Below are positions 1 to 64,000 of a stretch of DNA of 64,000 bases, in pieces. Position 1 is the stretch's first letter; each line of letters starts with the position of its first letter. The notes beneath the pieces were generated by a model. The model ran no database searches, had not been told where the DNA came from, and saw nothing but the letters and a program-made list of their open reading frames with translations. This DNA comes from Inonotus obliquus (lineage: Eukaryota; Basidiomycota; Agaricomycetes; Hymenochaetales; Hymenochaetaceae). Where the stretch lies: assembly GCA_032164295.1 (NCBI GenBank), contig JAJHTX010000008.1:434001-498000 (forward strand), read 5' to 3'. A program made the translations under genes and the position numbers.

Positions 1-330
1 TAGAAGTGTTTTTATATATGCATGATTACCTTGTACAAAAAATTAGAGCTGTTTATGGGCTGGAAAGCAAGTTATAAGAATATTTCGTTTGTTGTAAATG
101 CAGTTGAAACTCCAACGTACGGAACACTTGGCCAAAACTGTGGGAACACGCGAGTTGGAATTGGACATTGCCGACCCCCACATCAAAGACATGATATACA
201 CACTTAATACTAGTGATCTTTGTGATGTGGGAGGGTTACATGGAGTCGAATGTGTCTCTCAAAAACCGGTCATCGCTTGTGCTTAAGCGAGCTCCGGCAC
301 GACGCGGCATAGACCGTGAGAACAGTCGTT

Positions 331-1172
331 TTTTTGTGGTGCCTGGCACGGCCTATAAAAAATCCGTGTCACTTTTCCCGGGCGGAGTTTTAAATACTTT
401 CCATTTATAGTAACTCGTGTCGATCTTCATGTCCCACTTTCCGGTCCCCTACTAAATCCCTTGAATATGTAGTTCCACAGAATTTGAGTTATTTGTCCCT
501 TCCTTTCAACATGAAAAGGCTTGAAATAACTATCTGATGTGAAATATACCAAATCCGAATCAATTGTAGGTGATATTCAGGCAGAATATACATAACTGTT
601 TCTACTTATGTGTCACATGATCTTATTTTGGCTTTTTTGCACGACCATATCTTCCTCTGAAAACACTTATAAAACTCCTTTAAAACTGCTTGGACATGAT
701 GTATGTGTGTATTAGGGTGGTTCTGTCAACAATATGTGAAAAAAATCGACATACTGGTGGAGAGATTAGCATATACAGTAGACACAGCAGCATATATGCT
801 TCCTAGCTCAATGAATTCAGGCTTTCTTGTCATATTTCTTTCAGATATATAAATCTTAACAAAAAATAAAGATTTTGTTAAAACAAATTCTTAAGAAGTG
901 TCATAGTTATTTATATATGTGTCAAAAATCGCCGTATCTTGGAATCTGTTGGACAGTTTTTGTAATTTTTCTTACCACCTTGTTCAGAGTGTTGAAAAAT
1001 AATTTTTGGACATTTTTTCAGATTTTTTGTAAAGTTGTGGAAGGGAGGACGGGCCCTCGAATCTCAAAACAAAAAGTGGAACAGGTGAATCCGTGTCGAT
1101 CGCCGCTTAGCCATGGAAGGGACTGTGGGAATGTCACGGAAATTACATGGGCCGTGCCAGGTACCATTTTTT
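331..1172. repeat. MITE-like inverted-repeat unit in a non-coding stretch
   Basis: The stretch 1-1304 holds no convincing gene. About 25 bp at 331-355 recurs in inverted orientation at 1149-1172; the shared core is GTRCCTGGCACGGCC. Similarity decays inward over another 20 bp or so. That arrangement fits an old non-autonomous DNA transposon of roughly 850 bp. No target-site duplication could be fixed. The outer flank of the right end (1173-1200) resembles a sequence at 63671-63700, which suggests a repeat family. Confidence 0.35.
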
Positions 1173-1304
1173 GATAGGGATTGCCACTCCCCAATTTGGG
1201 GTCATGTGATGCATGACCACGTGCTGCAACAGTGTAAGTACGCGCCGCGGCGCGTCCAATGACACAAACAACTTCATCTTCAACTACCACATCTACATCA
1301 ATTC

Positions 1305-4300
1305 ATGCCGTCCAATACACCATCTACTAAAACTGTCGATCAACCGAGCACACCGTCCGGAGTTTCATCCGGAGATGAGCTTGCTTATATGGTCTACATC
1401 CCTGTCGATGGAGAACAAACCTGCTATCCTATCCGTATATCGCCCGGGGCATTTGTCGGGGATCTGATAGAAGCGGTTGCTGCTGGCCGTGCATTCAAGG
1501 AACACGTAGGATCCGAGGGCATATACCTTTACAAGGTCAGCCGCCCCGTCTCCCTGTAAACCTTCTTCCTTGCTTATCCCCTTTTAAGTGCGGCGAGGTG
1601 GACTCACGTCCTCGGGGAAGGAGCGCTGAAACTAGAAGGGACCGTTATAGTCAGTCTAGGGAATGGCTTCTGAAGTATGAGCGGATGAAGATGGAGCTTG
1701 GAGAACTAAGTGAAGAGGATGAAAGAGAGATGGAACCGGAGCTTACCATCCAGGACTACTTTCCTTCTGGGTCACAGGCAAGGGAAGGGAAAATAGACGT
1801 GATTGCGGTCACAGATGCAAGTATGTATTCTTTCATTACTTGGATACTCAATATAACTAACATGACCGACTCAAAACGTCCTCAGTTCGTAGCCGCATTC
1901 TCTGTAAGTGTCAGCAGGATCATTTTGGATGTTACATCGGGCTGATATCCTGCAGCCGCAGATCAGGGCCTCGAAGTCTTCACCCCATCTGACTCTGAGC
2001 CTAATCCGCTACGCGACTGTGTTTCCTTCAAGCTATATACTTCTGATTTATCCATTTTGGATTGGGCTCAGGTCATCAGAGACAACGAATTCGATCGAGA
2101 AAGAGCTCTCCCGAAATTTGTCAAGGATATAGTGGACATGTCGAGATCTGCACCAGATGAAGAGTCATATTTGTGGCTCTCTGCCGTCGCTGAGGCTCTC
2201 CTTCAACTTGCGAGAAGGCAAGGAGAGGACGACGAGTTCTCCAAGTTGTTCAGAAACCTCTTTCGTGCAGAAGGCGGTTCAACTCCTTATGTGGCTTGGA
2301 ATCTTGAGTTGGCCCATTTCGCTTTTGCTGCTTCCAGCGTAGTGTCACCGCGGGACTATGGAACGTTCAAAGAGGAGAAAGTGAGAAACCTGGTGCTTAC
2401 ATGGTTCGAGACATTCTGGCGGAGGGAGGTTGACGAGTCGGAGTGCATTTAGTGAGTAGCTGGCCATATCGCTGAGCATAATCTCATTTGTTGCATAGTG
2501 ATAAACCACTTCCTTTCCCTGTTGTCGGTGTTCTAGGGGACCGTACGCGTACGGACAATATACGCAAGTGGACACCAAAACCTGATGCTACCTTCTTGGA
2601 ACGCGGCTTCCCTCGTTTTCTTGTCGAAATCGACTCTCATTGTAAGAATCAAGACGAATATAGACTCAATGTCTACGCGGCGTGTGTGCTTCGCCTCATG
2701 ATGCAACTCAGAAAGGAGCGCAACATCGAAGACAGGGAAGTTTTCCTCATGGCCGTGTTCTTTAGCGATTGCGAAGATTGGAAGATAGATCGCTACTTCT
2801 TTTTCATGGATGAGGAGAATAACGTGAGTTTAAAGACAATCATTTGCATCGTTTCTGACCCAGGTGTATATTCCCAGGTCTGCCGTAATCTTGAAACTTT
2901 CAGTGCGAGAAATCCTTTCGAGTTGACAAACTTCCTGCGCGAGTTCTACAATTACGCGTTTCACATCAAGAATAGATCCACCTTTAACGGACCGGGACCG
3001 GACATGAAGGAACTTGCCACTAAAATTGGCGGAGACATCAAAAAGAGTCTCCATACAAACGACCTTTTGAATAATTCTGGAGGCGGAGGCGAATCCAAGG
3101 GTAATAGCAAACGAGTCACCCGCCAAGGAACTTCGGGTTCGGGTTCAAAGCCATCTGATGGTTTGGACATACGCACCACGATGGTCGAAGCGCTCCATGG
3201 AACAGACTATGCATTGGAGGAATACCACGATGGTTTTGCGCCTTTCATTGATGCAAGTGCTTAAGTTCTTCCTTTCGTTTCGTGCTAACGGATTATACGT
3301 AGCTACCGAATCATATCGCGGAGGCAAGAGATTCAAATCGAAAGGAGCTTATCGTGAAACTTGTCCGAAAGCGGTGTAACGAACGCTTCCTCCTCGAAGA
3401 GCTTTCCAAGCAAGAAAGTCCGCTTAACCATGTCGTTCCCTTAGTCAACACGATCGTGTCGAAAGCGGGACCTTTGCTCGTTCTCGAGAGAGGGAGCTCT
3501 CTTCTCATTCAACGTATTACTCACAAGGACAAATCTGAGCGACTGAGCCGCAACCTTATCGAAGGTGTTGCCTTCCTTCATGCGCAAAGGATTGCGCACT
3601 TGGACATCAAGCCAGACAATCTTATACTAGACTATACGGGGAGGCTCCTTATTATCGACTTTGACGTCGCTATGAAGTGCAATGGTGTCGAAGAGATGGT
3701 CGAAAGGAAGTGCGGGACTGAGGAATGGAGTGCTCCGGAAATCGTTCTTGAGGTCGATAAGCCGGTGCGCGCTTTCAGTCCTATACGGGCGGATCTGTGG
3801 TCCTGTGGGAGGGTCCTCCGGTACATCGCCGGATTGATGGGGAAAGAGGGCGGAAACTCGAGATTCATTCCTCTTGCCAACAAGCTCATGGTCGGGGAAC
3901 CGAGACGCCGCCCCTTGCTTCACGAAGTGGTGAAGGAAGAAACCATCTCCTGGACGACTGAAGAGCTTCTTAAATCCTTTGGTTGCCAAATCGACAAGGA
4001 CGAGGTTGAGGAAACGATTCCGACGATTCCGAGCCTTAGTAAGAAAAGGCCTCGCGAAGATGTCAGCAGTGGGAACGAAGGAGATTTGGCACCCAAACTT
4101 CTCAAGGAGCCTCGCGCAGCGACAGTCCATTCTGCAAGTTCCGAGTCTTCCACTTCGGCGGATTCTCTCTTCGATTTGGCCTCCCTTTCAGACAGGTCCG
4201 ACTACATCGAAGATATTCACCCGGATCAAATTGAGCTAGGAAAGACCTCTCTGTCCCAATTTACCTCTCAGAAGAGAGATCCGCTGCCATCGTCAGAAAT

Positions 4301-4328
4301 TCAACCACTGCCGCTTATGACTAAATGA
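1305..4328 (+). CDS. Crinkler-like protein: header domain, nuclease-like middle, C-terminal protein kinase
   Basis: Six exons (1305-1535, 1589-1820, 1956-2451, 2499-2823, 2878-3252, 3303-4328) join to 2685 nt, 894 aa, without a stop. Residues about 25-77 resemble the ubiquitin-like header of Crinkler (CRN) proteins. Around residues 346-363 a PD...VEID arrangement looks like a PD-(D/E)xK nuclease core, with Asp where Lys is usual. The kinase half shows HLDIKPDN near residue 652, DFD in place of DFG, and SAPE. Such header-nuclease-kinase proteins are common in Agaricomycetes, and CRN relatives act as secreted or intracellular effectors; the role here is unknown. The last intron (3253-3302) is GC-AG. 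The C-terminal tail after the kinase is Ser-rich and disordered-looking. The kinase call is firm; the header and nuclease calls are tentative. No signal peptide is visible. Confidence 0.7.
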
Positions 4329-4509
4329 TTTTTTCTCTCACCCCTTCCCTAACTCTCTTTTGCTCCCTTTATACTTGTACCTAAATCTATAATTTGATGC
4401 TTTTTGTTATTTGTCATGCAGGGGAACATGGAATTGGATCTGCAAAGCTCGTAGGTAGATGGAAGACATCTCACCATCATAGTATTATCTGTGTCAGTAC
4501 GCTCAATAA

Positions 4510-4720
4510 GGCTTCGCTGGTCTGCTCTTATATTCCATTCTTGTACCCGCACCTTGTGTTTTTGCTTCACTCCTTCGTCTTGTGTCTTGCGTAATGTAAT
4601 CAAACTAGACTGGTCCGCGCTGGCTCACTGCTCATGGTCCTTCAAGACCATTGGAGCATCTCATAAACTCGGCTGATGAACCAATTTCGAAGACAAAGTA
4701 TACTGTTTGTAAGCCTTGTC
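4510..4720 (+). repeat. Gene-flank repeat, copy 1 (second copy at 63.4 kb)
   Basis: About 200 bp downstream of the kinase gene is recognisably homologous to 63385-63600, downstream of an unrelated gene. Shared blocks include CGCACCTTGTGTTTT and CTCATAAACTCGGCT, in the same order and orientation with small indels. The rest of 4329-4940 shows no gene. The simplest reading is a segmental duplication that left only a 3' flank here, but a shared repeat cannot be excluded. Confidence 0.6.
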
Positions 4721-4940
4721 TGCTGCAAAGGGGATGCCTGGGCAAGAAATCCTTGACAGCCTCACCTCCTTTGGCTCCGAGCTCTGGCTGGTGCCGTTAA
4801 ATATCGAGTTTCGCATGGGTTGCGGTGCGTTGATAGGGAATATCAATGGGAGGCGCACTAGGTTGTTGGTGAGTGGCAATTTCAAAGGAAAGGAAGAAAT
4901 GAGACTTCGGGGCGCGACCCAAATCAGACTGGTGACTGAT

Positions 4941-5280
4941 GCCCCCCCTAGATGCCCACCATCGTTTCATTGATGAGGAGTGTGATTGGGGATTTAAGCG
5001 TTTCAGTGAGTTGAGGAAGCTGTTTACTATACAAGAGGGTTACAGTCGTCCCACGATCGAAGATGAGACGACAGATCGCAGGTTTCGCGCGTGTCCTAGA
5101 GGACCCAACGGGAGTGCTATGGCACAACTTTGTAAAGTTGGTTTTCCCATTTATGCATCATGGATTTGCACGGTTCTGATGCCTTTGTGTAGCTATGACC
5201 CGAGAAAGGAGACGAGGCATGTTGACTACAAGAATCAGGGTGCGATATGTTACATGAACTCATTGTTACAGTCGGACCCA
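4941..5280 (+). pseudogene. Fragment of a USP7/UBP15-type ubiquitin carboxyl-terminal hydrolase gene
   Basis: The reading frame gives the end of a MATH domain (EECDWGFKRFSELRKLF) and then, after a frame change near 5080, VLEDPTGVLWHNF. An intron with GT...AG borders at 5132-5192 is followed by the start of the peptidase C19 catalytic domain, including the Cys box NQGAICYMNSLLQS. In the family this Cys is the nucleophile that cleaves ubiquitin from substrates. Everything after the Cys box is missing: homology stops at about 5275. The frameshift and truncation make it non-functional, while the retained intron says it arose by DNA duplication rather than through an mRNA copy. An intact copy presumably lies elsewhere in the genome (inference). 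Confidence 0.8.
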
Positions 5281-5883
5281 TAACCAACCTTCGCACCCCT
5301 TTCACGTCAGGAACAACAGCTTGTCCAGTCTACCTTCAGTAACGACTTCGATCGACACGCAAATAACTTCGTTTGCAAGTGACGAAAGTTGGGCAACCAT
5401 GCTGTTCACGGTTTCCTTTAGGTCTAACATTTCACCCTGCACATCTACATCGACAACCACCGCGTGTCGAGTCCATCTGGTGGGGGGTGCCATAGACGAA
5501 AATATATCCCCTATTTTGACCTATTGAGCCATGTATGAGATAATCTAGCTTAAGTCGGACAGAGGCATCCAATAACGCACTATTGGAATGTATGGAACCC
5601 CCCTCTCAGATACACTTGTATAGTCATAAAATAGACGAACAGATATACTATGTGAATACCTATGTGAGTTTGGCAGTAGATAACCTGTGTAGATCTATTT
5701 CGGACAGCACAAGGCACTTATTCTGACATAATGCAAATTGTAATTCCGCTTTATTACAAATACTTACTTTATTTAGAGAAAATGGTAAATACGTACAAAT
5801 AACGCGTCAATTAGTGACAGGCTTGCTGCTCACTGCGTCCGGATCCACATGAAATGGCCTTTAAGAATAATAGAAATTAAGAT
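5281..5883. other. Non-coding stretch upstream of the transposon gene pair
   Basis: No ORF here resembles a protein. It lies between the ubiquitin-protease fragment and the first gene of the Tnp2 region, and should contain the left end of that transposon. A CACTA pentamer occurs at about 5578, but no matching inverted terminus was found on the far side. Confidence 0.4.
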
Positions 5884-7454
5884 ATGCATTCCCCAACCTC
5901 TTTGCTATGTTCTCCCTTGCCCGCCATGTCCGATTTCCAATATGAAGCCATACCAATTGATCCTGCACTGATGGAAGAGGACTTTGCACTGTTCAGCAGC
6001 CATCAGCATGTTCGCTCTTCGTCTTCTGGACACAGTCTGCACCCTTCGTCTTCTACCACCCTTGCGTCACCTGCTACATGCGTCCCAGCTGCACCGGGGG
6101 CACCCCTGAGCTCGGAACAAGCTCAACTCATTCTCATCCGTGTACAGTCAATTGAGGAAGAACTTCAAAAGCAAAGAGAAGCAATGGAGGGTATGGTGAG
6201 CAAGCGCGTGTACGATGCAGATGACGAGGGAGGCACTGCGGGTCAGCCCAAGAAGAAGAAGAAGAATAAGAAGAAGAAGAAGAAGAAATCAAATGAGCCA
6301 GAAACACGACTGATAACCGACAAAGAGAAAGAACTTACCGATGAGCAGAAGAAGGTAGCCAAGGACCTACTGGTATGTTACTTCGTAATTCATTAGTTAT
6401 TGCGATACTACTGAGTAAAACGAAAGGGTCACCTTGAGAGGAATATGAAGAGGCTTGCGGGGTTGGAGGATGGCGAAGAAATTCTTCCTAGTGTTGCAGA
6501 ACCAGGTGAGAGCGATGGAATTATAATCCCCGACTTCAAGAAAGACGTTAGGGGTACCACGAATAAGCGGCTTATCAACCAAGCCGCTTATATCATTTAC
6601 AAGGAGCAAACAGTAAGTATGATATTGTTATATTTTTAGTTAAAATGAATGACTAAACTCACCTTTAGAATGAGAATACACGCCGTTTGACGCATGCAGA
6701 AGTAAAGTTCACTACCAAGGATGTAGAAGAGCTTGCGAAGGATGCCTTCCGAACCTGGAAGAGGCACCATGAATCTGAGGTGGATCCCGAGAAGAAACAG
6801 AAGAAACAGGAGACAAATAAAAAAGGAATGCGCAGGCAGAGAAAGCGCGAGGTACGTACTGTAATCCTCCATCTTCTCTACTCAAACAGATATCAAAGTA
6901 TTGTGTTAGAAAAAGAATGATCGCGTGAAAGTGGCAGGAAACTACAGACTTCTTCATGGCAAAGTTGATGTTACCCCTCTCCTGTTGACCGATTGGATGT
7001 CGGATTACATCAGTGATCGGTCAGAGCTGGTAGACGATGATGAGAAGGATAAGTACCTCAACAGAAAACTCACCGAGGCGGGGTACACACTGAAGGCGAG
7101 AAACGAGGAGGTTTGGGAAATAGTTCGCCCCGGATTCAGATCTGCCATGGTTAGTCATAATTAGTAAATTTCTTCTTTTTTTTCCGGCTTACCTTTTATT
7201 GTGAGGTGAATGAAATATATGCCGAGCTTGACAAGATCTTAGCAGACAAGAGGAAAGGCGACAGAAGGAAGAAAAAACCGGTGCCGCGTGTTGACCTCGG
7301 CGCACGCAACAACGATATCCCTCAGTTGGCTCCATACCCTTTCATGGTTGATCGAACTTGGAAAATCCTCCATGTCAAAGGAAAACACAGAGAAGATGAG
7401 TTTGAGGTACTATCGGAAGATCCTGACGGATTTGGAACGAACAAGAACTCTTGA
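5884..7454 (+). CDS. Hypothetical lysine-rich protein, probable transposon accessory protein
   Basis: Five exons (5884-6372, 6427-6612, 6669-6851, 6916-7149, 7206-7454) total 1341 nt, 446 aa. An alternative start is Met at 5926. The N-terminal third is Ser/Pro-rich and ends in a near-continuous Lys tract (about residues 123-136) that would serve as nuclear localisation or nucleic-acid-binding sequence. The middle exons carry charged helical sequence, with a second basic patch near the end of exon 3. The last exon contains KRKGDRRKKKPVPR. I recognise no named domain. Convergence with the Tnp2 transposase suggests a DNA-binding helper encoded by the same element, but this is inference. The frame is intact. 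Confidence 0.6.
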
Positions 7455-7491
7455 GGTTCTGTATGATAGGTCTCGAGTGTAAATGAAAGTT

Positions 7492-10400
7492 CTATATTGC
7501 AATATTCTCCTGGTTCCTCTTCGTCAGTACAAAAACAAACAGAATATTTAGTGGGCTTACGCGAGAGAGTCCTATCGTGACCCAGAAGAGTCGTTCTTCA
7601 GGTTCCTCTTCGTCTTCCGAATCCCTGGGTGGTCTTGTTGAAACGGTTGCTCGAGCTGCCTGTGACTTAATGCGGTCAGTCGTGATGAGCATAGGTGGCC
7701 CCGGTTCCCCTCGATTCAATGAATCATTATATTTCCAGAATGAAACTTCGAGTTCGGGACTCGAAGAACACATTAGAATTAAATTTGAAATGACATAAAA
7801 AATTGCACTTACTATCGATCCCAAATGCCTGTATCGACTTCTTCTGATCGTCGAAACCAATTCACCTGAACAAAAATAGTCGGACGACCAATTCCAATTT
7901 GAAAGTGCTTGAGTATCGAAACCACCTGTCCAACAAATACTTGACCATCAAACTCTGTCTGTATAATGGAATTCGGTGCGTTCTCTGCTGACTTTGATGG
8001 AGTGATATGCCGTCCATCCTTGATCAAATAAGAAAAGAACCTGGCTGACACAACCAGGTGGTTGCAATTCCTCGACCGGCTCACAAGAGCATGTACATTC
8101 GCTTCTGGGTGAGTATCACGATAGTACTCGAGAAGGCCGTCCTGTACATCCCTATCCAGGGGTTTAACGGTACTTGCACCAAGAGAAGGCTCGCGAAAGC
8201 CCAGTACAACTGCAATATATGAATAAGGGTCAGTATAATGTGCACGAGAGAATGAAGAGAGTTCATTTGACACAGTCGCAACTGGAAGGCTCACGCTCTC
8301 TGGTAATTTCCTCGACCTCCTGGTTCACCAAATTCATCGAGGCAACCGTTCCTCGAGTATCTTTGTCCTCCTTGGTTAGTAGTCTGGCTACCTCGGTAAG
8401 GCCCGCATCATCTTCTTCATCGTCCAGAGGAGCCGAAGAAAGGGACCGGAGCTAGAGAAAATGTAAGATAATATATCAGACAAGAAATGTAATAAAAAAT
8501 CGAACACATGCGCAAAAAAAAGAAGGAAATACATAAAGAAACACGTACTGTATCTCGAATCGCAAGATCTCTACAAAAAGCGCGCATGAAACTCATTTCG
8601 ATCTCACCGCCATTGTGATTATTTGTCTTATAGCTCTTGAGTACTTTGTTCAAACGCTCGCCTGTGAAAGTCCAGAAACCATAAACTGGACCAAAATCAC
8701 AAATTTGATCAAAAATATGCAAAACCCAATGATGATTGGGTTTCACATCTAACAGGTGTATCTAGATGAAAACATAGTGAGTTTCATGTAGAAAAATAAG
8801 TTTAACATGCAAATAAACGGACATGTACAACGTACGACAGTTACAATTAAGCTTACCGTAAGATATCCTTCGAGGTACTCTTTGAGAAGCCGCTCTGCTC
8901 TGTCCAAACCAGCAAGTCGAACGGTACGTCCAAGGATTACTTTGAGAGATGCGGCAAGCTTGAGATAATTTTCTGCATCATCTGGATGCATTCGAAGCCT
9001 CGGCTTTTCATACGATTGCCTTGTCGGATCCCTCTCATTTGTTTCCCACTTTTCCAGTGCTTTGTCGAACTCGGCCTGGGCAAGCGGTTGCCATTCTCTC
9101 CAAATTAACGGTATCTAGGATAAGTGAATATTATGACATTCACAGACTCGATTCATCGATACTCACGACTATTGGACAATACACAAGGATAAGGGCCTTG
9201 TACTCGTCTGCAGATAACGAACCTCTGGCAGGGTACCCGACTTGATTTGGAAGTCGACCGACCCATGAAGGCATCTTGAACTCGAAGGGAATCAGAGCAA
9301 AAAGAGGTGAAGTGATACCACTTACCGAGCTCAAGTATTTATGAATCTGGTCTAGCTCTCGAGGCTTGCGCCTCGTACGCTCGCGAAGGACATTCCTACG
9401 AACCCAAGATTCGAGCCATTGTGCTTTACACAGACCTAAACAAAAAGAAACTTGTAATTAGATTACTGATGCGCGTGAAAAATACATTTTGATTAAAGCA
9501 ACTCACCGAGAAGTATATTATGCATGGGATCGATCGCTGACATCCTGACAGCATCAAAGTATTTAAGACGGGACATTGCATAATAGCGAGTTCCGTTTGT
9601 CTTGAATAAGTCGTCTCGCTGTCCGGCCTCTTCACCAGGTTCGGCATCTCTGTATTGTCTTGCGAGCTGACGATGTTCATCGCCAGAGCGATTGGAATAT
9701 GCTGAAGGGGGTAGTAAATCAATGCCCACACAAAGTAACGCAATACAAGACAAAGAGATGGAGACAACTTACTCCCTGTAAGTCCTTGAATCGAGTTCAA
9801 CTCTTTCCTTGGAATTTTGCAGCGCGTACAGAAGAGCTTGAGATGAGAGTGATCTGCAAAACCGACCACTCTACAAAGAGCCGGGTGATCGCAAGCATTG
9901 GCAATGCAATAGACTCGTATCATTCGTCCTGAATAAAAAACATGAGTTGCTTGAGTTAAGAGACAAATATAAAGTGTACTCGCCATTAGGGTGACGTCTC
10001 GTTTTTATGGTAATTCCCTCTCTGTAAAGACGCAGCTTGTCATCAACGACCGCCTCCAGAAGGTGCTGGAGCTCATTGCATGTTGCTTCCCTCGGACCTG
10101 GTGAGAGAGCAACCACTAAGAGGTTTTCGGGCTTGTATCTAATAGAATATAGTTAATAAAAATATTCGCATATATCAAGAAAAATCATACTTACCTTAGA
10201 TGTACGGGGAGATTGACCACACTGTAAGAAAGGACACCAGAGCTGTAGTTTGATGCATTTCTGGAGTGTTCGCCTCCAAAACTGTCAGCGAAAGACCAGT
10301 CAGATGTCCAACCATCAATATGAAGGAAAGAATCAATTTCGTCACTGTCATGCGTGTAAAACTACTCACCCATCGAAGTGTAAAATGAGCTCGATCCTTA

Positions 10401-11747
10401 TTTCATCAGGGTCAGAAGGAAAGAAGAAGCGAGAGCCATCCCTGGCTCGCGCTTCCTTCCAAACGCGACCATTGCGTGGATCGCAAAGTACACCATCCCC
10501 GGGCTCTGTTATCAGCGAGTTCTCGAGTTCTTCCTCAAAACGGTAGACAAAGGCGGGTAGCTGAGTACTGAGAGGATAGAAGGGACATTTGAGGTAAGGA
10601 GAACATTGATAATCATCAACTTTTTTCTCCGAACCGTCAAAGTCAGTCATCAAACGAGTTTTGGTCTGGAATAGGGGAGTGGAGCATTTGAAGCACCTTA
10701 AACGAATAGGAGAGTCAGAAGGAAAGATACGGCGGCAGTTAGGACACATAGGTAAGGTCAAAAATGGTTCATGGAGTCCAACAGCATTGAAAGACGATCG
10801 CAATGTAATTATTGGTTTGTCAGTTTCATCAAGATGCCCCAGGTGAGTCAGAACAATTCTTGCAATGTTGAGAAACAAGTTGCAAGCTCTGTGAGTTGAA
10901 TGAAATCGAAGGTTAATGTATGATACCCCGAGTAAGAACGGCTTCCAGAAAGATTTGGCAGGCATGAAAGCAAACAGTTCACAAGCAGGAGCAGGAGGAT
11001 CGGGAACATCGAAATAAAATGGTTCATCCCGATCCTCTCCAAGATCAGAACTGTCAGAGTCATCCCAAGCCGTTCCTTGTAGAGTAGCATCTCTTCCTGA
11101 GACATTCCAAGTACCCCTAGAGTGAATCAAGTCGCCTTGCTGTCCAGAGTCAGAAGACTGAAAGAAACGATATTCCTCAGCAGGAGCTTCTTCTTGTATT
11201 CGCTCTGAGGTCTGCTGATCGATCGGAGGTATGTCAATGTCCATGGGATCAACATACAGATCCCCATAGTTAGCGTCGTCGCTCACTGTGAGCCCGAACT
11301 GATCTGTTCATGAAGTACCGAGTGAAGATGCAATTATCCAATCAAATATATACTCACCTTCATCATCAGCTTGGAGTACCTCATCCCTCCCGCCAGTACT
11401 GACACGTCCCATCACCAACTCCTCTCTTTCTTCCACATTTCGACTCGGCCCGACTCCAGCAGATCTAGTGTACATATACTGTTCGGGAGTCGGAGTGAAA
11501 GTCGTCCTGCGTCGAATTCCGGGCTGCTGGAGGATTAAGCGGACCTTTGGAAGCCTGCTGGTAGGCTTCATAAATGGTTTTCGGTCTTGATGCGATCGGT
11601 ATGTTGTGTACGACACGAGCTTACCACAGCTCTGACCCGAAGACTGGACGCACCCTTGACAGTCACATAGCTGTTCTTTTCGTTTCTGTAGGTAAGAATC
11701 AGTAAAGAATTGTAAGTTATATGCGCTAATAAACTTACTTTGGACAT
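7492..11747 (-). CDS. Transposase family Tnp2 protein (CACTA-type), multi-exon
   Basis: Start ATG is at 11747; the first exon is only ATGTCCAAA, followed by an intron (11738-11686) with clean GT-AG borders. Next come a Cys cluster (LCDCQGC), an acidic linker, a CPNC...RCFKC zinc-binding pair, and the core transposase. The core shows FGGEHSRNASNYSSGV, LLVVALSPGPREATCNEL, LFCTRCKIPR, AIDPMHNILLG and CDFGPVYGFWTFTGERLNK, all characteristic of basidiomycete Tnp2 proteins. Checked exon borders include 11685-11358, 11303-10370, 10281-10195, 10138-9984, 9928-9773, 9701-9507 and 9435-9326, each keeping frame. The intron 9983-9929 uses a GC donor. Exons near the 3' end are less certain, so the stop at 7492 is provisional. 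No disabling mutation was seen. The enzyme would cut and join element ends in the nucleus. Confidence 0.75.
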
Positions 11748-12377
11748 CTTTGTGGCACGCGACGTGATGGTAAAGAAGAGAGGGACACATGTACATGCAG
11801 AACACGTCAAAGTCAAGTTTGACCTTGACGTGGCCGCAGTAGTTCATAACAGGGGGTATGTGATGATCTCTCTCAACTTTCACAAGATAATCTAATCTAA
11901 TCTATACCTTGCTTATGGCAGAACTTCTACGAGATAACATCTATATGTAAGCAAACCCTGTCTGATCTAATATTGTCATTACTTCATCTAGGCGATCTGC
12001 GAGCGGACTACGGATAGATTAACCAAGTATGTATTTTTTTATCTATACTGCACATGTGACAGGCAATCTATATCTAATCACGACAATACTTCCCCATGTG
12101 ACCTTCGCTTATCTGGACAGCCTCTACCAGATGGACCCGACACACAGTGAACCTTTGATGGACAAGTTTCTGTGCGCGACAGCCTCCGTGACATTCAAAA
12201 TTGAACGCACTTGGTTAGTGAGGTTGCTTTCCATTTCTGTGCGACCCTGGTAGGTTCTTCAGGTAGAACGTTTACGTTCACATTGCGAGTCAAGTCTGCC
12301 CAAATGCCCTGAACGTCTTCAACATGAGCCTGTCCACCGAGGATACTTTGTGTACCAACTTCAAGCGCGACACGTGT

Positions 12378-12489
12378 GTAGATGGTTGTGCCACGTTTTT
12401 CAAGTCAGCCAAGTAAGTGGATTTGTTTATCACACTAAGCCTTTCTGCTAAGCAGTATCGTGTTGAATACAACCTAGTCAAGAAGCAAC
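12378..12489 (+). pseudogene. CCR4 deadenylase pseudogene, left part
   Basis: The frame reads VDGCATFFKSAK, then a GTAAGT...CAG intron (12413-12455), then YRVEYNLVKKQ. It continues across the retrotransposon at 26414 with LIEFHRVAMQRDNL. VDGCATFF...KQLIEF is diagnostic of the exonuclease-endonuclease-phosphatase domain of CCR4, the catalytic deadenylase of the CCR4-NOT complex. Nothing clearly CCR4-like was seen upstream, so the N-terminal leucine-rich repeats are absent. The region 11884-12377 otherwise holds only short unidentified ORFs. Confidence 0.8.
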
Positions 12490-14074
12490 TGTTAGAAAAC
12501 GCTCGCCCTAATGGGACTATACAGTAACCACAATAGGACGGTCCGCAGTGTTACGGGTTCGGCGATGCTTTTCTAAGAGTTTCCGGAGCCTACTCGGTTT
12601 TCACAAGCAGGGCAGATTCCCAAGTATACTAAGCGTTGCCTCGGACGCTCTCGTTTATCTGATCAAGTCGGGCCTTAACCTCGTTGACAGGCTAGTAGGA
12701 CAAGTACCCGGCTGAGGCTCCGGTAGGTTGCCGTTCGCAAGCTTCTCTAGTCGGTGGGCGACTAATCAATCGTTCCACGCCGTAGAGTAAGAGAGGTTAA
12801 GCAGATTAGGTGGTCTTCAGATTAGAAGCTAGATGCCTAAGAGGACTCGATGTACAAGAGGATCGAAAGAAAGATGGGGAGCTACGGTCTAAGTCTACAA
12901 CTATTTATACCTTTTCCTCATGTTGTGGACGGACCACTTCCTACGCTCCGTAGTTCCTACTCTCGATCTGATTCGTTGTTCTAGCTTCCAAACTCGTCTG
13001 GTAATTCCATTGTTCTGCTGCGGATTGACTCATCGACTGCGCCCTGTGCAAGGCGATGACTCGGCGTTGACTCATCTTGACTTGAACTGAATTGAAACCT
13101 ATGCTCGGGGTCGGCCTTGTGCTACGCCCTGTGCATAGAGTGAGTCAGTGAGTGAGTCATTGAATGCGTGTTCGTATGCCATTGGTTTTGCATGGCTGCG
13201 CCGTAGTTAAAGTTTGCTCGTCTGCAGTTGCTCGTGCATTTAAGGAATTCCGTCGGGGTTCCATTGTATAGCATCTGGGGCTATGAAGGCTGTGATTGGC
13301 TTGTCGCCTCGGGACTCTTGTTCGGGGCCGTCAAGTGTGATTCGACATCGGATATCATCGTGGGGAAACCAAGGTGGTTTAACGTATGTGCCTATGGCGA
13401 TGAGTAGCCGTACACTTCGTCGAGTATCGTTCGAAGGTATTCTCCAGCCTAGGTATAGGTCTCCTTGTAGTCGAATAGCTTTGCAGTATGCCCATAGTTC
13501 CCTGAGTGTGTTTGCAACCCATGCCGCTGTTATCGGTGAGCGGCGGTTTGTAACATAGTCTGCACTGATCTCCACGAATGTGCTTGGGCACTCGAGTGCT
13601 AATATGTCGTGGATTCCTACTATTGTCCAGTGCGTCTTTGGTTGCATGCCTATTGCCGTATCCATTGCTATTGTTGACCTCGTGCGATTTCGAACGACCT
13701 CCGGGGGATTGTGATATTCTCGATAAGCTGTTGCTCGTTCGCTGGACACATGATATGTCAACATGCCCGTTGCCTCCCGTAGTATTATCTTGTGTAGGTC
13801 TTCGATGATCTGTCGCACTCTTCTGCATTTATAGCAAGCCGTTGGAGGTTGCTGTACTTGCTGCATCGTTTGCGAAGGTTTAGTGTGATCGTCGGGATTA
13901 GCGTTGCTAGCCGATGCTTCTTGATCGTCGGCTTCGGATTGTATTAGATTCGCGTGTTCTCCGCTTCTCGCTGTCGATCCTGATCGTCTCCGGCCAGTGA
14001 AATTAACCGGTCCCATCCGGGGTAGTTTCGATCGGCGTTCCTAATCGAATCAAAATTTCAGCACAATCCTTTCA
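12490..14074 (-). repeat. 3' LTR of Ty3 copy A
   Basis: It is 1585 bp. On the element's sense strand it starts at 14074 with TG and ends at 12490 with CA. U3 is about 1.2 kb and contains a 258-aa ORF (14016-13240). A TATA box (tatttata on +, 12902-12909) precedes the predicted RNA start by about 34 nt. R plus U5 is about 385 bp. It contains one copy of a roughly 100-bp module (12550-12652) that is tandemly duplicated in the copy B LTRs. Confidence 0.95.
13240..14016 (-). CDS. LTR-encoded 258-aa ORF of unknown function (copy A, 3' LTR)
   Basis: The ORF lies in U3 and starts 58 nt into the LTR in the sense orientation. In the 3' LTR it follows the 254-aa ORF and would be carried on the full-length transcript. 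Residues 1-58 are polar and disordered-looking; a CYKC motif at 61-64 starts a folded-looking region rich in Trp, Tyr and hydrophobics that continues to the C-terminus. I recognise no family. The same ORF is intact in all four LTRs here; between copies A and B I count seven base changes, two of them amino-acid changing. A precedent for a protein gene in an LTR U3 is the MMTV superantigen; no homology to it is implied. Confidence 0.6.
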   Translation of the reverse strand: MGPVNFTGRRRSGSTARSGEHANLIQSEADDQEASASNANPDDHTKPSQTMQQVQQPPTACYKCRRVRQIIEDLHKIILREATGMLTYHVSSERATAYREYHNPPEVVRNRTRSTIAMDTAIGMQPKTHWTIVGIHDILALECPSTFVEISADYVTNRRSPITAAWVANTLRELWAYCKAIRLQGDLYLGWRIPSNDTRRSVRLLIAIGTYVKPPWFPHDDIRCRITLDGPEQESRGDKPITAFIAPDAIQWNPDGIP

Positions 14075-14090
14075 CTCGCCCCCCTCCAAG
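14075..14090 (-). other. Polypurine tract, copy A
   Basis: Immediately before the 3' LTR the sense strand reads CTTGGAGGGGGGCGAG. A purine-rich run abutting the 3' LTR is where plus-strand DNA synthesis is primed in LTR retrotransposons. The same 16 bases occur in copy B at 48078-48093. Confidence 0.8.
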
Positions 14091-14447
14091 ATCTTTACTC
14101 GATAGGGAAAAGATCTCAATTGGGTTGAAATTGCGATGAGATCGTAGGATCGTGTGCGAAATTAGTGACGATGTTGCTTCGTATTTCCTTCGAAATTCGT
14201 GTGCTTGATGCAGTTGAAAGACTTATTGAAGTCTGAAATCGTATCCTGAGCTCGATTTGAGAGCGTGCTTCGAGGGTAATTTGAAGAAAGTAAAGGGAGA
14301 TAGCTTGACTCCCAGTCGAATTGTTGTTTCTTCTTGTAAATTTCCTTTAAGTTTCACTTTAGTGGACTTAGACTTGTCACACCAAAAGCAAAATAAGAAA
14401 ATTTTCTTTATTATTTTTCCTCCCTCTGCACCTCTTGCCCTGCCGGT

Positions 14448-15212
14448 TCAGTCCTCCCAATGGGTCTGACCGTCATTCCATCCACGCGCTGTCCACTCGC
14501 GATCTCGGCTCTCACCGGGGCTTACTGAGCCTTCGCCTGACTCTGGCGATTCGGCTGCCCGGTTGTGCAGGCCTGACCTTTCCGACACCCGCTGTCTTCC
14601 TCGCATCGGCCACCACGGGGCATTAGCCGGCGGTTGCGGACCCTGTAGTATGTACGGGCCGCCCCACGCGTTTGCTTCTGCTTCTGCCGCGTCTGCTTCT
14701 GGCCATGCTTCTGGTTCGGGTTGTACGTAGCCGGGTAGGTCGACGTATAGGTCGTCGGGCGTTGCCGGTGGTGCTTCTACCGGTGCCTGTGCCTGTTGTG
14801 CTTCTGCCGTGTTCCTGATCGCTTCGAGTTCTTCTATTGCCGCCCGCATCCTTGCGACGTCATCGACCAGCTGATCGAGTCTTGCTGCGCTCGATGTTGC
14901 TAGGTCTTCGATTGCTCGGTCGGGGATGCTCTGTAGTACTTCTTGAAGGCGGTCTTCGATGCGTCCGAAGGACGTTGCGCTTAGGTGGTGGAGTGCCTCG
15001 ACTGTGAGGTTACGGCCTTGGGCTCGTGCTCGTCTCACTTCTTGGGTCCTTCGTGACTCCTCTATCCTCATCTCTCGCTGTTCCCTGTTTATTTCCTCTA
15101 ACCTCACTACTAACTGCTCCCAGCGTTCCAGCGCTCGTCGTACGACGTCCACGATCACTACGGCTGTGGTACAGACCGTGATGATGAGGAGTGCGGTGTA
15201 GTAGGCGTTCAT
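14448..15212 (-). CDS. 254-aa membrane-anchored coiled-coil protein of Ty3 copy A
   Basis: This is the last internal ORF, between Pol and the 3' LTR, the position env occupies in retroviruses. Residues about 5-24 form one hydrophobic segment (YYTALLIITVCTTAVVIVDV), followed at once by Arg residues and a long heptad-like, Arg/Glu/Leu-rich stretch (about 26-145) that should form a coiled coil. A Pro/Ala/Glu-rich linker and a polar tail follow. There is no furin-like site, Cys framework or C-terminal anchor, so it does not look like a fusion glycoprotein; a single-span membrane tether is the safer reading. Copies A and B differ at about 19 bases but only four residues. Function unknown. Confidence 0.65.
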   Translation of the reverse strand: MNAYYTALLIITVCTTAVVIVDVVRRALERWEQLVVRLEEINREQREMRIEESRRTQEVRRARAQGRNLTVEALHHLSATSFGRIEDRLQEVLQSIPDRAIEDLATSSAARLDQLVDDVARMRAAIEELEAIRNTAEAQQAQAPVEAPPATPDDLYVDLPGYVQPEPEAWPEADAAEAEANAWGGPYILQGPQPPANAPWWPMRGRQRVSERSGLHNRAAESPESGEGSVSPGESRDREWTARGWNDGQTHWED

Positions 15213-15534
15213 GGTGTTCGAGGTGTCGTTGGTGGTTCTAGACTACTTGAATGCTTTTCCAGCTGAGGCTCTCCTGTTGGATTCCTGCCTCTATTTATGC
15301 TTTTCCAACTCGTACCCTTCGTGACTCTGTTCTAGTCTTCCCCGGGTTCACCGTGCTGCGGTTGCTGCGGTTTTCAATTGTCTTGCTGCGATCTGTGCTT
15401 CGCTGTCGCACTCTATTATTGTCGTGCTGCGGATTTCCCATATCCTGTCATTCGTGTACGAATTATCTTGCCCGTAGTCGCTTCGTAATAGTCCCGTGAT
15501 TCTTCGATGTATGTGCGCAGTTGACTTGGCATTC

Positions 15535-15621
15535 ATAAATACCATAGGGGATTTCGGGTTGCATAATGTTGAATAGATACCATAGGGTGTGCATGTGTTG
15601 TCCTGTCAATAAATACCATAG
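15535..15621 (-). repeat. Three spaced copies of a 13-bp motif between accessory ORFs
   Basis: The motif ATARATACCATAG (+ strand) occurs at 15535-15547, 15573-15585 and 15609-15621, with spacings of 38 and 36 bp. It lies between the stop of the 338-aa ORF and the start of the 254-aa ORF and is conserved in copy B. The sense strand reads CTATGGTATTTAT. It could be a binding site or an internal promoter for the 254-aa ORF; this is conjecture. Confidence 0.5.
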
Positions 15622-15638
15622 AAGAATGAGTTGCATAG

Positions 15639-16655
15639 TTATGCTTCGTCATCTGTCGGCGCTAGATCGAATTCTTCTGTGTCATCGTGGGATCTCTTGC
15701 GACTATTGGATGTGTCGTCCTCGGGTTTCCGGGATTGTAGCTTCTGCGGATACTGATATACGTCCGTGAACCAGCTACTATCTTTAGGATGTAGTACTGC
15801 GCCTAGGGTGTATCTAAGGCGGTATTCCGCACTGTTGAGTGCCTGGAGGTAGTCCTCGTCGTAAGGCCAACAAATAGATTGGTCTAGTTTGTCCGGAGGG
15901 TTCTCCCATAATCCTTCCGCTGCTTCTTTCGCTTTGTTGCGGCGTTCCGTTTCTTCGTTCTCGATCAGTTTCCACGCCTCCAAGTATGGTAAGTCTCGAT
16001 GAGGTGTGTCCCATGGGATAGACCTTCCTGGTGCTTTTGTTCGTTCCCATGTTTGTCTAAGGATGTTGATCGTAGAATAGAAACGTCTCTTGAGTCGTGC
16101 ATATTGAATTTGCTGCTGCGCGATGTACTCGATGTAGTCGCGTTCCTTGGCTGTGATACAGTGGATAAGCGACCATCGCATGACCTTGTGTTCGAATGCT
16201 TCTGTGAGCTCGACTCGATATGCGCAGATCCTCGTTGCTGCATAGAGTAATGCGACGCAATTGTTGGCTGTTTCTGTTTGTGACAACAGCAACGGTTGAT
16301 ACGATAGAATCGCTGTGCTGAGATCTAGAGCATATGCGATGTAAGCGTCGTCATTGAGTCTTCTCACTGAATTGTAAGCTTCTGTAGTCATGGCAAACCA
16401 AGATCCAAAGAATATCGGTGGCATTAGCAGCATATTGTATCCCATGCCGCGTTGATGTGCCATGCTGATCTTGTCCATGAAATCGTCGAAATATCTGCCG
16501 ACGTTCGAGGGTATGATGTCATCCCATAACATCTCGGTGTTCTCCCTGTCGTCTAGCTGTGGCCATTGATATTTGTCGGGTCGTGACTGTATGTCGACTT
16601 CTGTGACATTGAGTTGCGCATGCTGTACTTCTGCAAGTGTTTCGAGTAGTGGCAT
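15639..16655 (-). CDS. 338-aa accessory protein of Ty3 copy A, unknown function
   Basis: It is a single ORF starting 277 nt after the Pol stop. The protein is mostly helical in composition, with a hydrophobic patch near residues 71-84 (GYNMLLMPPIFFGSWF) and a charged C-terminus holding a likely nuclear localisation signal (SRKRSHDD) and an acidic end. No retroviral env, nucleocapsid or dUTPase feature is visible and no family is recognised. Between copies A and B I count about 15 substitutions, of which only two change an amino acid (Phe/Leu and Asp/Glu). That strongly suggests a protein under purifying selection. It has no ORF of its own upstream, so expression may need a spliced or internal transcript. 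Confidence 0.65.
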   Translation of the reverse strand: MPLLETLAEVQHAQLNVTEVDIQSRPDKYQWPQLDDRENTEMLWDDIIPSNVGRYFDDFMDKISMAHQRGMGYNMLLMPPIFFGSWFAMTTEAYNSVRRLNDDAYIAYALDLSTAILSYQPLLLSQTETANNCVALLYAATRICAYRVELTEAFEHKVMRWSLIHCITAKERDYIEYIAQQQIQYARLKRRFYSTINILRQTWERTKAPGRSIPWDTPHRDLPYLEAWKLIENEETERRNKAKEAAEGLWENPPDKLDQSICWPYDEDYLQALNSAEYRLRYTLGAVLHPKDSSWFTDVYQYPQKLQSRKPEDDTSNSRKRSHDDTEEFDLAPTDDEA

Positions 16656-16931
16656 TTCGAAATGTAGACTTGTTTCGTGTCGAATGAGAGTTGTTTCTGG
16701 CGTTGGTGCCGTTCATAGGTCGTTACTGCCTGTTCTTATAGTTTTGCGTCGTTACTGCGTATGACTGGGTGATCGGTCCAGTTGTTTTCGATATGACTTG
16801 ACCTCTACTGCGTATACTGTACCGCAGTGTCTCTCGTTCGTTCGTGACTGCTCATGACTCGTCGTGACTTCGTAAATTCTCAAGCATTGCTGCGAGAATG
16901 TCATCATCTGCTGCGATCTGTGCGTGCGTAG

Positions 16932-19900
16932 TCATCTGCTGCTGCGCGTAGTCCTTCCTCGACTGTGCATGCTGCGTTGACTGTCTTCTGATACTGTGCT
17001 TTCGGTATCAGTATTACCTTCTGAGTCTGACGTCGATCCTTCTGATTCGTCGGAGGATTCTTCCGTGTCCTCGTGACTCGTTTGTTTCCTATTCCGGCGC
17101 CTCGCGGATAACCATTGCGTAAGGTTCCGTGGCTTCTGCGCCTGAGGGTACTTCTTGTGGAAGTCCTCAACTAGCTTGTACGTGTGCTTCAGGTTCTCCA
17201 GCGGTTCCCATGTTGTTTCTGCATAGCCTTTCCATCTGACTAGGTATTGCACCTTGCTGCGCCGCAGTCTGGTATCTTGAACTGCTTCGACTTCGTATTC
17301 GGCTGCGCCTTCCACTTCTACTGGTGGTGGTTCCGTAAGTTGCTTACGTCCTGGGAATTCTTTCCGCTTGTATGGCTTCAATAGACTCGCATGAAATACT
17401 GGGTGAATTGCCATCGTTTCAGGAAGTTTCAGTCGAAATGAAACCTTCCCCACGGCCTTGTCGACTTTATAAGGCCCTGCCCATTTCATGGCTAGTTTCT
17501 TCGTCGGTTCGAGTCTTGCTAAGTTCTTCATATCCAACATCACTTCGTCTCCAGGTCGATAATCTGGTAGCTTCCCTCGATGTAAGTCTGCATATAACTT
17601 CATCGCTTCGTTAGCCTGCTTAATGCTTGCATAGGCTTGTCGCTGCGCTTGTTGAAGCTCCTCTCGGTAATCTTGTGCTTCTGGGACGTTGCTTTCGTCG
17701 TGACTGGCAAAGTCAGTTGTTGGATTCCATCCGTACAACGTGTAGAATGGTGATTGACGTGTTGCTGAATGCTGTCTGTTGTTATAGGCGAATTCTGCGA
17801 GATCCAAGTAATGTGCCCAATCTGTCTGTCGGTAGGACACATAGCAGCGTAAGTACTGTTCCATCGTTTGGTTCAGTCGCTCTGTTTGACCATCGGTTTG
17901 TGGGTGATACGCGGTGCTAGTTTTCCAATCGATTTCGAGGAGTCGGCAGAACTCCTTCAAAAACTGCGCCGTGAAGTTGCTTCCTCTGTCGGAGAGTACA
18001 ACCTTTGGGGTCCCATAATGCTTGAAGATGTTTTGGATGAACATCTGTGCAATGCGTTTGGCATTCGGTACACCCGTCGTAGGGATGAACCTCCCCATCT
18101 TGGTAAGTCTATCCACAACAACCAATATGGTGTCATATCCCTCGGTACTGACTGGTAGGTCTGTAACCAGGTCACAGGAAATGGCTTCCCATGGCCTTTC
18201 AGGTGGGGATATCGGTTGAATCGGTGGCTCGCGATTTTGCCGAAGAGGCTTTGATCGCTGACATGCGTCGCAAGTTGTTACGTAGTTTCGGACGTCCGAT
18301 CGAAGGTTTGGCCAATAGTATCGTCTCTCCAGAAGCTCAGTGGTTTTGGCTACTCCGGGATGGCCTGCAGTTGTGTGGTCATGGTGCCTTCGCATTAGTA
18401 GACTTCGTAGGTTGGCGTTCGGCGGGATCCATAACTTTCCATCTACATAACGAGTTCCATCCGTGTAGGTGTGGCTTCTGTCTTTCGTATTCCGTATGAC
18501 GTTCCATTCGGTTTGTGCCTCCTTCGTCGCATAGTCCTTTCGAATAGTTCGAAGTATCGGGTCCGTGATCCTGACTGATGTAGTTTTCAACTCGTATAGT
18601 CCTGCGACTTCCGTTCGTTTCAACGTTTGCTGCTGTATGCGGTCTGCTGGTAGCATAGTGATCTTTTCTGTGTCTTTGCCGATTTCGTAATCGGTTCGCC
18701 TTGATAGTGCGTCGGCTTTGTTCTCCTTGCCTGGCCAATGTATCATCTTGAAGTTAAACTGGGATAGCTTTAGCATCCATCGTTTCAGCTTCTCAGATAG
18801 GTTCTGTCCTGTCATGAACCATTGCAGGTTCTTATGATCCGTTCGAATGATAAAAGGATGTTTTGTTCCTTCGAGCAAGTGTCTCCATTCGTTGAGTGAA
18901 TGAACAATTGCGAACATCTCCTTTTCGTGAACTGGCCAGTTGAGTTGTGCTCCTGACAACTGCTTCGACATTGTGGCTAACGGTCGTAGTTCGCCCTTGT
19001 CGTCTTCTTGTTGGAGTAAAGCTCCGATCGCAAATTTCGATGCATCTGTCTCGAGGATAAATGGTTTATCGTGGTTCGGATAACCTAGCGTTATTTCCGT
19101 TTGAAACGCCTGCTTGATGTCCTCGAATGCTTGCTGACATTCAGTTGTCCATACGAACTTCCTATCCTTCTTGGTGAGTTCGTTAATCGGGTGTATGCGC
19201 TCTGCATAGTTCTTCACGAATCTTCGATAGAAGTTGCAAAATCCTTGGAACTTCCTGATTTCCCGTTTCGTTGTTGGTGTAGGCCATTCTGCGATTGCTT
19301 TGAGTTTGTACGGGTCCATTTGTACTCCCTTGTCGCCTACTATGAAGCCTAGGTAGTCTAGCTTCTTCTGTAGGAAATGGCACTTCTCGATCTTCAAGTA
19401 GATATCGAGTTCTCGGCATTTCTTCAAGACTGCTCGTAGGAGTTTCCAGTGTTCCTCCTCAGTCTTTGCCTTTCCGATGATGTCGTCCAGGTAGATAAGT
19501 ATCTCCTGACTTCGTAGCCATTGCTCAAAGTTGTCGTTCATGAATCGTTGGAATATTGCGGGTGAGTTCTTCATTCCGAACATCATAACGAGTGGCTTGT
19601 AGATTGCGTTGCCAACTCGGAATGCCGCTTTCCATTCGTCTCCTTCCTTGATACGCAAGTTGTGGTATCCGGACCGCATGTCCAATGTGAAGAAGTAATT
19701 GTTGCCTGCCAACTTGTCTGGTAACCCATTCATAATTGGAATCGGGTACGGGTCTGGTATCGTGATTTGGTTTATCGCTCGATAGTCCGTTACGACTCTT
19801 GCCCCTCCGTCCTTCTTTCCAACAAAGAATATGGGTGATGCCACTGGGCATGGTTCGTGTGGTTCGACCTTGGTGATCCATCCTTTCTTCATCAGCTCAT

Positions 19901-22268
19901 CTACGTGGTTGTCCAGTGCTTCCTGTTCGACTGGTGTGAGCTTGATAATAGGTCGTGGTTTCGGTAACGGTTCCTTCTCATTGAGGTGTATGACCATGTC
20001 ATACTTCGTATGTCTTGGTAGTCGTCTTGCCCTGTCTGGATCGAATACGTCTGCATAGTCTGCTATCTGCCTTGGTAGCAGTTTGCGCCAATCTCGTTTC
20101 TGCGTGTCTAGCAATCCCTCTGCTGCTGCTTTCTGCTGCGAGTATTGCTGCGCTACTGAGCTAACCTTGTTCAATGGTTGCTTCTCTTGGCGATGCTGTC
20201 GATTCGTATTTGGTGACCAATTTCGTTTGATCTCAAACATTTCTGCGAGATCCTCCTTCTGCAGTAAGGGTTTTGATTTACCTCGAGCCTTGGTGGCGAG
20301 ATACGCTATTCGTTGCTGAATAGGTGATGGTTCGTTGGTTACCATACGTTCGATATGCATTTCTTCTTGAGGTTGGGTTCCTCCTGGTTCTTGCAGTTCG
20401 TCCATAACTTCGTCTTGATCCGTGTGCTCCCACCTTGTTCTTTTTGGTGCGGGGCTTCGTGTTCGTGTACTTCCTGTACTATCGATAGACTGTCTTCGCC
20501 GATGTCCTAATATCGGTTTGTCTTCGAATCGTTCCTTTCGTGGCATAATCCATGTGCCTTTCGGATCGAAGTTTCCTACGGCTTCTTCTCCTTCTCGAAG
20601 ATAACCTTTCCAGTACTTGAATGTAGGGTCTTCCTTGACTACTCGTGGTTTCGTTGTCTTCCGTTCGACTGACGGTGACTCTTGTCTTCGCTTTCCTAGC
20701 GATGTCGTACTTGGTTGCAAGGGCTTATTGCGACTGCCTTGACTCTGTACTCGTGTATCAGGTCTTTCTGCCTGTTCATTCTCGAATCTTGATATAGGCG
20801 ATCTTGATTCGTCTTCGGGCCTTATTGGTACTGCCCAGTCTTGTCGAGTCTTATTGCCACTGCTCTGACTAGACTGCAAAGTCTTATTGGCGCTGCTTTG
20901 TCTTGGTGCGTTCGACTGTCGTTCACCTTCTGGCGTCCGTGCTCTCTTCCTTGGAGCATTGCTGAATTGACTTCCTGATCGTGGTCTAATTCTCGGTGGT
21001 GAAACGTTCCTTGTTTCGTTTCTCGTCGATCGGCTTTCGCTTCTGTTTCTGCCTTCTCTAGGGTGGTCGTCCCTTTGCCTTTCCTTCGTGTTGAGGTCTG
21101 GCCTAATCCATATTCCACTATCGTTGTCGCTATCGCTGTCGGTTTCTGAGTTGTCAGATGAGCCGGATCCAGGGCTCTTCGTAGCTTTAGCTTTCGTCTT
21201 CCTGCCATAGGCTGTCTTGCGCGTAACAGGTGATTTATTATCCAACGGCAACGTCTTATTGGTACTGCGTTGACTGTTCAAGGACTTATTGCCAATGCCT
21301 TGTTGTTTCGGTCGTTGATCGTCTCGACTCTTCAAGGTCTTATTGCGACTGCCTTGTGCCTGCTTGGTCTTATTGCTACTGCCATGCTGCGATCGTTGAT
21401 CTACTTGTGGAACCTTCCGTTTCTCTGTCTTGTATAGAGCTTTCGATGTCTTCGTGCCTTCGTCTTGGGTAATGGCTCTTTCATTCCCGTACCAGGATGG
21501 TCGCTCCTGACTAGTCGCCTCTCCTATTCGATTGGGCCTAGCTTTCCTTCGTTGTTCGCGATTACAACTGTTCTCTCGATCGTCTACCGATTTGCGCTTG
21601 TCGGTTACCAGATTTCCCTTTGGTCCGTTGACGCTTGGGTCGTTTCGTGTAGCCTTATTGCCATTGCTACTCTGGTTTGATCGTAAGGTCTTATTGACTC
21701 TGCCTTTCGTAGCCTTATTGCCATTGCTACCCTGCCGTTCGGTCTTATTGGTGCTGCCTGAACGCGGTGAGGGCTTATTTGTCCTGCCTCTACGATTACG
21801 GTTTGTACTTTTCCGTTTTCGTTTTCGTTTCTTGCTTGTCGACTCTGCTCGAACGATACTGAGCTCGAATGGTATCGTTTGTCCATTTCCTTCCATGACT
21901 TGTTCTTTCCAATCGATGATCGGGTTGGCCTTGCCCAAATAATCGATGCCTAGTATGATCTGATCCGTTCCCGTATGTGCGACTGCCAGGGTTTGACCGA
22001 TGGGCTTGATTCCGTCAAATATAAGTGCGTCCACTTCGTACTTGATTGCTCCTTTTCGGTTTGCTGTTCCATCTGCATTTCGCAACGGTCTAGGTTGTGA
22101 TAGCGTTCGTCTTGGTAAGTCGTGTTTCCGTACTAACTCCGGATGAATAGTACTGCATGTTGCTCCTGAGTCGATAAGTGCTTTGACTGCTAAGGTTTGC
22201 GTTCCCACAAGAATCCTGATAGGCAATCTTGGGTGTAATGCATATGTCGGTAATCCTTTACTGTACAT
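16932..22268 (-). CDS. pol: Pol polyprotein (protease, RT, RNase H, integrase, chromodomain), copy A
   Basis: 1778 codons from the first in-frame ATG; the frame is open back to 22343, overlapping gag, and would be entered by a -1 shift at 22325-22331. Order: aspartic protease (DSG at 33-35); a spacer of about 600 residues full of NKT-type repeats; reverse transcriptase from about residue 770, with YLDD near 925; RNase H (ETDAS near 1071); integrase with HHCC finger near 1293 and catalytic Asp-Asp-Glu near 1364, 1424 and 1459; chromodomain at about 1655-1710 (VQYLVRWKGYAETTWEPLEN); Ser/Glu-rich tail. The domain order and chromodomain place it in the Ty3 chromoviruses, whose chromodomain guides integration to marked chromatin. 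All catalytic residues are present. The long protease-RT spacer is unusual. Confidence 0.95.
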   Translation of the reverse strand: MYSKGLPTYALHPRLPIRILVGTQTLAVKALIDSGATCSTIHPELVRKHDLPRRTLSQPRPLRNADGTANRKGAIKYEVDALIFDGIKPIGQTLAVAHTGTDQIILGIDYLGKANPIIDWKEQVMEGNGQTIPFELSIVRAESTSKKRKRKRKSTNRNRRGRTNKPSPRSGSTNKTERQGSNGNKATKGRVNKTLRSNQSSNGNKATRNDPSVNGPKGNLVTDKRKSVDDRENSCNREQRRKARPNRIGEATSQERPSWYGNERAITQDEGTKTSKALYKTEKRKVPQVDQRSQHGSSNKTKQAQGSRNKTLKSRDDQRPKQQGIGNKSLNSQRSTNKTLPLDNKSPVTRKTAYGRKTKAKATKSPGSGSSDNSETDSDSDNDSGIWIRPDLNTKERQRDDHPREGRNRSESRSTRNETRNVSPPRIRPRSGSQFSNAPRKRARTPEGERQSNAPRQSSANKTLQSSQSSGNKTRQDWAVPIRPEDESRSPISRFENEQAERPDTRVQSQGSRNKPLQPSTTSLGKRRQESPSVERKTTKPRVVKEDPTFKYWKGYLREGEEAVGNFDPKGTWIMPRKERFEDKPILGHRRRQSIDSTGSTRTRSPAPKRTRWEHTDQDEVMDELQEPGGTQPQEEMHIERMVTNEPSPIQQRIAYLATKARGKSKPLLQKEDLAEMFEIKRNWSPNTNRQHRQEKQPLNKVSSVAQQYSQQKAAAEGLLDTQKRDWRKLLPRQIADYADVFDPDRARRLPRHTKYDMVIHLNEKEPLPKPRPIIKLTPVEQEALDNHVDELMKKGWITKVEPHEPCPVASPIFFVGKKDGGARVVTDYRAINQITIPDPYPIPIMNGLPDKLAGNNYFFTLDMRSGYHNLRIKEGDEWKAAFRVGNAIYKPLVMMFGMKNSPAIFQRFMNDNFEQWLRSQEILIYLDDIIGKAKTEEEHWKLLRAVLKKCRELDIYLKIEKCHFLQKKLDYLGFIVGDKGVQMDPYKLKAIAEWPTPTTKREIRKFQGFCNFYRRFVKNYAERIHPINELTKKDRKFVWTTECQQAFEDIKQAFQTEITLGYPNHDKPFILETDASKFAIGALLQQEDDKGELRPLATMSKQLSGAQLNWPVHEKEMFAIVHSLNEWRHLLEGTKHPFIIRTDHKNLQWFMTGQNLSEKLKRWMLKLSQFNFKMIHWPGKENKADALSRRTDYEIGKDTEKITMLPADRIQQQTLKRTEVAGLYELKTTSVRITDPILRTIRKDYATKEAQTEWNVIRNTKDRSHTYTDGTRYVDGKLWIPPNANLRSLLMRRHHDHTTAGHPGVAKTTELLERRYYWPNLRSDVRNYVTTCDACQRSKPLRQNREPPIQPISPPERPWEAISCDLVTDLPVSTEGYDTILVVVDRLTKMGRFIPTTGVPNAKRIAQMFIQNIFKHYGTPKVVLSDRGSNFTAQFLKEFCRLLEIDWKTSTAYHPQTDGQTERLNQTMEQYLRCYVSYRQTDWAHYLDLAEFAYNNRQHSATRQSPFYTLYGWNPTTDFASHDESNVPEAQDYREELQQAQRQAYASIKQANEAMKLYADLHRGKLPDYRPGDEVMLDMKNLARLEPTKKLAMKWAGPYKVDKAVGKVSFRLKLPETMAIHPVFHASLLKPYKRKEFPGRKQLTEPPPVEVEGAAEYEVEAVQDTRLRRSKVQYLVRWKGYAETTWEPLENLKHTYKLVEDFHKKYPQAQKPRNLTQWLSARRRNRKQTSHEDTEESSDESEGSTSDSEGNTDTESTVSEDSQRSMHSRGRTTRSSR
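20730..21790 (-). repeat. NKT-repeat spacer within Pol, copy A
   Basis: On the + strand the phrase gtcttattg or a close variant recurs more than a dozen times, encoding short repeats of the form S/G-x-NK-T/A/S/P separated by 8-30 residues. They fill the segment between protease and reverse transcriptase. The repeat is conserved in copy B (about 54780-55850) with small changes, such as NKS/NKP and NKA/NKT swaps. The low-complexity, basic, Asn-rich sequence suggests a flexible or condensate-forming linker; no enzyme domain is seen in it. Confidence 0.7.
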
Positions 22269-22318
22269 TTCTTCGCAATCCTTATTACCCTCTCGCTTCG
22301 CAGTCTTGAGCGGAGGTG

Positions 22319-23434
22319 CTAGTCTTTTCCCTGACCTTGTGCCTTAGCCTTTCCTTTGTTAGGCTTCTGGTCGCGTGGTTTGGGATTGACGTTTCGCCTG
22401 TTCGTATGATCGTCGTCTTCTTCTTCCTCGGATTCGGCTTCTTGAATTCTCGCGTGCATGGTTCTTCTATTCTTCTTGTGATGCTTCGACGATCTTCCAC
22501 GTGCTCCTTTAGACGTGTTTGGTCGACGATGTTGGCGGTGATTACCTAGTGCTCCTTTAGACGTAGGTGATCTTCTTGGTTCGGGGCATTTGCTTGCATA
22601 GTGACCCTGTCTTCCGCAATTGTAACATCCTGATGATCCCTTCTTCGGCAAGCCTCGGATTGCATCGATGTCCATTGCATTCGGATCCCTTTCTAGTCTT
22701 GTAGGCTGCTCGTACCTCGGTTGTCCATGAAATGAATACCGTGGTTGATATGTTCCTTGCGTGAGCTGAGCCTTTGTCTTGTTCATGACTGCATATTGCT
22801 CCGTTATTGCCATCCATTCTTCGTATCCGAATTTCGTGAATGCTTCCATGTCGTGTGCGAGTACGCGATTGATAAGCCATTGATCCAATCCTTTGATGTA
22901 GCAGTGCTTGATCGTATTCTCGTCCACTGTGCTTGCAATCTTTGTTCGTAGTTGCCTGAATGCGTGATTGTAACTCTCGATAGGTTTGCTGGCCTGTTTG
23001 ATATTGAATATCTTGTTCAGGGCCTCGAGTTCTTGTGGAACGGTTTTGCCTGCTTTGGTACGAATGAATTGAATCATATCCCTGAGTGATGCGAACATAG
23101 CGGTAGGAGGTTTCGCAACTGCTCCTGCTGCATCTACGACGGTAGGTAAGCTCTTGAGTGCTCCGGTGGTAGCGTCGAATGATACGGTGAGTTGCTTTTC
23201 GAGGAACCAATTGAATGCATCTCCCTCGATAGCTAGGAATAGCGCGTTCGCAATTTCCTTCTCGTCCTTAATTCCGTTTGACACTAATTTCGCCACACTT
23301 CTGTCTACCCATTGATCGATACTTTCGTCTCGTGCGCCTAGAAACTTTGGTAGTTTGATCGACAATCTTGCCATTCGACTAGTAAGCTCATTGATCCGAG
23401 CTTGTAGTTGATCTGGTGTTGGAGGTGTTGCCAT
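22319..23434 (-). CDS. gag: Gag-like capsid/nucleocapsid protein, copy A
   Basis: 371 aa. The central part resembles a Ty3-type retrotransposon Gag capsid domain, with a ...FNWFLE... core and a helical region up to about residue 220. A CCHC zinc knuckle, CYNCGRQGHYASKC, sits near residues 269-282, followed by a basic, then acidic, tail. Such proteins assemble particles and package element RNA. The ATG overlaps the end of the 293-aa ORF by 47 nt in another frame. The stop codon lies 3 nt after a G GGA AAA slippery heptamer leading into the pol frame. Copies A and B differ at three residues. Confidence 0.9.
   Translation of the reverse strand: MATPPTPDQLQARINELTSRMARLSIKLPKFLGARDESIDQWVDRSVAKLVSNGIKDEKEIANALFLAIEGDAFNWFLEKQLTVSFDATTGALKSLPTVVDAAGAVAKPPTAMFASLRDMIQFIRTKAGKTVPQELEALNKIFNIKQASKPIESYNHAFRQLRTKIASTVDENTIKHCYIKGLDQWLINRVLAHDMEAFTKFGYEEWMAITEQYAVMNKTKAQLTQGTYQPRYSFHGQPRYEQPTRLERDPNAMDIDAIRGLPKKGSSGCYNCGRQGHYASKCPEPRRSPTSKGALGNHRQHRRPNTSKGARGRSSKHHKKNRRTMHARIQEAESEEEEDDDHTNRRNVNPKPRDQKPNKGKAKAQGQGKD
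22325..22331 (-). promoter_or_regulatory. -1 ribosomal frameshift heptamer GGGAAAA between gag and pol, copy A
   Basis: On the sense strand the gag frame ends CAG GGA AAA GAC TAG. G GGA AAA has exactly the X XXY YYZ form in register with the gag codons. A -1 slip there yields AGA CTA GCA..., which is open in the pol frame and runs into the Pol ATG 20 codons later without a stop. The site is identical in copy B (56377-56383). Whether a downstream stimulatory RNA structure exists was not assessed. Confidence 0.8.
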
Positions 23435-24269
23435 TGTCGGTAAATGCTACTACGCGAGGTGGTCTGATCGGTAATAGAGTTGTCTCGAATGTTTCAACGA
23501 TTGGTACGCTTGTCTGTACGCCGCTTGATACTGTCGCGGGTTCTTCTTCCAATGTCAGGTTACGAATTCTTGTCAAGACTTCCTCGATCTGTTCACGTGG
23601 AATGAAGGTGAACTGTTCGATGTGCGTTTCGCCTGAGTCTATTGATTCGTTACTTTCCAATGACCTTTGGATTTCGTTGCGTGTTTCTCGAATGCGTTGA
23701 GTTGTTTCGATGTGTTCTCTCTGGATGTTTCCGATTAACTCTGTGAGTTGTTGGTACTGGTCGTCGAGCTTCTTGTTCTGCTCTTCTAGCTGATTTGTTC
23801 TATCAACGAGTCCGTTGATTAACGTTCTTTCGACGAAGAATCGTTGTCTTGTCGATTGCTCGAATTCTTCGAGATCCTTGGCTAGTCCAGATACTGTAAC
23901 TCCTTCTCCTGTAGCGGTTCGCTCTTCCTGAAGATTAGACCTCTGTAAGTTTGCTGGCGTGCTTCCTGCGATAACGTTGTCTTGGAGTCCTTCGACGGCT
24001 GCTATAATTCTTCTCGTTAAGAATTTGATTTCGTCGATTTCGATTTGACGTTGTTCCTCGTGGATCTCCAATAACTCTTGTCTGTTGTGTTGTGCGATCA
24101 CTTGTCTTTCGAGTGTCGCGATCCTTGCTAGGGTTTCGTATTCCCTTGTCAACTCTCGTGCTTGTCTTGCGTTTCGATTGTTGCCTCGACGTTCTGGCTG
24201 TTCTTGTGTGTCGTTGCGTGGACCTCTTGGTAGGTTGCTTCGACCGTTACTACGTCGTTGATGTTGCAT
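23388..24269 (-). CDS. 293-aa coiled-coil ORF upstream of gag, copy A
   Basis: First large ORF of the element. The N-terminus is Arg/Asn/Gln-rich (basic), followed by long Glu/Gln/Leu/Ile-rich helical stretches (about residues 35-95 and 125-215) that should form coiled coils, and a Thr/Val/Pro-rich tail. No zinc knuckle or capsid signature is seen. It overlaps gag by 47 nt in a different frame, so gag needs reinitiation, leaky scanning or another transcript. I count about 20 base differences from copy B but only three residue changes, which argues for a functional protein. It could be a structural partner of Gag; this is inference from position. Confidence 0.65.
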   Translation of the reverse strand: MQHQRRSNGRSNLPRGPRNDTQEQPERRGNNRNARQARELTREYETLARIATLERQVIAQHNRQELLEIHEEQRQIEIDEIKFLTRRIIAAVEGLQDNVIAGSTPANLQRSNLQEERTATGEGVTVSGLAKDLEEFEQSTRQRFFVERTLINGLVDRTNQLEEQNKKLDDQYQQLTELIGNIQREHIETTQRIRETRNEIQRSLESNESIDSGETHIEQFTFIPREQIEEVLTRIRNLTLEEEPATVSSGVQTSVPIVETFETTLLPIRPPRVVAFTDNGNTSNTRSTTSSDQ

Positions 24270-24495
24270 ATATCGATAAGCGAATTGGCTTCTTTAGTTG
24301 ACTTCGTATCCTTCCTGGATAATGTTCTTCGTAGTCGTCAGATTCTTTTCTCCTCCTGTAAGCCCAGGTTTCCTTCTGAATCAATCTTCAACTAGCTACG
24401 AGTCAGTCGACTTCCGATGAAGGTGACTCTAGTAGACTTGTACTCGATTCGATGTGTGATGGGACACTTGATCGTATATCGTATCGGTGATAGTT

Positions 24496-24699
24496 TCACT
24501 GTAGCTCGACTACGTATGTAGGAACTGCAGGTAATGGTTCTTCGACGAGTGGCTGGCAATTACAACTGCTCGAGTCGAAGTTGGGTGAATACAACTGATA
24601 CTCTTCCTGACTAACGTTTGCTACGCAAGCCCAGTAAAGAATAACAGTGGCTAATTTGATAATGATGTGAGTAATTTGTAGAACGGTAGTGACGTGCAC
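24496..24699 (-). CDS. 67-aa hydrophobic leader ORF, copy A
   Basis: A short ORF in the untranslated leader between the 5' LTR and the 293-aa ORF. Residues about 8-29 are hydrophobic (QITHIIIKLATVILYWACVA) and could be a signal anchor; the remainder is polar with a few Cys. It is identical, base for base as far as compared, to 58548-58751 in copy B. It may be a small membrane peptide or simply an upstream ORF that modulates translation. It is short enough that chance cannot be excluded. Confidence 0.35.
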   Translation of the reverse strand: MHVTTVLQITHIIIKLATVILYWACVANVSQEEYQLYSPNFDSSSCNCQPLVEEPLPAVPTYVVELQ

Positions 24700-24810
24700 C
24701 TTTCACTAGCGTTAGACGCTGTTGGTTATTACACTCCCAATTGCGAGTGGATCTTCTTTCTTCGTATGTTAGAAAGCGATAACACTGATCTACTGAGATT
24801 CCCGAAGGAG

Positions 24811-24825
24811 ATCTTTCTTTCGATC
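24811..24825 (-). promoter_or_regulatory. Self-complementary primer-binding site, copy A
   Basis: Three bases inside the 5' LTR the sense strand reads GATCGAAAGAAAGAT. A tRNA-primed element would begin TGG here; none is present. The 15 bases are a perfect complement of the sense LTR sequence ATCTTTCTTTCGATC (25214-25200), which is the predicted 5' end of the RNA. This is the arrangement used by Tf1-type self-priming retrotransposons, where the folded RNA 5' end is cleaved and primes reverse transcription. Confidence 0.85.
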
Positions 24826-25199
24826 GAATGTTAGAAAACGCTCGCCCTAATGGGACTATACAGTAACCACAATAGGACGGTCCGCAGTGTTACGGGTTCG
24901 GCGATGCTTTTCTAAGAGTTTCCGGAGCCTACTCGGTTTTCACAAGCAGGGCAGATTCCCAAGTATACTAAGCGTTGCCTCGGACGCTCTCGTTTATCTG
25001 ATCAAGTCGGGCCTTAACCTCGTTGACAGGCTAGTAGGACAAGTACCCGGCTGAGGCTCCGGTAGGTTGCCGTTCGCAAGCTTCTCTAGTCGGTGGGCGA
25101 CTAATCAATCGTTCCACGCCGTAGAGTAAGAGAGGTTAAGCAGATTAGGTGGTCTTCAGATTAGAAGCTAGATGCCTAAGAGGACTCGATGTACAAGAG

Positions 25200-25214
25200 G
25201 ATCGAAAGAAAGAT
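25200..25214 (-). promoter_or_regulatory. Predicted RNA 5' end / self-primer sequence, copy A
   Basis: Sense strand ATCTTTCTTTCGATC, starting 34 nt below the start of the TATA box, where transcription initiation is expected. It pairs with all 15 bases of the primer-binding site at 24825-24811. The same pair exists in copy B (59355-59341 with 58877-58863). Confidence 0.8.
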
Positions 25215-25240
25215 GGGGAGCTACGGTCTAAGTCTACAAC

Positions 25241-25248
25241 TATTTATA
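25241..25248 (-). promoter_or_regulatory. TATA box of the Ty3 copy A promoter
   Basis: The sense strand reads GGTATAAATAG in the LTR, with TATAAATA at 25248-25241. Its position 34 nt upstream of the self-primer sequence, and its conservation in all four LTRs, support it as the core promoter. Confidence 0.75.
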
Positions 25249-25578
25249 CCTTTTCCTCATGTTGTGGACGGACCACTTCCTACGCTCCGTAGTTCCTACT
25301 CTCGATCTGATTCGTTGTTCTAGCTTCCAAACTCGTCTGGTAATTCCATTGTTCTGCTGCGGATTGACTCATCGACTGCGCCCTGTGCAAGGCGATGACT
25401 CGGCGTTGACTCATCTTGACTTGAACTGAATTGAAACCTATGCTCGGGGTCGGCCTTGTGCTACGCCCTGTGCATAGAGTGAGTCAGTGAGTGAGTCATT
25501 GAATGCGTGTTCGTATGCCATTGGTTTTGCATGGCTGCGCCGTAGTTAAAGTTTGCTCGTCTGCAGTTGCTCGTGCAT

Positions 25579-26355
25579 TTAAGGAATTCCGTCGGGGTTC
25601 CATTGTATAGCATCTGGGGCTATGAAGGCTGTGATTGGCTTGTCGCCTCGGGACTCTTGTTCGGGGCCGTCAAGTGTGATTCGACATCGGATATCATCGT
25701 GGGGAAACCAAGGTGGTTTAACGTATGTGCCTATGGCGATGAGTAGCCGTACACTTCGTCGAGTATCGTTCGAAGGTATTCTCCAGCCTAGGTATAGGTC
25801 TCCTTGTAGTCGAATAGCTTTGCAGTATGCCCATAGTTCCCTGAGTGTGTTTGCAACCCATGCCGCTGTTATCGGTGAGCGGCGGTTTGTAACATAGTCT
25901 GCACTGATCTCCACGAATGTGCTTGGGCACTCGAGTGCTAATATGTCGTGGATTCCTACTATTGTCCAGTGCGTCTTTGGTTGCATGCCTATTGCCGTAT
26001 CCATTGCTATTGTTGACCTCGTGCGATTTCGAACGACCTCCGGGGGATTGTGATATTCTCGATAAGCTGTTGCTCGTTCGCTGGACACATGATATGTCAA
26101 CATGCCCGTTGCCTCCCGTAGTATTATCTTGTGTAGGTCTTCGATGATCTGTCGCACTCTTCTGCATTTATAGCAAGCCGTTGGAGGTTGCTGTACTTGC
26201 TGCATCGTTTGCGAAGGTTTAGTGTGATCGTCGGGATTAGCGTTGCTAGCCGATGCTTCTTGATCGTCGGCTTCGGATTGTATTAGATTCGCGTGTTCTC
26301 CGCTTCTCGCTGTCGATCCTGATCGTCTCCGGCCAGTGAAATTAACCGGTCCCAT
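25579..26355 (-). CDS. LTR-encoded 258-aa ORF (copy A, 5' LTR)
   Basis: Identical translation to the ORF at 13240-14016. In this LTR it lies upstream of the predicted transcription start, so it would need its own promoter in the flanking or proximal U3 sequence to be expressed. Confidence 0.5.
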   Translation of the reverse strand: MGPVNFTGRRRSGSTARSGEHANLIQSEADDQEASASNANPDDHTKPSQTMQQVQQPPTACYKCRRVRQIIEDLHKIILREATGMLTYHVSSERATAYREYHNPPEVVRNRTRSTIAMDTAIGMQPKTHWTIVGIHDILALECPSTFVEISADYVTNRRSPITAAWVANTLRELWAYCKAIRLQGDLYLGWRIPSNDTRRSVRLLIAIGTYVKPPWFPHDDIRCRITLDGPEQESRGDKPITAFIAPDAIQWNPDGIP

Positions 26356-26413
26356 CCGGGGTAGTTTCGATCGGCGTTCCTAATCGAATCAAAATTTCAG
26401 CACAATCCTTTCA

Positions 26414-27123
26414 GCAACTGATAGAATTCCATCGTGTTGCCATGCAAAGAGACAACTTAAGAAGACGGGCGATATGTTCAACCAGCGAGACAATGTCACA
26501 ACATTGCCATTGTGACGCTCTTCGAAAACAAGGCGACCGGGACGCGAATAATTATCATATCCATTGGGACGCTCGGCACCGTGACGTCAAGCTTGTACAT
26601 GCCGCTCTGCTGATTGAAGAGGTGGATAAGACTGCAGCGTGTTTCGCACGTCATTCTAAAGCTAGCAAGGAGGACACGCCTTCGAGACCGCCGCATGCCT
26701 ATAGTGATGGTACGAAGATCCCCTTGATCGTTTGTGGTGACTTCAATTCCGTGCCAGAGAGCGGTGTGTACAAATTCCTATTTCATCGCGGATAAATGAA
26801 AAATATGTGTCTGAAGGTCTGCGCCATCGGCTCAGGTTGCGCAGCGCGTATGCGGGTGTTGGCTGCTATTTGCAAATTATACGCTAAGCTTCCAGGGTGT
26901 TATCGACTACATCTGGTACACGGCGAATAACTCGACTGTCTTGTTGCTTCTTGGCAAGGTGGATAAGGAATACCTGCCAAAGGCTGTTGGGTTCCCGGAT
27001 GCTCATTTCTCGTCCGAGTAAGTGGTGTCCGCCTTTCAGCCAGAGAGCTGTAGGATAATCTTTGCTTGTTTGCAGCCACGTGTACATACTGGGCGAATTC
27101 AGAGTTGTATTACTTAAAATGAA
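26414..27123 (+). pseudogene. CCR4 deadenylase pseudogene, right part
   Basis: Downstream of the retrotransposon the CCR4 catalytic domain resumes with LIEFHRVAMQRDNL. It then passes through several frame changes: DMFNQRDNV, IVTLFENKATGTR and HIHWDARHRDVKLVHAALLIEEV are each in a different frame. Next come LIVCGDFNSVPESGVYKFL (the conserved GDFNS catalytic loop), a stop, a stretch reading VIDYIWYTANN...LGKVDKEYLPKAVGFPDAHFSSE, a GT...AG intron near 27020-27075, and the C-terminal HVYILGEFRV. The frameshifts and stop show it was dead independently of the insertion or has decayed since. A functional CCR4 must exist elsewhere. Confidence 0.85.
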
Positions 27124-27264
27124 ATACATTATTGTTCTCATACTTACATCGAGATTGCATGGAATTGAAAACATGAAAGTGATATTATATCTTATATCAA
27201 CTTACAGTATCTTACAAGTCATCATATTTATTCAGAAACTCATAGGCCTGCTCATCTCTTGCAG

Positions 27265-27415
27265 GATTTCGAGGTTGCTCACATACTCTTTCATAGACTT
27301 GCAAGTGGGGATCAGTCTTACCGATCCACACATATCATTCTCTGTTTGACGACTCTGATAATGGCTTACAACACCTTTTGATGCCCTGTACGAATTTGAG
27401 GTTGCTCACATACTC
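27265..27415 (-). repeat. Short direct repeat in gene-poor stretch
   Basis: GAGGTTGCTCACATACTC occurs at 27271-27288 and 27398-27415, with similar bases before each. On the minus strand both read EYVSNL followed by related residues, so this may be a duplicated exon of an unidentified decayed gene. The rest of 27124-28800 shows no recognisable protein. Confidence 0.4.
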
Positions 27416-28829
27416 ATCTATATATTTCGGCCCTGCTATACCATACATGCACATACATGCTTCATAACTACTGCCAGACTTTTTCCCGATGTACACCGTA
27501 ATTCGCACAGCTTCCATGGCACTGGTCACGTGTGGAATCCGAAGATTCCCCGCGCCCCCCGCGCTGCCAAGTTATACCATTCAAGTTTCTCCGACAACAT
27601 TGTGCCAAGTAGCAGCTTTGGTGCTCGAGAATAGACACCAATGGGCCGGAGGGTTTGCTAATCGACCGAACGATGCCATACTACTACTAATTATACAGCT
27701 TCTGACTTTTGCTTCTGATTATACTAATGATGATGTTCAGCCTCACATGAATATACACCGCTCATGGAACCACCTCTGCTAGTATCGCCGAATCTGTTAG
27801 CTCTTTGTGTTATGGGTGCAGCGTGCGGAGTGTATAATGCGATGGGAATGAACACAGAGATTTACATTCTCGTTGTTTAATCCTTGACAGGGGCATGGAG
27901 TCATGGGCTGGTAGACGGTATTACTTTCAAAAGAAGGAACAGCCGCTCTACCATCGTCCGATACCAATCTTCATCACTGTGCCAGGTCGATACACTATCT
28001 ACTGCATAGCTGGGATCATGTACCAGATGAGTACGAGGGAAGCTTCTGTGCGAGGAACTAACATGCCGAGATAATGGGTTCGGATCCAGAACTTACCAGG
28101 AAGACAGGCAGGCAGCTTTCACAGTCTCAGGCATTAGAGGCACTTAACGACTTGGACCTTATACAATGGCTACCAAAACATGGATCAAGTAAATATAAAC
28201 AACGATTATTGAACGAGATGAGGCTTTGGATGGTTATTACATTATTAAGCCCGAAAATAAACTGAGCAAGAATGAATGCTCATACTCACAACTTTATAAG
28301 TACAACTACTTGTTCTCTGCCTTACTCTTCTCCGTGTCATTTCTCTTGGCCCGAACGTCAGGCTCGTGTACATTGATTCCGTCTGTGCCAGGTATTCCTT
28401 CACACTGACCTCGCTCCAAACTATCATCTTCGCCATGCATATACCAACCGGTCTCCCTCTCCCTCTCCAATCCGTCTTCAATTTGGCTTGAAGGTTCATC
28501 ACAGAAATCACTGAGAATCCTCGAGTCCACTAGCACGGTTGCTCTCAATTCCGTCAATGTTGCTGGATGTTGGTCTTGGGCGGTGAGACGTTGCCCGTCA
28601 TCCCCCATCATTATAATTGTCTTGTCTTGCCATTCACGCAGTTGAAGAAGGAATCTTGCGCTTAAGGTGCAAGACAGGCTGGAACATCACCGTTATAGTC
28701 AAATAAGCTTATACGGGAGATCTGCGACGTACGGAAGCGTGTAGGCGTTAGGCAAACGCTGGAAGAAAGAGCCGGCCTAAAGGACACAATTAGACACAGA
28801 CGTCCGACTTGAAAATGTTTTTTTTTTCA

Positions 28830-29790
28830 GTGAGGAGGGGGCATACGCACGGGTGCTTGCTGAGTCCAAGTTAGTCGCAATAACAAATATGAAATTTGGA
28901 AAGGCTCACGAAGTTGAGTACTACAGCTGCCATTGTGAAGAATGACACACTGGCAAAGTACACGACTGCTGAGAAGTAACGTCTTATCAACATAGTCATG
29001 GTCATCACCTTGGGTTAGCTCTCTCTTACCTTGTTTGAGTACGCCAGCGTAGAGACTCCTGCCATCATACCTCCATGTTCTGCCGATACAAAACTCCCTC
29101 ATGGTTCTTACAGCGAGGAGGATTGCGGCAGTGAATTCGAAAACGACCATCAGAATGGACAACAAAGTATCAACTATCAAAGCCTCTATCAGAATGGAGG
29201 TGGATTATCTATAGAAGAATGATGAACCACTAGTATTTGAAACATGAGTAAAGGGAAAACACCAAAATGCATTGACCGCTCACATTCTGTTTGCTGTCGA
29301 GCCCTCACATCTGAGCCCCGGTACCTGCGACTGTGTGACTGCATCAGCCCGGATTATACCCTGAATCGAGAAAGCAACAGCTTACAAAGTCCAGGATAAT
29401 GCACATAAGGCCGAGAGCCATCAGTGAAACGCGTACGCGTCAGTTGCAGCCGTACACGACACTTGTCCGCTTGGTTATAACGGCTATACAGCTTTTGTTC
29501 AGGGAAAGTCCGTGGCAAAGTTCATCGAGGTCCCTTACCTAAGACTGCTGCTCTCCCGAGGACGCTAAGGACACCAATGACTTTGTACCATACGTCACAC
29601 CTGAGCAAAAAGCAATATGTAAACAACACTCGAGGCACAACAAAGAACATACTATGAGAGTGAGCTACACTGCGGACGTTATCACAAGAAGTCAGCACGC
29701 ACCGTTGCGCCAAGCTTATCCATTTTAGCAAGAGCATAAAGGACATTCGCGACCAGCGCGTAGCGACAGCAAATGTAGAGAAGTGTATAG
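28830..29790 (-). pseudogene. Decayed DUF6533-like membrane protein gene
   Basis: Minus-strand pieces in changing frames read CRYALVANVLYALAKMDKLG, then VWYKVIGVLSVLGRAAVLGK (about 29520-29770), and a later hydrophobic piece FEFTAAILLAVRTMREF with SLYAGVLKQG (about 29030-29180). This order resembles agaricomycete multi-span proteins of the DUF6533 type. Frame changes and stops separate the pieces. A polar 101-aa ORF at 28306-28611 on the same strand could be the former C-terminal tail. Identification is by general resemblance only. Confidence 0.4.
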
Positions 29791-30688
29791 AAACTTATTT
29801 TCCTTCCCCACATGTACTTGACTATGGTCAGAACATGTCAGAATCCAGTAAACAAGACGATTCCACATGCCATCCTCACAGACCTTTGTCAGGAAATGTC
29901 AGGACATAGTCGTAACAAATGAAGGCTAAGGGACACAATGAATGATTGCACGCAAAGTAGGACATGAGAGACACACCGATACTCGAATATTGGATCCTTA
30001 ATTGCAGGAAGCTGATATATGCCAGTTAGGGGTCAGTTACATGGATAGAATGTGATGTTGACAGGACATACTGTGCAGCAGCTTGGGAGGACATGGTGAA
30101 ATGTGATACTCTTCACTCTGCTGTTCGTGGAGTGCAACCTATATGAACCGGGTAGAGGCGCTGTCAGAACACAGAGTTGAGGAAGAGACAACCATCTTGA
30201 AGGTTTCAGATTATCATGTTGTGATGAACTTGTGTTCGAACTCAGCGCTACAGCGAAACTGGCAATCTCACCATCGTTTGCGCTGCCGTAAATATTGCTC
30301 TATTCAGACGTATCCATGTGACACTTCCATCTTCATCTCTCCACCGCTGATTTTGACCCGAACGTCCTGTAACGCCGGAAGTTATTGCATATTTCCATCT
30401 TCAAAGTCATCCATGACCGCCGTATCAAGCGCCTCGATGATCAATTCTCTTTGATATTGGTTATAGACAATTCAGCACGTCCTATTCCTGGTACCGGAGC
30501 TAAACGTACTTACGGAATTTCCTAATCACGTTCACGCACGATCACAGCGGCCCTTTAACCCCCGGCCCATAGAGCTAAAGCGCGGTCGTAGACGCCATCA
30601 CTTCATGATCAGGCAGACCGATTCCCCTTGTCGTTCCGTATTCCGGAGCGCTTTTCGGACTTAAGTCGTGCAATCGGTATCAGCTTCC
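29791..30688. other. Gene-poor stretch
   Basis: I see no recognisable protein, RNA gene or transposon end here. Short ORFs, for example 30143-30454 on +, lack family resemblance and splice support. Confidence 0.4.
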
Positions 30689-31002
30689 TTAGAAATGGAT
30701 TACCTTGTTGTATGATGCCATGGCTTCCCCCTTGAACGGTTCACCCAATGTCGGCTGAAAAGAAAGAGTCAAGAACTCTCTGTAGTAGCGAATAGAAGCA
30801 GAGAGGATATATACGTATGACATATCCTCCGAGCTTGCGGTATACTCGATCACCAACACCGCACTCGCAATCATCTCACCAGCATTCGTACCAATGATAT
30901 GTACACCCAAGATCCGATCTGTCTCTGCCTCGACGAGGAACTTTACCAAGCCCTCGGTGTCCAACTTTGTCTTGGCGCGTCGTTGGCGACTCTCTTAAAA
31001 TA

Positions 31003-32365
31003 CAGGTGGTTCCCCTAAGTGTTCGTCACCCCCGTTTTTGGAAGGTAATCTGCGCGTCGATCAAAACCTTCGTCTCACGCATTCCTCATGTACTCTATAG
31101 ATACTATATTGCCCCTCCACTTATATATGGCTCGCTGCCAGCTTAATTCACCTAGAAAAAATCGAATAATTGGTGCCATTCGTGCTGGTGCCTCTATCTC
31201 TCATGCTGCTAAGCTTGAAAACGTCCCAAGAACAACTGCGCAGTCGATTTGGAAAAAATGGCTTACACTCGGCTCAACATCAAACTTACCTCGAACTGGC
31301 TGCCCGAGACGATTTGATGCCCTCATGCATGAGTTGCTAGCTCATTATGCGACTACCTTTCGCTTTATGCCCCTCAAGCAGCTGGGAAAGAAGTTTGGAA
31401 TTGGCCGTAACCTGGTTAGGAAGGAGTTGGCAAAGGAGGGATTGCATCGTCGAAAAGTCAGAAGAGTAATTTGTCGAAGTGCATTACAGATAGCTCGAAG
31501 GCATATCTGGGCAGGCAACCATCACCTCTGGACAATCGAGCAGTGGAAGAACATCATGTGGTCCGACGAATCCTACGTTTGCATTGATGGAAATGTTGGA
31601 AATGTGTATGTCACTCGAAAACCAAATGAAGAATACGAAAAGTCCTGTGTAATCGAAAAGCCAACTCAGTCACCAGTCAGGGTTATGGTGTGGGCATGCA
31701 TAGCTTACAATTACAAGGGTCCGCTTGTCATTCTTGACTATCCAGGAGGACGAGGAGGGGGAATGACTGCCGAAGGGTACCAGCAGCAAGTCCTGCTTCC
31801 TGTCTTGATTCCAGCATTCGACCAGCTTCAAGCTGAGCGACCAGAGCTTCTCTTCCAACAAGACAATGCCCGCTGCCATACTGCCAAGGCCACAACTGCC
31901 TGTCTTCGAGCAAACAACATTCCACAATTTCCTCATCCACCAACATCACCCGATCTTAGTCCTATTGAACCAGTCTGGTTTGATTGGAAAAATATCATTC
32001 GCGCACAACACTCTGTGATAGAGACGAAGGAGCACCTCAGAAGATCTGCCCAGGAGGCCTGGGACAAGCTCACTATCGAGCAAATCAACAGACAAGTGGA
32101 ATCCATGCCCCACCGGGTCCAGGCTGTCCTTTTTGCAGAGGGTGGAAATACAGGTTATTAATGGCATTTTTTTCTGCATAATTTTTTCTGTATATATTCA
32201 TACATTAGACATATGTAAATATTCATAGCTTACAGTAACGTTTAATAATTTTTGTGGCAAGTTTTCACAGTGAGTGAGCATGAAATGCCGCGAGACGAAG
32301 GTTTTGATCGACGCGCAGATCACCTTCCAAAAACGGGGGTGACGAACACTTAGGGGAACCACCTG
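31003..32365 (+). mobile_element. Complete Tc1/mariner element
   Basis: 1363 bp with 74-bp terminal inverted repeats (31003-31076 and 32292-32365), starting CAGGTGGTTCCCC, with one mismatch noted. It is flanked by the TA duplication (31001-31002, 32366-32367). It carries one intact transposase. The inverted symmetry continues about 27 bp beyond the TA into the surrounding E3 pseudogene, which is not expected for a simple insertion. Confidence 0.93.
31127..32161 (+). CDS. Tc1/mariner transposase
   Basis: 344 aa from the ATG at 31127, the usual length for Tc1 transposases; an upstream in-frame ATG at 31088 is less likely. The N-terminus has a helix-turn-helix (KNRIIGAIRAGASISHAAK) and a second DNA-binding part. 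The catalytic triad is visible: Asp in MWSDES near residue 146, Asp in FQQDNARCH near 245, and Glu in LSPIEPVW near 280, giving a DD34E spacing. It would cut the element at its inverted repeats and insert it at TA. Ends and enzyme are intact, so this copy may be active. Confidence 0.93.
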   Translation: MARCQLNSPRKNRIIGAIRAGASISHAAKLENVPRTTAQSIWKKWLTLGSTSNLPRTGCPRRFDALMHELLAHYATTFRFMPLKQLGKKFGIGRNLVRKELAKEGLHRRKVRRVICRSALQIARRHIWAGNHHLWTIEQWKNIMWSDESYVCIDGNVGNVYVTRKPNEEYEKSCVIEKPTQSPVRVMVWACIAYNYKGPLVILDYPGGRGGGMTAEGYQQQVLLPVLIPAFDQLQAERPELLFQQDNARCHTAKATTACLRANNIPQFPHPPTSPDLSPIEPVWFDWKNIIRAQHSVIETKEHLRRSAQEAWDKLTIEQINRQVESMPHRVQAVLFAEGGNTGY

Positions 32366-33011
32366 TATTTTAAGAGAGTCAACAACGACGCGCCATCGTT
32401 CGTCCACTTCAACGTCCAGTCTGAGGCCTTCTGCATAATGCCTTTGTCCAATGGCAATGGGTACTACATCAGCCTCGAACAACTCCTTTGACCCACCCTT
32501 CGCTGGCTCAGTCTTTACAACGACAGGTCCGTCATCACCTTGCGGGTTAGAATTTATGAACTCGAGTACCTGCTTAGCCAGCATCTTCTTGAACAGTTTG
32601 GCAATCTCCTCGTCGATCCCTGCACCACCGATCCCGCCGAGGAATTCTAAGACTGTAACCTCTGCTCCTCCATTTGCTATCCATCTCAGGACTTCCATTT
32701 TATTCGGCACCTTAGTCAGCCTAAGCATACCTGTGCACTGACAATGCGTTTCTCGTCGATGGTGGTTGCCACAATTACAGCATTCCTTGCTTCAACAATG
32801 TTTAGCTGGACCGCAATGCGTGTCGGAGTAACAAAGAATGCCGCGCCCTTGATGTATTCCGCGCCGTTCTTCTTAATAAGACAGGCGGAACAAGATCGTG
32901 AGACAAAAATTCCGTACCTGGTGAAACCTTTCGCTTTAGGGCCGGCTTTAGCGCGCATCGGCTATCACAAGACACGACGGAGGGCCATTCCTACGCCACG
33001 AACAGCAAACC

Positions 33012-36000
33012 ATGTCCTCCTCGTCGACTCCTGCAACAATGTCTGACACTGAGTACTTCGAGTCAACGCGTCCGAGCTCGGTTGCGACCACTCCGCCTCC
33101 GGAATCGGACAGTGAATTGACTAAAGGAGAGGAGGAGTTATTGGAAGTCGACAAGGTGCCATTGTTAAGAAAACGACAGACTTATTTTATAATGCCTTGC
33201 TGATTTAATATTACCACACCGCATAGATCGACCATGAACAGCTACCAGAGAAAGTTAAATATATCGAAGACATGGTTCGTTCCCATCTTCACGAAAGAAG
33301 AATGACTGTTTCTGAAGTGTAATTTGCCACATAACAGGATGCACAAGAGCGCTGGAGGCAGCTCGACGTACTCCTTGAAAAATCCGCAAAATACTCAGGC
33401 ATTCTTCATCAACAAATGTCTCTCGTCAAAGCAAAATCAAAAATGACGAAGGCCACCTCTGGAGGACGAACTACTGCTCGAAGGGGCCGATTTTCTGCTA
33501 ACGGTGGCGCGAAGCGGAGCAGCGGCAGACAAACGAAAAGGCGGAGGACGCGTATTGAAAGCGACGCTGAGATGGAGGAGGAGGGAAAAGAAGAAAATGA
33601 AGAAGAAAACGGAGGCAGAGAGGGAGAGAGCTTCCAACAGCCTTCTCTCGTCACTGGTGGTACACTGAAGGACTACCAGCTCGAAGGTGTGGCTTGGATG
33701 GCCTCTCTATGGGAGAATGGCATCTCAGGAATTCTTGGTATGTTAAACCTTAGATATCTGCTTCATGCGATTCTAACTTAGCTTTCCCAGCGGATGAAAT
33801 GGGATTAGGCAAGGTACCTGATTGCTTTAGTCGCGTGCGACAAACCGACATACTAACTGTATTTCAGACACTCCAAACTATTTCCTTCTGTGCATTCCTC
33901 CGCGAACGAACGGGTACACCTTTCCTCATTGTCTGCCCTCTTAGTGTATTGCACAACTGGGTTGACGAGTTTAACAAATTCGCTCCGCAAGTAAGTTCTT
34001 CGCATTTCGCGATTATCTAATGTGGCTCATCAATTCTGCTCAGATTCCAGTAGTAATGTATCATGGCTCTCCAGAACATAGATCTTCATTGCGTCGGCAC
34101 GAGATGGCATCGCTCAATGACGAAGAGGCAGAGGAGAAACCGCCTGTTGTCGTCACTACATACGAAATAATCATCAGAGACCGAAAGTTCCTCGAAAAGA
34201 TGACTTGGTCGTTCATCGCTGTAGATGAAGGACATCGATTGAAGAATATGAATTGTAAGCTGATGCAGGAGATTAAGAAATATAAGGCGGGTGGGAGGAT
34301 GGTACTTACCGGCACTCCTTTGCATGTAAGTATAAGCCCGATTCCTTGACAGAAGCGCTTGATTTTCGACTTTTTTTGTTAGAATAACCTGGCGGAGCTC
34401 TGGTCACTCCTAAACTTTGTACTGCCAGACATCTTCAACGACCTAGATACCTTCCAACAATGGTAGGGGATTCTGAATGAAGCTATTGATGACCTCTTCT
34501 GACATATTCGGCAGGTTTAATATCCCGACACTCTCTTCTCAATTAACGTCGGAACAAACTACGAAGCTGGTCACGACATTGCACGCTATTCTAAAACCTT
34601 TCCTACTTCGACGGCTCAAGGTAGACGTCGAGTACAACCTTCCACCTAAGAAGGAATATGTTCTCTACGCACCTCTCACCGAGAAGCAAAAGTCCGTCTA
34701 CGAAGCCGTGATTAATGGCAGTTTGCGAAGGTTCCTCATCAATAACAAGCAGCAGATAACTGAAGAGGAGACGGAGGCGGAACGTATTGGGAAAGAACAG
34801 GAGCGGGAGAGGCTACTTAGTGAAGGGAGGAAGTTACGGCAACGGGGCGTGAAGAGGAGTTATAATGTCGATGGAAGTGATAGGGAGTATTTCAAGAAGC
34901 TGGAGAATGGGGAGTTCGACCAGATGCCAGATTATTCGAGGCCTAAGGCGGAAAGCACTGCACTCGAGCTTGGAAAGCAGTACTTCCATAAGAAAGCTGG
35001 TGAGTAGTAATGAACCCAGGCTTATATGGATGCGGTGGGAGGCTGACGTCCTGACAGTCACACATGTTAACAATCTTCATCTCCAAAATGCCGTCATGCA
35101 GCTCCGAAAAGTGTGCTCGCATCCATTCTTATTCGACTGGCCCATCAATCCCAATACAGGCGAAGAGGTTATCAACGAAGAGCTTGTAAACGCGAGCGGG
35201 AAGATGCTTGTTCTTGATCGATTGCTGACGGAGTTGTTCAAACGCGGGCACAAGGTACTTTTGTTCAGTCAGTTTACGACTATGCTTAATATCATTGAGG
35301 TGAGTGACTCCTGAGTTTGGTGAAAGGGTGAATAAACTTATAGGGGACTGTAGGCCTGGGCGACGGAATTCAAAGGTTGGAACCTCTGTCGTATTGATGG
35401 GAGCTACGGACCCGCGGACCGTCGTGAGGAGATGAGACGGTTCCAGGAAGGCGGGGATGATCCTGATGCACCTCGACTTTTCATCCTTAGTACGCGTGCG
35501 GGTGGTCTTGGTATAAACCTGACTGCAGCCGACACTGTCGTATTTTACGACCAAGACTGGGTATGTCTCCCGATGCTTTCAGTGGTTTACCTGCGATGCT
35601 GAGTGATGTGACTTTGATGACCAGAACCCGCAAATGGACATGCAGGCGCAGGACCGATGCCATCGGATTGGTCAGACGAAACCAGTCCTTATATTTCGCC
35701 TCGTGACGGCGCATACTATTGAAGACACCATCATGCGACGGGCAACGGAGAAGCGGAGGCTCGAAGCGCTTGTCATCGCCAAGGGTAAGTAATCCACTCA
35801 TGATCCCAGTGGCATGTACTTAATTCTTGCGTCACCAAGGTAAATTCAAGGTTCCTGGATCATTAGTTTCAAAGAACGTCAAGGATAAAGACACGCTCGC
35901 TGAGATCGCCGGATCGCTCCTCAAACTCGAAGGCGAAAAGATTAATGTCGTTTCAAACAAAGAAGCAGGGAAGACAGAAGTCCTCAGTGATAAAGACCTC

Positions 36001-36252
36001 GATGTTCTTCTCGATCGGTCTCCTGAAGTCTTTGCGGACAGAGTTAAAGGATGGACTTCTGCTGATGCTGCTACTGGTGTTGAGGCTAAGCCAGCGGAAG
36101 GAGTCGAGGTTGAAGGTCAGGCAACGACAACGACAACGAAAGCAGCGTTCGCTGTGTATGAAGCCGCTGCGGACGAGGGTAATGACGCGCTTGCGAATAT
36201 GTTGGGTGAGGGTGACGGAGAGGAGTCGGAGGATGTTGACGAGTCAAGCTAA
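33012..36252 (+). CDS. Ddm1/LSH (HELLS)-type SNF2 chromatin remodeller
   Basis: Twelve exons (33012-33155, 33227-33274, 33338-33737, 33791-33813, 33868-33990, 34044-34325, 34383-34462, 34515-34999, 35058-35299, 35354-35560, 35625-35784, 35840-36252) give 2607 nt, 868 aa, no internal stop. A basic N-terminal part precedes [12 protein letters not shown] (about 172), Walker A DEMGLGKT (about 197), DEGHRLKN (about 305), [15 protein letters not shown], and helicase C motifs to [13 protein letters not shown] (about 685). DEGH and the [11 protein letters not shown] segment are typical of the LSH/DDM1/Irc5 group, nuclear ATPases that move nucleosomes to allow DNA methylation and transposon silencing in plants and animals. 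It is the intact gene nearest to several transposons. Irc5-like repair functions are the alternative role. Confidence 0.88.
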
Positions 36253-36959
36253 GCATGTGTTTTGCTCAACGGCGCAAAAAAGAGGGATGATAAACCTTTC
36301 TCCTGCTGTCTATGTTCTTTATCGCTATCATTTGGCTTTTCTGTGAGCTGTCGGTATCGCTCTGTTTTTTGAAGACCCTTGATCTGCAATATCCGAAGAC
36401 ATCTTAGACTATATCTTGTGCGGCGGTGTTTCCGTATGTATTGATAATTTGCTTCCATACTTTCTTATTTTCTGTACATATTCTTGGGGAAGAATAGATT
36501 ACGCATGTGCTTAATGTATTATGTAATGGTAAATGGCGAGATCAAGTTGTCAGATGGTCGGGCTGGGTCAAGGGTTAGGTAACGCCGCGTGTAGGTTACG
36601 GTGTGCACTTGGAAAAGTCTCCTTCCAACCAACTTGTACTCATCCACTTTTCGGCCAATCAGCTTTCTCTCGAGGACTGGTTTCAAAATCTAGAAGGACG
36701 TCCTTTCGAGCGATCGTAATTCTCGAGAACCCGCTCTCATTCGTCGGACTCCGGAACTTCGTCGTAATTATCGGAGGGTACGGTGCAAAGCGTTATCTAT
36801 CTATTAGAAGGATGGGTGTTTTGGTTCGAAGGGACGAAGACGGTGGGGTCGGTACCTGGCCGGCGAGCAAACAAGTTTCGAATATGGAAGGTTACTTCAG
36901 GAATCTCGGTAGTATAACATCCTGGAAAGCGCTGACGAGCTTGGAGTATATCAATTTGC

Positions 36960-37360
36960 GGATATCCGCAAATTGCATTTGAGAGCCTGTGCAACTTTGC
37001 CCAGATAGTCCGCTGGATTCCAATCAACATAATCAGCTCTCTTCAAGATTACACAACACCGCTCTCTGCCATGACTCTCAAGGGTGTGCAGCAGATCTTG
37101 GATAGCTGTTGCATCTAGCTCGTCAAAATTCCTGCGCCATAATCCACACAAGGGTAAGAATGACGCGAGCTTGCGAAGTTCGCCTTCGTACACGTCGAGA
37201 GGTTGTGAACCAGGCGGTAAAGGAGTGGGACGAAACTCCAGGTATCTTCATGCTGTTTTATGTGTTAACCGCGAGGAAGGACTCATAGAAACAGATTTGA
37301 ATGTAACACATCTAGCAGAACCCACGCTGGATTCCCTCCTGCGCGGTTGACTTCGAGTTG
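36960..37360 (-). pseudogene. Possible remnant of an unidentified gene
   Basis: Minus-strand reading YLEFRPTPLPPGSQPLDVYEG (from about 37240) continues with a plausible globular sequence containing LCGLWRRNFDELDATAIQDLL and CVILKRADYVDWNPADYLG. Upstream, NRAGGNPAWVLLDVLHSNLF may be a preceding exon. I cannot join them with certainty and no family is recognised. The rest of 36253-37513 appears non-coding. Confidence 0.3.
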
Positions 37361-37513
37361 GTCTAATAGAAATAAAGAAAAAATCTACCCAACATTAGAT
37401 AATATTTGTTGTTGAGTCAAAATGCAGATCGTTCCCACGGTCATAACCAACAAACCTCAAGACGGTACCAACTTGTTTATCATTATTATTCACCTTATTA
37501 TCCCTTATCTTTC

Positions 37514-39871
37514 ATGGTGCGCATCGAGAGACTAATCTTTGAACATGATTCAATTTATGGTGGCTCTTGCAGACGGTTTGCGGTGACTGTGGCGGCACGG
37601 TCATCGAGTACGATGCAGCCGCGGGCAATGGCTTCTGCGTCCTCTGTGGGACAGTTGTTGAGGAGAATACGATAGTGTCGGAGGTAGTGTTCGGAGAGTC
37701 GTCGAGTGGTGCGGCAATTGTGCAAGGGTCATTCGTAGGACAGGGTGCAAGTGAGTTGGTGTGCAAGTTCACGAACTCATGAGGATGCTCATCTTCCCAT
37801 GTAGCTCATGCTCGTATGAGCGGACCGTATGGCAACAGAAATACCTCAGAGTCACGCGAACAGACGATTGAGAAGGGTATGTCTGTTAGAGACGCATATA
37901 GCACGTTATTTACAGACGTGTCCTAGCGAGCAGGAATATTCGGAATGTCGCTACCGTCATGCGTTTATCGGAGGTCGTGCAGACTACTGCGATACGCATG
38001 TACACCCTCGCCCTCGAACATAAGTTTACCAAAGGGCGGAAGAGCATGAACGTCGTTGCTGTTTGTCTCTATGTTGCCTGCCGACAGAAGGAGACAAGAA
38101 ACTACATGCTCATCGATTTCTCTGACTTGTTGCAGGCAAGGAGTATCTCTCTCAAGAATGCTACACTACCTTACGCATATGTCTTAGGTGAACGTATTCG
38201 AGCTGGGTCACACGTTTCTGCAACTTGTACAAACTCTCAATCTCCGCCTCCCGCTCGTTGACCCTTCGCATTACATTTCCCGGTTCGCAGCATTGCTCGA
38301 GTTCGGTGACGAAACACCCAAGGTTGCTGCCGATGCAGTCCGCCTCGTCGCGCGCTTCGACCGAGATTGGTTGTCTCGCGGGAGACGACCTGCAGGAATC
38401 TGCGGTGCCTGTCTCCTTCTTGCTGCTCGGATGAACAACTTCCGCCGTTCGGTGCAGGAAATCGTCCAAGTAGTGAAAATTGCTGACACAACATTAAAGA
38501 AGCGTCTGGACGAATTCAAGAAGACTCCGAGTGCTGCGCTTACGCTTGCGGACTTCCGCACTGTCTGGCTTGAGGATGAGATGGACCCACCTGCTTACAC
38601 GAAGGGTAAGGAGAGGGAGGCGAAGGAAAAGGAGAAAGAGGCTGGGTACGTTTCCGACACCGAAGGAGATGGAGAGGAGGTTGAAGGTTCAGAGAGAGTA
38701 AAGAGGAATCGGAAGAGAAAAAAGAAGAGGCGGGAAAAGAAGCGGAGGCGCGTTGAGAAAGAAGATAGAGAGGGCACGATTGCCCTGGAATCGAATGAGA
38801 AAGCGCCCGACACGGAAGATCCCATTGATCCTCAAATCCTCTGCGATGGCATACTACCGGACACCATCGAGCTACCATTATTCCTTTCGGATGGAAACGA
38901 AGCCGCCCAGAAGAGTCCGTCGAGCCCTACGTTCCGTGCCAGCGAGAGCATTCCAAATGGTGACTCCGAGACGATTGCAGAACCGGACTCTGTTGCGGAA
39001 GCTATAGACGCTGCATTGCGAGACGAAGTGAATGAGTTTTTGCATGACCCACAAACCAGCAGGCTAGCGGACGCGCTTGACGAGGCGGAGGAAAGGCGAC
39101 AGTCTCACTTCACTGGCGACGACGAATTGCTTGGGCTGGATGACGCGGAGCTTGATGCGTTTATTCTATCCGAGGAGGAAGTCAAAATGAAGGAACGCAT
39201 CTGGGTGGAAATGAATCGCGATTACTTGGAGGCTTTGGCTGGTAAGGCATCTTTCAATGTATTTGTTGCTTCTTTTGCTGAACGGTAGTCGCGTAGCCAA
39301 GGAAGCTGCCAAAGTTGGTGCGCCACCTGCTAAGACATCCAAGGTTCGTCTCCCACATGGTCCACTTTAAATTTCATCCCATTCTCTTTGATAATTACTT
39401 TTCGATTAGAAACGCAAGCCACCCAGTAAGCCTCGGGATGCCTGCACGCCGATGGGGAGCACGGCCATCGACGCTGTGCAGAGTATGGTGAAGAAAAGTG
39501 CGAAGTACAGTCGGAAGATCAACTACGAGGCACTACAGAACCTGTTCGTAGGCGATGCATCTGTGTCCGACCTTGTCCCGCCTCAAGAAGTCAACCTTGA
39601 TGATAAGGAAGATGATATGTATACTATCGATGAGAAGAGCGATGGAGAGGGTATGACTGTTGTAGTCGAGGAAAGCGGAGGTGGTGTGGGGCAAGCTGCG
39701 AAACCTTCTAGTGATTCACATGGGGGCTCGATGCTGAAGGATCAGCAAGCAGTGTCCGAGCCGGACGGGGAAGATGACGGTGAAATGGATGGTGAAGGGG
39801 AAGAAATTGAGCTTAGTGACAAAGGGGAGGATGAGTATACTTGGGAGGAGGGATATCAACAAGAGGTGTAG
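37514..39871 (+). CDS. BRF1: Transcription factor IIIB subunit BRF1
   Basis: Seven exons (37514-37516, 37573-37750, 37805-37876, 37927-38135, 38188-39241, 39297-39343, 39410-39871) total 2025 nt, 674 aa. The first exon is just the ATG. Residues 4-26 form a zinc ribbon (CGDC...CVLC). Two cyclin folds follow (KSMNVVAVCLYVACRQKETR; RRPAGICGACLLLAAR), then a long acidic/basic linker, and a BRF1 homology block near residues 530-580 (GSTAIDAVQSMVKKSAKYSR). BRF1 bridges TFIIIC and RNA polymerase III at tRNA and 5S promoters. The intron 38136-38187 uses a GC donor (CAG|GCAAGG) and keeps LLQ|VNVFELGHTF in frame. The gene is essential in yeast and intact here. Confidence 0.92.
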
Positions 39872-40526
39872 CATTACAAAATCGAATTGTGTGGCTGTTT
39901 ATTGGGCCTCCTGTTGTAATTTTCACTTCGGATATTAGTGCAATGATGTACGAGTACATTGAAGGCGTGCGGGCTGCTGTGTACATAGTACTGGTATGTG
40001 CATTACATAACGCTGTGCCTCTGCTTACCCCATAATGTTTGGGAAATGTGCAATCATGGAGAAACGACCGGCTGAAAGCACTCGTTCGTACATGAAATGA
40101 AGAAGTCGAGAGTATAAAGAAGAACGCGGAGCCGTGAGCTTCATACATTCCTTCGAAGAGTTGTGGGCCTATGTTGGTAAAGATGCGTATCATCGTATAG
40201 TTTCCCTTGTACAATTTAAAGGCAAACAGCATCGTGTGTGACGGCACCGATAATTGCGAAGGGCATTGAAATGAGAATTATGGAAGACGAATCCTTGAGC
40301 GGAATCGTAATCGATAAAGAAGGGAAATAGAGTGAGATTACTTACCAGGATGATTATGTCATCCCACAAAAATAGCGGAGATCATATTTTCATAGTCCGA
40401 AATACCATTTGGCATTTAGCGTGGCTTTGCTCGCTTGAACCACATCCAACACAGAAACACTCCCTCTTCCTCGGACCTCTACAACATCCCCACTTCTGTC
40501 AAACAGAAAAGTTCTGTGCAAGAGTT
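39872..40526. other. Intergenic region between BRF1 and the F-box gene
   Basis: No protein-coding signal with family resemblance was found on either strand; it presumably holds the BRF1 3' end and the F-box gene promoter. Confidence 0.5.
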
Positions 40527-41942
40527 ATGATCAGCTTACCAGCCGAGACGCTTTGCGACATTTTCATGTATGTTCTATTGGCCAGGAAAGCCAAGATGCA
40601 TGATAGCTATCCCGACAAAGTCAGATTCTCTAATGATTCGATCCTTGTGCCCCTAGCGGTATCCCGCGTCTGTAAATCCTGGCGTAGCATAGCGCTGTCG
40701 TATGGCGAGCTATGGTCGCACCTGTTTATCATCTGGTATGGGTCGGCATCGACTAGAAGAGAAAGAAGGAAGAAGCTGGTGGAAATATTCGATACGTGGC
40801 TTGAAAGGACGAACGGATGCCCGATCAACTTCTCGTTCCACACAGACCTTATTGGATCATCCGACGAAGAGGCTGAATACGTATCGCTAGCCCTGCTTGC
40901 TCAACAGCACCTGTGGAAAGAAGTTGATTTCGAGTGGCATGGGTTCAACCCAACGAGGAATTTTCCCGGACTCAAGCTCACTAACATGCCAATTCTATCA
41001 TCGTTGGGACTGAGCGCCCGAACCAAAAAGGTTCTGGCGTTCATCGACATTTCTCAATCACTGAAATTGGCGCGGCTGTACCTTCGCGGAAATTTCGAGC
41101 TCTCGCGTGGACAAGGAACAGTCCTCCCCTTGTTGGAATCGAGCCATGTTCTGTACTGTGGCGGGAGCTCATGGACACGTTCTTCATGCCAAGGCATTCA
41201 ACTGTTGAAGACACTCCCCAACCTGAAAAACTTTCATGGTCGATTCGGGCGAGTTTATACCAGGGATCCAATTCGTCGGGACGATGGAAATGCGATTGTG
41301 CTGCACAACCTCGAGAACCTCATGATCAACGGCAGTGAAGGATCCGCCGAAATCATCAACAATGTAACTCTTCCTTCTCTTAAGGCGTTGAATTACGGAA
41401 GCGAGTACCACGAATACGGCTTCGACCACCTTTCTAGATTCATCCTGCGCTCTCTTCCACCTCTGACGTTCTTGTCGGTTAGTGGAAGGGGATGTGATGA
41501 GAGAAAGTTAATTCCGATCCTCCGACTACTTCCTATGCTCATGGAGCTCCGCATCATGAATGGCTCACTGTCATCATGGTTCTTCAGCGCGATGACAGTG
41601 ACCGATGCCCCCCAATTTCACGGAATTTACACCTCAGCTATGGGTGATTGCCTTCTCTGTCCTTCACTACAGGCTCTCCGACTCCTACCTTTTAGGGTCA
41701 GCGGGGGGCCATTGGACCCATGCATTGAGGTTATCATCCTCATGCTGAAATCGCGATCTCAAATCCTGAAAACATTCAAGAGGGCGTGTTGTTGTCACGA
41801 TGCTGGGACTTGTATCAAGCTAGATGATCCAGAATTGAACTGGGACGTTGAAGAATTGAGGAAATATTTCCTTGGGTGGGGTTTGAACGCTTTTGGAGAT
41901 GATATTCCTCCTTACCCGTTCAAAGGATGGAATATTGAGTAG
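40527..41942 (+). CDS. F-box domain protein
   Basis: Single-exon gene, 471 aa from the Met at 40527; the frame is open further upstream but that part lacks F-box character. The N-terminus holds the F-box: SLPAETLCDIFMYVLL followed by PLAVSRVCKSWRSIALSYGELWSHL, the typical agaricomycete form. The rest has leucine-rich, loosely repeated blocks (LARLYLRGNFEL, LHNLENLMINGSEG, LRSLPPLTFLSVSG, LPMLMELRIMNG), as in LRR-like F-box proteins. Such proteins link substrates to SCF ubiquitin ligases via Skp1. The family is large and fast-evolving in mushrooms; the substrate is unknown. Intact. Confidence 0.85.
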   Translation: MISLPAETLCDIFMYVLLARKAKMHDSYPDKVRFSNDSILVPLAVSRVCKSWRSIALSYGELWSHLFIIWYGSASTRRERRKKLVEIFDTWLERTNGCPINFSFHTDLIGSSDEEAEYVSLALLAQQHLWKEVDFEWHGFNPTRNFPGLKLTNMPILSSLGLSARTKKVLAFIDISQSLKLARLYLRGNFELSRGQGTVLPLLESSHVLYCGGSSWTRSSCQGIQLLKTLPNLKNFHGRFGRVYTRDPIRRDDGNAIVLHNLENLMINGSEGSAEIINNVTLPSLKALNYGSEYHEYGFDHLSRFILRSLPPLTFLSVSGRGCDERKLIPILRLLPMLMELRIMNGSLSSWFFSAMTVTDAPQFHGIYTSAMGDCLLCPSLQALRLLPFRVSGGPLDPCIEVIILMLKSRSQILKTFKRACCCHDAGTCIKLDDPELNWDVEELRKYFLGWGLNAFGDDIPPYPFKGWNIE

Positions 41943-42357
41943 AAGGTACTAATAAATCATTTGTAATGTATTTTGACTGCTTTCATTTGTCTTGGTTGAC
42001 TGTATTTGGTCGACCGGATGGAGTCGATGATGAATCGTGATCTTAATATCTTAATATCTATGTATATAATCTTAATATTTAAAACAAAACGACGATTTTG
42101 ACACAGCCACGATGACTAAATTTCGGACTTACAATATTTGCAAGCTAAACTGCATATGGTAACTTGATCTTCAATCTTCATGCAAATATTTCACCTGGCG
42201 CTCTCCCTTCTCCCCTCAAAAAATCATTGTCTCAGAATCGGTTCTAGAGTTCATGGCGAAGCCAGAAACATATTCACTTGTAAGTAGTACTACTTACTTG
42301 CTTGTTATACGTACGATTTCAGAGCTGGCAAATTATTAATCTTTCAAAACATATATA

Positions 42358-43679
42358 CTGTGCATCACCCATTAACGCACAGTTTAAGGATTTTTGCTCA
42401 GCACAAATTCAACATACGCAATTTATACAAAAACAAATACACTATCATACAGCCTGACATCCTAAGAACACAAATCACGATTTCTATGGGGTACTGATGT
42501 ATGTAGAATATTTTATTGAATTTACGAATGGAGGTGTCGAAAATCGCGCGTCGAAGTGAAAGACCCCTTAACGCACAGTCGTGGGAAAATTGACTGTGCG
42601 CTGTCCCGTGAGTGCTAAATATTGTGTCGCGTCGCACACTTCCTCTACTTAACTCACCGATAAACAGCCAATCTCTTTCCATGCACATCGACAGTCTCAT
42701 TTCTGCACTGCTGCACTGTTCAAGCGTGCATCGGATAAAGATCCCCCCGTGCATCGCCATGTCTGTCGGGTTCCCGTGCTGCTTTTGGCGTCATGGACGG
42801 AGAAGGCCATGCCAGAGATGAATAACGCTGCCGAATACATGCTTTACTCAACTTGAAATAAGAACGAAGACATCCCCATGTCTTTCCGCATGCCGCACTG
42901 CTTCTGGCGTCACAGACGGAGAAGCTCATGCCAGAGATGAACAACGTCGCCGATCATATGCTTTACTCGACTTCAGATACAACCGAAACCGTGGATTTGG
43001 AAGCTTGCACGTTCTGGCTTACCTTTTCCAGAGGTGACAGATGGCCTATATCGCTTGATTCAATAAATTAACTACGAAAGCGGCCGAGAAGTATGAAAAA
43101 CACCATACTTACACCTGTACAACTGAATTGCTAATATTAATTTCAGTTCTGCATCATTCAGCATGAAACTTTGTGGTTACATATAATGACATATATACTA
43201 GCAGAATATCTGAAAGTTGTATGTTTTTGTTCAGAGGTACAAATAAAAAAAAATTGAAAAGTCGGATTGTATCCAGTTCTCTCATGATCAGACTCCAAAT
43301 TGAGCAGCGTAAACGGCATCCTGTAACTCGACACACAGCTAGTATTATGCTTTGAGATTTTGCACAATATTTCCACTGACCCATAGCTAATGCTGTACAA
43401 ATTTTCAGCGCAGAAGCTGCACGTCTCATAATTGTACCAATAATACAATGCGTGAGAAAGTTCTCAGTTCACGAAAAGTAACTGATTTGGAAAGAATGCC
43501 GCACTGTGCGCTCGAGATCTCAGCATATACTAGGTATTTCTACACCAAAATTCACAGGATAGTAGTTGTCATCACCGGCTACCTGTGTACACGTTTGAAG
43601 GTCGAAAGATGAAGATTTGAGTGAGCTACGGCAAAAGTGTGCGTTAAGGGGTCACTGTGCATTGAGGGGTCACGCACAG
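42358..43679. mobile_element. Non-autonomous TIR element (MITE-like) flanked by TA
   Basis: The 25-bp ends CTGTGCATCACCC...GCACAG (42358-42382) and their inverse (43655-43679) match at about 20 of 25 positions. TA flanks both sides (42356-42357; 43680-43681). An internal copy of the sub-motif CCCCTTAACGCACAGT lies near 42565, and the inverse GCGTTAAGGGGTCA at about 43641. No transposase is encoded. The right TA is the same dinucleotide that flanks the adjoining pogo element. Confidence 0.55.
42758..42982 (+). repeat. Tandem duplication of about 110 bp, offset 119 bp
   Basis: The segment starting CATGTCTG at 42758 recurs starting CATGTCTT at 42877. Shared blocks include GACGGAGAAG, CATGCCAGAGATGAA and ATGCTTTACTC. 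Divergence of roughly 20 percent shows it is old. It lies inside the non-autonomous element. Confidence 0.7.
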
Positions 43680-43681
43680 TA

Positions 43682-43708
43682 CAGTATAAGAGGCTTCCTT
43701 CGGACACC
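43682..43708 (+). repeat. Left terminal inverted repeat of the pogo element
   Basis: 27 bp, perfect inverse of 60826-60852. It abuts TA (43680-43681). It has the CAGTATAA start typical of pogo-family ends. Confidence 0.92.
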
Positions 43709-43902
43709 TTTCAGCATATATTTTTCCATCACTGCAATTTCGACCCAAAAATTATGAAAATATTTCTGGATGCATATCAATATAAGTTGTAAGTACTGTA
43801 AAAGTTTGAGAATGTGAAATGCACATGTTGTAATTAAATTAAGCAAGTTTTGAAAACAGGGAAGTTGTCACAGATTTGGTTCCTTCGGACACGCGTGACT
43901 GA

Positions 43903-43917
43903 TGTGACAATGTCACA
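43903..43917. repeat. Palindrome TGTGACA-TGTCACA beside the pogo transposase stop
   Basis: TGTGACA A TGTCACA at 43903-43917 mirrors a longer palindrome at 46311-46337 (GTGTGACAAA, 7-nt loop, TTTGTCACAC) beside the other end of the gene. The paired positions suggest sub-terminal transposase-binding sites. Confidence 0.5.
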
Positions 43918-43922
43918 ACATG

Positions 43923-46301
43923 TCATGCGGTCGCATCGTGCCCACCCCTATCACTGTCCCCTTCGTCTCCCTCCCTCCCTCCCTCACATCCTCCCAATGC
44001 TCTCTCCAGCTCCTCTAAGGTCTCAGGTTTTTTGGGCCGCTTTGGTTTAGGTCCGTAGTCTTTCTTTCTTCGTCCTTCAGCCTGCCACTGATTACAATTC
44101 TCTTTATAGATTTGTAGGGCTGCAGCATGGTTACGTTTGACCTGCTCCCACCCGGTGTCAAGTAGGGCCCGTTCCGTGCGTCTATTTCTTGTTTCTTCTT
44201 GTCTTTGTGCTCTCTCAGCTTTCTCCTTTAGTTTCCGCTTCTCCTCTTCTTCGAAATACCGTGTGATGGCTGGATCTGTGAGTAACCGACCCTTTCCTTC
44301 CATAAAAATCCAAGATGTGTCGCGTTTTTGCTGTTTTTTCTTTTCCTTCTCATTCATATTGACCTTCATTTTCCCCGCATAGATGTTTTGTACAATAAGT
44401 TGTGCGTTTGCAGCCTCGTTTATTGCCTGTAGGGTTCTGATATGCGACTCGGCAAGAGCAAGATTGTCGGTAAGTTTGGTTATATGCTCTTTAAGTTCTT
44501 CCTTGGATGCTGACTCGTGTAATTGTGCAGATACCTTGATAAGGGTCCAGTCTGGCTCCTGTAATGTGTGCGCATCCTCTCGAACAGGTGAAGGGATATT
44601 TGGTAGTGGATTTTGCTTCGCTTTCGAGATTAGGAAACTTCCAGATGTGGATTGTGCAAGTGAGCCGGTGAGTATTCGAGCACGTTTTGATGGAGTATAC
44701 AGTGCAGGATCAATGCTTGCATCAATCACATGTGTATATGAGCGTTTTCCATGTGTCGGTGTAGAAGGAGGATGACTTTCATCATCTGTGTCTTCATCAA
44801 CTTGATTACTCTGGGCCCGGGGTGTTTCGGAGTTACTAAGGTGTGTCTCTGGGTCCAACTCGAACTGTGATGGATGCTGATGGTGAAAGACAGCCATAAC
44901 ACGGCGTACAGGGCTTGGCTGAGGTAGTGGAAAGGCTGTTCTTACATCCGTTGATGTAACTTCGCTCGGTTTCATTTGCTGGGGAGTGATTACTGCACGG
45001 TCAAATGGATGTATACCCGTGACGCGAAATGCTGCCTTGATTGTATCGCTTGTAAATGCTGATAGATATGCATTTCCAAAGACAGCTGCAAATTCATCCT
45101 TTCCAAGAGGCCGTAAAGTGTGTGTTTCGAATTCGTCGATTGCTGCGTGCCATAACCTTTTCATTTTTGCAAAACAGACAACATCAAGCCCCTGGAGTGC
45201 ATGAGTACAGTGAGGTGGGTAACCGAGCACGGCAATATTATGCGCAATTGCAAACTCCAAGAATGGCAAGGAATAGTGGGATGAATGACCATCGAGAATG
45301 AGAACTCTGATACGTCCTGCAGCACGTTCACGAGTAAGTGGTTCAAAGTGCTTTTCTAGCCACTGATATGCAATTTCTTGATCTGTCCAGCCATTCGGAG
45401 ACATTGTGAAGCTGTAAATATAAAAATTAGACATAATAGCTTTATTAGATAGTGAGTCTCACCTTGCTCGAGCTGGGTTATCCATTGTCCATCTCTTATA
45501 GAGTCGCTCACCTTTAAATATTATTGCAGGATCTATTGCTGTACCATCTGCGCAGATAGTTGCCAATACAGTAACAGTTTCTTTATTGGCTCCACCCTGC
45601 TTATGCACAATTTTGCATCCAGCTCGTGCGACTACTCGATGAACACCTTGATTTGCAGGTGGACACCCACTTTCATCCATGGCATAGATGTTCTCTGGTA
45701 TAACTCCTTTCGTGATAATCTCTGCTTCCACCAGATCGAACCAGTGGGATACGGCACTAGGATTTAAAGCTTGGGCACGTTGTGTATCCAATGGCTTGCT
45801 CCAATAGGTACGTATTTTGTCTCGGTTTCTATCAAGAAATCCTCGAATCCATTTCTGACCAACGGGGCTGTAGCTTGGTCCTATTCGAGCCTCGAGTAGT
45901 CTATTTGCATAGAGCTCAATCTCTTCATGAGTAAAGGGACGGCTTCGATCGGATGAGAGAGCCACTAAGTCTGCAATCATATTCTCCTCTATCAAGGTGA
46001 GTTTCTGCTTTGTTGCATTGAATGCAAGAATTGATTGCTTTCCATTTACTCTATCTGCAAGAGTAGAACGGCTAACACCAAATTCCTCAGCAATTTTGCG
46101 TAATCCACGTCGAATTTCAGGTGGCTTGTCCTTCTCTATAAGGTAAACCCGGGCTGCTTCCGCAACCTTGGATTCCTTAGCTTTTTGCTGACAGAGTGAC
46201 TTGAGAGACTCAGACAATGCTCGTCTGACCATTTGAGTAGTAGATGGGGTGGGGTGCAAGAGTGTAGCAGCTACAACGACCAGATTAAAAATTGCAGCCA
46301 C
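43923..46301 (-). CDS. Fot1/pogo-type (DDE superfamily) transposase
   Basis: Two exons, 46301-45463 and 45411-43923, separated by a 51-bp GT-AG intron; 2328 nt, 775 aa. The N-terminal part has a psq-type helix-turn-helix (LRKIAEEFGVSRSTLADRV) and a CENP-B/Tc5-type DNA-binding domain (VGQKWIRGFLDRNRDKI). The catalytic core has MDESGC (about 210), FTMSPNGWTDQEIA across the splice, LILDGHSSHYS (about 320) and HALQGLDVVCF (about 355), giving a DDD set. The last 380 residues, a polar region plus a Lys/Glu/Arg-rich coiled-coil tail, are longer than in a minimal Fot1 transposase. No disabling mutation was seen. The upstream region is separated by the nested retrotransposon. Confidence 0.9.
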
Positions 46302-46403
46302 GGATTAAAGGTGTGACAAACCGATGTTTTGTCACACATTGTACATATTTCCATGAATAAATTGTACTTTATAACATATTCGTGCAACATAAATTCTAGG
46401 ATT

Positions 46404-48077
46404 TGTTAGAAAACGCTCGCCCTAATGGGACTATACAGTAACCACAATAGGACGGTCCGGTTGGTTACGGGTTCGGCGATGCTTTTCTAAAGGTTTCCGG
46501 AGCCTACTCGGTTTTCACAAGCAGGGCAGATTCCTAAGTATACTAGGCGTTGCCTCAAACGTTCACTAGGTTGTTTCACCAGTGTTACGGGTTCGACGGT
46601 GCTATTCCAAGGGTTTCCGGAGCCTCGATGGGGCAGATTCCCAAGTGTACTAAGCGTTGTCTCGGACGCTCACTTTTGGCTAATCAAGTCGGGCCTCAAC
46701 CTCGTTGACAGACTAGTAGGACAGTGTCGACTGCCGTTCGTAAGCTTCCCTAGTCGGTGGACGACTAATCAATCGTTCCACGCCGTAGAGTAAGAGAGGT
46801 TAAGCAGATTAGGTGGTCTTCAGATTAGAAGCTAGATGCCTAAGAGGACTCGATGTACAAGATGATCGAAAGAAAGATGGGGAGCTACGGTCTAAGTCTA
46901 CAACTATTTATACCTTTTCCTCCTGTTGTGGACAGACCACTTCCTACGCTCCGTAGTTCCTACTCTCGATCTGATTCGTTATTCTAGCTTCCAAACTCGT
47001 CTGGTATTCCCATTGTTCTGCTGCGGATTGACTCATCGACTGCGCCCTGTGCAAGGCGATGACTCGGCGTTGACTCATCTTGACTTGAACTGAATTGAAA
47101 CCTATGCTCGGGGTCGGCCTTGTGCTGCGCCCTGTGCATAGAGTGAGTCAATGAGTGAGTCATTGAATGCGTGTTCGTATGCCATTGGTTTTGCATGGCT
47201 GCGCCGTAGTTAAAGTTCGCTCGTCCGCAGTTGCTCGTGCATTCAAGGAATTCCGTCGGGGTTCCGTTGTATAGCATCTGGGGCTATGAAGGCTGTGATT
47301 TGCTTGTCGCCTCGGGACTCTTGTTCGGGGCCGTCAAGTGTGATTCGACATCGGATATCATCGTGGGGAAACCAAGGTGGTTTAACGTATGTGCCTATGG
47401 CGATGAGTAGCCGTACACTTCGTCGAGTATCGTTCGAAGGTATTCTCCAGCCTAGGTATAGGTCTCCTTGTAGTCGAATAGCTTTGCAGTATGCCCATAG
47501 TTCCCTGAGTGTGTTTGCAACCCATGCCGCTGTTATCGGTGATCGGCGGTTCGTAACATAGTCTGCACTGATCTCCACGAATGTGCTTGGGCACTCGAGT
47601 GCTAATATATCGTGGATTCCTACTATTGTCCAGTGCGTCTTTGGTTGCATGCCTATTGCCGTATCCATTGCTATTGTTGACCTCGTGCGATTTCGAACGA
47701 CCTCCGGGGGATTGTGGTATTCTCGATAAGCTGTTGCTCGTTCGCTGGACACATGATATGTCAACATGCCCGTTGCCTCCCGTAGTATTATCTTGTGTAG
47801 GTCTTCGATGATCTGTCGCACTCTTCTGCATTTATAGCAAGCCGTTGGGGGTTGCTGTACTTGCTGCATCGTTTGCGAAGGTTTAGTGTGATCGTCGGGA
47901 TTAGCGTTGCTAGCCGATGCTTCTTGATCGTCGGCTTCGGATTGTATTAGATTCGCGTGTTCTCCGCTTCTCGCTGTCGATCCTGATCGTCTCCGGCCAG
48001 TGAAATTAACCGGTCCCATCCGGGGTAGTTTCGATCGGCGTTCCTAATCGAATCAAAATTTCAGCACAATCCTTTCA
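46404..48077 (-). repeat. 3' LTR of Ty3 copy B
   Basis: 1674 bp, TG...CA on the sense strand. Contains the U3 ORF (48019-47243) and a tandem duplication of a roughly 100-bp module in the R/U5 part (46464-46565 and 46584-46675), present once in copy A. Confidence 0.95.
47243..48019 (-). CDS. LTR-encoded 258-aa ORF (copy B, 3' LTR)
   Basis: Same ORF as in copy A with Pro-to-Gln and Trp-to-Arg changes in the last 25 residues; the other base differences are silent. Here it follows the 254-aa ORF on the full-length transcript. Confidence 0.6.
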   Translation of the reverse strand: MGPVNFTGRRRSGSTARSGEHANLIQSEADDQEASASNANPDDHTKPSQTMQQVQQPPTACYKCRRVRQIIEDLHKIILREATGMLTYHVSSERATAYREYHNPPEVVRNRTRSTIAMDTAIGMQPKTHWTIVGIHDILALECPSTFVEISADYVTNRRSPITAAWVANTLRELWAYCKAIRLQGDLYLGWRIPSNDTRRSVRLLIAIGTYVKPPWFPHDDIRCRITLDGPEQESRGDKQITAFIAPDAIQRNPDGIP

Positions 48078-48093
48078 CTCGCCCCCCTCCAAG
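48078..48093 (-). other. Polypurine tract, copy B
   Basis: Sense CTTGGAGGGGGGCGAG directly before the 3' LTR, identical to copy A. Confidence 0.8.
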
Positions 48094-48450
48094 ATCTTTA
48101 CTCGATAGGGAAAAGATCTCAATTGGGTTGAAATTGCGATGAGATCGTAGGATCGTGTGCGAAATTAGTGACGATGTTGCTTCGTATTTCCTTCGAAATT
48201 CGTGTGCTTGATGCAGTTGAAAGACTTATTGAAGTCTGAAATCGTATCTTGAGCTCGATTTGAGAGCGTGCTTCGAGGGTAATTTGAAGAAAGTAAAGGG
48301 AGATAGCTTGACTCCCAGTCGAATGGTTGTTTCTTCTTGCAAATTTCCTTTAAGTTTCACTTTAGTGGACTTAGACTTGTCACACCAAAAGCAAAATAAG
48401 AAAATTTTCTTTATTATTTTTCCTCCCTCTGCACCTCTTGCCCTGCCGGT

Positions 48451-49215
48451 TCAGTCCTCCCAGTGGGTCTGACCGTCATTCCATCCGCGCGCTGTCCACT
48501 CGCGATCTCGGCTCTCACCGGGGCTTACTGAGCCTTCGCCTGACTCTGGCGATTCGGCTGCCCGGTTGTGCAGGCCTGACCTTTCCGACACCCGCTGTCT
48601 ACCTCGCATCGGCCACCACGGGGCATTAGCCGGCGGTTGCGGACCCTGTAGTATGTACGGGCCGCCCCACGCATTTGCTTCTGCTTCTGCCGCGTCTGCT
48701 TCGGGCCATGCTTCTGGTTCGGGTTGTACGTAGCCGGGTAGGTCGATGTATAGGTCGTCGGGCGTTGCCGGTGGTGCTTCTACCGGTGCCTGTGCCTGTT
48801 GTGCTTCTGCCGTGTTCCTGATCGCTTCGAGTTCTTCTATTGCCGCCCGCATCCTTGCGACGTCATCGACCAGCTGATCGAGTCTTGCTGCGCTCGATGT
48901 TGCTAGGTCTTCGATTGCTCGGTCGGGGATGCTCTGTAGTACTTCTTGAAGGCGGTCTTCGATGCGTCCGAAGGACGTTGCGCTTAGGTGGTGTAGTGCC
49001 TCGACCGTGAGATTACGGCCTTGGGCTCGTGCTCGTCTCATTTCTTGGGTCCTTCGTGACTCCTCTATCCTCATCTCGTGTTGCTCTCGGTTTATTTCTT
49101 CTATCCTCACTACTAACTGCTCCCAGCGTTCCAGCGCTCGTCGTACGACGTCCACGATCACTACGGCTGTGGTGCAGACCGTGATGATGAGGAGTGCGGT
49201 GTAGTAGGCGTTCAT
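48451..49215 (-). CDS. 254-aa membrane-anchored coiled-coil protein, copy B
   Basis: Same N-terminal hydrophobic segment and coiled-coil layout as copy A. Four residue changes are seen: Leu to Ile, Arg to His and Val to Met in the coiled coil, and Val to Ile in the linker. Eight of the base differences cluster within about 40 bp at 49075-49115, mostly silent, hinting at recombination with a third lineage. Confidence 0.65.
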   Translation of the reverse strand: MNAYYTALLIITVCTTAVVIVDVVRRALERWEQLVVRIEEINREQHEMRIEESRRTQEMRRARAQGRNLTVEALHHLSATSFGRIEDRLQEVLQSIPDRAIEDLATSSAARLDQLVDDVARMRAAIEELEAIRNTAEAQQAQAPVEAPPATPDDLYIDLPGYVQPEPEAWPEADAAEAEANAWGGPYILQGPQPPANAPWWPMRGRQRVSERSGLHNRAAESPESGEGSVSPGESRDREWTARGWNDGQTHWED

Positions 49216-49639
49216 GGTGTTCGAGGTGTCGTTGGTGGTTCTAGACTACTTGTGCTTTTCCAGCTGAGGCTCTCCTGTTGGATTCCTGCCTCTATTTATG
49301 CTTTTCCAACTCGTACCCTTCGTGACTCTGTTCTAGTCTTCCCCGGGTTCGCCGTGCTGCGGTTGCTGCGGTTTTCAATTGTCTTGCTGCGATCTGTGCT
49401 TCGCTGTCGCACTCTATTATTGTCGTGCTGCGGATTTCCCATATCCTGTCATTCGTGTACGAATTATCTTGCCCGTAGTCGCTTCGTAATAGTCCCGTGA
49501 TTCTTCGATGTATGTGCGCAGTTGACTTGGCATTCATAAATACCATAGGGGATTTCGGGTTGCATAATGTTGAATAGATACCATAGGGTGTGCATGTGTT
49601 GTCCTGTCAATAAATACCATAGAAGAATGAGTTGCATAG

Positions 49640-50656
49640 TTATGCTTCGTCATCTGTCGGCGCTAGATCGAATTCTTCTGTGTCATCGTGGGATCTCTTG
49701 CGACTATTGGATGTCTCGTCCTCGGGTTTCCGGGATTGTAGCTTCTGCGGATATTGATATACGTCCGTGAACCAGCTACTATCTTTAGGATGTAGTACTG
49801 CGCCTAGGGTGTATCTAAGGCGGTATTCCGCACTGTTGAGTGCCTGGAGGTAGTCCTCGTCGTAAGGCCAACAAATAGATTGGTCTAGTTTGTCCGGAGG
49901 GTTCTCCCATAATCCTTCCGCTGCTTCTTTCGCTTTGTTGCGGCGTTCCGTTTCTTCGTTCTCGATCAGTTTCCACGCCTCCAAGTAAGGTAAGTCTCGA
50001 TGAGGTGTGTCCCATGGGATAGATCTTCCTGGTGCCTTTGTTCGTTCCCATGTTTGTCTAAGAATGTTGATCGTAGAGTAGAAACGTCTCTTGAGTCGTG
50101 CATATTGAATTTGCTGCTGTGCGATGTACTCGATGTAGTCGCGTTCTTTGGCTGTAATACAGTGGATAAGCGACCATCGCATGACCTTGTGTTCGAATGC
50201 TTCTGTGAGCTCGACTCGATATGCGCAGATCCTTGTTGCTGCATAGAGTAATGCGACGCAATTGTTGGCTGTTTCCGTTTGTGACAACAGCAACGGTTGA
50301 TACGATAAAATCGCTGTGCTGAGATCTAGAGCATATGCGATGTAAGCGTCGTCATTGAGTCTTCTCACTGAATTGTAAGCTTCTGTAGTCATGGCAAACC
50401 AAGATCCCAAGAATATCGGTGGCATTAGCAGCATATTGTATCCCATGCCGCGTTGATGTGCCATGCTGATCTTGTCCATGAAATCGTCGAAATATCTGCC
50501 GACGTTCGAGGGTATGATGTCATCCCATAACATCTCGGTGTTCTCCCTGTCGTCTAGCTGTGGCCATTGATATTTGTCGGGTCGTGACTGTATGTCGACT
50601 TCTGTGACATTGAGTTGCGCATGCTGTACTTCTGCAAGTGTCTCGAGTAGTGGCAT
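49640..50656 (-). CDS. 338-aa accessory protein, copy B
   Basis: Intact and collinear with copy A. Only a Phe-to-Leu change in the hydrophobic patch and an Asp-to-Glu change near the C-terminus distinguish it, against about 13 silent changes. Confidence 0.65.
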   Translation of the reverse strand: MPLLETLAEVQHAQLNVTEVDIQSRPDKYQWPQLDDRENTEMLWDDIIPSNVGRYFDDFMDKISMAHQRGMGYNMLLMPPIFLGSWFAMTTEAYNSVRRLNDDAYIAYALDLSTAILSYQPLLLSQTETANNCVALLYAATRICAYRVELTEAFEHKVMRWSLIHCITAKERDYIEYIAQQQIQYARLKRRFYSTINILRQTWERTKAPGRSIPWDTPHRDLPYLEAWKLIENEETERRNKAKEAAEGLWENPPDKLDQSICWPYDEDYLQALNSAEYRLRYTLGAVLHPKDSSWFTDVYQYPQKLQSRKPEDETSNSRKRSHDDTEEFDLAPTDDEA

Positions 50657-50968
50657 TTCGAAATGTAGACTTGTTTCTTGTCGAATGAGAGTTGTTTCTG
50701 GCGTTGGTGCCGTTCATCGGTCGTTACTGCTTGTTCTTATAGCTTTGTGTCGTTACTGCGTATGACTGGGTGATCGGTCCAGTTGTTTTCGATATGACTT
50801 GACCTCTACTGCGTATACTGTGCCGCAGTGTCTCTCGTTCGTTCGTGACTGTTCATGACTTGTCGTGACTTCGTAAATTCTCAAGCATTGCTGCGAGAAT
50901 GTCATCATCTGCCGCGATCTGCTGTGATCAGCTGCGGATGAGTACTACTTGCTGTGCCGCAGGTATGC

Positions 50969-53900
50969 CTACTGCGGGCGTAGTCGTCTGCTGCTGCGCG
51001 TAGTCCTTCCTCGACTGCGCATGCTGCGTTGACTGTCTTCTGATACTGTACTTTCGGTATCAGTATCACCTTCTGAGTCTGACGTCGATCCTTCTGATCC
51101 GTCGGAGGATTCTTCCGTGTCCTCGTGACTCGTTTGTTTCCTATTCCGGCGCCTCGTGGATAACCATTGCGTAAGGTTCCGTGGCTTCTGCGCCTGAGGG
51201 TACTTCTTGTGGAAGTCCTCAACTAGCTTGTACGTGTGCTTCAGGTTCTCCAGCGGTTCCCATGTTGTTTCTGCATAGCCTTTCCATCTGACTAGGTATT
51301 GCACCTTGCTGCGCCGCAGTCTGGTATCTTGCACTGCTTCGACTTCGTATTCGGCTGCGCCTTCCACTTCTACTGGTGGTGGTTCCGTAAGTTGCTTACG
51401 TCCTGGGAATTCTTTCCGCTTGTATGGCTTCAATAGACTCGCATGAAATACTGGGTGAATTGCCATCGTTTCAGGAAGTTTCAGTCGAAATGAAACCTTC
51501 CCCACGGCCTTGTCGACTTTATAAGGCCCTGCCCATTTCATGGCTAGTTTCTTCGTCGGTTCGAGTCTTGCTAAGTTCTTCATATCCAACATCACTTCGT
51601 CTCCAGGTCGATAATCTGGTAGCTTCCCTCGATGTAAGTCTGCATATAACTTCATCGCTTCGTTAGCCTGCTTAATGCTTGCATAGGCTTGTCGCTGCGC
51701 TTGTTGAAGCTCCTCTCGGTAATCTTGTGCTTCTGGGACGTTGCTTTCGTCGTGACTGGCAAAGTCAGTTGTTGGATTCCATCCGTACAACGTGTAGAAT
51801 GGTGATTGACGTGTTGCTGAATGCTGTCTGTTGTTATAGGCGAATTCTGCGAGATCCAAGTAATGTGCCCAATCTGTCTGTCGGTAGGACACATAGCAGC
51901 GTAAGTACTGTTCCATCGTTTGGTTCAGTCGCTCTGTTTGACCATCGGTTTGTGGGTGATACGCGGTGCTAGTTTTCCAATCGATTTCGAGGAGTCGGCA
52001 GAACTCCTTCAAAAACTGCGCCGTGAAGTTGCTTCCTCTGTCGGAGAGTACAACCTTTGGGGTCCCATAATGCTTGAAGATGTTTTGGATGAACATCTGT
52101 GCAATGCGTTTGGCATTCGGTACACCCGTCGTAGGGATGAACCTCCCCATCTTGGTAAGTCTATCCACAACAACCAATATGGTGTCATATCCCTCGGTAC
52201 TGACTGGTAGGTCTGTAACCAGGTCACAGGAAATGGCTTCCCATGGCCTTTCAGGTGGGGATATCGGTTGAATCGGTGGCTCGCGATTTTGCCGAAGAGG
52301 CTTTGATCGCTGACATGCGTCGCAAGTTGTTACGTAGTCTCGGACGTCCGATCGAAGGTTTGGCCAATAGTATCGTCTCTCCAGAAGCTCAGTGGTTTTG
52401 GCTACTCCGGGATGGCCTGCAGTTGTGTGGTCATGGTGCCTTCGCATTAGTAGACTTCGTAGGTTGGCGTTCGGCGGGATCCATAACTTTCCATCTACAT
52501 AACGAGTTCCATCCGTGTAGGTGTGGCTTCTGTCTTTCGTATTCCGTATGACGTTCCATTCGGTTTGTGCCTCCTTCGTCGCATAGTCCTTTCGAATAGT
52601 TCGAAGTATCGGGTCCGTGATCCTGACTGACGTAGTTTTCAACTCGTATAGTCCTGCGACTTCCGTTCGTTTCAACGTTTGCTGCTGTATGCGGTCTGCT
52701 GGTAGCATAGTGATCTTCTCTGTGTCTTTGCCGATTTCGTAATCGGTTCGCCTTGATAGTGCGTCGGCTTTGTTCTCCTTGCCTGGCCAATGTATCATCT
52801 TGAAGTTAAACTGGGATAGCTTTAGCATCCATCGTTTCAGCTTCTCAGATAGGTTCTGTCCTGTCATGAACCATTGCAGGTTCTTGTGATCCGTTCGAAT
52901 GATAAAAGGATGTTTCGTTCCTTCGAGCAAGTGTCTCCATTCGTTGAGTGAATGAACAATTGCGAACATCTCTTTTTCGTGAACTGGCCAGTTGAGTTGT
53001 GCTCCTGACAACTGCTTCGACATTGTGGCTAACGGTCGTAGTTCGCCCTTGTCGTCTTCTTGTTGGAGTAAAGCTCCGATCGCAAATTTCGATGCATCTG
53101 TCTCGAGGATGAATGGTTTATCGTGGTTCGGATAACCTAGCGTTATTTCTGTCTGAAACGCTTGCTTGATGTCCTCGAATGCTTGCTGACATTCAGTTGT
53201 CCATACGAACTTCCTATCCTTCTTGGTGAGTTCGTTAATCGGGTGTATGCGCTCTGCATAGTTCTTCACGAATCTTCGATAGAAGTTGCAAAATCCTTGG
53301 AACTTCCTGATCTCCCGTTTCGTCGTTGGTGTAGGCCATTCTGCGATTGCTTTGAGTTTGTACGGGTCCATTTGTACTCCCTTGTCGCCCACTATGAAGC
53401 CTAGGTAGTCTAGCTTCTTCTGTAGGAAATGGCACTTCTCGATCTTCAAGTAGATATCGAGTTCTCGGCATTTCTTCAAGACTGCTCGTAGGAGTTTCCA
53501 GTGTTCCTCCTCAGTCTTTGCCTTTCCGATGATGTCGTCCAGGTAGATAAGTATCTCCTGACTTCGTAGCCATTGCTCAAAGTTGTCGTTCATGAATCGT
53601 TGGAATATTGCGGGTGAGTTCTTCATTCCGAACATCATAACGAGTGGCTTGTAAATTGCGTTGCCGACTCGGAATGCCGCTTTCCATTCGTCTCCTTCCT
53701 TGATACGCAAGTTGTGGTATCCGGATCGCATGTCCAATGTGAAGAAGTAATTGTTGCCTGCCAACTTGTCTGGTAACCCATTCATGATTGGAATCGGGTA
53801 CGGGTCTGGTATCGTGATTTGGTTTATCGCTCGATAGTCCGTTACGACTCTTGCCCCTCCGTCCTTCTTTCCAACAAAGAATACGGGTGATGCTACTGGG

Positions 53901-56320
53901 CATGGTTCGTGTGGTTCGACCTTGGTAATCCATCCTTTCTTCATCAGCTCATCTACGTGGTTGTCCAGTGCTTCCTGTTCGACTGGCGTGAGCTTGATAA
54001 TAGGTCGTGGTTTCGGTAACGGTTCCTTCTCATCGAGGTGTATGACCATGTCATACTTCGTATGTCTCGGTAGTCGTCTTGCCCTGTCTGGATCGAATAC
54101 TTCTGCATAGTCTGCTATCTGCCTTGGTAGCAGTTTGCGCCAATCTCGTTTCTGCGTGTCTAGCAATCCCTCTGCTGCTGCTTTCTGCTGCGAGTATTGC
54201 TGCGCTACTGAGCTAACCTTGTTCAATGGTTGCTTCTCTTGGCGATGCTGTCGATTCGTATTTGGTGACCAATTTCGTTTGATCTCAAACATTTCTGCGA
54301 GATCCTCCTTCTGCAGTAAGGGTTTTGATTTACCTCGAGCCTCGGTGGCGAGATACGCTATTCGTTGTTGAATAGGTGATGGTTCGTTGGTTACCATACG
54401 TTCGATATGCATTTCTTCTTGAGGTTGGGTTCCTCCTGGTTCTTGCAGTTCGTCCATAACTTCGTCTTGATCCGTGTGCTCCCACCTTGTTCGTTTCGGT
54501 GCGGGGCTTCGTGTTCGTGTACTTCCTGTACTATCGATAGACTGTCTTCGCCGATGTCCTAGTATCGGTTTGTCTTCGAATCGTTCCTTTCGTGGCATAA
54601 TCCATGTGCCTTTCGGATCGAAGTTTCCTACGGCTTCTTCTCCTTCTCGAAGATAACCTTTCCAGTACTTGAATGTAGGGTCTTCCTTGACTACTCGTGG
54701 TTTCGTTGTCTTCCGTTCGACTGACGGTGATTCTTGTCTTCGCTTTCCTAGCGATGTCGTACTCGGTTGCAAGGGCTTATTGCGACTGCCTTGACTCTGT
54801 ACTCGTGTGTCCGGTCTTTCTGCCTGTTCATTCCCGAATCTTGATATAGGCGATCTTGATTCGTCTTCGGGCCTTATTGGTACTGCCCAGTCTTGTCGAG
54901 TCTTATTGCCAATGCTCTGACTAGACTGCAAAGTCTTATTGGCGCTGCTTTGTCTTGGTGCGTTCGACGTTCGTTCACCTTCTGGTGTTCGTGCTCTCTT
55001 CCTTGGAGCATTGCTAAATTGACTTCCTGATCGTGGTCTAATTCTTGGTGGTGAAACGTTCCTTGTTTCGTTTCTCGTCGATCGGCTTTCGCTTCGGTTT
55101 CTGCCTTCTCTAGGGCGGTCGTCCCTTTGCCTTTCCTTCGTGTTGAGGTCTGGCCTAATCCATATTCCACTATCGTTGTCGCTATCGCTGTCGGTTTCTG
55201 AGTTGTCAGATGAGCCGGATCCAGGACTCTTCGTAGCTTTAGCTTTCGTCTTCCTGCCATAGGCTGTCTTGCGCGTAACAGGTGATTTACTATCCAACGG
55301 CAACGTCTTATTGGTACTGCGTTGACTGTTCAAGGGCTTATTGCCAATGCCTTGTTGTTTCGGTCGTTGATCGTCTCGACTCTTCCAGGTCTTATTGCGA
55401 CTGCCTTGTGCCTGCTTGGTCTTATTGCTACTGCCATGCTGCGATCGTTGATCTACTTGTGGAACCTTTCGTTTCTCTGTCTTGTATAGAGCTTTCGATG
55501 TCTTCGTGCCTTCGTCTTGGGTAATGGCTCTTTCATTCCCGTACCAGGATGGTCGCTCCTGACTAGTCGCCTCTCCTATTCGATTGGGCCTAGCTTTCCT
55601 TCGTTGTTCGCGATTACAACTGTTCTCCTGATCGTCTACCGATTTGCGCTTGTCGGTTACCAGATTTCCCTTTGGTCCGTTGACGCTTGGGTCGTTTCGT
55701 GTAGCCTTATTGCCATTGCTACTCTGGCTCGATCGTAAGGTCTTATTGACTCTGCCTTTCGTAGTCTTATTGCCATTGCTACCCCGCCGTTCGGTCTTAT
55801 TGGTGCTGCCTGAACGCGGTGAGGGCTTATTGGTTCTGCCTCTATGATTACGGTTTGTACTTTTCCGTTTTCGTTTCCGTTTCTTGCTTGTCGACTCTGC
55901 TCGAACGATACTGAGCTCGAATGGTATCGTTTGTCCATTTCCTTCCATGACTTGTTCCTTCCAATCGATGATCGGGTTGGCCTTGCCCAAATAATCGATG
56001 CCTAGTATGATCTGATCCGTTCCCGTATGTGCGACTGCCAGAGTTTGACCGATGGGCTTGATTCCGTCAAATATAAGTGCGTCCACTTCGTACTTGATTG
56101 CTCCTTTTCGGTTTGCTGTTCCATCTGCATTTCGCAACGGTCTAGGTTGTGATAGCGTTCGTCTTGGTAAGTCGTGCTTCCGTACTAACTCCGGATGAAT
56201 AGTACTGCATGTTGCTCCTGAGTCGATAAGTGCTTTGACTGCTAAGGTTTGCGTTCCCACAAGAATCCTGATAGGCAATCTTGGGTGTAATGCATATGTC
56301 GGTAATCCTTTACTGTACAT
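50969..56320 (-). CDS. pol: Pol polyprotein, copy B
   Basis: 1783 codons, with the same protease, NKT-rich spacer, reverse transcriptase, RNase H, integrase and chromodomain order as copy A and all catalytic motifs intact. Differences are concentrated in the protease-RT spacer and the extreme C-terminus, where copy B ends five residues later (RLRPQ). The RT, integrase and chromodomain are nearly unchanged. Confidence 0.95.
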   Translation of the reverse strand: MYSKGLPTYALHPRLPIRILVGTQTLAVKALIDSGATCSTIHPELVRKHDLPRRTLSQPRPLRNADGTANRKGAIKYEVDALIFDGIKPIGQTLAVAHTGTDQIILGIDYLGKANPIIDWKEQVMEGNGQTIPFELSIVRAESTSKKRKRKRKSTNRNHRGRTNKPSPRSGSTNKTERRGSNGNKTTKGRVNKTLRSSQSSNGNKATRNDPSVNGPKGNLVTDKRKSVDDQENSCNREQRRKARPNRIGEATSQERPSWYGNERAITQDEGTKTSKALYKTEKRKVPQVDQRSQHGSSNKTKQAQGSRNKTWKSRDDQRPKQQGIGNKPLNSQRSTNKTLPLDSKSPVTRKTAYGRKTKAKATKSPGSGSSDNSETDSDSDNDSGIWIRPDLNTKERQRDDRPREGRNRSESRSTRNETRNVSPPRIRPRSGSQFSNAPRKRARTPEGERTSNAPRQSSANKTLQSSQSIGNKTRQDWAVPIRPEDESRSPISRFGNEQAERPDTRVQSQGSRNKPLQPSTTSLGKRRQESPSVERKTTKPRVVKEDPTFKYWKGYLREGEEAVGNFDPKGTWIMPRKERFEDKPILGHRRRQSIDSTGSTRTRSPAPKRTRWEHTDQDEVMDELQEPGGTQPQEEMHIERMVTNEPSPIQQRIAYLATEARGKSKPLLQKEDLAEMFEIKRNWSPNTNRQHRQEKQPLNKVSSVAQQYSQQKAAAEGLLDTQKRDWRKLLPRQIADYAEVFDPDRARRLPRHTKYDMVIHLDEKEPLPKPRPIIKLTPVEQEALDNHVDELMKKGWITKVEPHEPCPVASPVFFVGKKDGGARVVTDYRAINQITIPDPYPIPIMNGLPDKLAGNNYFFTLDMRSGYHNLRIKEGDEWKAAFRVGNAIYKPLVMMFGMKNSPAIFQRFMNDNFEQWLRSQEILIYLDDIIGKAKTEEEHWKLLRAVLKKCRELDIYLKIEKCHFLQKKLDYLGFIVGDKGVQMDPYKLKAIAEWPTPTTKREIRKFQGFCNFYRRFVKNYAERIHPINELTKKDRKFVWTTECQQAFEDIKQAFQTEITLGYPNHDKPFILETDASKFAIGALLQQEDDKGELRPLATMSKQLSGAQLNWPVHEKEMFAIVHSLNEWRHLLEGTKHPFIIRTDHKNLQWFMTGQNLSEKLKRWMLKLSQFNFKMIHWPGKENKADALSRRTDYEIGKDTEKITMLPADRIQQQTLKRTEVAGLYELKTTSVRITDPILRTIRKDYATKEAQTEWNVIRNTKDRSHTYTDGTRYVDGKLWIPPNANLRSLLMRRHHDHTTAGHPGVAKTTELLERRYYWPNLRSDVRDYVTTCDACQRSKPLRQNREPPIQPISPPERPWEAISCDLVTDLPVSTEGYDTILVVVDRLTKMGRFIPTTGVPNAKRIAQMFIQNIFKHYGTPKVVLSDRGSNFTAQFLKEFCRLLEIDWKTSTAYHPQTDGQTERLNQTMEQYLRCYVSYRQTDWAHYLDLAEFAYNNRQHSATRQSPFYTLYGWNPTTDFASHDESNVPEAQDYREELQQAQRQAYASIKQANEAMKLYADLHRGKLPDYRPGDEVMLDMKNLARLEPTKKLAMKWAGPYKVDKAVGKVSFRLKLPETMAIHPVFHASLLKPYKRKEFPGRKQLTEPPPVEVEGAAEYEVEAVQDTRLRRSKVQYLVRWKGYAETTWEPLENLKHTYKLVEDFHKKYPQAQKPRNLTQWLSTRRRNRKQTSHEDTEESSDGSEGSTSDSEGDTDTESTVSEDSQRSMRSRGRTTRSSRRLRPQ

Positions 56321-56370
56321 TTCTTCGCAATCCTTCTTACCCTCTCGCTTCGCAGTCTTGAGCGGAGGTG

Positions 56371-57486
56371 CTAGTCTTTTCCCTGACCTTGTGCCTTAGC
56401 CTTTCCTTTGTTAGGCTTCTGGTCGCGTGGTTTGGGATTGACGTTTCGCTTGTTCGTATGATCGTCGTCTTCTTCTTCCTCGGATTCGGCTTCTTGAATT
56501 CTCGCGTGCATGGTTCTTCTATTCTTCTTGTGATGCTTCGACGATCTTCCACGTGCTCCTTTAGACGTGTTTGGTCGACGATGTTGGCGGTGATTACCTA
56601 GTGCTCCTTTAGACGTAGGTGATCTTCTCGGTTCGGGGCATTTGCTTGCATAGTGACCCTGTCTTCCGCAATTATAACATCCTGATGATCCCTTCTTCGG
56701 CAAGCCTCGGATTGCATCGATGTCCATTGCGTTTGGATCTCTTTCTAGTCTTGTAGGCTGCTCGTACCTCGGTTGTCCATGAAATGAATACCGTGGTTGA
56801 TATGTTCCTTGCGTGAGCTGAGCCTTTGTCTTGTTCATGACTGCATATTGCTCCGTTATTGCCATCCATTCTTCATAACTGAATTTCGTGAATGCTTCCA
56901 TGTCGTGTGCGAGTACGCGATTGATAAGCCATTGATCCAATCCTTTGATGTAGCAGTGCTTGATCGTATTCTCGTCCACTGTGCTTGCAATCTTTGTTCG
57001 CAGTTGCCTGAACGCGTGATTGTAACTCTCGATAGGTTTGCTGGCCTGTTTGATATTGAATATCTTGTTCAGGGCCTCGAGTTCTTGTGGAACGGTTTTG
57101 CCTGCTTTGGTACGAATGAATTGAATCATATCCCTGAGTGATGCGAACATAGCGGTAGGAGGTTTCGCAACCGCTCCTGCTGCATCTACGACGGTAGGTA
57201 AGCTCTTGAGTGCTCCGGTGGTAGCGTCGAATGATACGGTGAGTTGCTTTTCGAGGAACCAATTGAATGCATCTCCCTCGATAGCTAGGAATAGCGCGTT
57301 CGCAATTTCCTTCTCGTCCTTAATTCCGTTTGACACTAATTTCGCCACACCCCTGTCTACCCATTGATCGATACTTTCGTCTCGTGCGCCTAGAAACTTT
57401 GGTAGTTTGATCGACAATCTTGCCATTCGACTGGTAAGCTCATTGATCCGAGCTTGTAGTTGATCTGGTGTTGGAGGTGTTGCCAT
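56371..57486 (-). CDS. gag: Gag-like protein with zinc knuckle, copy B
   Basis: 371 aa, with Ser/Gly, Gly/Ser and Arg/Lys changes relative to copy A. The CCHC knuckle and the terminal slippery codons are preserved. Confidence 0.9.
   Translation of the reverse strand: MATPPTPDQLQARINELTSRMARLSIKLPKFLGARDESIDQWVDRGVAKLVSNGIKDEKEIANALFLAIEGDAFNWFLEKQLTVSFDATTGALKSLPTVVDAAGAVAKPPTAMFASLRDMIQFIRTKAGKTVPQELEALNKIFNIKQASKPIESYNHAFRQLRTKIASTVDENTIKHCYIKGLDQWLINRVLAHDMEAFTKFSYEEWMAITEQYAVMNKTKAQLTQGTYQPRYSFHGQPRYEQPTRLERDPNAMDIDAIRGLPKKGSSGCYNCGRQGHYASKCPEPRRSPTSKGALGNHRQHRRPNTSKGARGRSSKHHKKNRRTMHARIQEAESEEEEDDDHTNKRNVNPKPRDQKPNKGKAKAQGQGKD
56377..56383 (-). promoter_or_regulatory. -1 frameshift heptamer GGGAAAA, copy B
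   Basis: Same G GGA AAA in the gag register, followed by GAC and the stop, as in copy A. Confidence 0.8.
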
Positions 57487-58321
57487 TGTCGGTAAATGCT
57501 ACTACGCGAGGTGGTCTGATCGGTAATAGAGTTGTCTCGAATGTTTCGACGATTGGTACGCTTGTCTGTACGCCGCTTGATACTGTCGCGGGTTCTTCTT
57601 CCAATGTCAAGTTACGGATCCTTGTCAAGACTTCTTCGATCTGTTCACGTGGAATGAAGGTGAACTGTTCGATGTGCGTTTCGCCTGAGTCTATCGATTC
57701 GTTACTTTCCAATGACCTTTGGATTTCGTTGCGTGTCTCTCGAATGCGTTGAGTTGTTTCGATGTGTTCTCTCTGGATGTTTCCGATTAACTCTGTGAGT
57801 TGTTGGTACTGGTTGTCGAGCTTCTTGTTCTGCTCTTCTAGCTGGTTTGTTCTATCGACGAGTCCGTTGATTAACGTTCGTTCAACGAAGAATCGGTGTC
57901 TCGTTGATTGCTCGAATTCCTCGAGATCCTTGGCTAGTCCAGATACTGTAACTCCTTCTCCTGTAGCGGTTTGCTCTTCCTGGAGATTAGACCTCTGTAA
58001 GTTTGCTGGCGTGCTTCCTGCGATAACGTTGTCTTGGAGTCCTTCGACGGCTGCTATAATTCTTCTCGTTAAGAATTTGATTTCGTCGATTTCGATTTGA
58101 CGTTGTTCCTCGTGGATCTCCAATAACTCTTGTCTGTTGTGTTGTGCGATCACTTGTCTTTCGAGTGTCGCAATCCTTGCTAGGGTTTCGTATTCCCTTG
58201 TCAACTCTCGTGCTTGTCTTGCGTTTCGATTGTTGCCTCGACGTTCTGGCTGTTCTTGTGTGTCGTTGCGTGGACCTCTTGGTAGGTTGCTTCGACCGTT
58301 ACTTCGTCGTTGATGTTGCAT
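57440..58321 (-). CDS. 293-aa coiled-coil ORF upstream of gag, copy B
   Basis: Intact; three residue changes from copy A (Arg/Gln, Gln/His, Asp/Asn) against roughly 17 silent changes. Overlaps gag by 47 nt as in copy A. Confidence 0.65.
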   Translation of the reverse strand: MQHQRRSNGRSNLPRGPRNDTQEQPERRGNNRNARQARELTREYETLARIATLERQVIAQHNRQELLEIHEEQRQIEIDEIKFLTRRIIAAVEGLQDNVIAGSTPANLQRSNLQEEQTATGEGVTVSGLAKDLEEFEQSTRHRFFVERTLINGLVDRTNQLEEQNKKLDNQYQQLTELIGNIQREHIETTQRIRETRNEIQRSLESNESIDSGETHIEQFTFIPREQIEEVLTRIRNLTLEEEPATVSSGVQTSVPIVETFETTLLPIRPPRVVAFTDNGNTSNTRSTTSSDQ

Positions 58322-58547
58322 ATATCGATAAGCGAATTGGCTTCCTTAGTTGACTTCGTATCCTTCCTGGATAATGTTCTTCGTAGTCGTCAGATTCTTT
58401 TCTCCTCCTGTAAGCCCAGGTTTCCTTCTGAATCAATCTTCAACTAGCTACGAGTCAGTCGACTTCCGATGAAGGTGACTCTAGTAGACTTGTACTCGAT
58501 TCAATGTGCGATGGGACACTTGATCGTATATCGTATCGGTGATGATT

Positions 58548-58751
58548 TCACTGTAGCTCGACTACGTATGTAGGAACTGCAGGTAATGGTTCTTCGACGA
58601 GTGGCTGGCAATTACAACTGCTCGAGTCGAAGTTGGGTGAATACAACTGATACTCTTCCTGACTAACGTTTGCTACGCAAGCCCAGTAAAGAATAACAGT
58701 GGCTAATTTGATAATGATGTGAGTAATTTGTAGAACGGTAGTGACGTGCAC
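58548..58751 (-). CDS. 67-aa hydrophobic leader ORF, copy B
   Basis: Identical to the copy A ORF, although flanking leader sequence differs at several positions. Confidence 0.35.
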   Translation of the reverse strand: MHVTTVLQITHIIIKLATVILYWACVANVSQEEYQLYSPNFDSSSCNCQPLVEEPLPAVPTYVVELQ

Positions 58752-58862
58752 CTTTCACTAGCGTTAGACGCTGTTGGTTATTACACTCCCAATTGCGAGT
58801 GGATCTTCTTTCTTCGTATGTTAGAAAGCGATAACACTGATCTACTGAGATTCCCGAAGGAG

Positions 58863-58877
58863 ATCTTTCTTTCGATC
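58863..58877 (-). promoter_or_regulatory. Self-complementary primer-binding site, copy B
   Basis: Sense GATCGAAAGAAAGAT, three bases from the 5' LTR, perfectly complementary to the predicted RNA start at 59355-59341. The three spacer bases differ from copy A (TTT instead of TTC) while all 15 paired bases are kept. Confidence 0.85.
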
Positions 58878-59340
58878 AAATGTTAGAAAACGCTCGCCCT
58901 AATGGGACTATACAGTAACCACAATAGGACGGTCCGGTTGGTTACGGGTTCGGCGATGCTTTTCTAAAGGTTTCCGGAGCCTACTCGGTTTTCACAAGCA
59001 GGGCAGATTCCTAAGTATACTAGGCGTTGCCTCAAACGTTCACTAGGTTGTTTCACCAGTGTTACGGGTTCGACGGTGCTATTCCAAGGGTTTCCGGAGC
59101 CTCGATGGGGCAGATTCCCAAGTGTACTAAGCGTTGTCTCGGACGCTCACTTTTGGCTAATCAAGTCGGGCCTCAACCTCATTGACAGACTAGTAGGACA
59201 GTGTCGACTGCCGTTCGTAAGCTTCCCTAGTCGGTGGACGACTAATCAATCGTTCCACGCCGTAGAGTAAGAGAGGTTAAGCAGATTAGGTGGTCTTCAG
59301 ATTAGAAGCTAGATGCCTAAGAGGACTCGATGTACAAGAT

Positions 59341-59355
59341 GATCGAAAGAAAGAT
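59341..59355 (-). promoter_or_regulatory. Predicted RNA 5' end / self-primer, copy B
   Basis: Sense ATCTTTCTTTCGATC, 34 nt below the TATA box at 59389-59382; pairs with the site at 58877-58863. Confidence 0.8.
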
Positions 59356-59719
59356 GGGGAGCTACGGTCTAAGTCTACAACTATTTATACCTTTTCCTCC
59401 TGTTGTGGACAGACCACTTCCTACGCTCCGTAGTTCCTACTCTCGATCTGATTCGTTATTCTAGCTTCCAAACTCGTCTGGTATTCCCATTGTTCTGCTG
59501 CGGATTGACTCATCGACTGCGCCCTGTGCAAGGCGATGACTCGGCGTTGACTCATCTTGACTTGAACTGAATTGAAACCTATGCTCGGGGTCGGCCTTGT
59601 GCTGCGCCCTGTGCATAGAGTGAGTCAATGAGTGAGTCATTGAATGCGTGTTCGTATGCCATTGGTTTTGCATGGCTGCGCCGTAGTTAAAGTTCGCTCG
59701 TCCGCAGTTGCTCGTGCAT

Positions 59720-60496
59720 TCAAGGAATTCCGTCGGGGTTCCGTTGTATAGCATCTGGGGCTATGAAGGCTGTGATTTGCTTGTCGCCTCGGGACTCTTG
59801 TTCGGGGCCGTCAAGTGTGATTCGACATCGGATATCATCGTGGGGAAACCAAGGTGGTTTAACGTATGTGCCTATGGCGATGAGTAGCCGTACACTTCGT
59901 CGAGTATCGTTCGAAGGTATTCTCCAGCCTAGGTATAGGTCTCCTTGTAGTCGAATAGCTTTGCAGTATGCCCATAGTTCCCTGAGTGTGTTTGCAACCC
60001 ATGCCGCTGTTATCGGTGATCGGCGGTTCGTAACATAGTCTGCACTGATCTCCACGAATGTGCTTGGGCACTCGAGTGCTAATATATCGTGGATTCCTAC
60101 TATTGTCCAGTGCGTCTTTGGTTGCATGCCTATTGCCGTATCCATTGCTATTGTTGACCTCGTGCGATTTCGAACGACCTCCGGGGGATTGTGGTATTCT
60201 CGATAAGCTGTTGCTCGTTCGCTGGACACATGATATGTCAACATGCCCGTTGCCTCCCGTAGTATTATCTTGTGTAGGTCTTCGATGATCTGTCGCACTC
60301 TTCTGCATTTATAGCAAGCCGTTGGGGGTTGCTGTACTTGCTGCATCGTTTGCGAAGGTTTAGTGTGATCGTCGGGATTAGCGTTGCTAGCCGATGCTTC
60401 TTGATCGTCGGCTTCGGATTGTATTAGATTCGCGTGTTCTCCGCTTCTCGCTGTCGATCCTGATCGTCTCCGGCCAGTGAAATTAACCGGTCCCAT
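59720..60496 (-). CDS. LTR-encoded 258-aa ORF (copy B, 5' LTR)
   Basis: Identical translation to 47243-48019. Confidence 0.5.
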   Translation of the reverse strand: MGPVNFTGRRRSGSTARSGEHANLIQSEADDQEASASNANPDDHTKPSQTMQQVQQPPTACYKCRRVRQIIEDLHKIILREATGMLTYHVSSERATAYREYHNPPEVVRNRTRSTIAMDTAIGMQPKTHWTIVGIHDILALECPSTFVEISADYVTNRRSPITAAWVANTLRELWAYCKAIRLQGDLYLGWRIPSNDTRRSVRLLIAIGTYVKPPWFPHDDIRCRITLDGPEQESRGDKQITAFIAPDAIQRNPDGIP

Positions 60497-60554
60497 CCGG
60501 GGTAGTTTCGATCGGCGTTCCTAATCGAATCAAAATTTCAGCACAATCCTTTCA

Positions 60555-60825
60555 GGATTGTAGTTTAGGACCTGTACTTTATGGATACATAGTTCTTGCA
60601 TTTTATCTGTGGCGAAAAGGATTGATATTGAGTTACCGGCATGTTCTGTCTGACTTGAAGTCACATGGTATCTTGACTATTTCATCGATAATAATTGCAA
60701 TACAAAATATCACACCGTCAAATTTGAACCATAGTAAGCTATGATAAGTGTCTTATTGTGTAATTTTTTTAAAGTGTGTAGGATGGATGGTTGTGGTAAA
60801 AATGTTGAGTGTCCGAAGGAGGGGG
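60555..60825. other. Right end segment of the pogo element
   Basis: Non-coding sequence between the retrotransposon target duplication and the right inverted repeat; before the Ty3 insertion it formed the upstream region of the pogo transposase. Confidence 0.7.
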
Positions 60826-60852
60826 GGTGTCCGAAGGAAGCCTCTTATACTG
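60826..60852 (-). repeat. Right terminal inverted repeat of the pogo element
   Basis: 27 bp, perfect inverse of 43682-43708, followed by TA (60853-60854). Confidence 0.92.
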
Positions 60853-61117
60853 TAGCTTGTACAACGAAAAACAAAAAGAAAGCTGTGCGGGACGCGTCTC
60901 CGCGCCGAAAAGAGAACAATAAAATGGATTTTCTGGGTCTTACGAAGATAACGTGACCGCGCATCTAGTCACGCTTCAAAAAGCGCGAATGGCCCATCCA
61001 CTCCCTTTCAGCTTCCAGCTTTCAACCACAACCTTCTCCATCCTCGACCGCAGCGCTTTCAAGCCCCAGTCTACATCTTATCTCTACACGTTCCTCCCAA
61101 GCATTGCCTGTAACACA

Positions 61118-63303
61118 ATGGCAGTTCTAACAAGATCGCGAGCGCGTGCGGCTGCTGGAGGTGGCCCGAATGGCTCCCATACTCCCGCTCCCCCAAATCA
61201 GACCAATGCCGCCGTCCATGAAAATGTCGTGCTAGGCGCCAATGGGAATCGAGTCTCTACCAGAGGTAGAGGCACGAAACGCAGCAGTGCACAAACACGG
61301 TACAATCACATAGAGGGCGAGAGATCTGCTTCCACTGCATCTCGCCCAATCACCGCCTCCAACTCAAAGCCACGACACAATGACAAAGGCAAGAGACGTA
61401 AGTATCCCCAACTGAGTCAACTGCTTCACTTGAGACTGAAAGCTTCATTCATCCCAGGTGAGTCTCAGCCACAGGCTGTCGTCCACTCCACCACCCAGAC
61501 GTGTGGCCTGACTTTCAAGTTCACACTTGAACACGTCGCTCCGCCCAGCAAAGCTGGTAAGCTCTTCTAGATGATAACATCTTACCTATCGTATTCACAT
61601 CATTTCCAGCTTCACCGCCCAAGACGGATGGTGCGGCATCCAAGAAGCCTCGTAAAGGTGGACGCACCACCACGAAGCGAGGCCCAAAGGTTAAGGCCGA
61701 GGCCAAGGCCGGAAGGGCCGGTCAGCAGAAGAAAGGAGCCCAGAGCACTGTAGTAGCCAGTGCGGGCACCAAGCGTCGTCGTGAAGATGACGAGTATGAA
61801 CCGGAGGAATCTGGTGAAGACGAGCTGGAGCCTGCTCCGGTACGACGCACTCTCCGTCGTGTTCGACGGAAGACCCAACAAACTCCGGCGGAAGATGCTG
61901 TGAACAACGACGCCGTTGGCGAAGCGATGAAACGCGTGCGCCGCAACAAGGGAAAGTCGAAGGCCGTCGACTTACCGCCTACTGAAGAGGCTACTACGGG
62001 CTCAAAGCGTCGGCGAGACGAGGACGACGATGTCGAGGATGTTTCGCAGCAACCATTGGATCCTGGCCCATCCCGCCGAACGACGAGGCGAACCAGGCAG
62101 AAGGTGGATAAGCCCACAGTCAGGGAGTCCCACGAGAAGACCGCTAGAAAGCCTAGAGGCGGTGTTGCTCGTCCTACCAGAAGGACTGGGAACAGAAGGG
62201 CGAGAAGAATTCAGGTTCCTCTGACGCGAATGTCTACTCCGATGAGTTGCGAATCCGAGGAGCCAATATGCATGCCATCTCGGGCTCCATCTCCGGAGGA
62301 ATGCAAGGAGAACCCAACGCCCCAGGAAGCACCTCGGGAGGCAGTCGTGAAGCAAGAGGAGGTGACGCCGTCTCCTTTCCCTCGCCAGCCGTCGTCAAGG
62401 CAGCCCGAATGCAAGAGGGAGCCTCCCGTAAGCCCCTTCATGCTTCCCGCGCTCCAGATTCCAAGTGCGACAGTCTTCCCCTTCGCAAACCCGACTTCGC
62501 ACGTGGGTGGGTCAATCATTAAGGCGGAGGAGAGATCCTCACCCTTCTTGGATCAAGACGATTCGTTGTCGCCAGGCGGATCAGACAAAGAGAATGATCC
62601 GATCTATGGTCCCATGCCAGCGCCGATGCCAGAGCCGGAACCTGATTCCGATGAGGACGACGATACTGCCCAAGACGAAAACGGGCCATCCGTCCAATCC
62701 ATCCAACGGCCTCACCCTCGCCGGCCACTTGAGCCATTGGAGGTCTTCGACACCTCTGTGCCGGAAGGTGACGAGACGGAGCCTGTCTCTTCAGGAGACG
62801 AGGAGGTCGATTACATCGACCTAGAGGAAGTTATCTCAGCGCCTGCGACACCCAGCGCAGAGTTCCGTCCAACCACGGCCCAGTGCGAGGTTCCATCGTG
62901 TCGTTATGGTGTCAATGGTCCGAATGACGAGGTGGAGGTGGGACAAGAAGTTCGGGAGTTACTTGAAGCTTCTTCGTCCTTTTATAGGAGAATGACCTGC
63001 CGAGATCTCGACCAAGTCGCTCCTCAGGAACACGAATCGCCAGTGTCTCCAGTGGCTGGGCTCGACACTCCGTCTGTTCCATTCGAGGCTGCTGTTACAA
63101 ATGGCAGGGACGTCTTCACTCGCTCTCGCGCTCCTTCGCCATCTCCTTCCCTTCCGGACCACGCCGCACAGTATCTTCACACTCCTGAAGGGACTTTTCC
63201 TCTGCCACCATGTCAGTGCGGAAATCCAGCACGACACTTCGTAGTCCATAGTGATGGCGAAGCTTCAGAGTACAGTTTCATGGGCGATGATGAGGGGTTG
63301 TGA
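61118..63303 (+). CDS. Hypothetical basic/acidic nuclear protein
   Basis: Three exons (61118-61397, 61458-61556, 61610-63303) total 2073 nt, 690 aa. The Met at 61118 is preceded by ACA and gives the first frame that splices cleanly. The N-terminal half is rich in Arg/Lys/Pro with several likely nuclear localisation signals (GTKRRREDDEYEPEE, RRTTRRTRQK). The second half is acidic and Pro/Ser-rich (PAPMPEPEPDSDEDDD). Two CxxC-like pairs occur near the C-terminus (CEVPSC, CQCG). No domain is recognised; composition suggests a disordered chromatin- or transcription-associated protein. Its 3' flank is homologous to that of the kinase gene at the other end of the window. Confidence 0.7.
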
Positions 63304-63384
63304 GGGCGAAGGCTCATTGGACTCGTTTTGGCTTATCTATTGCTCTTCCTACGTCTGCATCGTTTTTCTTTGTCTTAGTTTCTG

Positions 63385-63600
63385 CTCTTGCATTCCATTT
63401 TGTATCCTCGCACCTTGTGTTTTGCTTTATTTCCTCGTCCAGTTGTCCTGTCCCTGTCCCTGTCCCTGTACTTGTATCTTGCGCGATGTAATTTAACTAG
63501 AGCTGCTAGCTCATCGCTTCGCGTGGTCCTTCAACAACCTCATAAACTCGGCTAATGAGCTGATCTTGAGGACCAGTGAGTAGCACTGTAAGCATTCGAG
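63385..63600 (+). repeat. Gene-flank repeat, copy 2
   Basis: Homologous to 4510-4720. Contains a short CTGTCC-type microsatellite (about 63444-63468) not present in the first copy. Confidence 0.6.
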
Positions 63601-63670
63601 TTATGCGGCGTGTTGATAAGGTATGTTGGAAGGACATGGGAGAGATACACATCCATCGCATCATCACTGA

Positions 63671-64000
63671 ATCTGGGGACTGGCAATCCCCTATTGCAAA
63701 ACGTCGATTTCCCACGGGCATGCCGAGGCATGCCGACGATCGCTTAGATTAAGCGATTTACCAGTTTTTTGAAGACATTTTCGCCTTCACACTTCCTGTT
63801 CCATAGCACAAACAAAGCCTTATAAAGTAGTAGAAACCATTTCTATGGTGCTGGGGAGCATATATATCAAAACAATTCGAAATGTGTTCAAAAAACCAAT
63901 GAGATATTGGGTGGTTATACATCATATCTCAGGATCCAAGCAATTTCTACAAAATTTTTTTTGAACAAAATGAAGGCAGACATGAAAAAATATGGTTTGT
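63671..64000. repeat. MITE-like terminus with palindromes, running off the window
   Basis: 63671-63700 resembles the inverse of 1173-1200 (core GGCAATCCC...TAT). It is followed by two copies of the palindrome GGCATGCC (63717-63724, 63727-63734) and a hairpin ATCGCTTA-GAT-TAAGCGAT (63739-63757). No gene is seen to the window end. Confidence 0.35.

Follow-up and report, generated by a model that had tools for sequence, protein, structure and literature searches.

A recently mobile fungal chromovirus family with four conserved open reading frames beyond gag and pol

The DNA analysed here, a 64,000-nt stretch from the fungus Inonotus obliquus (the window), contains two complete copies of a long Ty3 chromovirus that carries four open reading frames besides gag and pol. 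Substitutions among copies of the family indicate that these four frames (p293, p338, p254 and p258) behave as genes under purifying selection. Judged from sequence, this is probably an autonomous, recently active chromovirus family with four additional genes of its own, expressed through the mechanism proposed below. Gag and Pol are considered sufficient for the movement of LTR retrotransposons, according to a passage in one review (PMC7264820). A recently active fungal family with four selected genes beyond them can be called a "complex" LTR retrotransposon, since the gain of four genes gives it a layout comparable to that of complex retroviruses.

The element family and its copies

The main features of the two copies, and the coding frames of copy A, are as follows:

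12490..26413, minus strand: copy A, complete element of 13924 bp with an LTR pair and the target site duplication (TSD) GCAAC at 12485-12489 and 26414-26418
46404..60554, minus strand: copy B, complete element of 14151 bp with an LTR pair and the TSD GGATT at 46399-46403 and 60555-60559
24829..26413, minus strand: 5' LTR of copy A, 1585 bp, same sequence as the 3' LTR
12490..14074, minus strand: 3' LTR of copy A, 1585 bp
24496..24699, minus strand: proposed 67-aa frame (element nt 1715-1918), GTG start and no ATG, unsupported
23388..24269, minus strand: p293, coiled-coil-like; its start, in weak context (TATATGC), is the first ATG that the predicted genomic RNA would contain
22319..23434, minus strand: gag, 371 aa, with a CCHC knuckle; its start codon stands in strong context (ACAATGG), 47-nt overlap with p293
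16932..22268, minus strand: pol, 1778 aa, with protease, long linker, reverse transcriptase (RT), RNase H, integrase (IN) and chromodomain
15639..16655, minus strand: p338, the most constrained of the extra genes
14448..15212, minus strand: p254, with a hydrophobic segment at its N terminus (Kyte-Doolittle value 2.43, residue 6)
13240..14016, minus strand: 3' LTR copy of p258 (in U3), which genomic RNA would carry
25579..26355, minus strand: 5' LTR copy of p258 (in U3), which precedes the LTR promoter

The original prediction, a Ty3 chromovirus that moved recently and carries additional conserved frames, is supported. Its coordinates for both copies and the two different TSDs were recovered, and the LTRs are near-identical as claimed, with no mismatch in copy A (1585 bp) and one in copy B (1674 bp). 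LTR ends TG..CA, a primer binding site (PBS), a purine-rich tract 5' of the 3' LTR and a 5-bp TSD are all present, the last in all five copies examined. Copies A and B have in common frames of 293, 371 (gag), 1778/1783 (pol), 338, 254 and 258 aa. A fifth extra frame, of 67 aa, had also been proposed; it lacks an ATG, which leaves four extra frames and six in all. The element was described as present twice, and both copies are indeed complete, but the family is wider: the host genome holds 18 related loci, 12 of them with every surveyed frame open. Matches to p338 were found at 18 loci (one partial), to p254 at 18, to p293 at 17 and to p258 in at least 148 scored places, from 207 candidates. 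Within this genome, the proposed refutation, that every other family member lacks the extra frames or has them disrupted, did not hold.

In pol, the Pfam domain order is PR-RT-RNase H-IN with a C-terminal chromodomain (Chromo, E 1.8e-10). Among the 120 matches listed for RT-IN, the nearest relatives, known here as proteins only, are ENA protein P0001 (80% identity), ACEPAG_2574 of Sanghuangporus baumii (68%) and P0011 (59%), and all further ones are at 45% or less. Gag is 41% identical to the Sanghuangporus baumii relative. An RT-IN tree, built without an outgroup or reference clades, groups the element with Sanghuangporus and other chromodomain proteins.

Selection on the extra frames and their possible origins

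Synonymous, nonsynonymous and stop substitutions among copies were compared with the numbers expected from context-matched permutation; because the copies are related, neither these substitution counts nor the motif counts given below are independent. For p338 (17 of 18 loci) the counts were 57/17/1 against an expected 23.3/48.6/3.1, and for p254 (17 of 18 loci) 42/30/0 against 22.2/46.3/3.4. The p293 sample (13 of 17 loci, the four omitted including the two loci that carry a stop and the only internally deleted one) gave 41/14/0 against 18.2/34.3/2.5, part of gag (13 of 17 loci) 26/10/0 against 11.4/23.3/1.3, and p258 in the 3' LTRs (17 of 18 loci) 31/28/2 against 17.5/40.2/3.3. P lay at the floor of each permutation test, and alternative frames of the tested genes showed no synonymous excess. 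The 3' LTR set for p258 replaced one made of the 30 best of 148 protein matches (43 synonymous and 24 nonsynonymous against 21 and 41.7), which is biased against amino-acid changes because its loci were picked by protein match; constraint is weaker in the 3' LTR set. The constraint on two of the extra genes equals that on gag, and on the other two it is weaker.

These counts bear on two other accounts of the frames. Frames could be open merely through the youth of the copies, without selection, and the LTR pairs of four elements, with 0, 1, 0 and 0 differing bases, would fit. However, the 72 (p254) and 75 (p338) substitutions that separate the copies avoid amino-acid changes, and the tests on all four extra genes contradict this account, to which we give almost no weight. 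The frames could also be recently captured host genes that hitch-hike without a function for the element. Gene capture by LTR elements is known, for example from the bdelloid ORF3s (PMC5408684), but the host-genome matches to the four proteins, among those listed, are 95-100% identical and therefore belong to the element family itself. With purifying selection among copies also against it, recent capture seems very improbable.

The extra products had been said to match no recognised family, and this stands: p293 and p338 have no relative among 5.8 billion proteins, all four gave only weak matches in Pfam and PHROGs (none above the Pfam cut-off), and p258 and p338 hit no recognised family among PDB sequences. 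One of the weak matches, of p293 in PHROGs (E 4e-4), looks like coiled-coil similarity. Structure prediction gave unusable models for p338 and p258 (mean pLDDT 40.8 and 39.8). A match of p338 to a viral contig (L097; 29% identity, E 1e-5) was judged to be chance, because the surroundings look phage-like (a thymidine-kinase-like ORF, by eye), the record has no pol match, and the match includes the 8-residue pattern that selected the contig. Neither p258, p293 and p254 nor the pol alignment had a match among viral contigs. As for roles, we can only guess: p293 might partner Gag in assembly or in RNA binding, p254 might serve as a membrane anchor, and p338 and p258 might regulate expression or host defence. 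One of the 3' genes might instead encode an envelope protein, as in an env-bearing retrovirus-like element; there are two genes between pol and the 3' LTR, and p254 has a strong hydrophobic segment. Yet the strongest such segment of p254 is N-terminal, the hydropathy maximum of p338 is 1.25, and no Pfam match exceeds the cut-off. Hydropathy and Pfam together revealed no gene for an Env-like membrane glycoprotein, though a very divergent Env could escape both, and we regard this idea as highly unlikely.

Predicted expression

The signals on which the proposed expression scheme draws are listed here for copy A:

25241..25248, minus strand: TATA box of the LTR promoter, TATAAATA, beginning 34 nt upstream of the inferred R start
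25200..25214, minus strand: inferred R start, ATCTTTCTTTCGATC, complementary to the PBS in 5 of 5 5' LTR loci examined
24811..24825, minus strand: PBS, GATCGAAAGAAAGAT, reverse-complementary to the R start over all 15 nt, with a 3-nt gap from the LTR
24270..25214, minus strand: leader of 945 nt (R-U5 plus spacer), ATG-free in copy A
22325..22331, minus strand: slippery heptamer G_GGA_AAA, read in the gag frame and separated from the gag stop by one sense codon, in 13 of 13 copies looked at
22287..22316, minus strand: stem-loop 8 nt 3' of the heptamer (z -1.5, by itself not significant)
16732..16741, minus strand: TATA-like CTATAAGAAC, whose TATAA begins 85 nt upstream of the p338 ATG, in 17 of 17 copies
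15292..15298, minus strand: TATA-like ATAAATA, 86 nt upstream of the p254 ATG in LTR-promoter-like surroundings, in 17 of 17 copies
14017..14476, minus strand: 460-nt interval between the last ATG in the p254 region and that of p258, with no other ATG

The LTR promoter would give a single unspliced RNA, with its 5' end placed by the position of the TATA box, and this 5' end could then prime reverse transcription in the manner of Tf1. The leader is free of ATG in four of the five copies read (that of copy B has one), and the next ATG after the p293 start, 835 nt downstream, is that of gag. The longest ATG-free stretches in copy A (991, 835 and 460 nt) end at the ATGs of p293, gag and p258, respectively; outside the elements, 36 kb of window DNA contains on neither strand such a stretch longer than 417 nt. 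An ATG-free leader, a weak p293 start and gag as the next ATG suggest leaky scanning: some ribosomes would translate p293 from its weak ATG, and those that pass this ATG by would go on to start at gag. Gag-Pol may arise by -1 frameshifting at the heptamer near the end of gag (the frameshift stem has z -1.5 and -1.2, neither significant by itself). Because p258 sits in U3 and so precedes the LTR promoter, only the 3' copy would be present in genomic RNA, and the protein would be made from that copy; no promoter for p258 was found in the sequence.

For p338 and p254, we propose short mRNAs from internal TATA promoters. The TATA-like boxes were noticed after the fact, and in the 102 nt 5' of p254 13 of 102 sites vary, as much as in coding DNA (the final conservation profile leaves out the truncated C7 copy). 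An ATG 61 nt upstream of p338 would be harmless only if transcription started downstream of it. The other candidate route is spliced subgenomic RNAs. Most retroviruses classically use splicing for the accessory genes that follow pol. CERV of Cer1 is made from a spliced mRNA (PMC10309623), and copy A RNA retains four donor-like motifs (GTRNGY). Against this, that number is about fivefold below the 19.4 of shuffles (minimum 9, 200 shuffles), with 75 such motifs antisense to the RNA, and copy A has no branch-acceptor pair ahead of p338, p254 or p258; copy B has three, 235-263 nt upstream of the p338 ATG. Depleted donors and TATA-like boxes before both genes favour internal promoters, and splicing is, in our estimate, unlikely.

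Comparison with known systems

More tentatively, the family may represent a complex retroelement in a fungus, in which a chromovirus arrived independently at the layout seen in complex retroviruses: regulatory genes under internal promoters, a U3 gene possibly controlling its own LTR, and a leaky-scanning leader that sets the ratio of p293 to Gag. If this were true, the U3 gene would persist in more than 100 LTR copies. The family would make it possible to test directly which purpose accessory genes serve in a fungal retrotransposon (silencing, RNA export, assembly or passage between cells), and it offers an independent comparison for the acquisition of such genes by complex retroviruses.

Tf1 of Schizosaccharomyces pombe has one ORF and short LTRs and is self-priming, its R start being complementary to a PBS just past the 5' LTR. 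The putative R start here is placed in the same way, but 15 nt pair, there are six ORFs, and the LTRs are 1.6 kb long. Complex retroviruses carry extra genes such as tas/bet of foamy viruses, sag of MMTV and nef of lentiviruses. Like them, the present element has extra genes 3' of pol, one of them in U3, and it may share internal promoters with foamy viruses, for which the signs here are TATA-like boxes only. It differs in that no env was recognised and no sequence similarity found, and in its chromodomain integrase, fungal host and extra gene ahead of gag.

Fungal chromoviruses (Ty3/Metaviridae) share with it Gag, the PR-RT-RH-IN-chromodomain order, 5-bp TSDs and TG..CA LTRs. The portion of the survey by Novikova et al. 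2010 that we drew on (PMC2864245) gives one or two ORFs for the majority, in contrast to the six here. Lengths there range between 4.4 and more than 13 kb, and a label in one of the figures marks an additional ORF. Conserved extra ORFs beside gag-pol also occur in Grande and Retand (PMC7264820) and as the bdelloid ORF3 (PMC5408684), on the evidence of excerpts from both articles. In plant elements, by the same review excerpt (PMC7264820), the additional ORF is mostly found 3' of pol and ahead of the 3' LTR, in sense or antisense, whereas the element described here has four, all in sense and one of them in U3.

Layout of the elements

Two complete Ty3 chromovirus elements, copies A and B, lie in the window, each with its own target duplication (GCAAC, GGATT) and near-identical LTRs (0 and 1 mismatches), as first described. 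Along copy A the order is LTR, leader, p293, gag, pol, p338, p254, LTR, the additional products being named by their length in amino acids.

Features of the elements (element nt follow copy A orientation; element nt x = window 26414 - x)
12490-26413, minus strand: copy A; LTRs 1585 bp, 0 mismatches; 5-bp duplication GCAAC
46404-60554, minus strand: copy B; LTRs 1674 bp, 1 mismatch; 5-bp duplication GGATT
Element nt 1-1585: copy A 5' LTR
Element nt 2145-3026: p293, after the leader
Element nt 2980-4095: gag
Element nt 4146-9482: pol
Element nt 9759-10775: p338
Element nt 11202-11966: p254
Element nt 12340-13924: copy A 3' LTR
nt 59-835 within each copy A LTR: p258

In Pfam searches, gag has capsid-like and CCHC matches, and pol has protease, RT, RNase H, integrase and chromodomain. 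Five extra ORFs had been proposed: those of 293, 338, 254 and 258 aa stand, but a 67-aa frame is not counted as a gene because it begins with GTG (element nt 1715) in a leader that, in copy A, is free of ATG from the inferred RNA start as far as p293. This leaves six ORFs per element, of which four are additional to gag and pol. In pol (16932-22268), protease and RT are separated by a low-complexity linker of unusual length (residues ~150-700) in which SNKT-like motifs recur; this linker is shorter in a Sanghuangporus relative. The copy B LTRs (46404-48077, 58881-60554) and those of another locus, L038, have an additional ~110 bp in their R-U5 part that looks like a duplication of adjoining sequence.

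Elsewhere in the window, two minus-strand frames (43923-46304) begin ~100 bp before copy B: the downstream one has a DDE_1 (pogo-type) transposase match and the upstream one (45459-46304) no Pfam match. An open frame at 31049-32161 has a DDE_3 match and is Tc1/mariner-like by our own reading. The frame at 38188-39288 is probably the host Brf1 gene, since it has a TFIIB repeat and BRF1 domain, and that at 40311-41942 encodes an F-box-like protein.

Copies in the host genome and selection on their frames

The family is wider than the two copies first described. A six-frame search of the host genome (36 Mb, 30 contigs) found p254 at 18 loci, p338 at the same 18 (one partial), p293 at 17, and p258 at 148 scored places among 207 candidates, a lower bound. 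Within this genome the extra ORFs are not absent or broken in all other members: by our own tally, in which gag was covered only in part, p293, pol, p338, p254 and both-end p258 are all open at 12 of the 18 loci. In one of these (contig:position C8:124k), ~8.6 kb containing a foreign integrase match separates the 5' p258 from p293, which we read as a nested insertion. The remaining loci are C12:52k (a stop in p293), C13:481k (a stop in p293 and a shortened pol frame), C4:427k (pol broken), C6:2.51M (with the p293-p338 interval reduced by 2.2 kb), C6:2.95M (stops in p338 and p258) and C7:490k (without matches to p293 and pol). At the shortened copy (G000:C6:2507470-2514302), the p293 and integrase matches both report a 1700-codon open frame. 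Three further copies have target duplications (CTCAT, GATGG, CCGAG); LTR pairs differ by 0, 1, 0 and 0 bases in A, B and two more copies, and in the truncated C7 copy the two LTRs, a fifth pair, are of unequal lengths. By our own count, 32 of the 148 p258 places have in-frame stops, TGA only in 29 of them, as expected for CpG decay of LTR copies no longer moving. At G000:C12:390421-415965, p258 occurs at 390421, 402808 and 415195 and p254, p338 and p293 each twice; this appears to be two elements with a common middle LTR, in tandem as recombination would leave them.

All substitutions among copies were classified for each ORF and compared with permutations preserving base and CpG context.

Substitutions, synonymous/nonsynonymous/stop (observed; expected; sample; nonsynonymous/synonymous ratio relative to expectation, with p338 and p254 ratios by our own arithmetic)
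p338: 57/17/1; 23.3/48.6/3.1; 17 of 18 loci, 16 distinct; 0.14
p254: 42/30/0; 22.2/46.3/3.4; 17 of 18 loci, 16 distinct; 0.32
p293: 41/14/0; 18.2/34.3/2.5; 13 of 17 loci; 0.17
gag part: 26/10/0; 11.4/23.3/1.3; 13 of 17 loci; 0.18
p258 (3' LTRs): 31/28/2; 17.5/40.2/3.3; 17 of 18 loci, 15 distinct; 0.39

P was at the test floor (~0.0005-0.001) for all five, the copies being related so that substitution counts are not independent trials; the between-frame contrast is internal, and in the same permutation comparison no synonymous excess was seen in the other two frames of each ORF. Single loci were dropped for p338 and p254 (the partial locus L074, and L056, which differs in length) and for p258 (C7), which is intact in 16 of the 17 3' LTR copies tested. 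The p293 and gag-part sample (A, B and 11 others) favours intact p293, because the four omitted loci include both with stops in p293 and the deletion copy. The 47-nt p293-gag overlap, excluded from the test, has no variable site in 13 copies.

Candidate routes of expression

The LTR carries TATAAATA at element nt 1166 and, 34 bases beyond it, ATCTTTCTTTCGATC at nt 1200. If RNA starts at 1200, U3 would be nt 1-1199, p258 would lie upstream of the promoter, and genomic RNA would carry it solely in the 3' LTR copy; genomic RNA likewise carries only the 3' LTR copy of retroviral genes in U3. No promoter for p258 was found.

In copy A there is no ATG in the 945 nt from nt 1200 to the p293 ATG (8.7 expected from dinucleotide shuffles, P 0.002), nor in the 832 nt from there to the gag ATG (3.6 expected, P 0.018). 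Leaders are ATG-free in four of five cases, that of copy B having one ATG. By the usual scanning rules, the start context of p293 is poor (TATATGC) and that of gag good (ACAATGG); leaky scanning from the p293 start to the gag start would be the simplest reading of these sequences. The p258 start is likewise preceded by an ATG-free run, of 460 nt, whose 431-nt part outside p254 is without ATG in 16 of 17 copies (copy A, P 0.005). No other run in copy A is as long as these three, and each is longer than the maximum of 417 nt on either strand of the 36 kb of surrounding window DNA. Near the end of gag, and in its reading frame, a heptamer, G_GGA_AAA, is separated from the stop by one sense codon and kept in 13 of 13 copies examined; pol, in the -1 frame relative to gag, is open across it. 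The stability of the stem behind the heptamer was not significant.

Splice donors (GTRNGY) are depleted in copy A sense RNA (4 vs 19.4 in shuffles, 0 of 200 below 9), with 75 on the antisense strand; per kb there are 0.36 (A) and 0.57 (B) in the element and 3.4-3.5 in surrounding DNA. Branch-plus-acceptor motifs are more mildly depleted (copy A, 19 vs 30.3 in shuffles, minimum 15). The p338 and p254 ORFs are each preceded by a TATA-like box (at 85 and 86 nt, respectively; conserved in 17 of 17 copies), and that before p254 (GGAAAAGCATAAATAG) is similar to the LTR promoter (GGAAAAGGTATAAATAG). Copy A has ten TATA-like matches, so the chance of one in a given 16-nt window is ~1%. Starts ~30 nt downstream of the boxes would make the p338 or p254 ATG the first in each short RNA, an ATG at 9698 being narrowly left out. 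Our preferred, unproven reading is that p338 and p254 come from such internal promoters.

Relatives and comparison with known elements

A pol search scored 7999 candidates, of which 5922 passed; among the best 120 listed, an ENA protein is 80% identical, Sanghuangporus baumii proteins 65-68%, a protein P0011 59%, and the rest at most 45%. Of 26 sequences picked by hand, 17 had a usable region; a pol tree of these and the element, with no outgroup, groups the element at full local support with the relatives just named and separately from a further chromovirus family of the host genome. S. baumii gag is 41% identical and annotated in one protein with pol.

That the extra products match no family we recognise held for four of them: p293, p338, p254 and p258 had no Pfam match reaching cut-off, and no fold or family identifies them, the AlphaFold models made without alignment for p338 and p258 being unusable (mean pLDDT 40.8 and 39.8). 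A search of 5.8 billion proteins with p338 and p293 gave nothing at E 0.01 or better. Because that database includes S. baumii retroelement proteins, this species may lack close relatives of the two, but a protein search would miss ORFs that are unannotated or strongly diverged. P254 has one strong hydrophobic segment, N-terminal, and p293 lacks cysteine and weakly matches families of coiled-coil type; roles assigned to the four from position are guesses.

Great length and an additional ORF each have a precedent among fungal Gypsy elements: Novikova et al. (2010; PMC2864245) report such elements of up to >13 kb, label an additional ORF of unknown function in a figure, and mention self-priming. 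No description of this architecture, with four selected extra genes and one in U3, was found in the open-literature listings searched, and absence from listings is not absence from print. In Tf1, reverse transcription is primed by the 5' end of the element's own RNA. Here, the exact reverse complement of ATCTTTCTTTCGATC lies 3 nt past the 5' LTR end, at the expected position of a primer-binding site, and both are present in five of five intact leaders; a putative primer-binding site complementary to ATCTTTCTTTCGATC is the arrangement of Tf1.
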